Below the pieces are notes generated by a model that did not search any database, had not been told where the DNA came from, and worked only from the letters and a program-made list of their open reading frames with translations. From NCBI RefSeq assembly GCF_030463535.1, contig NC_132892.1:34792138-34856137 (forward strand): a DNA stretch of 64,000 nucleotides, given 5' to 3'. The stretch is from Salminus brasiliensis. Lineage: Eukaryota > Chordata > Actinopteri > Characiformes > Bryconidae. Of the stretch, positions 1 through 64,000 are shown piece after piece; the stretch's first letter is position 1, and the number at the start of each line of letters is the position of its first letter. The translations under genes were made by a program, and so were the position numbers.

Positions 1-393
1 CTCTCTCTCTCTCTCTGTGTCAGTGTGTCGGTATGGCAGTACTCAGTACAGTCTCAGTGCAGCATTATAACACCAGTAGAAGCTGGAGGAGGAAGTTCAC
101 GTGAACGTGACACAGTCCGTTAATAACAGCTGGGGAGCTGCAGAGCGCCTGTTCAAACTGCCTGCAGTTCAGTGATCTCTACGGTAGACTAGCGTACAGA
201 GGAAATCATGATAGAAATGCACAGCTTACTCAGTTCCCTAGTGTGTTGCTAGGTGGTTGCTATGGTGTTTTCCAAGTTATTGCAATGGAATCCAAGGATG
301 GTGCAAGGGTGCTAGTGGTTCCTATGGAGCTATATGTGGTAGCTAGATTGAGTATGGATATTACTGAAGGGGCTCAGTGGAGTTGCCATAGTC

Positions 394-3060
394 TGGTAGG
401 GGTCAGTAGGGCAGTAGGGTTGGGGTATGGAGAGTATTGGTAGGGGTCAGTAGGGTTGGGGTATGGAGAGTGCTGGTAGGGGTCAGTAGGGTTGGGGTAT
501 GGAGAGTATTGGTAGGGGTCAGTAGGGTTGGGGTATGGAGAGTGCTGGTAGGGGTCAGTAGGGTTGGGGTATGGAGAGTATTGGTAGGGGTCAGTAGGGT
601 TGGGGTATGGAGAGTGCTGGTAGGGGTCAGTAGGGTTGGGGTATGGAGAGTATTGGTAGGGGTCAGTAGGGTTGGGGTATGGAGAGTATTGGTAGGGGTC
701 AGTAGGGTTGGGGTATGGAGAGTATTGGTAGGGGTCAGTAGGGTTGGGGTATGGAGAGTGCTGGTAGGGGTCAGTAGGGTTGGGGTATGGAGAGTATTGG
801 TAGGGGTCAGTAGGGTTGGGGTATGGAGAGTGCTGGTAGGGGTCAGTAGGGTTGGGGTATGGAGAGTATTGGTAGGGGTCAGTAGGGTTGAGGGTATGAA
901 GAGTACTGGTAGGGGTCAGTAGGGTTGAGGGTATGAAGAGTACTGGTAGAGGTCAGTAGGGTTGGGGTATGGAGAGTGCTGTAGGGGTCAGTAGGGTTGG
1001 GGTATGGAGAGTGCTGGTAGGGGTCAGTAGGGTTGAGGTATGGAGAGTGCTGGTAGAGGTCAGTAGGGTTGAGGTATGAAGAGTATTGGTAGGGGTCAGT
1101 AGGGTTGAGGGTATGAAGAGTACTGGTAGGGGTCAGTAGGGTTGAGGTATGAAGAGTGCTGGTAGGGGTCAGTAGGGCAGTAGGGTTGGGGTATGGAGAG
1201 TACTGGTAGAGGTCAGTAGGGTTGGGGTATGGAGAGTATTGGTAGGGGTCAGTAGGGTTGGGGTATGGAGAGTGCTGGTAGGGGTCAGTAGGGTTGAGGT
1301 ATGGAGAGTGCTGGTAGGGGTCAGTAGGGTTGAGGTATGGAGAGTATTGGTAGGGGTCAGTAGGGTTGGGGTATGGAGAGTGCTGGTAGGGGTCAGTAGG
1401 GTTGGGGTATGGAGAGTGCTGGTAGGGGTCAGTAGGGTTGGGGTATGGAGAGTGCTGGTAGGGGTCAGTAGGGTTGAGGTATGGAGAGTGCTGGTAGGGG
1501 TCAGTAGGGTTGGGGTATGGAGAGTGCTGGTAGGGGTCAGTAGGGTTGGGGTATGGAGAGTGCTGGTAGGGGTCAGTAGGGTTGAGGTATGGAGAGTGCT
1601 GGTAGGGGTCAGTAGGGTTGAGGTATGGAGAGTATTGGTAGGGGTCAGTAGGGTTGGGGTATGGAGAGTGCTGGTAGGGGTCAGTAGGGTTGGGGTATGG
1701 AGAGTATTGGTAGGGGTCAGTAGGGTTGAGGTATGAAGAGTGCTGGTAGGGGTCAGTAGGGCAGTAGGGTTGGGGTATGGAGAGTGCTGTAGGGGTCAGT
1801 AGGGTTGAGGTATGGAGAGTACTGTAGGGGTCAGTAGGGTTGGGGTATGGAGAGTATTGGTAGGGGTCAGTAGGGTTGGGGTATGGAGAGTATTGGTAGG
1901 GGTCAGTAGGGTTGGGATATGGAGAGTATTGGTAGGGGTCAGTAGGGTTGGGGTATGGAGAGTACTGGTAGGGGTCAGTAGGGTTGGGGTATGGAGAGTG
2001 CTGTAGGGGTCAGTAGGGTTGGGGTATGGAGAGTGCTGGTAGGGGTCAGTAGGGTTGGGGTATGGAGAGTGCTGGTAGGGGTCAGTAGGGTTGGGGTATG
2101 GAGAGTATTAGTAGGGGTCAGTAGGGTTGGGGTATGGAGAGTACTGGTAGGGGTCAGTAGGGTTGGGGTATAGAGAGTGCTGTAGGGGTCAGTAGGGTTG
2201 GGGTATGGAGAGTACTGGTAGGGGTCAGTAGGGTTGGGGTATGGAGAGTGCTGGTAGGGGTCAGTAGGGTTGGGGTATGGAGAGTGCTGGTAGGGGTCAG
2301 TAGGGATGGGGTATGGAGAGTGCTGGTAGGGGTCAGTAGGGCAGTAGGGTTGGGGTATGGAGAGTGCTGGTAGGGGTCAGTAGGGTTGGGGTATGGAGAG
2401 TGCTGGTAGGGGTTAGTAGGGCAGTAGGGTTGGGGTATGGAGAGTACTGGTAGGGGTCAGTAGGGATGGGGTATGGAGAGTGCTGGTAGGGGTCAGTAGG
2501 GTTGGGGTATGGAGAGTGCTGGTAGGGGTCAGTAGGGTTGGGGTATGGAGAGTACTGGTAGGGGTCAGTAGGGTTGGGGTATGGAGAGTGCTGGTAGGGG
2601 TCAGTAGGGTTGGGGTATGGAGAGTGCTGGTAGGGGTCAGTAGGGTTGGGGTATGGAGAGTACTGGTAGGGGTCAGTAGGGTTGGGGTATGGAGAGTGCT
2701 GGTAGGGGTCAGTAGGGTTGGGGTATGGAGAGTATTGGTAGGGGTCAGTAGGGTTGGGGTATGGAGAGTGCTGGTAGGGGTCAGTAGGGTTGGGGTATGG
2801 AGAGTGCTGGTAGGGGGCAGTAGGGTTGGGGTATGGAGAGTACTGGTAGGGGTCAGTAGGGATGGGGTATGGAGAGTGCTGGTAGGGGTCAGTAGGGTTG
2901 GGGTATGGAGAGTGCTGGTAGGGGTCAGTAGGGTTGGGGTATAGAGAGTGCTGTAGGGGTCAGTAGGGTTGGGGTATGGAGAGTGCTGGTAGGGGTCAGT
3001 AGGGTTGGGGTATGGAGAGTGCTGTAGGGGTCAGTAGGGTTGGGGTATGGAGAGTGCTGG
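394..3060 (+). repeat. 36 bp G-rich minisatellite (vav1 intron 1)
   Basis: About 74 head-to-tail copies of a unit built from GTAGGGGTCAGTAGGG then TTGGGGTATGGAGAGTGCTG. Variants are GTATTG or GTACTG at the end, GAGG for GGGG, an extra GCAGTAGG block, and units shortened by one base. Because 36 is a multiple of 3, open frames reading VGVSRVGVWRVL arise without coding meaning. The stretch 17-393 before it is unremarkable intron. Confidence 0.97.
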
Positions 3061-3081
3061 TATGTGATTAATTGATATGTT

Positions 3082-3109
3082 TGTGTGTGTGTGTGTGTGT
3101 GTGTGTGGG
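3082..3109 (+). repeat. (TG)n forming the exon 2 acceptor tract
   Basis: TG repeat ending three bases before the splice acceptor AG at 3111-3112. Confidence 0.9.
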
Positions 3110-3112
3110 CAG

Positions 3113-3229
3113 TTCCTCTGTCTGAAGAACATCAGGACGTTTCTGTCGGCATGTCATGAGAAGTTTGGGATGAAGAAGAGTGAACTGTTCGAGGCCTTCG
3201 ACCTCTTTGACGTCCGAGACTTTGGCAAG
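3113..3229 (+). CDS. vav1: vav1 exon 2 (CH domain, second half)
   Basis: 39 codons in phase 0, reading [12 protein letters not shown] through [12 protein letters not shown], the C-terminal half of a type-3 calponin-homology domain. The acceptor is a (TG)n tract ending GGGCAG; the donor is AAG|GTCTGA. The frame is open at its 5' end, as expected if exon 1 lies left of the window. Confidence 0.95.
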
Positions 3230-6200
3230 GTCTGACTCTCACTGCATTTATTTGAAGGCTGCTCACACAGGGGTGTTATAACACATATATTAACACTGAA
3301 GAATGTATTTATAAAGCAGTAGATGAGAATTCATGAGCAGGTTGTGCTTCTATTTGCAAGCTGGAGTAAGATATTGACTTACGTAAGCTTATCCCCAGGT
3401 AATGCACATAATAATAATAATAATAATAATGTTATTATTATTTTTTTATTATTATTATTATTAGTAGTAGTATTTTATATAATAATAATAATAATAATAA
3501 TAATGTTATTGTTATTTTTATATTATTATTATTATTAGTAGTAGTATTTTATATAATCATAATAATAATAATAATAATAATAATTTATGTATATTGCACA
3601 AAAAAGATAATAAAAAAGAATGAAATGTATAATATTTAAGATAAAAAACAAAAAAGACATTTAAATAAAATGTATAGAAAGCAGCTTTACAACATAAATT
3701 GTTGTAATGCAATAGTTGTTTAAATAAAAGAATATATATTAATAAAATATTTAATTAAAAAAGATAAAATGAAGGTAAAAATATATATAGAGAGAATTAT
3801 ATTCAATTATATTCAATTTTTAGAAAAAACAGATAAAATATGATAAATAAAACTTTATGAAGAAAAATAAATATAAACACTTATGCAAACTGATCTAATT
3901 ATTTTTTGCCTTTTAAAGCTGGTAATATTAGATATCTGATTAACATCTGTCAGTAAAGTGTTTCAGAACTTTTAGTTCCACCAGTTTTTTTTTTTTTTTT
4001 TGGTCTTTATTTTCAGAACATTTAATAAACCTGTATTTAATAACCTTTAAACACAATTTGGAATAAACTGAGATTTGTAGCTTTAACCTCTGAAGCTTCT
4101 AATAACCATTCAGTTATGAATCCTAACGCTGAAACTATACTGAATCATTTGATGATTGTTTAGTTTAGTGGAGTCCCCCTGGGTTCTATTTCGGGGCCCC
4201 TGAAACTGATCGTAACTACGCCGGTAGTGCAGTTCTGAATGATAATGAGTGTGGGTTTACAGACCGGATCAAAGGGCTTTAAACAACAAGAAAGGAATCT
4301 CAGCTGTGAAGGAAACAGGCCGGCAGTGTAAAGAGGCCGGAGCAAGGGCGAGCAGGGGGCGAGCAGGGGGCGAACAGGGGGCAAACAGGGGGCAAACAGG
4401 GGCGAGCAGGGGCGAGCAGGGGGCGAGCAGGGGGCAAACAGGGGCGAGCAGGGGCGAGCAGGGGGCGAACATGGGCGAGCAGGGGGTGAACAGGGGCGAG
4501 CAGGGGGTGAGCAGGAGGTGAGCAGGGGGCGAACAGGGGGCAAACAGGGGGCAAACAGGGGCGAGCAGGGGGCGAACATGGGCGAGCAGGGGGCGAACAG
4601 GGGGCAAACAGGGGCGAGCAGGGGGCAAACATTGGCGAGCAGGGGGCGAACATGGGCGAGCAGGGGCGAGCAGGGGGTGAGCAGGGGGCGAGCAGGGGGC
4701 GAACATGGGCGAGCAGGGGCAAGCAGGGGGCGAGCAGGGGGTGAGCAGGGGGTGAGCAGGGGCGAGCAGGGGGCGAACAGGGGGCGAGCAGGGGGCGAAC
4801 AGGGGCGAGCAGGGGGTGAACAGGGGGTGAGCAGGGGGCGAACAGGGGGCGAACAGGGGGTGAGCAGGGGCGAGCAGGGGGCGAGCAGGGGGCGAACAGG
4901 GGGCGAGCAGGGGGCGAACAGGGGCGAGCAGGGGGTGAACAGGGGGTGAGCAGGGGGCGAACAGGGGGCGAACAGGGGGTGAGCAGGGGCGAGCAGGGGG
5001 TGAGCAGGGGGCGAGCAGGGGGCGAACAGGGGCGAGCAGGGGGCGAGCAGGGGGCGAACAGGGGGCGAACAGGGGCGAGCAGGGGGCGAGCAGGGGGCGA
5101 ACAGGGGGTGAGCAGGGGCGAGCAGGGGGCGAGCACGGGGCGAGCAGGCGTGACTCTCACTGCAGAATTCTGCTGTACTGTGGTGTTCAGCCGTGCCCCT
5201 CAGCCCTGATTATTAGCTGTGTGACTGCTCTCTCCTGCAGGTGATCGGCACGCTGTCCGTTCTGTCCCAAACCCATACAGCCGTCCAGAAGGGATTCAGG
5301 TGAGAACAGCCGACACACTCCCACCCCCATACCACAACACCCCCTCCACACACACACACACTAATTGAATTTAGGTTGACTGACATTCGATAGATCAGCT
5401 CCTCACTAAATCAATACTGGTCCTAAATCTAGTCTTCATGGGAAATTCTTAAAATATAATAAATAAATAAATAATAATTCATAAATCTACTTTCTCTGAG
5501 TGTAAATAATAACACAAGGAAGAAAGCGTACCAGTAAATGAATGCTAGTCTATGACCAATCTAAAAATAATAGGTCTTCAGTGAAAATAGTAATTACAGA
5601 AGTAATTAAAAATAATTTAACAAACAATTACAATTCAGTATAAAAAGTCACCAATACACAAACAAACAGATCACACTATTTAATGTGCACACTGATATAC
5701 TTTCAATATATTTAATATACTAATAAGTTCATATAAAGTATATATACATACACACTACCACCATATATAAATTATAAAATTATATATACTAATATATAAA
5801 CATTTATTCTCTATTAATTCTACACTACTACTGCTTATTTACTGAATTTAACAAATTGAGAAAAGCCCATTAAATGTTGTGTGTGCAAAATAATGTCACA
5901 TTAAAATTTTATCCTTAATTATTTCTTAATAAAAGTGTTAAATTCAGTAAATGAATAGAAATGATGTCTAAAATATGCAGAAAATGTCATTTAGGGTCGA
6001 ATTGTAAAGGATTACGCTGTGTGTGTGTGTGTGTGTGTGGTTTTGTGTTTTTCCTCCTCAGACCTTTTCCTGATGAAGTGTGTGTAGGAGATGACGACAT
6101 CTACAACGGCCTCTCAGACCAGATAGAGTGAGTGTGTGTGTGTGTGTGTGTGAGTGTGTGTGATCTCCTGGTTATTGTGTTTCTTTTATTCCTAGTTGGG

Positions 6201-6387
6201 CACCTATTGTGGGCGGGGCTTGAAGTTGACCATTTGCATATTATTCATGTCCTGTCTCTCTGTCTCTGCCTCAGTGACACGGTGGATGAAGATGATGATC
6301 TGTACGACTGCGTGGAGGATGAAGAGAATGAGGGAGATGATATTTATGAAGACCTGATGAGGACAGAGGAACCTCCAGAGACAGTGA

Positions 6388-6442
<55 letters not shown>

Positions 6443-6493
6443 CAACCACATTCTACTGATTTGATACCAAAAGATGAAAAAACACTAATAGAA

Positions 6494-6553
<60 letters not shown>

Positions 6554-6726
6554 GTGTGTGTTCTCAGAAGGTTGAGGTGGATAAGAGGAGCTGCTGTCTG
6601 CAGGAGATTCAGCAGACTGAGGAGAAATACACACAAACACTGGAGTCTATACTGCAGGTACACAAGCACACACATACACACAAAAAGCTCACACACACAC
6701 ACAGCTCACACAGTTGCACTAAACCC

Positions 6727-6772
<46 letters not shown>

Positions 6773-8759
6773 AGCACTTTCTGAAGCCACTGCAGGCTTT
6801 CCTCAAACCCCCTGACATCGAGAGCATCTTCATCAATATAGAGGTAATACTGCACTCCCTCACCCATTCACCACCCATCCATCATCCATTCATCATCCAA
6901 TCAACATCCATTTATTCACCTTTATCAATGTAGGGATAATTCTGAATTCATACATACATTCATACATCATCCATTCATCATTCATTTATCATCCATTCAT
7001 TTATCATCCATTCATTCATCATTCATTTATCATCCATTCATTCATCATCCATTTATCATCCATTTATCATCCATTTATCATTCACATATTATTCATCCAT
7101 TTATCATCCATTTATCATCCATTTATCATCCATTCATCATCCATTTATCATTCACATATTATTCATCCATTTATCATCCATTTATCATCCATTCATCATC
7201 CATTTATCATTCATATATTATTCATCCATTCATCATCCATTTATCATTCACATATTATTCATCCATTTATCATCCATTTATCATCCATTCATCATCCATT
7301 TATCATTCATATATTATTCATCCATTTATCATCCATTTATCATTCATATATTATTCATCCATTCATCATCCATTTATCATCCATTTATCATCCATTCATC
7401 ATCCATTTATCATTCATATATTATTCATCCATTCATCATCCATTTATCATCCATTTATCATCCATTTATCATCCATTCATCATCCATTTATCATTCACAT
7501 ATTATTCATCCATTTATCATCCATTTATCATCAATTTATCATCCATTCATCATCCATTTATCATTCACATATTATTCATCCATTTATCATCCATTTATCA
7601 TCAATTTATCATCCATTCATCATCCATTTATCATTCATATATTATTCATCCATTCATCATCCATTTATCATTCATATATTATTCATCCATTCATCATCAA
7701 TTTATCATCCATTCATCATCCATTTATCATTCATATATTATTCATCCATTCATCATCCATTTATCATTCATATATTATTCATCCATTCATCATCCATTTA
7801 TCATTCATTTATCATTCATTCATCATCAATTTATCATCCATTCATCATCCATTTATCATTCATATATTATTCATCCATTCATCATCCATTTATCATCCAT
7901 TTATTATCCATATATCATCCATTCATCATCCATTTATCATTCATATATTATTCATCCATTCATCATCCATTTATCATTCATATATTATTCATCCATTCAT
8001 CATCAATTTATCATCCATTCATCATCCATTTATCATTCATATATTATTCATCCATTCATCATCCATTTATCATTCATATATTATTCATCCATTCATCATC
8101 CATTTATCATTCATTTATCATTCATTCATCATCAATTTATCATCCATTCATCATCCATTTATCATTCATATATTATTCATCCATTCATCATCCATTTATC
8201 ATTCATATATTATTCATCCATTCATCATCCATTTATCATTCATTTATCATTCATTCATCATCAATTTATCATCCATTCATCATCCATTTATCATTCATAT
8301 ATTATTCATCCATTCATCATCCATTTATCATCCATTTATTATCCATATATCATCCATTCATCATCCATTTATCATCCGTTAATCATTCATTAATTAATTC
8401 ATCATTCATTGATTCCTTGATTAATTATTTTATCACCCATTCATCTTCCATTCATCCCTCATCATCATCAATTCATCCATTCATCATTCATTCATTCATT
8501 CATTCATTCAGGAATTATTCACTCATCACTAATGAATGAATGAATGAATGAATGAATTAATTAATTGATTAATTCATTCATCTCCATCAATACAGAGGTA
8601 ACACTGCATTCATTTATACATTTCCCATCATTCAGCAATTCATTCTTTGTTTCAGTATTCATTCATTGCCAGTTCATTCATTCATTCATCTTTTTCAATA
8701 TAGATGTAATAATTTCCTGAGCATTCATAATTCACAGATCATCTATCTTCATCAGCATC

Positions 8760-8792
<33 letters not shown>

Positions 8793-10183
8793 GATCTAGT
8801 GGGTACTCATCGCTGTCTGCTGAAGGAGGTGCAGAGCTCTATATCAGCGTATGGAGCAGAAAACCTCTACCAGATCTTCATCGATTATAAGGAGAAGTGA
8901 GCTCACAGGGCTGCTTATACACTAGCAATACATTAGGTTACAGACCAGTTAACTCCGCCCACACCAGCTTATTGGCTAAAAGTTCTACCCATGTCGTTCT
9001 GTCATCAGATAACATGATGTTTACTCTATTACCGTACTCGTATCCTTACACTCAGCACTAGCAACTACAATGGAAGCTTTAAAGTGCTAGAACTACTTTT
9101 TTGGGCGGAGGAGGCGGTCAGTATTAAACCCTACACTCTTCACTTTACCCGAAATACCTGCAGGCTGCTGCTGTACGGCCGGTACTGCAGTCAGGTGGAA
9201 TCTGCCACCAAACACCTGGACAAGATCGCCAGCTTGAGAGAGGACGTCAAAATGAAACTAGAGGTACACACACTCACAATGAAACCACACACTCACTCAC
9301 ACACACACACACTCACACACACATACACTCACTCACACACACACACACACACACACACCCTCACACATTTGAGATGTTTTTGATATGTGTGCAGTAATTA
9401 GCCCCTCCCCTCCCCACAGGAGTGCTCTATGAGAGCCAACAGCGGCCGCTTTTCTCTCCGAGACCTTCTCATGGTGCCCATGCAGAGAGTGCTCAAATAC
9501 CACTTACTGCTGCAGGTAACACACACACACACACATACACACACACTTCATATGCATTGAAGTCCGTTCTTCCCTCCACTCGTACAGTATTGCCTGCTAG
9601 TGACACACCCTCAAGCTCAAGCTCGATACATCCACCCCCATGCTTCACAATGGACCATATCTGTGTGATCTGCATGGTGGATTAGATCATTGCGTGGTTG
9701 AGCAGGTGTACGGTACCTGATTAACGATGTTTAGATCAGAGGGCAGTGAGGGCCGTCCCAGAAGCTTCGGTTTGGGTCTCCTCAGGTGGTCCACGGTGGT
9801 CTCGAGCTGCGTTTTGGATCATTTTTCTGTTGTAGAAGCCACAGGCTGCTCCATCTAACCTTCCCAATGCCACTGGCTGCAGCACAACCCCACAGCTGGC
9901 GAGGTGTTCTCGTCATGAAATGCACCGCACCTTCTGATTAGGTTTGTGCAGGCAATGCTGCACCACCCTCTTGACCTCTTGACCCGGCCCACACTACAAG
10001 GTGATCGGGCCGACTGTGGGGCCGGTTTGCTTTTCTAGACAATTCGCAAAGGATTCTCTGGTATAATTCGAACCCTTGCCTGATGCCTGATGATGACTGT
10101 CAACCACAGAGAGCCGGGCTGAACCAAACTTTCAGATACCGTCAGCCGGGGTCATATATACACTTCTACACGAGCCTAAGGGG

Positions 10184-10229
<46 letters not shown>

Positions 10230-13200
10230 CACACACACAGTGCACTAAAATACATTTCTTATTTGCAGGTTAATTTGGTACCTGGCCATTAGAATCATCC
10301 TACCCCCCAACCCCCCCATACAGTGCCCAGCCCCCAGCCCCCAGCCACAGCACAGATTTCTGCAAACCCAAGTTTTATCCATTTTACCAAAAGCAAGAGG
10401 ATCAACTTCATAAAAAACTGGGCTTCATTAAGGGACCGGGTTGAAATTGTTAACACTTAACAATTTTTATTAATTATTATTTGTTAATATATGATATTAT
10501 TATATTAATATATTAATATATATGAATAATAATTGTTTCCTGAGCAGTATTTTTAACGTCCAGATAAACGGCTTCCACGCGAACTCTCGAGGTGCCTACG
10601 TTCTTTTCTTCCTCTGGGCTTTTTCTGCGCGATGCAGCAGTTCACAAGAAATTCCCGCGAGGGGTTTGAGGTTCGGAGCTGTCGGCCGGGACTCTTTTGC
10701 ATGTATGATCTGAAAGTGTGGGGTGTTTCTTTCAGTGTGGGAACTTTGATGATGACTAACAACCTAACAACGTTAAAAAACCATAACATTAACATCCCGT
10801 AGTGTGGGCCAGGCATCAGACCATTCAGGTTCTCAGCAGTCAGGTTCTTCTGGAGGTTTGGTTTTGGATTGGTTTTCTTGATCTTCTGAATCTTCTCTTG
10901 TCCTCCACAGTTCGCCTGAACTGCCACTTGATTACGTTAACAGTTAGCTAAAAAAAATACTGGCTAATATCTTAATATGAATATCTTAATATGAATATAG
11001 CTGTCCCTTGGTTGCATTCTGATTGACGGACCCTCTTAAGAACTGCAAAAATAAACTAACAAAAACAGCAAATAATCAATTAATTGTTTAATATTGGACA
11101 AACATACAGTTTAGCAATTTTGAAACTCGAGTTCTTAGATGATTAAAGCACTGAATGGGATTTCTATGGCTGAATAAGTCAGGGTGTGACGGGGTGGTAA
11201 CGTTAAGCTGTGTCTGTAGTGGTAATGTGAAAACGGCTCATGGCCATTCAGGTTCTCAGCAGTCAGGTTCTTCTGGAGGTTTGGTTTTGGATTGGTTTTC
11301 TTGATCTTCTGGATCTTCTCTTGTCCTCCACAGTTCCCCTGAGCTGATATTTGATTACAGCAGTTTGCACAAAGACACTTCTTATTTCTTAATTCTTATT
11401 AATGAATTTCTTATTATGAGTACAGCCGTCCCTGCCGTGTGGTTTCCAGCTCTTTAGAGGGATGTTTAGAGGCGTTTATGAGAAGGTCTGAAGAGGTTGG
11501 ATTCAGCCGATTGATCCTAATTTGAATTGATCTGAAGGATGCTTATAATTAATTATAATTATTAAGTATTAATGGAGATATGTGTTTTTTGCAGGAACTG
11601 GTGAAACACACTGTTAATCCAACAGACAAGGAGAACCTTCGCACCGCACTGGACGCCATGAGGGTGAGTGTGTGTGTGATTGTGTGATTGTGTGTTTGTA
11701 GTCAGTTTGTTAAAGACAAATGTGTGTGTATAATGTGTGTATTTGCTGTGTGTGTGTGTGTGTGTGTGTGTGTAGGATCTAGCGCAGTGTGTGAACGAGG
11801 TGAAGAGGGATAATGAAATCATTCGTCAGATCACGGCGTTTCAGCTCTGCATTGAGAACATGGTAAGAGCCGGAGGAATTTATGATCAAATGATTAATGA
11901 TTAATTCATTGAATTTATTATTTATTGATCAGTTCATTATTTGATTCAGGTCTCAGAAACTGATCTGTAAAGCTGTAAAGCTGATCTGTTAATCTGGGCA
12001 GAAGGAGCTTGTTTGTTCTGGCATGCAATGAAGTAATGAGAGTAATTGCACACAATTGGTGTGACGGGGTGGTGGGGTTCTGCTTGATGGACAACCGAAA
12101 TCAAAAAAATTATTATTATATTATTTTTTAAAAATATTATTAAAAATAATACAAATACCGTTTCCAGCTTTTAAAACTACCATAAACCTTAAAGGACGTC
12201 ATTTTCTCTACATTATGTCATTGAGAGGCCGTCCCGTATAACACAACCACCCTGTTACACTGGCTTAATTATCCATAGCAACCGCATTCAGAGACGAGTG
12301 ATCAAGAAGACCATTTTTATGGCCAATAATAAGATTTTGTAGAAATCTTGAATTTAGAAAACGGCTAAATGGGTCAGTGTGACGGGGTGGTTGCGTTCTG
12401 ATTGACGGATCCTCTCGAGAAAACAAAAACTAACAAAAATAGCAAATAATCAATACTGGACAAACGTACAGTTTACTAATATTGGAACTCGGGTTCTTGG
12501 GAACCCATACTGCATCAATTAGCTCTAGAGCTATGAGGCTAATGTAGCTAACGAGTAATGGAAGCCTTTACTACATTGAGAGGCCGTCCCATATAACACA
12601 ACCACCCTGTTACACTGGCTTATTTAGCCATAGCAACCGCATTCAGTGACGTGTGATCAAGAAGACCATTTTCATAGCCAAATACTTTTGGTGTGACGGG
12701 GTGGTTGTGTTATTTAGGGTGGACCTTCAGGATGTAGAAATGAACAAATGATCAACATTTGAGGAAAGTTCAGTTTACCAGCTTTACCAACTTTGAATTT
12801 CTATGGCTAAATGGGTCAGTGTGACGGGGTGGTTGCGTTCTGATTGACGGATCCTCTCGAGAAAACTAAAAACTAACAAAAATAGCAAATAATCAATACT
12901 GGACAAACGTACAGTTTACTAATATTGGAACTCGGGTTCTTAGAAGCTTAAAGCACTGAATAGGATTTCTATGGCTAAATAGGTCAGTGTGACGGGGTGG
13001 TGTCTTAAGGATGGGCAAAATTACAAATAAGCAACACAGCTTTACCAGCTTAACGGAAGCTTAAAGGCCATCAGTTTCTCTCCGTCGCATCTCTGAATGT
13101 GATTATTAATGGCTGAATAAGTCAGGGTGTGACGGGGTGGTTGTATAATTACAATCAGGGCTCCGTCTGAGTCAGATAGTAAGACACATGCTGGTGTAAT

Positions 13201-16200
13201 TTGCTCTGGATACTTGTATTGTGATCATATGCGATCATATCGTACAGTACCTGATTATCAGTCCGTTTTAAACAGCTCCAGGGATCATGCCCTCCAAAAC
13301 TTGCAAACGTTTTGCAGAGCATCAAGCCGTGCAGCGGAGCAGCTAACCACAGCTGGGTTCTCTCATTCTGACTGAACACAGCCCTCACCTTCTGATATCG
13401 CTCTCAGAATACGATCACAAATACAAGCGATAATTCCCCAAACAAACCCAGCTTTCCCCTTCAGAAGCCTTTTACAAGCCAAGTGAACCAATTAGCTCTA
13501 GAACTATGAGGCTAATGTAGCTAACGAGTAATGGAAGCCTTTACTACACCAATTAGCTCTAGAGCTATGAGGCTAATGTAGCTAACGAGTAAAGGAAGCC
13601 TTTACTACATCAATTAGCTCTAGAGCTATGAGGCTAATGTAGCTAATGAGTAATGGAAGCCAATGTACATCAATTAGCTCTAGAGCTATGAGGCTTATGT
13701 AGCTAATGAGTAATGGAAGCCAATGTACACCAATTAGCTCTAGAACTATGAGGCTAATGTAGCTAACGAGTAATGGAAGCCTTTACTACATCAATTAGCT
13801 CTAGAGCTATGAGGCTAATGTAGCTAACGAGTAATGGAAGCCTTTACTACATCAATTAGCTCTAGAGCTATGAGGCTAATGTAGCTAATGAGTAATGGAA
13901 GCCTTTACTACACCAATTAGCTCTAGAGCTATGAGGCTAATGTAGCTAATGAGTAATGGAAGCCTTTACTACACCAATTAGCTCTAGAGCTATGAGGCTA
14001 ATGTAGCTAACGAGTAATGGAAGCCAATGTACATCAATTAGCTCTAGAGCTATGAGGCTTATGTAGCTAACGAGTAATGGAAGCCAATGTACACCAATTA
14101 GCTCTAGAGCTATGAGGCTTATGTAGCTAACGAGTAATGGAAGCCTTTACTACATCAATTAGCTCTAGAGCTATGAGGCTAATGTAGCTAACGAGTAATG
14201 GAAGCCTTTACTACATCAATTAGCTCTAGAGCTATGAGGCTAATGTAGCTAACGAGTAAAGGAAGCCAATGTACACCAATTAGCTCTAGAGCTATGAGGC
14301 TTATGTAGCTAACGAGTAATGGAAGCCTTTACTACACCAATTAGCTCTAGAGCTATGAGGCTAATGTAGCTAACGAGTAATGGAAGCCTTTACTACATCA
14401 ATTAGCTCTAGAACTATGAGGATAATGTAGCTAACGAGTAATGGAAGCCAATGTACATCAATTAGCTCTAGAGCTATGAGGCTAATGTAGCTAATGAGTA
14501 ATGGAAGCCAATGTACATCAATTAGCTCTAGAGCTATGAGGCTTATGTAGCTAACGAGTAATGGAAGCCAATGTACATCAATTAGCTCTAGAACTATGAG
14601 GCTAATGTAGCTAACGAGTAAAGGAAGCCTTTACTACACCAATTAGCTCTAGAACTATGAGGCTAATGTAGCTAACGAGTAAAGGAAGCCTTTACTACAT
14701 CAATTAGCTCTAGAACTATGAGGATAATGTAGCTAATGAGTAATGGAAGCCAATGTACATCAATTAGCTCTAGAGCTATGAGGCTAATGTAGCTAATGAG
14801 TAATGGAAGCCTTTACTACATCAATTAGCTCTAGAACTATGAGGATAATGTAGCTAACGAGTAATGGAAGCCAATGTACATCAATTAGCTCTAGAGCTAT
14901 GAGGCTAATGTAGCTAATGAGTAATGGAAGCCAATGTACATCAATTAGCTCTAGAGCTATGAGGCTTATGTAGCTAACGAGTAATGGAAGCCAATGTACA
15001 TCAATTAGCTCTAGAACTATGAGGCTAATGTAGCTAACGAGTAAAGGAAGCCTTTACTACATCAATTAGCTCTAGAGCTATGAGGCTAATGTAGCTAACG
15101 AGTAAAGGAAGCCTTTACTACATCAATTAGCTCTAGAACTATGAGGATAATGTAGCTAACGAGTAATGGAAGCCTTTACTACATCAATTAGCTCTAGAGC
15201 TATGAGGCTAATGTAGCTAACGAGTAATGGAAGCCAATGTACACCAATTAGCTCTAGAGCTATGAGGCTTATGTAGCTAACGAGTAAAGGAAGCCAATGT
15301 ACACCAATTAGCTCTAGAGCTATGAGGCTTATGTAGCTAACGAGTAATGGAAGCCAATGTACATCAATTAGCTCTAGAGCTATGAGGCTTATGTAGCTAA
15401 TGAGTAATGGAAGCCAATGTACATCAATTAGCTCTAGAGCTATGAGGCTAATGTAGCTAATGAGTAATGGAAGCCAATGTACATCAATTAGCTCTAGAGC
15501 TATGAGGCTAATGTAGCTAACGAGTAATGGAAGCCAATATACACCAATTAGCTCTAGAGCTATGAGGCTAATGTAGCTAATGAGTAATGGAAGCCTTTAC
15601 TACATCAATTAGCTCTAGAGCTATGAGGCTAATGTAGCTAATGAGTAATGGAAGCCAATGTACATCAATTAGCTCTAGAGCTATGAGGCTAATGTAGCTA
15701 ACGAGTAATGGAAGCCAATGTACACCAATTAGCTCTAGAGCTATGAGGCTTATGTAGCTAACGAGTAATGGAAGCCAATGTACACCAATTAGCTCTAGAG
15801 CTATGAGGCTAATGTAGCTAACGAGTAATGGAAGCCAATGTACACCAATTAGCTCTAGAGCTATGAGGCTAATGTAGCTAACAAGTAATGGAAGCCAATG
15901 TACACGAATTAGCTCTAGAGCTATGAGGCTAATGTAGCTAACGAGTAAAGGAAGCCAATGTACACCAATTAGCTCTAGAGCTATGAGGCTAATGTAGCTA
16001 ACGAGTAATGGAAGCCTTTACTACATCAATTAGCTCTAGAGCTATGAGGCTAATGTAGCTAAAGAGTAATGGAAGCCAATGTACACCAATTAGCTCTAGA
16101 GCTATGAGGCTAATGTAGCTAACGAGTAATGGAAGCCTTTACTACATCAATTAGCTCTAGAGCTATGAGGCTAATGTAGCTAATGAGTAATGGAAGCCAA

Positions 16201-19200
16201 TGTACATCAATTAGCTCTAGAGCTATGAGGCTAATGTAGCTAACGAGTAATGGAAGCCAATGTACACCAATTAGCTCTAGAGCTATGAGGCTTATGTAGC
16301 TAACGAGTAATGGAAGCCAATGTACACCAATTAGCTCTAGAGCTATGAGGCTAATGTAGCTAACGAGTAATGGAAGCCAATGTACACCAATTAGCTCTAG
16401 AGCTATGAGGCTAATGTAGCTAACAAGTAATGGAAGCCAATGTACACGAATTAGCTCTAGAGCTATGAGGCTAATGTAGCTAACGAGTAAAGGAAGCCAA
16501 TGTACACCAATTAGCTCTAGAGCTATGAGGCTAATGTAGCTAACGAGTAATGGAAGCCTTTACTACATCAATTAGCTCTAGAGCTATGAGGCTTATGTAG
16601 CTAATGAGTAATGGAAGCCTTTACTACACCAATTAGCTCTAGAGCTATGAGGCTAATGTAGCTAACGAGTAATGGAAGCCAATGTACATCAATTAGCTCT
16701 AGAGCTATGAGGCTTATGTAGCTAACGAGTAATGGAAGCCAATGTACACCAATTAGCTCTAGAGCTATGAGGCTTATGTAGCTAACGAGTAATGCAAGCC
16801 AATGTACACCAATTAGCTCTAGAGCTATGAGGCTAATGTAGCTAACGAGTAATGGAAGCCTTTACTACATCAATTAGCTCTAGAGCTATGAGGCTAATGT
16901 AGCTAACGAGTAATGGAAGCCTTTACTACATCAATTAGCTCTAGAGCTATGAGGCTAATGTAGCTAACGAGTAATGGAAGCCAATGTACACCAATTAGCT
17001 CTAGAGCTATGAGGCTAATGTAGCTAACGAGTAATGGAAGCCTTTACTACATCAATTAGCTCTAGAGCTATGAGGCTAATGTAGCTAACGAGTAATGGAA
17101 GCCTTTACTACATCAATTAGCTCTAGAGCTATGAGGCTAATGTAGCTAACGAGTAATGGAAGCCTTTACTACATCAATTAGCTCTAGAGCTATGAGGCTT
17201 ATGTAGCTAACGAGTAATGGAAGCCAATGTACACCAATTAGCTCTAGAGCTATGAGGCTAATGTAGCTAACGAGTAATGGAAGCCTTTACTACATCAATT
17301 AGCTCTAGAGCTATGAGGCTTATGTAGCTAACGAGTAATGGAAGCCAATATACACCAATTAGCTCTAGAGCTATGAGGCTAATGTAGCTAACGAGTAAAG
17401 GAAGCCAATGTACACCAATTAGCTCTAGAGCTATGAGGCTTATGTAGCTAACGAGTAATGGAAGCCTTTACTACATCAATTAGCTCTAGAGCTATGAGGC
17501 TAATGTAGCTAACGAGTAATGGAAGCCAATGTACACCAATTAGCTCTAGAGCTATGAGGCTAATGTAGCTAACAAGTAATGGAAGCCAATGTACACGAAT
17601 TAGCTCTAGAGCTATGAGGCTAATGTAGCTAACGAGTAAAGGAAGCCAATGTACACCAATTAGCTCTAGAGCTATGAGGCTAATGTAGCTAACGAGTAAT
17701 GGAAGCCTTTACTACATCAATTAGCTCTAGAGCTATGAGGCTAATGTAGCTAAAGAGTAATGGAAGCCAATGTACACCAATTAGCTCTAGAGCTATGAGG
17801 CTAATGTAGCTAACGAGTAATGGAAGCCTTTACTACATCAATTAGCTCTAGAGCTATGAGGCTAATGTAGCTAATGAGTAATGGAAGCCAATGTACATCA
17901 ATTAGCTCTAGAGCTATGAGGCTAATGTAGCTAACGAGTAATGGAAGCCAATGTACACCAATTAGCTCTAGAGCTATGAGGCTTATGTAGCTAACGAGTA
18001 ATGGAAGCCAATGTACACCAATTAGCTCTAGAGCTATGAGGCTAATGTAGCTAACGAGTAATGGAAGCCAATGTACACCAATTAGCTCTAGAGCTATGAG
18101 GCTAATGTAGCTAACAAGTAATGGAAGCCAATGTACACGAATTAGCTCTAGAGCTATGAGGCTAATGTAGCTAACGAGTAAAGGAAGCCAATGTACACCA
18201 ATTAGCTCTAGAGCTATGAGGCTAATGTAGCTAACGAGTAATGGAAGCCTTTACTACATCAATTAGCTCTAGAGCTATGAGGCTTATGTAGCTAATGAGT
18301 AATGGAAGCCTTTACTACACCAATTAGCTCTAGAGCTATGAGGCTAATGTAGCTAACGAGTAATGGAAGCCAATGTACATCAATTAGCTCTAGAGCTATG
18401 AGGCTTATGTAGCTAACGAGTAATGGAAGCCAATGTACACCAATTAGCTCTAGAGCTATGAGGCTTATGTAGCTAACGAGTAATGCAAGCCAATGTACAC
18501 CAATTAGCTCTAGAGCTATGAGGCTAATGTAGCTAACGAGTAATGGAAGCCTTTACTACATCAATTAGCTCTAGAGCTATGAGGCTAATGTAGCTAACGA
18601 GTAATGGAAGCCTTTACTACATCAATTAGCTCTAGAGCTATGAGGCTAATGTAGCTAACGAGTAATGGAAGCCAATGTACACCAATTAGCTCTAGAGCTA
18701 TGAGGCTAATGTAGCTAACGAGTAATGGAAGCCTTTACTACATCAATTAGCTCTAGAGCTATGAGGCTAATGTAGCTAACGAGTAATGGAAGCCTTTACT
18801 ACATCAATTAGCTCTAGAGCTATGAGGCTAATGTAGCTAACGAGTAATGGAAGCCTTTACTACATCAATTAGCTCTAGAGCTATGAGGCTTATGTAGCTA
18901 ACGAGTAATGGAAGCCAATGTACACCAATTAGCTCTAGAGCTATGAGGCTAATGTAGCTAACGAGTAATGGAAGCCTTTACTACATCAATTAGCTCTAGA
19001 GCTATGAGGCTTATGTAGCTAACGAGTAAAGGAAGCCAATGTACACCAATTAGCTCTAGAGCTATGAGGCTTATGTAGCTAACGAGTAAAGGAAGCCAAT
19101 GTACACCAATTAGCTCTAGAGCTATGAGGCTTATGTAGCTAACGAGTAATGGAAGCCTTTACTACATCAATTAGCTCTAGAGCTATGAGGCTAATGTAGC

Positions 19201-21541
19201 TAACGAGTAATGGAAGCCAATGTACACCAATTAGCTCTAGAGCTATGAGGCTAATGTAGCTAACGAGTAAAGGAAGCCTTTACTACATCAATTAGCTCTA
19301 GAGCTATGAGGCTTATGTAGCTAACGAGTAATGGAAGCCAATGTACACCAATTAGCTCTAGAGCTATGAGGCTAATGTAGCTAACGAGTAAAGGAAGCCT
19401 TTACTACATCAATTAGCTCTAGAGCTATGAGGCTAATGTAGCTAACGAGTAATGGAAGCCAATGTACACCAATTAGCTCTAGAGCTATGAGGCTAATGTA
19501 GCTAACGAGTAAAGGAAGCCAATGTACACCAATTAGCATAGTGCTAACTGCATCTTACACTCCTCAAACTTTACCAGACCCATATTACATTATGTCAACT
19601 ATATGGACAAAAGTATTGGGACAGTATTCAGCGACATAAGCATTAGTGAGGTCAGGATGTTGGATGATGATCATCACCCCACCTTATCATCCCCAACTCC
19701 TCAACTCATCCAAAAGTACTGGATGGAGCTCCTCCACCATCATTCCAGAGAACACAGCTCCTCCACTGCTCCACAGCTCCTCAATGCTGGGGGGCTTTAT
19801 ACCCCTCTAGCCCACGCCTGCCATTATTAGGCAGCATGGAGTCAATAGGGTCATGATGTCCTATTCTACTGGCAGTACTTGGGCGCACCTTAAAGTAGTT
19901 GAATGCCTGAATTAGAAGGGCTGTCCATAAATATTTGGACATGTAGAAGAAAGAATCTGAAGTGTAACAGGTCTTAGCAGTGGTCCTGAAGACACCCCCA
20001 CCCCAGCTGTAGCGCCCCACCTCCACCATTTCTCCTCTCTCTCCCCTCAGTGTCAGTCTCTCGCTCTGTTCGGCCGCCCGAAGATCGACGGAGAGCTGAA
20101 GATCTGCACTCCTGAGAAGAAGTCCAAGCAAGACAGGTGTGTGAGTTTTAGAGAATGTGTGTGAGTGTGTGTTTATGTTGACTAATGGATGCTGAAGTGT
20201 GTGTGTGTGTGTGTGTGTTGTAGGTATGCGTTTCTGTTTGATAAAGCTCTGCTGGTGTGTAAGAAGAGGAGTGGGGAGAGTATGGAGCTGAAGGAGCTGA
20301 TTGAGCTGCAGCACTTCCAGCTCCGGGACGAACCTACCGGAGACCGAGACAACAAGAAGGTCCTTCATCATTTTCATATATCATCATATTTACATCCACA
20401 TACTTACACTATGTGTCCAAATATTTTTGGACACCTCTTCTAATGAATGCATTCAACACAAACAGCTTGTCTAGTCCCTGTAGAGAAGAAGTACTGCCAA
20501 TAGAATAGGACTCTCTGAAGAACCTATTGGCTCCATGCTGCCTAATAATGCCAGGCGTGGGCTAGAGGGCTGTTATAAAGCCCCCCAGCATTGAGGAGCT
20601 GTGGAGCAGTGGAGGAGCTGTGTTCTCTGGAATGATGGTGGAGGAGCTCCATCCAGTACTTTTGTATGGAATGAGTTGGGGAATTGAGCTAAAGTGGTTG
20701 CTGAATGCAATCAAATCCTCACAGCAATGCTCCTAATCCAAAATCCTGCTGAAAGTCTTCTTCTCTGGACAGTAGACACAGCTTAGTTTCAGAAGAAACA
20801 ATGAATGAGCAGGTGTCCCAATACTTTTTATGAAATATGCTGTTGTTCCATGTACTAGTAAATCACCCATTGATGAGCCTTGAGCACCATGGGTTGGTGA
20901 TCACCATCAGTAGGTACTCAGCACAGTAACGGTCTAACCGAGAACCCAGACCTTCCCATGCAGCGTCTACACCACGACATTCATCTGGGAGCGGTCTTAA
21001 TGTTTTGGCTCATTGATGTGTCTATAATTCCTTTGTGTGCGTATTCAATCAAACTCATATACTTCAATCTTACTGTGCGTTTATGTGGATGCAGTGGACC
21101 CACACCTTCCTGCTGATGGACTCGTACGGTCAGGGAGGGTATGACCTGTTCTTCAAGACGCGAGAGCTGAAGAAGAAATGGCTGGAGCAGTTTGAGATGG
21201 CTCTGTGAGTGAAACCAGCACCAGCGTTCTCCTGACGTTCTAGAAACGTTCCTTAATGCTCAGGCACTGAACCCATCTTTAGTGTGGAACCCCCCATGTG
21301 TTCCATACATGTTCTATGCTGTATAGTTGACCATACGCTCTTAAAAATGAAGGTGCTACAAGGGGTTTCCTTGAAGAAAGCTTGAAGAAGAGCTTGTAGT
21401 AGAGATGTTTGAGACTGAAGAACCCTTTGGTTCTTCTTGAAGAACCAAACCTTTACTTGATGTACAGGTTCTTCACGCTCACATCTCACATACAAGTGGT
21501 TCTTCTATACAAGTGCTTCAAGTAAATGTGTAATCTGTATG

Positions 21542-21579
<38 letters not shown>

Positions 21580-24500
21580 GTCAAACCTGTGTCCAGACAA
21601 CAGCACAGCTAACGGTCATGACTTCCAGATGTACTGCTTTGAAGACACCACCTCCTGCAAAGCCTGTCAGATGTTACTCAGGTGAGCGGTCTGGACGATA
21701 GTTTAACCGTTTGAATCCACTGTTTTTCAACAATGACAAAGGTGAGGTCTAGCGCCTCTGCTGGCTGGTTGCAGTATGACGTGTAGCTCCGCCCAACCTC
21801 AAATGTTTTAGTGAGAAAACAGCCCCGCCCATTTTCCACCTTATTATGTTGCCCCCATTTTTTATTTTCCTCGAGAAAACACGTTATTCTGCTCGATCAT
21901 AAGAAGGCGGGGCTACACTTAGGAATGAAGTGATTGACAGCCTTGGCTGAAAGAGGCCGGTCGCCGGCAGGAAGTGCATGGAGGAGCTGAGTTGTAGAGG
22001 AACTTCCATGAGCTGCACTTTTACTGTTGGAACGTCCACTTATCCAGCTCAGTGAAGGCGGTCTGGGACACTGAGGCTCGGTCTGGGAGAAGGGGGCCGG
22101 TCTGCCTTTGGTCCGGTACTGCCAGACTCTGGTTGCAAATTTGACAACATGGCGGAACCATGGCGTCCATGTTTTCTACAGTCAGAAGTTCCTATGGGAG
22201 ACGTCTTCTGAGGTCTGGTAGCTCTACTGCATAGAGCATGTTTACATTTGAGATTGATGGACTAACCAACTTTACCAAGTGGGTCATACTGGTTGACTAC
22301 TTCGGTAAAGCTAGCTAGTTTGGTCATCCTGGTAGACCAGTGTGGTCAGGCTGGTCATGCTGGGCAACCAGCTTGGTATCTACCTTAGCCTCGTTGATTT
22401 AGTACTACAGTGATTGTCACAAGGCTAATTTGCATATTGTGCTGATTGCATTTGCTTAAGGCCAATAAAACAATAGTAATTAACCAGTGATTTGCTGGGA
22501 AACCCAGCTGATGGAGGTGTAATGGGTCCTCTGGTTGGTCTTTCTCGCCTCCAGGGGGATCTTCTTCCAGGGATATCGCTGCAGCCGCTGTAAAATGGCC
22601 GCCCACAAGGAATGTCTGGGGCGAGTTCCTGCATGCGGACGAACCTCAGGTGACCCACCCTGAACCAATCTGAGTGATACTGATGAAGTGTGAAGTACCT
22701 GAATTCAGCATCAGCAGATTAAGATTCACTAAATGTTTTTTTTTTTTCTTTTTTTGACAGAAAATTCTGGGACTTTAAAGAAGGTCAGTCTGGAATTAGC
22801 ATCCACTATGAATTATTCAGTATCTGTTCTTAATTATTCAGAATTCAGTATGAATTTTTCAGTATCTGTTCTTAATTATTCACAATTCAGTATGAATTAT
22901 TCAGTATCTGTTCTTAATTATTCAGAATTCAGTATGAATTATTCAGTAAGTCAGTATCCAATAAACAATATTCAGTATCCACTATGAATGATTTAGTATC
23001 CTCTATGAATGATTCAGTATCCACTATGAATTATTCAGTATCTATTCTTAATTATTCAGAATTCAGTATGAATTATTTAGTATCTATTCTTAATTATTCA
23101 GAATTCAGTATGAATTATTCAGTATCTGTTCTTAATTATTCAGAATTCAGTATGAATTATTCAGTAAGTCAGTATCCAATAAACAATATTCAGTATCCAC
23201 TATGAATGATTTAGTATCCTCTATGAATGATTCAGTATCCACTATGAATTATTCAGTATCTATTCTTAATTATTCAGAATTCAGTATGAATTATTCAGTA
23301 TCTGTTCTTAATTATTCAGAATTCAGTATGAATTATTCAGTAAGTCAGTATCCAATAAACACTATTCAGTATACACTATGATCCACTATGAATAATTCAG
23401 GATCCACTATGAATGCTTTATCCACTATGAATTATTCAGAATGAACTATGGCTAATTTTACCATAAATTGATTGGTATCCACTATCAATTATCCAGTAAC
23501 TCAGTATTAAATATGAACTATTCAGAATCCTGTATGAATTATTGAGTGTTTACTATTTACAAATTAGTATCCACTATGAATTATGTGGAATAAGCTATGA
23601 ATTATTAGTATCTGTTATGCATTATTGAGTATCCACTATGAAAGAATTAGTATCCACTATGAATTATCCACTATAAATATTTCAGTATCTGCTATGAACT
23701 ATTCAGTACCCACAATATAATTTATTCAGTAATTATTATTAAAGAATTAGTTTCCACTATGAATTATTTAGAATATACTATGAATTATTCAGTGTCCACT
23801 ATGAATGATAAATATTCTTGGGTAATTGGGTTTGTGTAAACTGTATCTGATGTGTTTCTACTCTTTATTAAAGTGTTTCATCTGTTTTTATAGAACAAGT
23901 CGAGATCCGCCACTCAGAGACAGACTAAACCAGGTCAGTCTAATCAGCTTATCACCATAGATACGCCCGGGGTGAAGTATCCACACTGTGGCTACAACGG
24001 GACGATGCCACAATATTTCTGTTATAATGATTAGCAGAGTGTAGCTCCACCCACTCAGCCTATAGCAGTTAAGCTACTCCTGTCAGTCTACAGCAGTTTG
24101 GCACCTCCCATTCATACTGCAGCTTAACACCTCCCATTCATACTGCAGTTTGGCCCCTCCCATTCATACTGCAGCTTAACACCTCCCATTCATACTGCAG
24201 TTTAACCCCTCCCATTCAAACTGCAGTTTAGCCCCTCCCATTCATACTGCAGTGTAGCCCCTCCCATTCATACAGCAGTTTAGCCCCTCCCATTTATACT
24301 GCATGTTAGCCCCTCCCATTCATACAGCAGTTTAGCCCCTCACATTCAAACTGCAGTTTAGCCCCTCCCATTCATACTGCAGTGTAGCCCCTCCCATTCA
24401 TACTGCAGTTTAACCCCTCCCATTCATACAGCAGTTTAGCCCCTCCCATTCATACAGCAGTTTAGCCCCTCCCATTCATACAGCAGTTTAGCCCCTCACA

Positions 24501-27500
24501 TTCAAACTGCAGTTTGGCCCCTCCCATTCATACTGCAGCTTAACACCTCCCATTCATACTGCAGTTTGGCCCCTCCCATTCATACTGCAGCTTAACACCT
24601 CCCATTCATACTGCAGTTTAGCCCCTCCCATTCATACTGCAGTTTAACCCCTCCCATTCATACAGCAGTTTAGCCCCTCACATTCAAACTGCAGTCTGGC
24701 CCCTCCCATTCATACTGCAGCTTAACACCTCCCATTCATACTGCAGCTTAACACCTCCCATTCATACTGCAGTTTAGCCCCTCCCATTCATACTGCAGTT
24801 TAACCCCTCCCATTCATACAGCAGTTTAGCCCCTCACATTCAAACTGCAGTCTGGCCCCTCCCATTCATACTGCAGCTTAACACCTCCCATTCAAACTGC
24901 AGTTTAGCCCCTCCCATTCATACTGCAGTTTAGCCCCTCCCATTCATACTGCAGTGTGCTCACCAGTTTACCCATTGAGTTTCTAACCATTCTTACCACT
25001 TCTTCCATTCTGTCTCTCTCAGGTCTTCCAAAGATGGAGGTGTCTCACGATTACTATGGGCTACCCCCTCCACCGGTGGCCTTTGGACAACCCCTGCACC
25101 TCTCTCAGGGTGATGTTGTAGAGCTGACACGTGCAGACGTGGACTTACAGTGGTGGGAGGTGAGGCCTAATCGTTATCAGCTCTAAGAACAGAGAGCAGT
25201 ACCTCACAAAGCGACCAAATACTTTTGATCTTGCATCTCTGCATCCTCTGATGCTATCAGATGACATTCTAGTAGCAAGCTAACGCCGCTTTGCCCTGAC
25301 CTTCCACTTCAGTCTAACTGGAGGTACACTATCTGTCCAAATGTTTGTGGACACCCCTTCAACCGAATGCATTCACAGCAGCCGTTGCTGACACAGATGT
25401 GCAGATGCACACACAGCTTGTCTAGTCCCTGTAGAGAAGAAATACTGCCAATAGAATAGGACCATCTGGAGCAGATCAACATCATGACCCTATTGGCTCC
25501 ATGCTGCCTAATAATGGCAGGCGTGGACTAGAGGGGTATAAAGCCCCCCAGCATTGAGGAGCTGTGGAGCAGTGGAGGAGCTGTGTTCTCTGGAAACACA
25601 GTACTTTTGGGTGGCAGGAGTTGTGGAGTTGGGAATGAGTCACCTCACTAATACTCTTCTTACTGAATGCAATCAAATCCTCACAGCAGTGCTCCTCCAA
25701 AATCTAGTAGAAAGTCTTCTTCTCTGGACAGTAGAGACAGTTACTCCAACAGAAGCAGGATCAGCTCTTTTAATACCCTTGATTTCAGAAGAAACACTGA
25801 ATGCATGCGCAGGTGTCCCAATACTTTTGTCCATATAGTGTATGAAACCAGCGCTGTGATAATCATGCTGGCCAGTCATGGAGTCAGTGTTAGCTACATT
25901 AACTTAAAAAATAAGCTAAAACGTCCACTGTGAAGAGAGTTCCTATGTTGTGTCTGTGTCCTTCCACAAAAACAGGAGTGAAACTGGTCAGGCCTTGGTT
26001 TTAGTTCTTAAAAAAGCTGCAGTTCAGCACTTTCAACATCCTCTAACAGCGACTACAGCCTGAGTCAGGAGAACAGAGACGGAGGTTACAGTCAGACCTC
26101 ACCACTGGTCAATCTGCCTGGAAGCACTGCTGTTCAAAACTGTAGATCTCAGCAGCGTAAACCTAATTAGAATAAACCCACATAAACAGAAAGTCAGTGG
26201 TCAGGGAGAGTGTCTACCTGTAATTAACTCTATATAACATTAGAATAAACCCACATAAACAGAAAGTCAGTGGTCAGTGAGAGTGTCTACCTGTAATTAA
26301 CTCTATATAACATTAGAATAAACCCAAATACACATAAAGTCAGTGGTCAGTGAGAGTGTCTACCTGTAATTAACTCTATATAACATTAGAATAAACCCAG
26401 ATAAACATAAAGTCAGTGGTCAGTGAGAGTGTCTACCTGTAATTAACTCTATATAACATTAGAATAAACCCAAATAAACATAAAGTCAGTGGTCAGTGAG
26501 AGTGTCTACCTGTAATTAACTCTATATAACATTAGAATAAACCCAAATAAACATAAAGTCAGTGGTCAGTGAGAGTGTCTACCTGTAATTAACTCTATAT
26601 AACATTAGAATAAACGCAGATAAACATAAAGTCAGTGGTCAGGGAGAGTGTCTACCTGTAATTAACTCTATATAACATTAGAATAAACCCAAATAAACAT
26701 AAAGTCAGTGGTCAGTGAGAGTGTCTACCTGTAATTAACTCTATATAACATTAGAATAACCCCAAATAAACATAAAGTCAGTGGTCAGTGAGAGTGTCTA
26801 CCTGTAATTAACTCTATATAACATTAGAATAAACCCAAATAAACATAAAGTCAGTGGTCAGTGAGAGTGTCTACCTGTAATTAACTCTATATAACATCAG
26901 AATAACCCCAAATAAACATAAAGTCAGTGGTCAGTGAGAGTGTCTACCTGTAATTAACTCTATATAACATTAGAATAAACCCAGATAAACATAAAGTCAG
27001 TGGTCAGTGAGAGCGTCTACCTGTAATTAACTCTATATAACATTAGAATAAACCCAAATAAACATAAAGTCAGTGAGAGTGTCTACCTGTAATTAACTCT
27101 ATATAACATTAGAATAAACCCAAATAAAATCTATTTATTCATAGAAAGCAATACCTGATACTATCTGGAATCCACATCCCAAATCAAAGCCACACCCACC
27201 TAATTAAACACTAATAACACTCTAATGTAGGTACAAATATATTATGCACAATAGTTTTATAGCAGGGTGGTAATATTTTTTTTTTAACTAAAAATGCAGA
27301 TATTAGAATAAACAGGAATAAATAATTAATCAATAATCATTAATAAAGATGTATCAGTGTTTGCTGTGTAATGCAAAATGCAAAAGATTTTAAGTGCTAA
27401 ACAGCAGTGAATAATCTGCATAACAGGGTGGTAACACATTGTTCAGAATGCAATTATTATTGATTTTATATAAGAAACCCCAAACTATGAATTAATAAAG

Positions 27501-27702
27501 GTAGTAAAGAACAATGCTCAGTGTATAATCAATCAATTAGGCTTTATTAATCAAAGACTACCTTAATAAACCCACATTTATGTTCCTTTGAAGTGATACT
27601 GATATAACATATAAATCTATGAAACCCAGCCTTGTTATTGTAATCAGTCAAAACAGAAAAAGGGAAGACCACCACTATTGCCTTCCCCCCAGCTCCCTCA
27701 CA

Positions 27703-27733
<31 letters not shown>

Positions 27734-30700
27734 GAGGTTATACATGTCTACGCCAACATGTCTAACCCATTAATGTGACATCGTTCTATTTTAATCACTG
27801 TTAGCCTTTCATGTGCTTCATTTTCTTCATTATTTTTCCTTTGAATCCACCTGTGATTCAGATCCTGCTAAACTTTACAGTCTTTCTATTTACATTTCAT
27901 TTAGTTTTGGTTTATGTTTTATTTTTTTGACACATATCACCTCTAATACCTCTAAACAACGGATAAACATGTTTTTATCCATGTTTTAATGGTTTGATTG
28001 TACAGCAGCTTACATTAGCTTACCTCAACCTAGCAGACAGTGCTCTGTAATGAAATATGTAGCTCTGTTGTTCTCAGTGCAGGGAAATAAAATGTGTGTC
28101 AGTGAAGAACACAGAAACTGTAGTTGCCGTCTTAGACTCGAAACAGACCGTCCCGTGTGGGTTTTTAGCTTCTGCGCATTCAGATACACCACAAACACGT
28201 GGTAAGCCCACGACCTGCAGAGTAGACCCTGTTCCCATGCTGTCACTTCAGCTTTAAGAGCTGCATCAGGCAAAGCGATGGAGCATTAATAGTATCAGTT
28301 AATCAGAAACATTCACGTCAGTGTTTTCCGTGCTCCTCAGACAAGCCTAACTGTGAGCTGTTAACTGAAGCAGACCAGCTTTACAACCTAAACTCATTAA
28401 ATATCTGCGTCCAATTACTTATGATCAGTGATAAGAAGCTTGCTGTCCATTTATTTTACACCACAAATTAGGACAGCAGAAATCAGACCCACCTGATATT
28501 CACAGATTAGTAAGTGGTACTAATGTTATGGCTGATATAATGTTGGGGCTTATATTGATGTTATATATTGGTCCATTCTTGCAGTATATATTATCTCAGT
28601 GTAGACACTGTAATGCCACACTTTCCTTTGGGAATAGTAAAGTTCTATCCGTCTATGGGTCTGTCCATCTACAGTGGGGAGAACAAGTATTTGATACACT
28701 GCTGATTTTTCAGGTTTTCCCACTTGCAAAGCATGTAGAAGACTGTAATTTTTATCATAGGTACTCTTCAACTGTGAGTGATGGAATCTAAAACAAAAAT
28801 CCAGAAAAATACATTGTATGATTTTTAAATAATTAATTTCCATTTTATTGTGGGAAATAAGTATTTGATACACCAGAAAAAGAAACTTAATATTTGGTAC
28901 AGAAACCTTTGTTTGCAATTACAGAGATGAGACGTTTCCTGTAGTTCTTGACAAGGTTTGCACACACTGCAGCAGGGATTTTGGCCCACTCCTCCATACA
29001 GATCTCCTCCAGAGCCTTCAGGTTTCGTGGCTGTCGCTGGGCCACACGGACTTTAAGCTCCCTCCAAAGATTTTCTATTGGATTCAGGTCTGGAGACTGG
29101 CTAGGCCACTCCAGGACCTTAAGATGTTTCCTACGGAGCCACTCTTTAGTTGCCCTGGCTGTGTGTTTTGGGTCGTTATCATGCTGGAAGACCCAGCCAC
29201 GACCCATCTTCAGTGCTCTTACTGAGGGAAGGAGGTTGTTGGCCAAAATCTCACGATACATGCCCCCATCCATCCTTCCCACAATACGGTGCAGTCGTCC
29301 TGTCCCCTTTGCAGAAAAGCATCCCCAAAGAATGATGTTTCCACCGCCATGCTTCACGGTTGGGATGGTGTTCTTGGGGTTGTACTCATCATTCTTCTTC
29401 CTCCAAACATGACGAGTGGAGTTTAAACCAAAAAGTTCTATTTTTGTCTCATCAGACCACATGACCTTCTCCCATTCCTCCTCTGGATCATTCAGATGGT
29501 CATTTGCAAACTTCAGACGGGCTTTGACATGCGTTGGCTTGAGGAAGGGCACCTTGCGTGCACTGCAGGATTTTAATCCTTGACGGCGTAGAGTGTTACT
29601 GATTGTTTTCTTTGAGACTGTGGTCCCAGCTCTATTCAGGTCATTGACCAGGTCCTGCCGTGTAATTCTGGGCTCATTCCTCACCTTCCTCAAGACCATT
29701 GATGCTCCACGAGGTGAGATCTTGCATGGCGCCCCAGACCGAGGGAGATTATCCGTTATTTTGCATTTCTTCCATTTTCTAATAATTGCACCAACAGTTG
29801 TTGCCTTCTCACCAAGCTGCTTGCCTATTGTCCTGTAGCCCATCCCAGCCTTGTGCAGGTCTACAATTTTATCCCTGATGTCCTTACAAAGCTCTCTGGT
29901 CTTGGGCATTGTGGAGATGCTGGAGTCTGACTGATTGAGTGTGTGGACAGGTGTCTTTTATACAGGTAATGAGTTCAAACAGGTGCAGTTAATACAGGTA
30001 ATGAGTGGAGAACAGGAGGGCTTCTTAAAGAAGAAGTAACATGTCTGTGAGAGCCAAAATTCTTACTGGTTGATAGATGATCAAATACTTATTTCCCACA
30101 ATAAAATGGAAATTAATTATTTAAAAATCATACAATGTATTTTTCTGGATTTTTGTTTTAGATTCCATCACTCACAGTTGAAGAGTACCTATGATAAAAA
30201 TTACAGTCTTCTACATGCTTTGCAAGTGGGAAAACCTGAAAAATCAGCAGTGTATCAAATACACTGCTTCTTGTTCTCCCCACTGTACCTGTCCATTCAT
30301 CAGTCCACCCATCCTACCCTTCGTCCATTCATCCTACCATCCAACCTATGATCCATCCATCTATCCATTCTACAATACTACCATTCATTTTTTCATATAT
30401 CCATCCATCCATTCATTCAACCTATGATCCATCAATCCTACCATCTGTCCATTCATCTATCCATCCATCTATCCATCCATCTATCCATCCTACGACACTA
30501 CCATCCGTCCTTCTATCCATCCATCCATCTATCCATCCAACCTATGATCCATCAATCCTTCCATCCATCCATCCATTCATCCATTCATCCATCCATCCAT
30601 CCATCCATCCATCCATCCATCCAATGATCCATCAATCTGTCCATTCATCCATCCATCCATCCATCCATCCATCCAATGATCCATCAATCTGTCCATTCAT

Positions 30701-33700
30701 CCATCCATCCTACCATTCATCTATCCACCCTACCATCCATCTATCCATCCTATGATGCCACCATCCATCCCTTCATCTATCCATCCTACCATCCAACCAA
30801 TGATCCATCAATCTGTCCATTCATCCACCCTACCATTCATCTATCCACCCTACCATCCATCTATCCATCCTATGATGCCACCATCCATCCCTTCATCTAT
30901 CCATCCTACCATCCAACCAATGATCCATCAATCTGTCCATTCATCCATCCTGCCATTCATCCATCCATCCTACCATCCATCTATCCATCCTATGATGCCA
31001 CCATCCATCCCTTCATTTATCCATCCTACCATCCATCCATCCAACCTATAATCCATCAATCCTTCTATTCATCCTACAATCAATCAGTTCATCTATCCAT
31101 CAATCTGTCTATCCTATGATGCCACCATCCATCCTTTCATCCATCCATTCAACCTATGATCCATCAATCCGTCCATTAATCCATCAATTTATCCATCCAT
31201 CTATTCATCCTACCATTCATCTGTCCATCCATCTGTCCATCATATGATGCCACCATCCATCCCTTCATCTATCCATCCTACCATCCATCCATCCAACCTA
31301 TGATCCATCAATCCTTCCATTCATCCTTCCATCTATCCATTCTACGACACCATCCATCCATTTATCTGCTCATCCTACCATCCATCCATCCATCCATCCA
31401 TCCATCCAACCAACCAACAACACTACCATTCATCTATCCATCCAACCTGCAATCAATCAATTCATCTATCCATCCAACCTACAATCAATCAATTCATCTA
31501 TCCATCCAACCTACAATCAATCAATTCATCTATCCATCAATCTGTCTATCCTATGATGCCACCACCCATCCTCTCATCCATCCATTCAACCTATGATCCA
31601 TCAATCCGTCCATTAATCCATCAATTTATCCATCCATCTATCCATCCATCCATTCATCCATTCATCCATTCATCCATTCATCCATTCATCCATCCATCCA
31701 TCCATCCAATGATCCATCAATCTGTCCATTCATCCATCCATCCTACCATTCATCTATCCACCCTACCATCCATCTATCCATCCTATGATGCCACCATCCA
31801 TCCCTTCATCTATCCATCCTACCATCCAACCAATGATCCATCAATCTGTCCATTCATCCATCCTGCCATTCATCCATCCATCCTACCATCCATCTATCCA
31901 TCCTATGATGCCACCATCCATCCCTTCATTTATCCATCCTACCATCCAACCTATAATCCATCAATCCTTCTATTCATCCTTCCATCTATCCATTCTACGA
32001 CACTACCATCCATCCATTTATCTGCTCATCCATCCACCCTACCATCCATCTATCCATCCTATGATGCCACCATCCATCCCTTCATTTATCCATCCTACCA
32101 TCCATCCATCCAACCTATAATCCATCAATCCTTCTATTCATCCTACAATCAATCAGTTCATCTATCCATCAATCTGTCTATCCTATGATGCCACCATCCA
32201 TCCTTTCATCCATCCATTCAACCTATGATCCATCAATCTGTCCATTAATCCATCAATTTATCCATCCATCTATTCATCCTACCATTCATCTGTCTATCCA
32301 TCTGTCCATCATATGATGCCACCATCCATCCCTTCATCTATCCATCCTACCATCCATCCATCCAACCTATGATCCATCAATCCTTCCATTCATCCTTCCA
32401 TCTATCCATTCTACGACACTACCATCCATCAATTTATCTGCTCATCCTACCATCCATCCATCCATCCATCCATCCATCCAACCAACCAACAACACTACCA
32501 TTCATCTATCCATCCAACCTGCAATCAATCAATTCATCTATCCATCAATCTGTCTATCCTATGATGCCACCACCCATCCTCTCATCCATCCATTCAACCT
32601 ATGATCCATCAATCCGTCCATTAATCCATCAATTTATCCATCCATCTATCCATCCTACCATTCATCTGTCTATCCATCTGTCCATCCTATGATGCCACCA
32701 TCCATCCTTTCATCCATTGACCCTACCATATATCCATCCAACCTATGATCCATCAATCTGTCCATCCATCTATCCATCATATGACACTACCATCCATCAT
32801 TTCATCCAATCATTCATTTATCCATCCATCCTTCCTACATCCATCCATATATGGGTCTGTTAGGGAAGGGGAAACCCCTCCTCACAAGGTTAAATAAGGT
32901 TAATTAAATAAACAGGCCTGCATTCCCATAATAAAAAGCACTGTGTGTGTGTATTTCAGGGCAGGAATCTGACTGTAGGAGAGGTCGGCTGGTTCCCCTG
33001 CGGCAAAGTGCAGCCCTTCTTACCGGTGAGTGAGGCGGGGCTCAAGAGGTCATCAAGTTTCAAGGTCAAATTACACTCCCAGCTATTTTATTTATTTATT
33101 TCTGAACATCTGTAGGTTGTGCTCTGAGGGGATCACACTGTGTGTGTGTGTGTGTTCTGAACTGTTTTCAGTGGAAGAGATGTGTGTTTGTGTCTTCCTT
33201 TATATCAAATACAGGTTATGAAAAAAAAAATATATAATATATATATATATTTATATATATATTCTAATATGTTACAAATATATGTTGTATTAAGTGAATT
33301 CGTTATATGTCATATATTTCCACTGACCAGATTTCATTATGGGTCATAAATGCTGTTTTTATCCATTTTGATGCAAATTCAGCTCATTGCTAAGTGCTGT
33401 GACCGCGGCTAATTGGGATAAATCTGTGTACAGTACAGTATGTAGGTTCTTTCTGATGTACATATGTCATGAAAGGCTAATGTAGGAGTCATGCAACCTT
33501 TCAAACAAAACAAAGGAACAAAAGCCTCATAATTTTCAGATCTTTCCAACTATTTACATCAAAACGATCATTAGCTAGCCACGCTATAGAACATCAACCA
33601 GACTGCTTCCTCCATTCTGAAAACAGGGCTGATTTACAGTTACATCAGCAAAAAGGTTAAAACTCCAACCTCTGATCAGTGTAGGAACTTTTTCTCTGTA

Positions 33701-35792
33701 CGTATGATAGCTAGCAAGGTAAGCTAGGTGACTTTAGCTAGCTTCCTATCTGCTGAAATCCAGCTCATTGATCATTACAGTGCTGCTGTTGCCTGGCAAC
33801 TCCAAAAATACACAGTGTGATCCCCTCTAAAGGCCTCGGTACACTTCAGGTATTGCAGAAAGAGTGTCTAAAAACCTGATTTGATCTTTACAGTGTACAA
33901 TCCTACTTTAGTAGCTTGTCCTCTTTTATGAATAGCGCCCCCTGCAGTACTGGTGGGTAATACAGTACACAGCACAGCCAAAACCCCTTATGTGCAGAGA
34001 GAGTTTGTGAGCTTGTAAACTCGTGAAGGTGGGTTGGACTTCACACAAATCTTGTGAGCTTTGTCTCGAGGAAAGTATACCGGGGCCCTAACCCTTGCTG
34101 TGTGTGAAAGGCTGATTGTATCTGTACTCATGCTCACACTGAGATGAGTTGACATGGTTGTGTTTTCTCTTTTCTCAGAGACAAACTCCTGATCTAACGG
34201 GCTTCATCTGGTGAGAAACCACACACACACACACACACACACACATTACAATATTACAATATTCAATACTGTATCGCACATTTACATTTTTACTTCCTAT
34301 GGAGAAGTGAGCTATAATCATATATAGGCCGCATGCTTGCTGAGCAGTGTTTATGAATCAAGCTGTGTAATCTGGCCATTAAACATAAAGCCCCCCAGCA
34401 TTGAGGAGCTGTGGAGCAGTGGAAGAACTGTGTTCTCTGGAATGATGGTGGTGAAGCTCCATCCAGGACTTTTAGGATGGGATGAGTTGAGGAGTTGAGG
34501 ATGATGAGGTTAGGTGGTGATTAGCATCCAACATCCTGACCTCCCTAATGCTTTTGTTGCTGAACGCAATCAACTCCTCACAGCAATGCTCCTCCTCCAG
34601 AATCTAGTAGAAAGTCTTCTTCTCTGGACAGTAGAGACAGTTACTCCAACAAAAGCTGGATCAACTCTTTTTAATACCGTTGATTTCAAAAGAAACCATG
34701 AATGAGCAGGTGTCCCAATACTTTTGTCCACATGTGTAACTGCAGTGCTGCTTGCTTTGTTTGACCTAGCATTAGCTTTTAAGACCATTCACCACAAGTA
34801 TTCATCATGGTTAGCTGCCAGCTTTCTCATAATGACATCACTGCCTTTAGTAGAGGATGTAGAAGTCAGTCAGGTGTTACTTAGGGCCCCAGGAAGGCTA
34901 AGACCACCAATGCACACCACCCACACTACCTATGTGCCTATAAAGGTCTTGCCTATAGAGGATGTGTCTATAGAGGATGTGCCCATAGAGGATGTGTCTA
35001 TAGAGGATGTGCCCATAGAGGATGTATCTATAGAGGATGTGTCTATAGAGGATGTGTCAATAGAAGATGTATCTATAGAGGATGTGTCTATAGAGGATGT
35101 GTCTATAGAGGATGTGCCTATAGAGGATGTGTCTATAGAGGATGTGTCATTATCTAAAGGTCATTCCTATAGAAGACATGCCTATAGAGAACTTACCTAT
35201 AGAGGACTTGCCTATAGAGGACTTGCCTATAGAGGATGTTTCTATAGAAGACATGCCTATAGAGAACTTACCTATAGAGGACTTGCCTATAGAGGACTTG
35301 CCTATAGAGGATGTTTCTATAGAAGACATGCCTATAGAGAACTTACCTATAGAGGGTGTGCCTATAGATGACTTGCCTATAGAGTGTATGTCTAGAAAGG
35401 TCATTCCTATACATTTACGGCATTACGGCATCCTATAGAAGGCATGCCTATAGAGGACTTGCCTATAGAGGATGTTTCTATAGAGGACTTGCCTGTAAAA
35501 GCCTATGTGCCTGTAGAGGACATCCTATAGAACTTGTGCCCATACAGGACATACCTATGGAGGATGTGCCTATAGAGGACTGCACTCTTTAAGGTGGAAT
35601 GGGAAGCTGGTGTTGGGGGTGGAACAGGACTATCTGGTTCTTAGTTGATACCAGATTTTAAAAGAAATTTCTGTCTCAGGCATGCAGGTAACATGGACCG
35701 AGCAGAGGCGAAGAGTCTGCTGATCTCTCGTTCTGACGGGACGTTTCTGGTTCGGCAGAAAGACGGCGGAGAGTTTGCCATCAGCATCAAGT

Positions 35793-35832
<40 letters not shown>

Positions 35833-38800
35833 GACATGCATGTTAATGCAGGTAAATGCTGTTTCTAGACAATAAGGCAAAAATAGTGTGTATGAATAAC
35901 CCTAACCCTAGTGTGGATGTGTTTGTGGAGTGAATGTGTTTTGGTTGAGCTAAAGGTGTTAGGGTGAAGGTGTGGTTGGGTTGGGTTGAAGGTTTGATTA
36001 GAGTGAAGGTGTGGTTCGGGTGAAGGTGTGATTTGGCTGAAGTTGTGGTTGGGGTGAAGGTATTGGTAGGGTAACAATATAGTGCACTGAGAGTGTGGTA
36101 AATGTGTGGGTTGGGTGAAGGTGTGGTTGGAGTAAAGGTTGTAAAGGTTGTAAAGGTTGTAAAAGAGTAAAGGTTGGGTTGTAGTAAATGTTGGCAGGGC
36201 TACAGGTTTGGTTAGGCCAAAGGTTTGGTTGGGCTGAAGCTTTTATTTCACTAGAGGTTTGGTTGTGCTAGAGGTTTGATTAGGGTGAAGGTTTGGTTGG
36301 GCTAGAGGTGTGATTAGGGTGAAGGTTTGGTTGGGCTATAGGTTTGATTAGGGTGAAGGTTTGGTTGGGCTAGAGGTGTGATTAGGGTGAAGGTTTGGTT
36401 GGGCTAGAGGTTTGATTAGGGTGAAGGTTTGGTTGGGCTAGAGGTGTGATTAGGGTGAAGGTTTGGTTGGGCTAGAGGTTTGGTTGGGGTGAAGGTTTGG
36501 TTGGGCTAGAGGTGTGATTAAGGTGAAGGTTTGGTTGGGCTAGAGGTGTGATTAGGGTGAAGGTTTGGTTGTGCTAGAGGTTTGGTTGGGGTGAAGGTTT
36601 GGTTGGGCTAGAGGTGTGATTAGGGTGAAGGTTTGGTTGGGGTGAAGGTTTGGTTGGGCTAGAGGTTTGGTTGGGGTGAAGGTTTGGTTGGGCTAGAGGT
36701 GTGATTAGGGTGAAGGTTTGGTTGTGCTAGAGGTTTGGTTGGGGTGAAGGTTTGGTTGGGCTAGAGGTTTGGTTGGGGTGAAGGTTTGGTTGGGCTAGAG
36801 GTGTGATTAGGGTGAAGGTTTGGTTGTGCTAGAGGTTTGGTTGGGGTGAAGGTTTGGTTGGGCTAGAGGTGTGATTAGGGTGAAGGTTTGGTTGGGCTAG
36901 AGGTGTGATTAGGGTGAAGGTTTGGTTGTGCTAGAGGTTTGGTTGGGGTGAAGGTTTGGTTGGGCTAGAGGTGTGATTAGGGTGAAGGTTTGGTTGGGCT
37001 AGAGGTGTGATTAGGGTGAAGGTTTGGTTGTGCTAGAGGTTTGGTTGGGGTGAAGGTTTGGTTGGGCTAGAGGTGTGATTAGGGTGAAGGTTTGGTTGGG
37101 CTAGAGGTGTGATTAGGGTGAAGGTTTGGTTGTGCTAGAGGTTTGGTTGGGGTGAAGGTTTGGTTGGGCTAGAGGTGTGATTAGGGTGAAGGTTTGGTTG
37201 GGCTAGAGGTGTGATTAGGGTGAAGGTTTGGTTGGGCTAGAGGTGTGATTAGGGTGAAGGTTTGGTTGGGCTAGAGGTGTGATTAGGGTGAAGGTTTGGT
37301 TTGGCTAGAGGTTTGGTTGGGGTGAAGGTTTTATTAGGGTGAATGGTTGGGCTAAAGATGTGGTTGGGGTGAAGATGTGGTTGGGGTGAAGATGTGGTTG
37401 GGGTGAAGATGTGGTTGGGCTCAAGGTTTGATTAGGGTGAATATTTAATTAGGGTGAATGGTTAGACTGAAGGTTTGGTTGGACTGAAGGTTTGGTTGGA
37501 CTGAAGGTTTGGTTGGACTGAATGGGTTAATTGGATTAAAACCTCACAAGAGATACATTCACACACTGAGGCCTAAACAGAAGGTACATCTGTATAAGAT
37601 CAGAATTAAACATATGAAGATGAATAAGACAGTATGATCCTCTCTCTCAGGTTCAATATGGATATCAGGCACATTAAGATCACTCTGGCTGAAGGCCTCT
37701 ACAGGATCAACGATAAGAAAGCCTTCAAGGGTCTCATTGTAAGTAAACACACAAAAGAGCGAATAGCACCATGGTAACACTGCTTCTCATTAATAAACAA
37801 GGTCTACCAGTGTTTTGCTGTTTGTTGTCATTGCTGATTTATAACTGAACGCTGATGCTTAAAGATAAAACATCTTAAAAAATGATGGGTACATTTCCCC
37901 TGAAAATGATCAAATTTCTAGAGTGTCCTTAAACATGTTCGGTCGCACCGTTCGGTCAGTCTTGGTAGAAAACATACATTCGCACAGCTGTCAGTTTTTA
38001 GTCAGTAGAACATGAACATTTCTAAAGTTTTATTGCTTGATTTCTTTATTCTTACGATTGAATTCAGGACTTTCACATTTGCTAAGCATTTCACTTTAAG
38101 TTAAGTTACATTTTTATTATCAGAAAAGATTCTATTCCCGGTTTAAATATGTAATGTCCCCCTCTTCTGGTCCAGTGGGACGCTAATGTACAGGTCATGT
38201 GCAAGGGCTAAGCTCCGCCCTTCACCTGAGGCTCATCTCCTGCTGCTCATGATGGCACTGATTAGGACTCCTCTTAAGCTCCTCTGGTTGGAGTCTCTGG
38301 CTTGTTTGAAGTGTCCTGACGTTTCTTCTGGATTTTGATCATTTGCTTTGTTCTCTGACCTGGATCAAAGGTTCACCTGTGTTCTACCCATGCAGCCGGC
38401 CTCCACCCATACATTACAAAATACATGCTCCAGTTCTTTAGTTTGAAAAACATTTAATGTCACATTTATTAAATATAACACGTATCCAGGTGGCTCGAAC
38501 CTGGGCCACACCAGCCATTCATTGGCCCACATACCCAGCCCGTAGTGGCCCAGATGTGGCTGCTGGAATTTTTTAATGATTAAACTAGTGGTTGAGTGGT
38601 GAGTCGGTCCTGAGAGTGGTGGTGGTGGTGGTTTACAGGTGGATGAGATGCTGCCCTCTCACATCTGTAACAGCTGTGATATTAAATATTATAGTACAGT
38701 GATTATAATAATTAATAATGAACAATTATTATTATTAATAATTATTATTATATTGCATAATATAATTATGCTAAATGCTGCTGTATTTTCGTTCAGCAGA

Positions 38801-41186
38801 TGTAAATCAAGGCAATTGCAAATATAAATGCAGGGCCAGCCCAAGCCTTTATGGGACCCTAGCAGATTTTCATTTGGGGCCCTCCATACCACCACCTCAG
38901 CACCAGATGCTTCATCATTTCGTAGGGAATGCCCGGAAGCGCCCGGGCCCGGGCCTTTATCCTAGAACCTAAAATAAATTCATATAAATATATATTTTTT
39001 ATCATAAATTATTGGTGCTCTTGGGGGGGGGGCCTGGTGGCATTGGGGCTCTAAGCAGCCGCGTAATTGGAGTATGCCTTGGGCCGGCTCTGGGTCTAGA
39101 TATGGGTTCCGAAAACCAACATCTGGCCCACCTCTGGGCAATCATTCCAGGTGGTTCCAGATGTGAACCAGGTTCAGACTACATTAATGCTGCTATCAGT
39201 GTTTGGAACCTTCTACTATGTAAAGAACCTTCTTGGGTTCTAAATGAAGGTTCTTCACGTCACACATTTTCAGAACGGTCCTGAAGCGCTGTGCCGGGGA
39301 TTCTCTTGATGATTCTCTTGATGATTCTCTTGATGTTTCTCTTGATGATTCTCTTGATGTTTCTCTTGATGATTCTCTTAAAGTTTCTCTTGATGATTCT
39401 CTTGATGTTTCTCTTGATGTTTCTCTTAAGGTTTCTCTTGATGATTCTCTTGATGTTTCTCTTGACGATTCTCTTGATGATTCTCCTGATGTTTCTCTTG
39501 ATGTTTCTCTTGATGATTCTCCTGATGTTTCTCTTGATGTTTCCCTCTCAGGATCTGGTTCAGTACTACCAGGAGAACTCCCTGAAGGAGTGTTTTAAAG
39601 ACGTAGACACTCGACTGCTGATCCCGTTCAAACAGCCTGAGCAGAGTGTGTCCTCGTACACACACCAACCTTCCAGAGGTAACACACCCTGCACACACCC
39701 TTCCGCCCACCCTCAAAATAAAGGTGCTACACAGGGTATTTTGAGCGATGCCATAAAAAAAGAACAACAACAACACTTAGACCTACTCAGTGTGGACAAA
39801 AGTATTGGGACACCTGCCCATTTCTTCTGAAATCAAAGCTTCTCTCCAGGGAAGAAGGCTTGGAGCAGCATTGCTGTGAGGATCTGATTGCATTCAGCCA
39901 TCGTATCTGAGAGTGTAAAGAAACTTTGTGAATTTTAAATTAGGTTTCTTCACACTCACACAGGTCCCTTTTATAAACATGATTCAAAATGGAACCAGAA
40001 TTGGTTCTTCCTCTTCTTCTATGGCATCACTGAAGGAACCCCCCTGTAGCACCTTTATTTTGAATGTATGAGTGTGTGTCTCACAGCAGCATAGCACTTT
40101 CTATCACATAAAAACACAGTTAAACAGCTTCTCTTATATCAAACTAAAACCAAATGAATTCATAATAAAAACTAAATATCTAGATAATATCCAGACCTAT
40201 CTGATGGCTTTTATGGGGGTTGAATGAACTGCTTGACAAAAGCCGAGCAGTGGTTGGTTGCAGCTGCACAACTAAAATGTGGCGTGATGTGTGATGTGTG
40301 TGTGTGTGTGTGTGTGTGTGTGATGTGTGTGTAGGTATGAGTGAGCGGTATTTTGGTACAGCGAAGGTGAGGTACGATTTCTCTGCACGTGATCGCACTG
40401 AGCTGTCTCTGAGAGAAGGAGACACTGTGAAAATCATCTCAAAGAAAGCCCACAACGGCTGGTGGAAAGGAGAGGTGTATGGCAGGGTAAGGATGTGAGG
40501 TCATATTTCCTATATACCAATATTTAAGCACCTGCATGCAATACTATCTATTTACACTAAATGGCCAAAAGTTTGTGGACACCCCTTCTAATGAATGCAT
40601 TCAGCTACTTTTAGTTGCACTCATTGCTGTCTAGTGTCTAGTCCCTGTAGAGAAGAAGTACTGCCAATAGAATAGGACTCTCTGGAGCAGATCAACATCA
40701 TGACCCTATTGGCACCATGCTGCCTAATAATGCCAGGCGTGGACTAGAGGGGTATTATAAAGCCCCCCAGCACTGAGGAGCTGTGGAGCAGTGGAAGAAC
40801 TGAGTTCTCTGGAATGATGGTGGATGATGAGGAGGGGTGATCATCGTTCAACATCCTGACCTTAATAATGTTCTTGTTGCTCAATGCAATCAAATCCTCA
40901 CAGCAATGCCCCTCATCCAAAATCTAGTAGAAAGCCTTCTTCTCTGGCCAGTAGAGACAGACAGTTATGAATGAACAATGAATGAATAAGCAAGTGTCCC
41001 AATACTGTGTCACATATAGTGTATTTATATATATATATATATATATATAACCTATAATGTCTCATATGGATGATGTGCATGTCAGTTCCTGTATATATTA
41101 TATATAAGTAATCAGTGATTGTCTCTCTGTAGGTGGGCTTGTTTCCTTCTAACTACGTAGAGGAGGAACATTCAGACTACTGCTGA
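3113..41186 (+). CDS. vav1: vav1, Rho-family guanine nucleotide exchange factor and adaptor (exons 2-27; exon 1 outside window)
   Basis: Vav1 is a cytosolic exchange factor for Rac/Rho GTPases, phosphorylated downstream of antigen and other immune receptors. Exons: 3113-3229, 5241-5299, 6062-6127, 6275-6383, 6568-6657, 6775-6843, 8793-8896, 9164-9263, 9420-9515, 11595-11663, 11776-11862, 20051-20136, 20224-20359, 21095-21204, 21580-21681, 22555-22649, 22761-22783, 23894-23933, 25023-25159, 32960-33025, 34179-34210, 35680-35790, 37651-37738, 39552-39678, 40335-40486, 41133-41186. All junctions are GT-AG and the phases chain exactly: 2325 nt, 774 codons plus stop. Domain order is CH (end), acidic tyrosines, DH, PH, C1, SH3, SH2, SH3. 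With about 68 residues from exon 1 the protein would be near 842 residues (human 845). DLYDCV, DIYEDL and the C-terminal DYC favour Vav1 over Vav2/Vav3. No exon is broken although the introns are mostly repeats. Promoter and start codon are not in the window. Confidence 0.96.
3407..3595. repeat. (AAT)n / (TTA)n inverted microsatellite block
   Basis: Alternating runs of AAT and ATT triplets, two near-identical halves, able to fold back. It is followed to 4339 by AT-rich intron in which I see nothing else. Confidence 0.85.
4340..5149 (+). repeat. 11-12 bp G-rich minisatellite (vav1 intron 2)
   Basis: About 70 copies of GCGAGCAGGGG(G) with GCGAACA, GTGAGCA and GCAAACA variants. Strong G/C strand bias. 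Collagen-like or proline-rich open frames on both strands are artefacts. Confidence 0.95.
5241..5299 (+). CDS. vav1: vav1 exon 3 (end of CH domain)
   Basis: Reads [20 protein letters not shown]. Acceptor CTCCTGCAG, donor CAG|GTGAGA. It ends two bases into an Arg codon completed by exon 4. Confidence 0.93.
5300..6061. other. vav1 intron 3, AT-rich, no element seen
   Basis: Has (CA)n near its 5' end (5347-5361) and (TG)n near its 3' end (6018-6038). Otherwise AT-rich without recognisable repeats. Confidence 0.7.
6062..6127 (+). CDS. vav1: vav1 exon 4 (start of acidic region)
   Basis: Reads [20 protein letters not shown]. The tyrosine in DDIYNGL corresponds to human Tyr142, one of the inhibitory acidic-region tyrosines. 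Acceptor TCCTCCTCAG, donor GTGAGT followed by (TG)n. Confidence 0.93.
6275..6383 (+). CDS. vav1: vav1 exon 5 (acidic region, regulatory tyrosines)
   Basis: Contains DLYDCVED and DIYEDLMR, matching human Tyr160 and Tyr174. Phosphorylation of these residues relieves autoinhibition of the DH domain in the family. The stretch is rich in Asp and Glu. Acceptor TGCCTCAG, donor ACA|GTGAGA followed five bases later by (AC)n. Confidence 0.94.
6389..6437 (+). repeat. (AC)n at the 5' end of vav1 intron 5
   Basis: About 24 AC units starting five bases after the donor. Complementary to the (TG)n at 6495-6560 in the same intron. Confidence 0.95.
6495..6560 (+). repeat. (TG)n at the 3' end of vav1 intron 5
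   Basis: About 33 TG units with one CG interruption, ending seven bases before exon 6. Confidence 0.95.
6568..6657 (+). CDS. vav1: vav1 exon 6 (start of DH domain)
   Basis: 30 codons, reading [20 protein letters not shown] and on through [10 protein letters not shown], the first conserved helix of the Dbl-homology domain. The acceptor follows a (TG)n tract of about 65 bases and reads TTCTCAG. Confidence 0.95.
6731..6768 (+). repeat. (TG)n at the 3' end of vav1 intron 6
   Basis: Pairs potentially with the CA-rich stretch 6660-6714 at the 5' end of the same 117-base intron. Confidence 0.92.
6775..6843 (+). CDS. vav1: vav1 exon 7 (DH domain)
   Basis: 23 codons, [20 protein letters not shown] plus NIE. 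The acceptor is (TG)n then TTTTAG; the donor is GAG|GTAATA. Confidence 0.94.
6855..8520 (+). repeat. TCATCCATT-type minisatellite (vav1 intron 7)
   Basis: Degenerate tetranucleotide-derived array. Longer composite units contain TTATCATTCATATATTATTC and CATTCATCATCCATT. From 8521 to 8600 it gives way to AATG/ATTC inverted runs. Confidence 0.93.
8763..8790 (+). repeat. (TG)n forming the exon 8 acceptor
   Basis: TG repeat running directly into TAG|exon 8, with almost no separate pyrimidine tract. Confidence 0.9.
8793..8896 (+). CDS. vav1: vav1 exon 8 (DH domain)
   Basis: Reads [13 protein letters not shown] through [12 protein letters not shown]. The acceptor is essentially a pure (TG)n tract ending TGTAG at 8792. 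The last codon is completed by exon 9. Confidence 0.94.
9164..9263 (+). CDS. vav1: vav1 exon 9 (DH domain)
   Basis: Reads [20 protein letters not shown] and on through [20 protein letters not shown] is a strongly conserved Vav DH motif. Acceptor ACCTGCAG, donor GAG|GTACAC. Confidence 0.95.
9420..9515 (+). CDS. vav1: vav1 exon 10 (DH domain core)
   Basis: 32 codons, including [20 protein letters not shown], the most conserved DH helix, which contacts Rac/Rho switch regions in the family. Acceptor TCCCCACAG, donor CAG|GTAACA followed by (CA)n. Confidence 0.96.
9516..9985. other. vav1 intron 10, first part, unrecognised dispersed repeat
   Basis: Begins with (CA)n. The stretch 9560-9960 has the look of transposon-derived DNA (CCCCCATGCTTCACAATGG) but I cannot name a family, and no frame is long enough to help. 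Confidence 0.3.
9986..10810. mobile_element. Putative 825 bp inverted-repeat element (vav1 intron 10)
   Basis: Perfect 12 bp inverted ends, GGCCCACACTAC and GTAGTGTGGGCC. Inside are a (CA)n tract (10191-10226), an AT-rich stretch (10440-10530) and a second GTCGGCCGGGAC segment echoing ATCGGGCCGAC at the left. No transposase is seen. A chance pair of ends cannot be ruled out. Confidence 0.4.
10820..11350 (+). repeat. Direct repeat of about 105 bp (two copies)
   Basis: 10822-10927 and 11247-11350 share CCATTCAGGTTCTCAGCAG, CTTCTGGAGGTTTGGTTT and TCTTGTCCTCCACAGTTC with few changes. Confidence 0.85.
11595..11663 (+). CDS. vav1: vav1 exon 11 (DH domain)
   Basis: 23 codons, [20 protein letters not shown] plus AMR. 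Acceptor TTTTTTGCAG, donor AGG|GTGAGT. Confidence 0.94.
11776..11862 (+). CDS. vav1: vav1 exon 12 (end of DH domain)
   Basis: 29 codons, [20 protein letters not shown] through FQLCIENM. The acceptor is a (TG)n tract ending TGTAG. The following intron is 8.2 kb and holds the 60/61 bp satellite. Confidence 0.95.
12513..12575 (+). repeat. Single outlying copy of the satellite unit
   Basis: One complete unit, CAATTAGCTCTAGAGCTATG through GCCTTTACTACAT, stands about 900 bp before the array inside the GACGGGGTGGT repeat region. It is continuous with that region's TTGAGAGGCCGTCCC, so it may be the source. Confidence 0.85.
13489..19537 (+). repeat. 60/61 bp satellite array with higher-order structure (vav1 intron 12)
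   Basis: About 100 head-to-tail copies. The unit begins CAATTAGCTCTAGAGCTATG, continues AGGCTAATGTAGCTAACGAG and TAATGGAAGCC, and ends either AATGTACAC/T (60 bp) or TTTACTACAT (61 bp). TAGCTCTAGAGCTA is a perfect 14 bp palindrome. Private variants repeat at intervals of 541 and 1691 bp. No long frame is open. Confidence 0.97.
19597..19946 (+). mobile_element. Small non-autonomous DNA element A, copy 1
   Basis: Starts ACTATATGGACAAAAGTATT and ends near ATATTTGGACATGTAG. The body contains AAGTACTGGATGGAGCTCC and a run reading GGGGGGCTTTATACCCCTCT. It abuts the right end of the 60/61 bp satellite. Family assigned by comparing the eight copies here; the ends are Tc1/mariner-like but no coding part exists. 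Confidence 0.75.
20051..20136 (+). CDS. vav1: vav1 exon 13 (DH-PH junction)
   Basis: Reads [18 protein letters not shown] and on to SKQDR, the start of the PH domain. Acceptor CTCCCCTCAG, donor CAG|GTGTGT. It ends two bases into an Arg codon. Confidence 0.94.
20224..20359 (+). CDS. vav1: vav1 exon 14 (PH domain)
   Basis: Reads [17 protein letters not shown] through [11 protein letters not shown]. The acceptor is (TG)n then TTGTAG. The donor AAG|GTCCTT is a weak match to consensus, but the frame and the family both require it. Confidence 0.94.
20406..20836 (-). mobile_element. Element A, copy 2 (vav1 intron 14)
   Basis: Reverse orientation: begins with the TGTCCAAATATTTTTGGACA end and finishes with CCCAATACTTTT. 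Retains the GCAGTACTTCT and AGCTCC body segments. Confidence 0.75.
20880..21022. mobile_element. Fragment of the same relic family as in pin1 intron 2
   Basis: Shares GAGAACCCAGACCTTC and the end motif TTAATGTTTTGGCTC with 53165-53250. Only an end is left, in vav1 intron 14. Confidence 0.45.
21095..21204 (+). CDS. vav1: vav1 exon 15 (end of PH domain)
   Basis: Reads [20 protein letters not shown] and on through [17 protein letters not shown], the last PH strand and the C-terminal helix with its conserved Trp. Donor CT|GTGAGT. Confidence 0.95.
21338..21505. mobile_element. Element B fragment (vav1 intron 15)
   Basis: Contains AAAAATGAAGGTGCTACA and the GGTTCTTCACGCTCACA segment found in element B at 39940. 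A further scrap lies at 39205-39275. Confidence 0.5.
21580..21681 (+). CDS. vav1: vav1 exon 16 (C1 zinc finger, first half)
   Basis: Carries the His and first Cys pair of the C1 domain: [22 protein letters not shown]12-C-X2-C spacing is intact. The acceptor is nearly pure (TG)n ending TGTAG. Confidence 0.95.
21682..22554. other. vav1 intron 16, no coding or clear repeat seen
   Basis: Mostly unique-looking. A short run near 22310-22385 with CTGGTAGACCAGTGTGGTCA repeats a CTGGT/ACCAG motif. Nothing else supported. Confidence 0.5.
22555..22649 (+). CDS. vav1: vav1 exon 17 (C1 zinc finger, second half)
   Basis: Reads [20 protein letters not shown] and on through [11 protein letters not shown]. 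Together with exon 16 it gives H-X12-C-X2-C-X13-C-X2-C-X4-H-X2-C-X6-C, a complete C1 zinc-binding pattern of the atypical Vav type. Confidence 0.95.
22761..22783 (+). CDS. vav1: vav1 exon 18 (23-nt microexon, C1-SH3 linker)
   Basis: A 23-base exon reading E-NSGTLKK across the junction. Acceptor TTTTTGACAG after a T-rich tract, donor AAG|GTCAGT. It is needed to keep frame: exon 17 ends one base into a codon and exon 19 starts in phase 0. Linkers here vary in Vav proteins, so it is supported by phase and splice sites rather than by conservation. Confidence 0.8.
22790..23815 (+). repeat. TATTCAGTAT-type tandem repeat (vav1 intron 18)
   Basis: Degenerate units of AATTATTCAGTATC with larger repeats: the block with AGTCAGTATCCAATAAACA recurs near 22950, 23165 and 23341. 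It decays toward 23815. Confidence 0.9.
23894..23933 (+). CDS. vav1: vav1 exon 19 (basic linker)
   Basis: Reads [13 protein letters not shown], a short basic linker between C1 and the first SH3, equivalent in place to the Lys/Arg-rich linker of mammalian Vav1. Acceptor TTTTTATAG, donor CAG|GTCAGT. Confidence 0.82.
24057..24955 (+). repeat. 26 bp minisatellite (vav1 intron 19)
   Basis: About 34 copies of CCCCTCCCATTCATACTGCAG plus TTTAG. Each unit is a C/T-rich tract followed by CAG. It ends about 65 bases before exon 20. Confidence 0.95.
25023..25159 (+). CDS. vav1: vav1 exon 20 (proline-rich and N-terminal SH3)
   Basis: Reads [18 protein letters not shown] and on through the SH3 stretch [20 protein letters not shown]. 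The PPPP segment and the divergent N-SH3 are typical of Vav. The acceptor lies directly after the 26 bp array. Confidence 0.95.
25326..25842 (-). mobile_element. Element A, copy 3 (vav1 intron 20)
   Basis: Longest copy, bounded by ACACTATCTGTCCAAATG and TTTTGTCCATATAGTGT, near-perfect inverted termini. Confidence 0.8.
26160..27126 (+). repeat. 73 bp tandem repeat (vav1 intron 20)
   Basis: About 13 copies containing TAACATTAGAATAAACCCA, AAGTCAGTGGTCAGTGAGAG and CTACCTGTAATTAACTC. One copy near 27065 lacks nine bases (TGGTCAGTG region). Confidence 0.95.
27127..28669. other. vav1 intron 20 between array and Tc1 element
   Basis: A (CT)n tract at 27703-27729, otherwise AT-rich single-copy-like sequence. 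An 82-residue minus-strand frame at 28025-28273 resembles nothing I know and has no splice or promoter context. Confidence 0.5.
28672..30285 (-). mobile_element. Tc1-like transposon with both inverted repeats and intact transposase
   Basis: 1614 bp element inserted in vav1 intron 20 and flanked by TA on both sides (28670-28671 and 30286-30287), the Tc1/mariner target duplication. Both ends begin CAGTGGGGAGAACAAG. The inverted repeats run about 200 bp each (28672-28876 and 30079-30285) and contain an inner copy of the motif near ATAAGTATTTGATACAC, the paired IR/DR layout of many fish Tc1 elements. The right repeat differs by an 8 bp insertion. Near identity of the two ends and the open transposase suggest a recent insertion. 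Confidence 0.95.
28887..29909 (-). CDS. Tc1-like transposase, full length (DD34E)
   Basis: 340 residues without interruption. The N-terminal half (1 to about 120) is the paired-like, two helix-turn-helix DNA-binding domain, ending near [20 protein letters not shown]. Catalytic residues are Asp in MWSDETK, Asp in [11 protein letters not shown] and Glu in LNPIENLW, with GGG in [14 protein letters not shown], all standard for Tc1. It catalyses cut-and-paste transposition at TA sites. It starts at [15 protein letters not shown], the usual start. Length matches active relatives, so activity is possible but cannot be judged from one copy. Confidence 0.96.
30290..32870 (+). repeat. ATCC-type repeat array with internal segmental duplication (vav1 intron 20)
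   Basis: CCATCCATC and CTATCCATC units for 2.6 kb, next to the right end of the Tc1 element. Blocks such as TATCCTATGATGCCACCATC recur many times, and the stretch 30676-31240 is repeated nearly whole at 31705-32300. Long open frames (SIHPSIHP type) are artefacts. Confidence 0.93.
32960..33025 (+). CDS. vav1: vav1 exon 21 (end of first SH3)
   Basis: 22 codons, [20 protein letters not shown] plus LP, with the conserved GWFPC SH3 strand. Acceptor GTATTTCAG, donor CCG|GTGAGT. The intron before it is 7.8 kb. Confidence 0.95.
33026..34178. other. vav1 intron 21, no element seen
   Basis: (TG)n at 33138-33154 and an (AT)n block near 33228-33262. The rest looks like ordinary intron. Confidence 0.6.
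34179..34210 (+). CDS. vav1: vav1 exon 22 (SH3-SH2 linker)
   Basis: Short 32-base exon reading [10 protein letters not shown] and two bases of the Trp that opens the SH2 domain. Acceptor TTTTCTCAG, donor CTG|GTGAGA followed by (CA)n. Confidence 0.88.
34389..34736 (-). mobile_element. Element A, copy 4 (vav1 intron 22), left end missing
   Basis: Starts inside the body at AGCCCCCCAGCATTGAGG and ends CAATACTTTTGTCCACATG. Confidence 0.75.
34935..35590 (+). repeat. 15 bp minisatellite (vav1 intron 22)
   Basis: About 40 copies of CTATAGAGGATGTGT with AAGACATGC and GAACTTACC variants. A larger 75-90 bp unit repeats at 35165-35350. Frames reading [10 protein letters not shown] or its shifts are open only because 15 is divisible by 3. 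Confidence 0.93.
35680..35790 (+). CDS. vav1: vav1 exon 23 (SH2 domain, phosphotyrosine pocket)
   Basis: Reads [14 protein letters not shown] then [24 protein letters not shown] carries the Arg that binds phosphotyrosine. Acceptor CTGTCTCAG; the donor GTAAAA runs into (CA)n. Confidence 0.96.
35935..37515 (+). repeat. 34 bp minisatellite (vav1 intron 23)
   Basis: About 40 copies of GAAGGTTTGGTTGGGCTAGA then GGTGTGATTAGGGT, alternating with a GGTTTGGTTGGGGT half. A higher-order alternation is visible from 36800 to 37180. Confidence 0.93.
37651..37738 (+). CDS. vav1: vav1 exon 24 (SH2 domain)
   Basis: Reads [20 protein letters not shown] and on through [14 protein letters not shown] is the conserved strand D motif. 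Acceptor CTCTCTCAG, donor ATT|GTAAGT. Confidence 0.96.
37739..38830. other. vav1 intron 24, first part
   Basis: Mostly unique-looking. The segment 38540-38570 (CCCAGATGTGGCTGCTGG) resembles 39118-39165 and suggests an older dispersed repeat. AATT-rich microsatellite at 38695-38770. Confidence 0.45.
38831..39092. mobile_element. Short inverted-repeat element, hAT-like termini (vav1 intron 24)
   Basis: Left end CAGGGCCAGCCCAAGCC, right end GCCTTGGGCCGGCTCTG, imperfect inverted copies 262 bp apart. No coding sequence. hAT affinity is a guess from the terminal bases; no clear target duplication is visible. Confidence 0.5.
39299..39550 (+). repeat. 12 bp pyrimidine-rich minisatellite abutting exon 25
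   Basis: About 21 units of TTCTCTTGATGA or TTCTCTTGATGT. The last unit passes directly into CCCTCTCAG, the acceptor of exon 25. Confidence 0.93.
39552..39678 (+). CDS. vav1: vav1 exon 25 (end of SH2, linker)
   Basis: Reads [20 protein letters not shown] and on through [10 protein letters not shown], closing the SH2 domain. The polypyrimidine tract of its acceptor is the end of a 12 bp minisatellite. Confidence 0.95.
39713..40063. mobile_element. Element B with terminal repeats, interrupted by element A (vav1 intron 25)
   Basis: Ends are TCAAAATAAAGGTGCTACA and, inverted at the right, TGTAGCACCTTTATTTTGA. GCGATGCCATA inside the left end pairs with TATGGCATCAC inside the right. Element A copy 5 (39788-39900) sits inside, leaving about 240 bp of element B. 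Confidence 0.75.
39788..39900 (+). mobile_element. Element A, copy 5 (short, nested in element B)
   Basis: From TGTGGACAAAAGTATTGGGA to GATTGCATTCAGCCA. The distal half of the family is absent. Confidence 0.7.
40335..40486 (+). CDS. vav1: vav1 exon 26 (C-terminal SH3)
   Basis: Reads [20 protein letters not shown] and on through [11 protein letters not shown]. The ALYDY-like strand, the acidic RT loop and the WW pair of an SH3 domain are all present. Acceptor (TG)n ending TGTAG, donor AGG|GTAAGG. Confidence 0.96.
40554..41022 (-). mobile_element. Element A, copy 6 (vav1 intron 26)
   Basis: Between ACACTAAATGGCCAAAAG and CACATATAGTGT. Together with its flanks it is duplicated at 42483-43180. 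Confidence 0.75.
41133..41186 (+). CDS. vav1: vav1 exon 27 (end of C-terminal SH3, stop)
   Basis: Reads [17 protein letters not shown] then TGA at 41184-41186. FPSNYV is the last SH3 motif; the short acidic tail ending in Cys is Vav1-like. Confidence 0.96.
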   Translation: MGLFPSNYVEEEHSDYC

Positions 41187-41958
41187 TTCCCCGATTCACT
41201 CACACACAGAACGACTCTTCGAATCCCTCAGTTCTGACTCCAGCTGTGTGACTCCCTGATTCACTGAGTCGTTCACTCTCTCTCATCTGACTCTCACTGA
41301 ATCGCTCTTAGTGAAAATCACGTTTTATGGAATTCAAATTTAGATGTAGGCCGACTGAGTCTTGACCTCTGAAATGTGAATATAGCGAGTATAATGTTTA
41401 TATAAGAACACACTGAAGTTATATAGCTTCATTCACACAGCGTATATAACCAGCTCCCGATGCTTCAGGTAGGCACTAATTAGGAAAACTGCCTGATTAT
41501 TCCAAATTACTGAACTATTCAAGCTCCTGTTTTTTCACTAGGAGAACTTCTGGATACTCTCCAGGACATTTAGCGTAAATGTCCATTTATCTTGACGTCA
41601 TAACAGTAATAAAAATGCACCTCCGGGTGTGTGTGCTAACCACTGTCCACCTGGACGAGTCTTAAGGCTCCTTGTTTACACAGTATATGGGTCCACTATG
41701 CATTTCACCTGACAGTTAACCAATGAAATTTGATCTGGTTTCATTTCAGACACAGTGCTGTAGTGTGAAGATTCACTGAGTCGTTCAGGGAGTCATTTAT
41801 GCTCATTTCTGGTACTTAACTTACTGGCCGCTGTTTTGGTCATTTAGTCTGTAGGAGATTCGCTCTGATTGGAAGACGAGGGGTATTTAACTGTAACTAG
41901 TGCAGAAGGGAATGGGGGACTTTGTAAAGGATAATGCCCCAGTCCTTCTGAAATATGA

Positions 41959-41993
<35 letters not shown>

Positions 41994-42017
41994 CGAGCCT
42001 GTCTGTAACTGTAATTC

Positions 42018-42023
42018 AATAAA
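42018..42023 (+). terminator. vav1 polyadenylation signal (AATAAA)
   Basis: AATAAA about 830 bases after the vav1 stop codon. It would define a 3' UTR of roughly 41187-42040 without obvious repeats except a (TG)n/(GA)n tract at 41958-41998. Confidence 0.6.
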
Positions 42024-42482
42024 GCTCAGCTGTGGGGACTGAAACCACACTGTGATCACATGCCGGGATGAATCATTATTACTGGCTATCAGAACTGAGT
42101 CTGTGGAAATGCTGCAGCTGCCAGTCGTCCACTTCTATTATAAGCAAGTTCTGAGTCAGCAAGAGTTTTATTAATATTATTTTATTGTACAGGGGTCAGT
42201 CTCATGAAGCTCGGCCAGCAGAAATGCCCTCTCAGCAAGTTAGCTCATCTTCCATCCAGTCGAAACATCCAGTTCGTCTCATTTTGAGAATATTGGGGAA
42301 ATTTGATTTTTTTGAGTTTTGGGCCTGTTTTTAAAGCATTATTTTGGGAAATATGCAACATAATGTGCCAGTGGTCAGCAGAGAAAGCTGTTAGCCACCT
42401 TCATACAACCCTGACCCACTTTTCTCCTGGATCGACTTTAGAAGGGCCTGAAAAGTACGTCAGAATTCAGAAGAAAATGAGA

Positions 42483-43180
42483 TAAGGATGTGAGGTCATA
42501 TTTCCGATATACCCATATTTAAGCACCTGTATGCAATACTATCTATGTACACTAAATGGCCAAAAGTTTGTGGACACCCCTTCGTGCAGATGTGCAAATG
42601 CACACACACACAGCCTGTCTAGTCCCTGTAGAGAAGAAGTACTGCCAATAGAATAGGACTCTCTGGAGCAGATCAGCATCATGACCCTATTGGCTCCATG
42701 CTGCCTAATAATGCCAGGCGTGGGCTAGAGGGGTATAAAGCCCCCCAGCATTGAGGAGCTGTGGAGCAGTGGAAGAACTGTGTTCTCTGGAATAAGGATG
42801 GATGATAAGGTGGAGTGGTGATCATCGTTCAACATCCTGACCTCAGTAAAGTTCTTGTTGCTGAATGCAATCAAATCCCAAATCCTCACAGCAATGCTCC
42901 TCATCCAAAATCTAGTAGAAAGCATTCTTCTCTGGACAGTAAGTGACAGTAAGCAAGTGTCCCAATACTGTGTCACATATAGTGTATTTATATCTATATA
43001 TATATCTATATATATATAGGAGATGTAGATATTATGCATATATATATATATATATATATATATGTTTATATGTATACATACATTATACTTACATGTGATA
43101 TGCTCTAGTAATATTATATAACCTATAATGTCTCATATGGATTATGTACATCTTAGTACCTATATATAATACCTGTATAT
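42483..43180. repeat. Copy of vav1 intron 26, including element A copy 7, in the 3' flank
   Basis: The sequence from TAAGGATGTGAGGTCATATT (42483) onward follows vav1 intron 26 from 40488, through element A (42549-42985) and ACCTATAATGTCTCATATGG (near 43120, matching 41050). It stops close to where the intron would reach its acceptor. Neither flanking exon is included. The (AT)n stretch has expanded in this copy. Confidence 0.8.
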
Positions 43181-44559
43181 ACTGAACATTATATATTGAA
43201 AAAATGAGACTATCAAAGTATCAAAGCATGTCCACCCCCATTTTAGCCAACCCTCTCGTTAGTACTCTCCCCATCACATGTAATGCTCCCAACACTGGGA
43301 GGGTGAGGACTGTGAAGTAATTAAGTACTTTACTTCAGTAGAAATGTTGCTTATCTAAACTTTACTGGAGTAATTATTTACTTCTACTTCTCACATTTTC
43401 CCCCCAATTATCTGAACTTTCTCCTCCTTACATGTTAAAATCAGCCTCGTTCTCCTATTTCATTTCCCTTTGTTTTCATTCCGGCTCGTCATCAATAAAA
43501 ACCCTCTCCAGATAAATCTCTCCATCCGGAAAGTGAGAGTCTGATCCTGATTGGATGAGAAGTATAAACAGACTCCATTCTGACTCCCTATTGGTTTATA
43601 AGAGATCATCACACCTGCACACGTCCCGTCCCTCTCCAGCGAGCTCACAGCAGACGTCTGTAGTCTAGTATGAAGACTGTGTCCGTGGCAGAGACTCAAG
43701 AGAGCTGCAGTGAAACGTCCCGACTGAGCCCCACATTTACACTCCAATAAAGCTTATTGATCACACGCCTCTGAAGTCTGACTTTCTGCAGCTTTACAGA
43801 ACTTCTAGACAACGACTCCTCATATTTTCCTCCATGAAGCTCATGTTGATGCTCAGTAGAGCACAGAGACGCTCCTTTAATAGAGCTGATATTACTGAAA
43901 TGCTTCATTTTCAATGGGCAGATCTGCAGCTGAAACAGGAGCCTAGTGCAGCCCAACATTTTTAACATCAACATTTTAATAGATCATTCTCCTCATTATG
44001 ACTTTTAGAGAAATGGGGTTTTGGGGAGGGGGGGGGGGGTAGTGCACTATAGACCCCTGTGGTGCGGCCTAAGCTTTCAGCCTTTATTTTCCTTCCATTA
44101 CTTTTACTTTAAAAGTGGTTCTGAAACCAGTACTTTTACACTTTTACTGGAGTAAAAAGCTTAAAGCTTCAGATTCTACAGAAGTCTTTTAAACCCTCGT
44201 ATCTCCACTTGCCGCCGATACAATGTCACCAAGGAGAGCACTGGGTACCAGCTCTGATGCATCAGCTGATAGAGACCTGGCCAGTTATGCTGGTCAGCAT
44301 CACTCTGAAGTAAAGGGGGGGGGCATGTATCTACTCAAGGCCTCCTGCAGCTCTCTGGAGCTGAGGCTCAGGCTTCGAACCAGTGATCCTCAGGTCACAG
44401 TGGCATCCACCACCATGTTTGACAGATAAGTAGCCAGCCAACCAGAAGACCAGCTACAGGAGAGCTCACATACTCTCCCAAACAGATCAAGAACGTCTGT
44501 TAATTCAATGTTAAGAACCTAAAGAAGGAGGATCAGCAGCTTAATGTATATAAATATCT
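43181..44559. other. Gap between vav1 and ubl5, no gene identified
   Basis: Contains a 95-residue minus-strand frame (43460-43747) and a 68-residue plus-strand frame (44223-44429). Neither has a recognisable domain, splice context or good start. A G-tract stands at 44028-44039. Confidence 0.5.
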
Positions 44560-44565
44560 TTTATT
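44560..44565 (-). terminator. ubl5 polyadenylation signal
   Basis: TTTATT on the + strand, AATAAA on the coding strand, about 210 bases after the ubl5 stop codon. Confidence 0.5.
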
Positions 44566-44776
44566 TCCAAATATCAAAACAAAAACAACTGAACAAAGAG
44601 TTCCTGCTTTAATCAGATCTGATCAACAATACTTCTCATTTTGTTGGTGTCCAAATGGTGTGTGTGTGTGTGATAAAAGAACCAGTTATGTAGAGACTCA
44701 AGAGTGTGTGTGATTTAACATGTGTGCTGGCTGTACAGTGTGTGGAGGGGGTGTATGTGTGTCTCAGCGCTGCCCT

Positions 44777-44820
44777 CTACTGGTAATAAAGCTCCAGGTT
44801 CATCCCATCATGGATCTCAT
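44777..44820 (-). CDS. ubl5: ubl5 last coding exon
   Basis: 44 bases reading [13 protein letters not shown] and TAG. Acceptor CATCAG. Confidence 0.95.
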
Positions 44821-46682
44821 CTGATGAAGAGAAGTGAAGGAACACACAAACACACACAAAAACACACACTGCGAAGAATTATCAGACAAAAATCAATAAA
44901 TCTAGAATTTTTCTTTAGTCTGTTTTTATAGAGACTGAATTACTGCTTAAACCCCAGTAAAAAACAGAACATAAAAGCTGTAATTCAGCGAGTACGATAA
45001 GATTTAGCCTCTAATTCACTCCATTTTCATGCAAATTAATGACCACTGTTCTTATTGGTTGTCTTGGGAGAGGGGGTGTGGCTTTCAAAACAATGGCTAC
45101 TGGTGGGACATGTCACAGCTTTCTAGACCAGTTAAACTCTAAGTGGCTATTGTCTGTATGGTAGCCCAGCGAGGACACTGCTAATGGGGATTTGGCTGTT
45201 ACGTTAGCATCAAGCTAACTGTGATGAGTGTCGGCATTTTAGGACACTAGCAGGTTTAATATTGACTTAATTCACATTTTCCTCATAAATAATAATTCTG
45301 CACAATTAGATCCACCATGAAATCAGAAACTGCTTATAGGTGCCACATACCGTTTAGTTAGGACTAAATCTATGACACTTCCTAATATTATCATCATCAT
45401 CATCATCATCTCCTCCCTATAACTATAATAAAGTTAAATCATTTTAAGTGTGTGTTTTGCAGTTAGACTGATATATGATGGTCAGTTCTCACTCTAATAT
45501 AACATTACATATTTACATATATACATATTTATATACATAAATAATATTACATATTATTTAATTATATTAACTGGGGTGGAACTACCCACAAAGCTGTGTG
45601 ACTTATATTTTATTTTGACTTTGTTATTGATTAATTATTAAACCAGGTCTCTTTATGAAGAAAACTGCTTCTTGTTACTCCAGTGTTAAACATCAGGACT
45701 GGGTATGGTGACTGGTATTCTCACTGGTACCAGTCAAACCGATAAGCACCCCAGTCTCCACCCTGAAGACATCTCTGCAGCGAGCGTGTGAAAGGATACA
45801 GTCTCCCAGGGTCACATGGTCCTTGAATATGGTGTACCTGCAAGAGAGAGAGAGAGCCAGAAGAACAGGAGGTGAAGCAGGTAAATGGTGGAAGACTGGA
45901 ACCTGAAGAAGAACCTGGAGAGGTCATCTGCTGGACTCGCACTGAATGCCAAATTAAGACACACAGGGCTAATTTCCCAGATCCGGATTAAGCTCAAATC
46001 TAGCATGAACAGAATGTCCAATTGGGAATCACCATTAGCACAGAAGTTTAGTCTGAGACTGGGCTTAATCCACGTGTGGAAAACCAGTCACCATGTGATA
46101 TAATCCAGATCTGAATCCAGGGGTCCGAGTCAGATACAACTACGGTGTGGTTTAAGTACTAATGATAGGATGCCAATAATAATAATAATAATAACTGAAT
46201 ATTTTGTGTCACTGAAAGATGTATGTATGTATATATATTTTTTTTTCTCTATTTAAGACAATGAAACTCACCATTTCTTGAGAACAATTTTGTCCCATCG
46301 GGTGCCGGTCTGAGCAGCAATCAGCTTCTTCAGATCTCCAATAGTGTCCTCAGAGCTGGATACAAACCGCTAAGGTCCACACACACACATAAGTGACCGA
46401 TAGAAATCAGACTGTAGACTTCTTTAATAGTTTCTCCTTCAGATCAGGACAGTGATACACTGTAACATCACATCACTTATTATGCTATAAAAATAACACA
46501 CAAACTATATATATATATAAAAAACATTGGTTGAGTTGGTTGAAGCTGAAATAGTAGATTAACAGAATGAGTGTGAGGTGTGAGGAAGGTCAGCACAGTC
46601 CACAGCATGAATGTTTAAAAGGATACTTGCACTTGACCCTGACTTTTTTGCCCAGCCGGTCGTTACACACCACCTCAATCAT
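44777..46682 (-). CDS. ubl5: ubl5, ubiquitin-like protein 5 (Hub1 type), complete
   Basis: Ubl5 is the Hub1-type ubiquitin-like protein; in the family it binds splicing factors non-covalently and is not conjugated through a C-terminal Gly-Gly. On the minus strand four coding exons join exactly: 46682-46627, 46355-46272, 45837-45800 and 44820-44777, 222 nt, 73 codons plus TAG. The product reads [18 protein letters not shown], then [40 protein letters not shown] and [13 protein letters not shown]. It ends in the family's Tyr-Tyr-X rather than Gly-Gly, and its length equals the human protein. Two of the three donors are GTATCC (after exons 1 and 3), an unusual sequence. ATG at 46682 is the first in the exon and follows a splice acceptor at 46698-46699, so the 5' UTR is split. 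It lies tail-to-tail with vav1 and head-to-head with pin1. Confidence 0.96.
45800..45837 (-). CDS. ubl5: ubl5 third coding exon (38 nt)
   Basis: Reads [12 protein letters not shown] with split codons at both ends. Acceptor CTTGCAG, donor ACT|GTATCC. Reading through the donor gives unrelated sequence, so the donor is needed. Confidence 0.93.
46272..46355 (-). CDS. ubl5: ubl5 second coding exon
   Basis: Completes Asn, then [20 protein letters not shown] and DKIVLKK plus two bases of Trp. The acceptor is ATCCAG at 46356-46357 (AG), not the nearer TTAG upstream, because only this choice keeps frame. Donor ATG|GTGAGT. Confidence 0.94.
46627..46682 (-). CDS. ubl5: ubl5 first coding exon
   Basis: ATG plus 17 codons and two bases of Asn, ending AA|GTATCC. 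The exon continues upstream as 5' UTR to 46697, where a CTACAG acceptor precedes it. Confidence 0.95.
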
Positions 46683-46732
46683 GTCTGCGCTTCTTTACTG
46701 TAGAACAGAAAACATCACAAAGTTACAGAAAT

Positions 46733-46767
<35 letters not shown>

Positions 46768-46900
46768 CAACAATAACACATGTATTCAGACTCTGCTCAG
46801 TGATCTTTACTGCTGTAACTAGTACTCAGTCTGAACCCCCCCAACAGCCTCAGCCTCAACAAGCTGATATTAAAAAACAATAACTTGCTAATTCCCATTA

Positions 46901-46956
46901 CAGACAGACAGGCAGACAGACAGACAGGTGGATAGATACATAGACAGACAGACAGG

Positions 46957-46990
<34 letters not shown>

Positions 46991-48175
46991 CATAGATAGA
47001 CAGACAGACAGACAGATACATAGATACAGATACATAGATAGACAGACAGATACATAGATAGACAGACAGATACATAGATAGATAGACAGACACATAGATA
47101 GACAGACAGATACATAGATAGATAGACAGACACATAGATACAGACACATAGATAGACAGACAGACACATAGATAGACAGACAGACACATAGATAGACAGA
47201 CAGATAGACAGACACATAGATAGACAGACACATAGATAGATAGACAGACACATAGATAGACAGACAGATACATAGATAGACAGACACATAGATAGACAGA
47301 CAGATACATAGATAGACAGATAGATAGATAGACAGACACAGACACATAGATAGACAGACACATAGATAGACAGACACAGACACATAGATAGACAGACACA
47401 TAGATAGACAGACAGACACATAGATAGACAGACAGACACATAGATAGACAGACACATAGATAGACAGACACATAGATAGATAGACAGACACATAGATAGA
47501 CAGACAGATAGATAGACAGACAGATACATAGATAGACAGATAGATAGATAGACAGACACAGACACATAGATAGACAGACACAGACACATAGATAGACAGA
47601 CACATAGATAGACAGACAGATACATAGATAGACAGATAGATAGATAGACAGACACAGACACATAGATAGACAGACACAGACACATAGATAGACAGACACA
47701 TAGATAGACAGACACATAGATAGACAGACAGATACATAGATAGACAGATAGATAGATAGACAGACACAGACACATAGATAGACAGACACATAGATAGACA
47801 GACAGACACATAGATAGACAGACACATAGATAGACAGACACAGACACATAGATAGACAGACACAGACACATAGATAGACAGACACATAGATAGACAGACA
47901 CATAGATAGACAGACAGACACATAGATAGACAGACACATAGATAGACAGACACAGACACATAGATAGACAGACACAGACACATAGATAGACAGACACATA
48001 GATAGACAGACAGACACATAGATAGACAGACAGACACATAGATAGACAGACAGACACATAGATAGACAGACACATAGATAGACAGACACATAGATAGACA
48101 GACACATAGATAGACAGACAGACACATAGATAGACAGACACATAGATAGATAGATAGATACACAGACAGACAGGC

Positions 48176-48222
<47 letters not shown>
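46901..48222. repeat. GATA/GACA simple-repeat array (inferred ubl5 intron 1)
   Basis: 1.3 kb of mixed ACATAGATAGACAGACAGAT units, ending in pure (GACA)n at 48160-48222. Three long minus-strand frames (CLSIYVSV type) are artefacts of a repeat free of stops. Confidence 0.95.
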
Positions 48223-48224
<2 letters not shown>

Positions 48225-48441
48225 GGTCTACACTGCCTCAGGAGAGCCTCGCTGGCTGTGTATCTGTATGAGCTGATGCTACTGATGAACGCTGCATAAC
48301 GCGGTTTATACCCACATGCTGTTCCCTCATCACCCTGCAGTAATGTGTGTGTGTGTGTGTGTGTGTGTGAGTGTGTGTGTGTGTGTGAGTGAGTATCAGC
48401 CCGCCCCGCTTTAAAACACACACTACTGAGGGCATCTTTAC

Positions 48442-48500
48442 CAAATCCGCCGTTTGATCCCGAGACACTGAAAACACTCCACGATCAGGCAACGAGGACC
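48442..48500 (-). other. ubl5: Probable ubl5 non-coding first exon
   Basis: On the minus strand the sequence GGATTTG|GTAAAG gives a good donor at 48441. It lies upstream of the acceptor at 46698 and next to CCAAT elements. The 5' limit is arbitrary. Inferred from splice signals and gene structure only; the intron it would define (46698-48441) is filled by the GATA/GACA array. Confidence 0.4.
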
Positions 48501-48530
48501 GTCTTCAGGAACACACGCTCAGGACCACAG

Positions 48531-48576
48531 CCAATCAGGAGCGCGAAAGGTTGATTGACGCGATGGACTGACCAAT
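48531..48576 (-). promoter_or_regulatory. CCAAT elements upstream of ubl5
   Basis: CCAAT at 48531-48535 and ACCAAT at 48571-48576 on the + strand (ATTGG for ubl5). They sit in a locally GC-rich, unique stretch just upstream of the inferred first exon, a usual place for NF-Y sites in housekeeping promoters. Confidence 0.4.
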
Positions 48577-48685
48577 GAAATGAGAAATCCACAGAACAAT
48601 AGGGCGGGACTGCAACGGGGCAGCCGTCGGTTTAAAATGTCGTAGAGGAAGTAGAATAAGAGCACAGCGTCCATCAGAAACACCC

Positions 48686-48960
48686 CTAAAATAACCAAAA
48701 TAACCAAATAACCAAATAACCAAATAACCAAAATAACCAAAATAATCAAAATAACCAAAATAACAAAAATAATCAAAATAACCAAAATAACAAAAATAAT
48801 CAAAATAACCAAAATAATCAAAATAATCAAAATAATCAAAATAACCAAAATAAACAAATAACCAAATAACCAAAATAACCAAAAATAACCCAAATAACCA
48901 AAATAACCCAAATAATCAAAATAACCAAAATAATCAAAATAACCAAAATAATCAAAATAC
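48686..48960. repeat. AATAACCAAA repeat upstream of ubl5
   Basis: Runs of AAATAACCAAAATAATCAA, period mostly 9-10. It lies on the pin1 side of the ubl5 promoter region. Confidence 0.9.
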
Positions 48961-49674
48961 AGACGCGCCTCTGCTTTATTACAGCTCTTCATAAATTTAT
49001 TTCATACTTAGTTTATTTTTAGCTAAAAGCGCATTTTTGTTTTTAAATTTAATAACTAGCTATTTTATATATATATATTTTAAAGTTTGACGCGTTTAAT
49101 GCCCTTTTATATTAATTGAGATCATGCTCTTGTTTAATTTATTTTAAAAGTTTATCTCTTAATTAGCCTCCTTTAATGATTTTTTTTATTTGAGGACAGA
49201 ATGCAGCTCTATTATTCTTTTTTTCTTTAGAGAGTGCATTTGAGTTTTTTACTCGGGAATATTTAGCTAATTATGTATTGTGTAAATTTCTAAAGTCTAG
49301 AATTTGTATTAATTTTATTTTAAATTATTTTAATAAAATTATATATAACGCTGATGTGCATGTGCACATGTTGCATGTATAGTTCTTATTTCTTAATTTG
49401 TTTCATTTTTGATGTACCATGACAAAACGTGTTTCTTGTTAATAAATGAACAGTTTTTCATTAATAGTTGTATTCACTGAAATTTACTGAAAATGTACAG
49501 CTTTTATACATGATTTTTTTTTATATTTTAGTTTAAATGTCTGGAATGTTATCTATTTTTAAAAATAAAATAATTGATTATTATAATGTATTAAATATAC
49601 TTTTATTTATTCATTATTTTAAAAAAAAATATATATATATAAAATATAAAAAGTGTTTTGCTCATTTATTTATT
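48961..49674. other. AT-rich spacer between ubl5 and pin1
   Basis: No frame, repeat or signal that I can support. Confidence 0.5.
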
Positions 49675-50870
49675 TATTTCAGTTGATTTTATTTTATTAA
49701 ATTTGATTTTATTATATTTTATTTTATTTATTTTATTAAATGTTATTTTATTTTATTCATTTAATTACATTTTATTTTATTTTATTTATTTTATTAAATG
49801 TTTTTTTATTCATTTAATGACATTTTATTTTATTTTATTTATTTTATTAAATGTTATTTTATTTTATTCATTTAATTAAATGTTATTTTATTTTATTTAT
49901 TTTATTAAATGTTATTTTATTTTATTCATTTAATTACATTTTATTTTATTTTATTTATTTTATTAAATGTTATTTTATTCATTTAATTACATTTTATTTT
50001 ATTTTATTTATTTTATTAAATGTTATTTTATTTTATTCATTTAATTAAATGTTATTTTATTTTATTTATTTTATTAAATGTTATTTTATTTTATTTATTT
50101 TATTAAATGTTATTTTATTTTATTCATTTAATTACATTTTATTATATTTTATTTTATTTATTTTCTTAAATGTTATTATATTTTATTCATTTAATTACAT
50201 TTTATTTTATTTTATTTATTTTATTAAATGTTATTTTATTTTATTTATTTTATTAAATGTTATTTTATTTTATTCATTTAATTACATTTTATTATATTTT
50301 ATTTTATTTATTTTATTAAATGTTATTATATTTTATTCATTTAATTACATTTTATTTTATTTTATTTATTTTATTAAATGTTATTTTATTTTATTCATTT
50401 AATTAAATGTTATTTTATTTGATTTTATTTATTTTATTAAATGTTATTTTATTTTATTCATTTAATTACATTTTATTTTATTTTATTTATTTTATTAAAT
50501 GTTATTTTATTTTATTCATTTAATTACATTTTATTTTATTTTATTTATTTTATTAAATGTTATTTTATTTTATTCATTTAATTAAATGTTATTTTATTTG
50601 ATTTTATTTATTTTATTAAATGTTATTTTATTTTATTCATTTAATTACATTTTATTTTATTTTATTTATTTTATTAAATGTTATATTATTTTATTCATTT
50701 AATTACATTTTATTTTATTATTTTATTAAATGTTATTTTATTTTATTCATTTAATTAAATGTTATTTTATTTTATTCATTTAATTACATTTTATTTTATT
50801 TTATTTATTTTATTAAATGTTATATTATTTTATTCATTTAATTACATTTTATTTTATTGTATTTAATTTA
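49675..50870. repeat. 58 bp AT-only tandem array between ubl5 and pin1
   Basis: About 20 units made of AAATGTTATTTTATTTTATT and CATTTAATTACATTTTATTT and spacer. Almost no G or C. It ends about 35 bases before the pin1 GC box. Confidence 0.93.
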
Positions 50871-50909
50871 ATTTAATTTTAATTAATGTATTATTATTAT
50901 TAGCTGACG

Positions 50910-50918
50910 CCCCGCCCC
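50910..50918 (+). promoter_or_regulatory. GC box upstream of pin1
   Basis: CCCCGCCCC, an Sp1-type box, about 100 bases before the pin1 ATG in a short GC-rich island that abruptly follows 1.2 kb of AT-rich array. Confidence 0.45.
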
Positions 50919-50944
50919 CTGTGGGAGTGAGCGGGAACTGCAGT

Positions 50945-50947
<3 letters not shown>

Positions 50948-50977
<30 letters not shown>
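50948..50977 (+). repeat. (CAG)10 in the pin1 5' leader or core promoter
   Basis: Ten uninterrupted CAG units, ending 38 bases before the pin1 start codon. Whether they are transcribed depends on the start site, which is not known. Confidence 0.9.
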
Positions 50978-50979
<2 letters not shown>

Positions 50980-51015
50980 CTATCTCTCCTTCCTGTAACT
51001 TTTACACTATTAAAC

Positions 51016-55474
<4,459 letters not shown>

Positions 55475-55725
55475 TTCGCCAAGCACTCGAACACCAACAC
55501 CCCTTCCCCATCCATCCATCCTTTCTTCCATACTTCCCTCCCTGTATGAAACCCTGGACTCTTAATAGGCCACGAAGTTACACACACTTGTTTTTCTGAG
55601 ATTCAGCTAAGTGATGTTGCTTGGCTGGTAGACAGCCCTCTGTTTTTTTTATTGTTATCATTATTCTAGTGAGCTGCGTAGACCAAGCAGATGATGAGAC
55701 TGGCTCTGGAGATGATGGTTATTAT

Positions 55726-55731
55726 AATAAA
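55726..55731 (+). terminator. pin1 polyadenylation signal (first of two)
   Basis: AATAAA about 250 bases after the stop codon. A second AATAAA lies at 55906-55911, so two 3' UTR lengths are possible. Confidence 0.5.
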
Positions 55732-56105
55732 ACAGCCTGTGCTAAGCTAAGCTAAACATACTGCATCTTTACTCTTGGTTGAAGTTCAATGTCAACAATA
55801 GCAGCTGATCCACCAGCCTCTTCCAATATCTCATGATTCATCATCTATCTATACCATTGACCTCATCACTGCAACCTCACGATGAAACAAACCTAAATAA
55901 TTACCAATAAAGACATAAAAATTATAATAACTGCTGGTTTTTTTTTTTTATCTGAGTGTTTATATGATTGGAATATAAAGTAGTAAATGTATTCATTAGA
56001 AGGGGTGTCCACAAACATTTGGACATGTAGTTTAGCAGTCATTTAAAACCATGACGGCTAGAGAGAGATTTTTGTTTTTCTGACTATTTATATGATTGTC
56101 TATTT

Positions 56106-56390
56106 ACACTATATGGACAAAAGTATTTGGACACCTCATTCACTGTTTCTTCTGAAATCAAGGGTATTAAAAGAGCTGATCCTGCTTCTGTTGGAGTAAC
56201 TGTCTCTACTGTCCAGAGAAGAAGACTTTCTACTAGATTCTGGAGAAGAAGCATTGCTGTGAGGATTTGATTGCAATCAGCGACAAGAGTGTGGTTGGTG
56301 TGGCACAACAGAGAACACCATTACCTGTCAGTGAGGAGTTAGATTCATTCATTAGAAGGGGTGTCCACAAACTTTTGGACATGTAGTGTA
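56106..56390 (+). mobile_element. Element A, copy 8 (downstream of pin1)
   Basis: Starts ACACTATATGGACAAAAG and ends TTTTGGACATGTAGTGT. A 50 bp copy of its right end and flank also stands alone at 55994-56046. Confidence 0.75.
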
Positions 56391-56399
56391 GCAGTAATT

Positions 56400-57019
56400 T
56401 AAAACGAGTTGTTGAAGTGTTCTCTCGTGTTTCATCGTTTTACATAGTTTAGAACATTAAACTCACGTTAAACTGGATATTCATTTCCCCGACTCGTGTT
56501 TCCTCAACATGGGGAAATCAAAAGTTCTGAGCAACCCAAGTTGACAGACAGTCATCTGTGTTCTAAATAACGCATTCCAAAAATGTGAGATGAAAATATG
56601 TAAGCATAAAGATAGAGTTTCTGGCAGGTGCGGGTCAGTTCATAACCTTTGATTGTTTTCATTTTAATCTGTTTGACAAAAACATCTTCAGGGGTTTTTG
56701 ATCAGATCTACATTTGGGTCCTCTTGAGGTGTAGACTCGCCATGGTGTCGTCCATGTAGTGAACTTTTAGAGTTTAAGGGAAAGGGGTTAAACCTCTGGT
56801 ACCCATAAATAACCTGCACTAAAAGTAACTTTTAAACTGACAGTGCTGCTGTTTGAGTATTGATATAAAGACATAAAGACATCTGACATTTGAAGGCCAA
56901 CTGATGTGAATATTTTTCATTTATTTCTAAAACAACACTGTAATAATCCCCCCCCCCCCCCCACAGTTTTTTTGGCATCATTATGTTTTTATTTATTATT
57001 ATTATTATTATTGTTATTA

Positions 57020-57058
<39 letters not shown>

Positions 57059-57349
57059 TGTTTCTACAACATAGAAAGTAGAAAGCAGGGGTATAGTGCA
57101 GTGCACATGGAGCTGATCACAGAATCCTTATATGTGATGTCCTGAGGAAAGAAGCTGTACAGGTGTATGTAACTGTTTTAGGGATTTTTAGGGTTCTTAC
57201 TTTTAGTAGTTCCAACCTTTAAAGTTCTTCCTTTAGTTGTTGAAGTCTTTAAATGTTCTTAAGGTTCTTACTCTGGGTAGTTTCAGTATTTAGGGTTCTT
57301 TCTCTTGACAGTTCCTGACTTTAGGGCTTTTCTTCTTGCTAGTTCCAGT
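56400..57349. other. Spacer downstream of pin1
   Basis: C-tract at 56949-56963 and an (ATT)n/(AAT)n inverted microsatellite at 56992-57058. From 57180 on, degraded GTTCTTACTTT-like units lead into the 31 bp array. Confidence 0.6.
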
Positions 57350-60315
57350 TCTTTGGGATATTACTTTGGGTAGTGTCAGATTTTTGGGATATTACTTTGG
57401 GTAGTGTCAGATTTTTGGGATATTACTTTGGGTAGTGTCAGATTTTTGGGTTATTACTTTGGGTAGTACCAGATTTTTAGTAGTGTCAGATTTAGTAGTG
57501 TCAGATTTTTGGGTTAATACTTTGGGTAGTGTCAGATTTTGGGCTATTACTTTGGGTAGTGCCAGATTTGTGGGCTATTACTTTGGGTAGTGTCAGATTT
57601 TTGGGCAATTACTTTGGGTAGTGTCAGATTTGTGGGCTATTACTTAGGGTAGTGTCAGATTTTTAGTAGTATCAGATTTTTGGGATATTACTTTGGGTAG
57701 TGTCAGTTTTTTGGGTTAATACTTTGGGTAGTGTCAGATTTGTGGGCTATTACTTTGGGTAGTATCAGATTTTTGGGATATTACTTTGGGTAGTGTCAGT
57801 TTTTTGGGTTATTACTTTGGGTAGTGTCAGTTTTTTGGGTTAATACTTTGGGTAGTGTCAGTTTTTTGTGCTATTACTTTGGGTAGTGTCAGATTTATGG
57901 GCTATTACTTTGGGTAGTGTCAGTTTTTTGGGTTAATACTTTGGGTAGTGTCAGTTTTTTGGGGCTATTACTTTGGGTAGTGTCAGTTTTTTGGGCTATT
58001 ACTTTGGGTAGTGTCAGATTTGTGGGCTATTACTTTGGGTAGTGTCAGATTTTTGGGCTATTACTTTGGGTAGTGTCAGATTTGTGGGCTATTACTTAGG
58101 GTAGTGTCAGATTTTTAGTAGTGTCAGATTTAGTAGTATCAGATTTTTGGGATATTACTTTGGGTAGTGTCAGTTTTTTGGGTTAATACTTTGGGTAGTG
58201 TCAGTTTTTTGGGGCTATTACTTTGGGTAGTGTCAGATTTGTGGGCTATTACTTTGGGTAGTGTCAGTTTTTTGGGCTATTACTTTGGGTAGTGTCAGAT
58301 TTTTGGGTTAATACTTTGGGTAGTGTCAGATTTTTGGGCTATAACTTTGGGTAGTGTCAGATTTTTGGGCTATTACTTTGGGTAGTGTCAGTTTTTTGGG
58401 TTAATACTTTGGGTAGTGTCAGATTTTGGGCTATTACTTTGGGTAGTGTCAGTTTTTTGGGTTATTACTTTGGGTAGTGTCAGTTTTTTGGGTTAATACT
58501 TTGGGTAGTGTCAGTTTTTTGGGCTATTACTTTGGGTAGTGTCAGATTTGTGGGCTATTACTTTGGGTAGTGTCAGATTTTTGGGCTATTACTTTGGGTA
58601 GTGTCAGTTTTTTGGGTTAATACTTTGGGTAGTGTCAGTTTTTTGTGCTATTACTTTGGGTAGTGTCAGATTTGTGGGCTATTACTTTGGGTAGTGTCAG
58701 TTTTTTGGGCTATTACTTTGGGTAGTGTCAGATTTGTGGGCTATTACTTTGGGTAGTGTCAGATTTGTGGGCTATTACTTTGGGTAGTGTCAGATTTGTG
58801 GGCTATTACTTTGGGTAGTGTCAGATTTGTGGGCTATCACATTGGGTAGTGTCAGTTTTTTGGGCTATTACTTTGGGTAGTGTCAGATTTTTGGGTTAAT
58901 ACTTTGGGTAGTGTCAGATTTTTGGGCTATTACTTTGGGTAGTGTCAGATTTGTGGGCTATCACATTGGGTAGTGTCAGTTTTTTGGGCTATTACTTTGG
59001 GTAGTGTCAGTTTTTTGGGTTATTACTTTGGGTAGTGTCAGATTTTTGGGCTATTACTTTGGGTAGTGTCAGATTTTTGGGCTATTACTTTGGGTAGTGT
59101 CAGATTTTTGGGTTAATACTTTGGGTAGTGTCAGATTTTTGGGTTATTACTTTGGGTAGTGTCAGATTTTTGGGTTAATACTTTGGGTAGTGTCAGATTT
59201 TTGGGTTAATACTTTGGGTAGTGTCAGATTTTTGGGTTATTACTTTGGGTAGTGTCAGATTTTTGGGTTAATACTTTGGGTAGTGTCAGATTTTTGGGCT
59301 ATTACTTTGGGTAGTGTCAGATTTTTGGGGTATTACTTTGGGTAGTGTCAGATTTGTGGGCTATTACTTTGGGTAGTGTCAGTTTTTTGGGTTAATACTT
59401 TGGGTAGTGTCAGATTTGTGGGCTATTACTTTGAGTAGTGTCAGATTTGTGGGCTATTACTTTGGGTAGTGTCAGATTTTTGGGGTATTACTTTGGGTAG
59501 TGTCAGATTTGTGGGCTATTACTTTGGGTAGTGTCAGATTTTTGGGGTATTACTTTGGGTAGTGTCAGATTTGTGGGCTATTACTTTGGGTAGTGTCAGT
59601 TTTTTGGGTTAATACTTTGGGTAGTGTCAGATTTGTGGGCTATTACTTTGGGTAGTGTCAGATTTGTGGGCTATTACTTTGGGTAGTGTCAGTTTTTTGG
59701 GTTAATACTTTGGGTAGTGTCAGATTTGTGGGCTATTACTTTGGGTAGTGTCAGTTTTTTGGGTTAATACTTTGGGTAGTGTCAGTTTTTTGGGCTATTA
59801 CTTTGGGTAGTGTCAGATTTGTGGGCTATTACTTTGGGTAGTGTCAGATTTTTGGGATATTACTTTGGGTAGTGTCAGATTTTTGAGTTATTACTTTGGG
59901 TAGTGTCAGATTTTTGGGTTATTACTTTGGGTAGTACCAGATTTTTAGTAGTGTCAGATTTAGTAGTGTCAGATTTTTGGGTTAATACTTTGGGTAGTGT
60001 CAGTTTTTTGGGCTATAACTTTGGGTAGTGTCAGATTTTGGGCTATTACTTTGGGTAGTGCCAGATTTTTGGGTTATTACTTTGGGTAGTGTCAGATTTT
60101 TGGGTTAATACTTTGGGTAGTGTCAGATTTTTGGGTTAATACTTTGGGTAGTGTCAGTTTTTTGGGCTATAACTTTGGGTAGTGTCAGATTTTGGGCTAT
60201 TACTTTGGGTAGTGTCAGTTTTTTGGGCTATAACTTTGGGTAGTGCCAGATTTTTGGGCTATTACTTTGGGTAGTGTCAGATTTTTGGGATATTACTTTG
60301 GGTAGTGCCAGTTTT
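57350..60315 (+). repeat. 31 bp minisatellite between pin1 and the FReD gene
   Basis: About 95 copies of GGGCTATTACTTTGGGTAGT followed by GTCAGATTTTT. Variants are GTTAATAC, GATATTAC, AGATTTGT and AGTTTTTT. Short deleted units (TTTAGTAGTGTCAGA) recur at 57477, 57660, 58110 and 59945. It degrades at both ends. Confidence 0.96.
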
Positions 60316-60839
60316 TCTTGTAGTCTTGGTAGTGCTGGTCTTCAGTGTGCTCAATCTTTGTAGTGCCAGTTTTTATTTTTCTTAGTCTTGGTAGTATCAG
60401 TTTATGCTTCTTTTCATTAGTGGAAGGAGGTTTCAATATGGAAGCAGGTTGCGGTCAACAGTTCTTTTGTGTGTATTTTTGGAGTTTATCTGTTTATTAT
60501 TATTTGCCATTTTAGCAAAGATAAACTATTGTCCATTTTAAGTGGTTTCTAAAGTGAGGTTATTTTTCGGTTTAGAGAAAGTGGGGGAAAAAAACTAACA
60601 CACTCTTCCTCATGAATTTCAGAAGATCAGATCACCACTGCAGGGTGTATCCTGATGCTGGGTGTCAGTTTCAGTAAATCATAATACGGATTGATGTCCT
60701 GGCATCTTATTAACCACATTTTTTTGTGGTCTGGTCCACCTGGCTGTTCTCCAAAAAGTGACATTTCTAGAGGACATGAGAACATTTAAAAGACAGCTTG
60801 AGTTCATCACTTTAACGACACAGCCGACCGAGGCAAGCT

Positions 60840-60884
60840 CTGGACAGAGTAGCGACAGACTCTGCAAACCTCTGCTCAGCGAAG
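60840..60884 (+). other. Possible non-coding first exon of the FReD gene
   Basis: Ends GCGAAG|GTGAGT, a strong donor, 230 bases before the ATG-bearing exon. The 5' end is not visible; the left limit is arbitrary. Confidence 0.35.
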
Positions 60885-61123
60885 GTGAGTTTTATAGGAC
60901 TTGATAATATGATACGTGATAATATTTATATTTAACATTGTTAATAATAGCAGCTGACAGTCTTATTCAATAATTAGGCCTGTGTATTTAATAACATTTT
61001 AAATATGTAACTGCATTTATAGATTTGTCGTGAATTTTCTGGCATGAAAAAAACTTAAAATGTTTGCTAAATGTTTACTTTCATTTCTTATTTTCTACAT
61101 TTCTACATAATCAAGGCTCTACA

Positions 61124-61129
61124 ATGATG
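61124..61129 (+). CDS. FReD gene, first coding bases (Met-Met)
   Basis: ATGATG followed by donor GTGAGG. The exon begins at about 61116 after ATCAAG. A six-base coding part is short but typical of this family's signal-peptide split, and exon 61224 has no suitable ATG of its own before the hydrophobic stretch. Confidence 0.65.
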
Positions 61130-62940
61130 GTGAGGTCATACTCATTCATAATAAGCGACTGTTAATTAGTCTGACAGTTTCTGTTATTAAATACATAACA
61201 TTACCCACTTCCTCCTGTCTCAGCTCCTTCTGTTTCTAGTGCTCCCCCTAGTGGTGGAGTCAGCTCCTACTTCCAGTGACTTTCTGCCTCTGGACTGTGA
61301 AGACATTTATAACAATGTCTCAGTGAACACTGGTGTCTACACCATCTACCCAGGAGGACCCAATAAACCAGTGCAGGTTTACTGTGACATGGGATGTGAT
61401 GAAGACCGTGGGAGGTGGACTGTGAGTGGAAAAGCTTAAGACTGAATAAACCTGATAAACAATGATGTAATCTCTCATAATAGTGTTTCTTAATCCCACC
61501 TCCAGGGATTTCTACACACTATCACACTATCACCTGTCTCTCTTAGGTGTTTCAGAGGAGAATGGATGGCAGTGTGAATTTCTACAGGTCTTGGGAGGAG
61601 TACAAGAATGGCTTTGGGAATGCAAGCACTGAATACTGGCTGGGTGAATGAGTGGCATTTTGTAAATAAAAGATTAGGTTTGGGTGAATAAGTTAGGGGA
61701 AATTTTGAATGAGCTATGTGTGTAACTATGCTTTTTCTGAGGCTTCCAGCAGAGATAAAAGAAAATAGGCCCATATCTAACATTACTTTCATATGTCTTC
61801 ATATAGAAATTTAGCAAATGGTCATCTTACTCCTTTGTTTGTATTCCTTTGATTTTATCTTTGTCGAGACTTCGTTTAGACTGGATTAGTTTAGACTGGA
61901 ATCGATCAGACTGGATTAGTTTAGACTGGATTAGTTTAGACTGGAATCGATCAGACTGGATTAGTTTAGACTGGATTAGTTTAGACTGGAATCAATCAGA
62001 CTGCATTGGTTAAGACTGGATTAGTTTAGACTGGATTAGTTTAGACTGGAATCGATCAGACTGCATTGGTTAAGACTGGATTAGTTTAGACTGGGTCGGA
62101 CTGGCCTGGAATGGACTGGATATGGTCTGACTAGACTAGACTGTCTGTGATCAAGACTAAGCTGTGCCCGTGTATGATCTTCTGTCTGCACATGAATAAA
62201 CTCCAATGCTAAAGATCCAGTCTCCTGACTCCTGAATCTGCTGTAACCCAGATTTCTAACAGAGGGAATAAAACTTTGAGTTTTATTAGCATGCTAACAT
62301 GAGACTATAATCATCTTAATCAGGAATAAAGTAATAGATTTAAAGCATTACACAATATAAATACACATAAGAGATACCAGGAAACTGACCGTGTTAAATG
62401 TCCTTCTATGAACGACAGGTCTGCAGAACATCTTCCTGATCACCTCTAGGGGGAAGTATGAGCTGAGGGTTTACATGGAGGATTTTGAGAAAGGGAGTGT
62501 GTACGCCCATTATAACTCATTCTACATCGACTCTGAGACCTACAGGTACAAGCTGCGCATCTCTGGCTTCATCAATGGAGGGGCAGGTGAGTGATTTTTT
62601 TGAACATGGTCTGCAGTAGATTTGGCTGTTCTTTAAACATCTTCTATAGAATGACGTGACTTTATAAAATGCAGAGACTGAAAGCATAAGATCTTTTCCA
62701 GGGGAGTCTTTATTCTATCACAATGAAAGGGAGTTTGCGACTTATGACCGAGACACCAACGGCTGTGCAGTGAGCAATTCTGGAGGCTACTGGTTCAACA
62801 ACTGCCTCGTATCCAACACCAATGGCCTGTACAAGTGGGCACCTTCAGCTCCACAAAATGCAGCAGTTGTTTGGTGCAACTGGAAAGGCTGCAACTACTC
62901 TCTGAAGACCATAGTGATGAAGATCAGACGAGCAGCTTAA
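61124..62940 (+). CDS. Secreted fibrinogen-related protein, MFAP4-like, complete
   Basis: Probable extracellular protein with a single fibrinogen-related domain, like microfibril-associated glycoprotein 4 or ficolin-type lectins. Coding exons 61124-61129, 61224-61421, 61547-61643, 62419-62586 and 62702-62940 give 708 nt, 235 residues plus TAA. Residues 1-16 are a hydrophobic signal peptide ([16 protein letters not shown]). The domain starts at [11 protein letters not shown] (about residue 23) and shows [46 protein letters not shown] and the final [12 protein letters not shown]. Oddities: DRDTNG where calcium-binding relatives have DRDND, extra cysteines at 60, 215 and 220, and a shortened loop after Cys178. 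Fish carry many tandem copies of such genes. The exact orthology is not clear, so no symbol is given. Confidence 0.85.
61224..61421 (+). CDS. FReD gene exon (signal peptide, start of domain)
   Basis: 66 codons from [14 protein letters not shown] to DEDRGRWT. Acceptor CCTGTCTCAG, donor ACT|GTGAGT. Confidence 0.87.
61547..61643 (+). CDS. FReD gene exon (VFQRR motif)
   Basis: Reads [20 protein letters not shown] and on through [12 protein letters not shown]. Acceptor CTCTCTTAG, donor G|GTGAAT. Confidence 0.88.
61868..62110 (+). repeat. AGACTGGATTAGTTT repeat (FReD gene intron)
   Basis: 15-bp units, some replaced by AGACTGGAATCGATC, about 16 copies, in the intron before the 62419 exon. Confidence 0.92.
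62419..62586 (+). CDS. FReD gene exon (domain core)
   Basis: Reads [20 protein letters not shown] and on through [15 protein letters not shown]. Acceptor AACGACAG, donor G|GTGAGT. Confidence 0.88.
62702..62940 (+). CDS. FReD gene last exon (P domain, stop)
   Basis: Reads [20 protein letters not shown] and on to [15 protein letters not shown] then TAA. Acceptor TTTTCCAG. Confidence 0.87.
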
Positions 62941-63166
62941 GAGCAGGTCTGCAGCTCAAGATTTATAATGATAAATATTCTATAGATTAGAATTTCCTGC
63001 AATCTGTTTAATCAGTAACCTTTTAGGTCATTGCCGAGATGTTTATAAAAACATGCACAGAATTAATCTATGCATCTTCAGACAACTGATATTTTGTAAT
63101 CCTGTTTGTGGTGATTTATAATGTTATACATTTTTGGGGATTATTTTTCCTTTTCCTATCAAAAGC

Positions 63167-63172
63167 ATTAAA
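63167..63172 (+). terminator. Possible polyadenylation signal of the FReD gene (ATTAAA)
   Basis: ATTAAA about 230 bases after the stop codon, the nearest candidate. Confidence 0.4.
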
Positions 63173-63416
63173 AAATGATGATTAACTTTGTTGAACTGAC
63201 TAATTCATTCACTATGATTTATAAGTGTGATCAGAACAGATTTTGGTAATAATAATTTAAAATAGTCTCAGTTATGAAGCACAGACTGGGGATTAGTCGG
63301 AACACACCTGCAGATTGCAAACACATACAATATACACAATCATGTTACATTAGACACATTTAAGACAAACAGGACATTTGGGCAAAAACTGGGGAAAAGA
63401 AAGGAAACTAAGGGAA

Positions 63417-64000
63417 GAATTGTTGGTACCCCTCGGTTAATGAAAGAAAACCCGACACCCTTGGGTAACTGTTCCTCACCGCAGACGCCCTCTGCTGGTA
63501 GGTGGCGGCAGACACTGACCCCTTACAGGTACACACATGGACAAAATTGTTGGTACCCTGCGGTTAATGAAAGAAAAACCCACAGTGGTCACAGAAATAA
63601 CTTGAATCTGACAAAAGTAATAATAAATAAAAATTCTATGAAAATTAACCAATGAAAGTCAAACATTGCTTTTCAACCATGCTTCAACAGAATTAAAAAA
63701 AAAATTAAACTCATGAAACAGGTCTGGACAGAAATGATGGTTCCCATAACTTGATTATATATTTTGTTGCACAACCTTTTGAGGCAATCACTGCAATCAA
63801 ACGATTCCTGTAACTGTCAATGAGACTTCTGCACCTCTCAGCAGGTATTTTGGTCCACTCCTCATAAGCAAATTGCTCCAGTTGTCTCAGGTTTGAAGGA
63901 AGCCTTTTCCAGACAGCATGTTTCAGCTCCTTCCAAAGATGCTCAATAGGATTTAGGTCAGGGCTCATAGAAGGCCACTTCAGAAAAGTCCTCTTAGCCA
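63417..64000 (-). mobile_element. Tc1-like element, partial, with a repeated terminal sequence
   Basis: The terminal sequence GGTTAATGAAAGAAAA occurs twice in the same orientation, near 63436 and 63562, each preceded by TTGTTGGTACCC. They are separated by about 90 bp of unrelated sequence. The second copy leads directly into the transposase 3' end. The outer copy is probably a fragment of another insertion or a shifted terminal duplication. Confidence 0.65.
63711..64000 (-). CDS. Tc1-like transposase, C-terminal part, cut by window edge
   Basis: The frame is open from the right edge to a stop at 63711. It reads [20 protein letters not shown], with the Glu of the DDE triad, then EQFAYEEWTKIPAERCRSLI and on through NRLIAVIASKGCATKY. 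It differs clearly from the element at 28672. About 97 residues are visible; whether the rest is intact lies outside the window. Confidence 0.85.
   Translation of the reverse strand, partial: AKRTFLKWPSMSPDLNPIEHLWKELKHAVWKRLPSNLRQLEQFAYEEWTKIPAERCRSLIDSYRNRLIAVIASKGCATKYIIKLWEPSFLSRPVS

Follow-up and report, generated by a model that had tools for sequence, protein, structure and literature searches.

The window, a 64,000-nucleotide stretch of Salminus brasiliensis DNA (C15:34792138-34856137 of a 1.07 Gb assembly), carries vav1 on the + strand. Spliced alignment to human VAV1, admitting only GT-AG introns, places exons 2-27 and 25 introns in the window, with numbering that starts at 2 for the first exon of the gene that the window contains. 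Small exons near 22761-22783, 23894-23933 and 34179-34210 are weakly aligned. Exons 5-7 match the PDB Vav1 chain 3ky9 (E 9.1e-36), and the spliced alignment agrees. Long tandem arrays stand before or inside vav1 introns (412-3062, 4346-5148, 6860-8507, 13476-19537, 24089-24955 and 26166-27128), as would fit a region rich in repeats some 2 Mb from a contig end. On the - strand within intron 20, an uninterrupted 356-residue frame (28887-29957) has Tc1/Sleeping Beauty-type transposase domain matches. Downstream genes contribute a PPIC-type rotamase exon at 53311-53526, which we take to be pin1, and a fibrinogen C-terminal domain exon at 62668-62940. A search of the window against Rfam at gathering thresholds returned 0 matches.

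The features that concern us are two consecutive vav1 introns and the exon between them:

6275-6383, + strand: vav1 exon 5 (spliced alignment and PDB match)
6384-6567 (alternative end 6570), + strand: intron 5, an intron with a predicted AC...TG hairpin (sequence, fold and spliced alignment)
6389-6442, + strand: AC arm of intron 5 (TRF, 96% matches), with 49 perfect bases at 6389-6437
6443-6494, + strand: loop of intron 5 (sequence and predicted fold)
6483-6489, + strand: candidate branch point CACTAAT of intron 5; A6488 is followed by 79 intron bases, with an AG two bases on
6495-6561, + strand: TG arm of intron 5 (TRF), consisting of 54 perfect bases, an interruption that includes one C, and 11 more perfect bases
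6562-6570, + strand: acceptor TTCTCAG followed by AAG, a tandem NAGNAG; the alignment put the intron end at 6570
6568-6657, + strand: exon 6, of 90 bases and phase 0 on either side, where the DH domain begins (PDB match and spliced alignment)
6658-6774, + strand: intron 6, a second intron with a predicted AC...TG hairpin, -62.0 kcal/mol, z -3.85 (spliced alignment and fold)
6660-6712, + strand: AC-rich arm of intron 6, interrupted (sequence and TRF)
6717-6723, + strand: CACTAAA, a possible intron 6 branch point and a near match by eye that is not YTNAY
6730-6769, + strand: TG arm of intron 6 (TRF)

An earlier, sequence-only reading of this DNA described intron 5 as bounded by AC and TG runs able to pair as one long hairpin. 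Sequence and TRF confirm where the runs lie, with the AC arm beginning five bases past the intron start and the TG arm stopping six bases before its end. The intron is predicted to fold as a single long AC-TG stem of -116.2 kcal/mol (z -7.8; shuffle mean -77.2), an energy that 0 of 200 shuffles equalled, and the corresponding value at 20 C is -148.5. The pyrimidine tract is as weak as had been claimed: by inspection, the TG repeat runs to 6561 and leaves only TTCTC before the final AG. A start of exon 6 directly after 6567, also part of that reading, is possible, but the tandem acceptor CAG|AAG allows the intron to end at either 6567 or 6570. NAGNAG acceptors occur at the exon 5/6 junction of three vav genes, namely vav1 (CAGAAG, 6565-6570) and the copies on contigs C5 (L002; CAGAAG) and C27 (L009; CAGCAG), and the choice between the two sites would lengthen or shorten the protein by one residue ahead of the DH domain.

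The proposed distance of about 12 bases between donor and acceptor at the foot of the stem describes one predicted state of the RNA; in the fold of the isolated intron, donor bases from about 6385 on are instead paired with the acceptor UCUCA. When exon sequence is included, the GUGAG of the donor is mostly open in the fold of 6340-6600 (0.54-0.88 unpaired) and partly open in that of 6275-6657 (0.22-0.76 unpaired), and most acceptor bases are still paired.

Three YTNAY matches lie within 120 bases of the intron 5 acceptor: the candidate around A6488 and two others, at 103 and 108 bases. No A occurs in the TG arm, and the likeliest branch point, judged from the sequence, is in the hairpin loop. 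The AG that closely follows A6488 is presumably too near for use, and after it there is no further AG until the acceptor. With the stem complete, the candidate branch point would be about 50 base pairs away from both splice sites, which corresponds to over 100 angstroms of RNA helix. Because the branch point would sit in the loop, the stem could pair the splice sites early but would have to open, at least partly, before chemistry.

A finding new to this analysis is that intron 6 has the architecture of intron 5, which puts the in-frame exon 6 between two predicted hairpins. The nearest true YTNAY match in intron 6 is 66 bases from its end. Elsewhere in the gene, intron 25 combines a TG acceptor with a donor side that is AC-rich to a lesser degree. 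That the tracts fell into place by chance can be rejected: when the window's own 13 AC and 20 TG tracts were placed at random in 20,000 trials, at least one vav1 intron acquired both arms in 0.3% of trials and at least two did so in none, where vav1 has two.

Folding the two introns together raises the question of partner choice among the four arms. The ensemble energy of 6360-6800 is -228.5 unconstrained, -227.7 without inter-intron pairs and -211.5 without intra-intron pairs. Similar values were obtained for 6384-6774 (-213.7 unconstrained, -211.2 with local pairing only, -196.8 with full exchange only) and for 6384-6790 (-215.9, -215.8 and -197.6, respectively). These energies suggest that a mixed partner-exchanged fold would match two local hairpins in stability to within method error, which a full exchange would not. 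In unconstrained folds of partial transcripts ending anywhere from 6567 to 6760, pairing between the two intron 5 arms (AC5-TG5) dominates with about 52-53 expected pairs; the expectation is 48.5 pairs for a transcript ending at 6774 and 34.8 for one ending at 6800. Local pairing is thus predicted to form first. Given its length and phase, skipping of exon 6 would stay in frame and would cost the protein the first part of its DH domain. The two-intron fold adds a possible exon-skipping geometry, and repeat-length variation, which the sequence-only reading had proposed as a modulator of DH-domain inclusion, could matter in that way. A true switch, in which local hairpins would favour inclusion of exon 6 and an exchange of partners (AC5-TG6 plus TG5-AC6) would loop it out to give an in-frame Vav1 without 30 DH-start residues, with repeat lengths setting the balance, seems to us highly improbable.

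The architecture of introns 5 and 6 resembles that of a class of fish and lamprey introns reportedly characterized by Lin et al. in 2016 (Genome Res 26:12-23) as AC/GT-bridged and U2AF2-independent. Passages in three later papers, citing Lin et al., state that AC/GT tracts bridge introns in fish and lamprey and permit splicing without U2AF2 (PMC7404189, PMC9198270, PMC9508853). The class of paired AC/GT introns invoked in the sequence-only reading is the one that these passages describe, and intron 5 has its sequence features. Shared with the introns of Lin et al. 2016 are the donor AC, the acceptor GT, a predicted bridging stem and a poor pyrimidine tract. In vav1, however, two such introns flank a single in-frame exon, and the arms do not clearly co-occur beyond chance in our sample of introns. 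U2AF2 independence, stated in those passages for the class, is a possible property of introns 5 and 6.

Two other systems provide partial parallels. The (TG)m repeat before CFTR exon 9 likewise places a TG repeat that is length-variable by nature just upstream of an acceptor, and intron 5 has the same kind of feature, a long UG tract that stops only a few bases short of its acceptor. Repression of the exon by TDP-43 binding is a further feature of the CFTR type. The passages on CFTR report a splicing effect and make no mention of an AC partner arm. In Schizosaccharomyces pombe, a passage in PMC9508853 describes introns in which structure bridges the branch point to a distant 3' splice site. 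RNA structure and a far branch point are common to both cases, but in S. pombe the fold forms between branch point and AG and brings the two closer. In intron 5 the TG arm would pair with bases 5' of the branch point and leave the branch point-acceptor distance unshortened. A literature search gave no title on intron 5 or on fish vav1 splicing among the matches listed.

We estimate a probability of about 0.5 that the adjacent introns 5 and 6 both belong to the AC/GT-bridged class known from fish, with arms derived from dinucleotide expansion and with pairing that favours removal of each intron as a unit. The arms would have arisen close to a chromosome end, where microsatellites abound. TG would be tolerated at acceptors because it is AG-free and half U, and AC at donors because it adds no GT. 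Once the TG arm was transcribed, the long arms of so short an intron would pair and bring donor and acceptor together, favouring intron definition, and the stem would then open at least partly, since its loop contains the branch point. Burial of the donor in the isolated fold and the roughly 50 base pairs that would separate a complete stem's foot from the branch point count against this explanation. A splicing role for the intron 5 pairing is plausible, and the tests bearing on it had a mixed outcome.

Part of that outcome comes from a comparison across genes. Our sample consisted of 357 retained introns from 15 genes of one genome (vav1 and 14 further vav and myosin genes, some of them partial), several of the introns resting on weak alignments, and an arm was by standard criterion a tract of at least 5 units within 40 bases of a splice site. 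TG tracts meet acceptors in 28 of the 357 introns and AC tracts in 0 (binomial p 7e-9), while donors have AC nearby in 15 and TG in 6 (binomial p 0.08). In vav1 alone, 9 of 25 introns have TG no more than 40 bases from the acceptor and 0 of 25 have AC there; at donors, AC is near 6 and TG near 2. A strand rule thus holds across genes, with TG at acceptors and AC mostly at donors.

Such a rule is also what would be expected if the arms were a by-product, with regional microsatellite load filtered independently at each splice site, the pairing incidental and intron 5 spliced independently of it. We would lean on this account only tentatively, but it is a serious rival, as local repeat load and a splice-site strand filter may be sufficient. 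The five genes rich in tracts are found 0.3-2.7 Mb from a contig end and the ten others at least 5.8 Mb inside. TG acceptors occur in 27 of 115 introns of the former and 1 of 242 of the latter, so that 27 of the 28 belong to the five near-end genes, a comparison that takes contig ends as chromosome ends, covers few genes from two families and uses a 2.7 Mb cut drawn after seeing the data, which weakens it as an argument for the by-product account. Intron tract density falls with distance from the contig end (Spearman -0.51, p 0.051). These patterns suggest that local mutation supplies the arms. Neighbouring tracts at most 400 bases apart in 354 kb of sequence show no preference for the AC-then-TG order that a hairpin intron has (7 AC-then-TG versus 14 TG-then-AC), which again favours an incidental origin.

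Co-occurrence of the two arms within introns also bears on the by-product account, and here the result depends on the count. When donor and acceptor ends were permuted among the introns of vav1 alone, total pairing energies were as low in 12% of permutations (p 0.12). The first 198 introns, unstratified, contained 4 introns with both arms against 1.8 expected (p 0.08), and 12 against 5.0 (p 0.0006) when tracts of at least 3 units were admitted. Since genes differ greatly in tract content, acceptor labels were shuffled within genes for the full 357 introns. This shuffle revealed no excess of two-armed introns at 5 or more units (4 versus 3.5 expected, p 0.49), the four being vav1 introns 5 and 6, one in the C27 vav copy and one in a C3 myosin, and a borderline one at 3 or more (12 versus 8.2, p 0.051). 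Extending the limit to 60 bases gave 5 versus 4.3 (p 0.43) and 13 versus 9.8 (p 0.11), respectively. Among introns of at most 500 bases in the five tract-rich genes, the comparison was 4 versus 1.7 (p 0.054), with p 0.13 for introns of at most 200 bases and p 0.095 for at most 1000. The within-gene tests are of low power; the absence of a clear excess in them favours the by-product account, and the unstratified and laxer counts, together with the short-intron result, speak against it.

The other vav copies provide a further point against an incidental origin. The C27 copy has AC near the donor and TG at the acceptor of the intron at the intron 5 position, and the corresponding C5 intron has a long TG tract at the acceptor and no AC arm. 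The two copies, presumably vav3-like, are sisters of each other (74% identity over 207 residues) and therefore do not count as two independent cases, and the comparison, made post hoc, is compatible with descent or recurrence alike. A copy on C18 is vav2 by PDB match (4roj, E 6.3e-59), and its exons 5-7 were not found in the genome stretches examined. Against the by-product account there is also the reported use of structure by such introns in the passages of PMC7404189, PMC9198270 and PMC9508853. If pairing matters, two hairpin introns round an in-frame exon would form a natural test bed with allele length as the variable, and the same repeats could either define introns or loop exon 6 out. 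If it is irrelevant, the strand rule and the clustering near contig ends would suggest that the published class may partly be a product of microsatellite load and splice-site filtering.

A less likely account, which may overlap the others, is that the arms act as protein-bound single strands, AC being bound by hnRNP L and UG by TDP-43 or a similar protein, and serve as intronic enhancers or repressors. AC and GT repeats are said to be intronic enhancers in fish (Yeo et al. 2004). In passages of recent studies, binding of human HNRNPL grows with AC length and that of TARDBP with GT length (PMC13174678), TDP-43 near splice sites represses them (PMC13343711), and UG repeats are enriched near human splice sites (PMC12276007). 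The two arms of one short intron are transcribed together, however, and their predicted duplex is very stable, which disfavours single-stranded binding. We consider it very unlikely that the UG tract forms a left-handed quadruplex (pUG fold) in place of AC pairing: according to passages in PMC12276007, 12 UG repeats are enough for one such fold and two may form from 24 or more, and the TG arms have about 27 and 20 units, but folding in vitro is slow there (half-lives of 13-30 min for 12-18 repeats in potassium) and a complementary AC arm lies 57 bases upstream.

We also searched the genome for similar arrangements. A strict bridged-intron pattern gave 0 matches and 0 controls, and was too strict in that it would miss intron 5 itself, with its AGGT-less donor and with repeats longer than the pattern allows. 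GTGAG followed by AC and then TG was seen at 15 places (43 rows collapsed by eye); these may not be introns and intron 5 is absent from them, and at least 8 are no more than 2.7 Mb from the start or end of a contig. In line with the strand rule, the motif (TG)9TAGG occurs 1635 times genome-wide, compared to 754 for the reversed letters, a rough control. The first 100 of the 1635 sites, all on the 99 Mb contig C1, include 20 in the first 5 Mb and 30 at 25-35 Mb (counted by eye), and the latter group might be the trace of an ancient fusion of chromosomes. Among the myosin sequences, C1:59424118-59426151 (L013) contains an uninterrupted 2047-residue frame for a full myosin heavy chain, an intronless copy.
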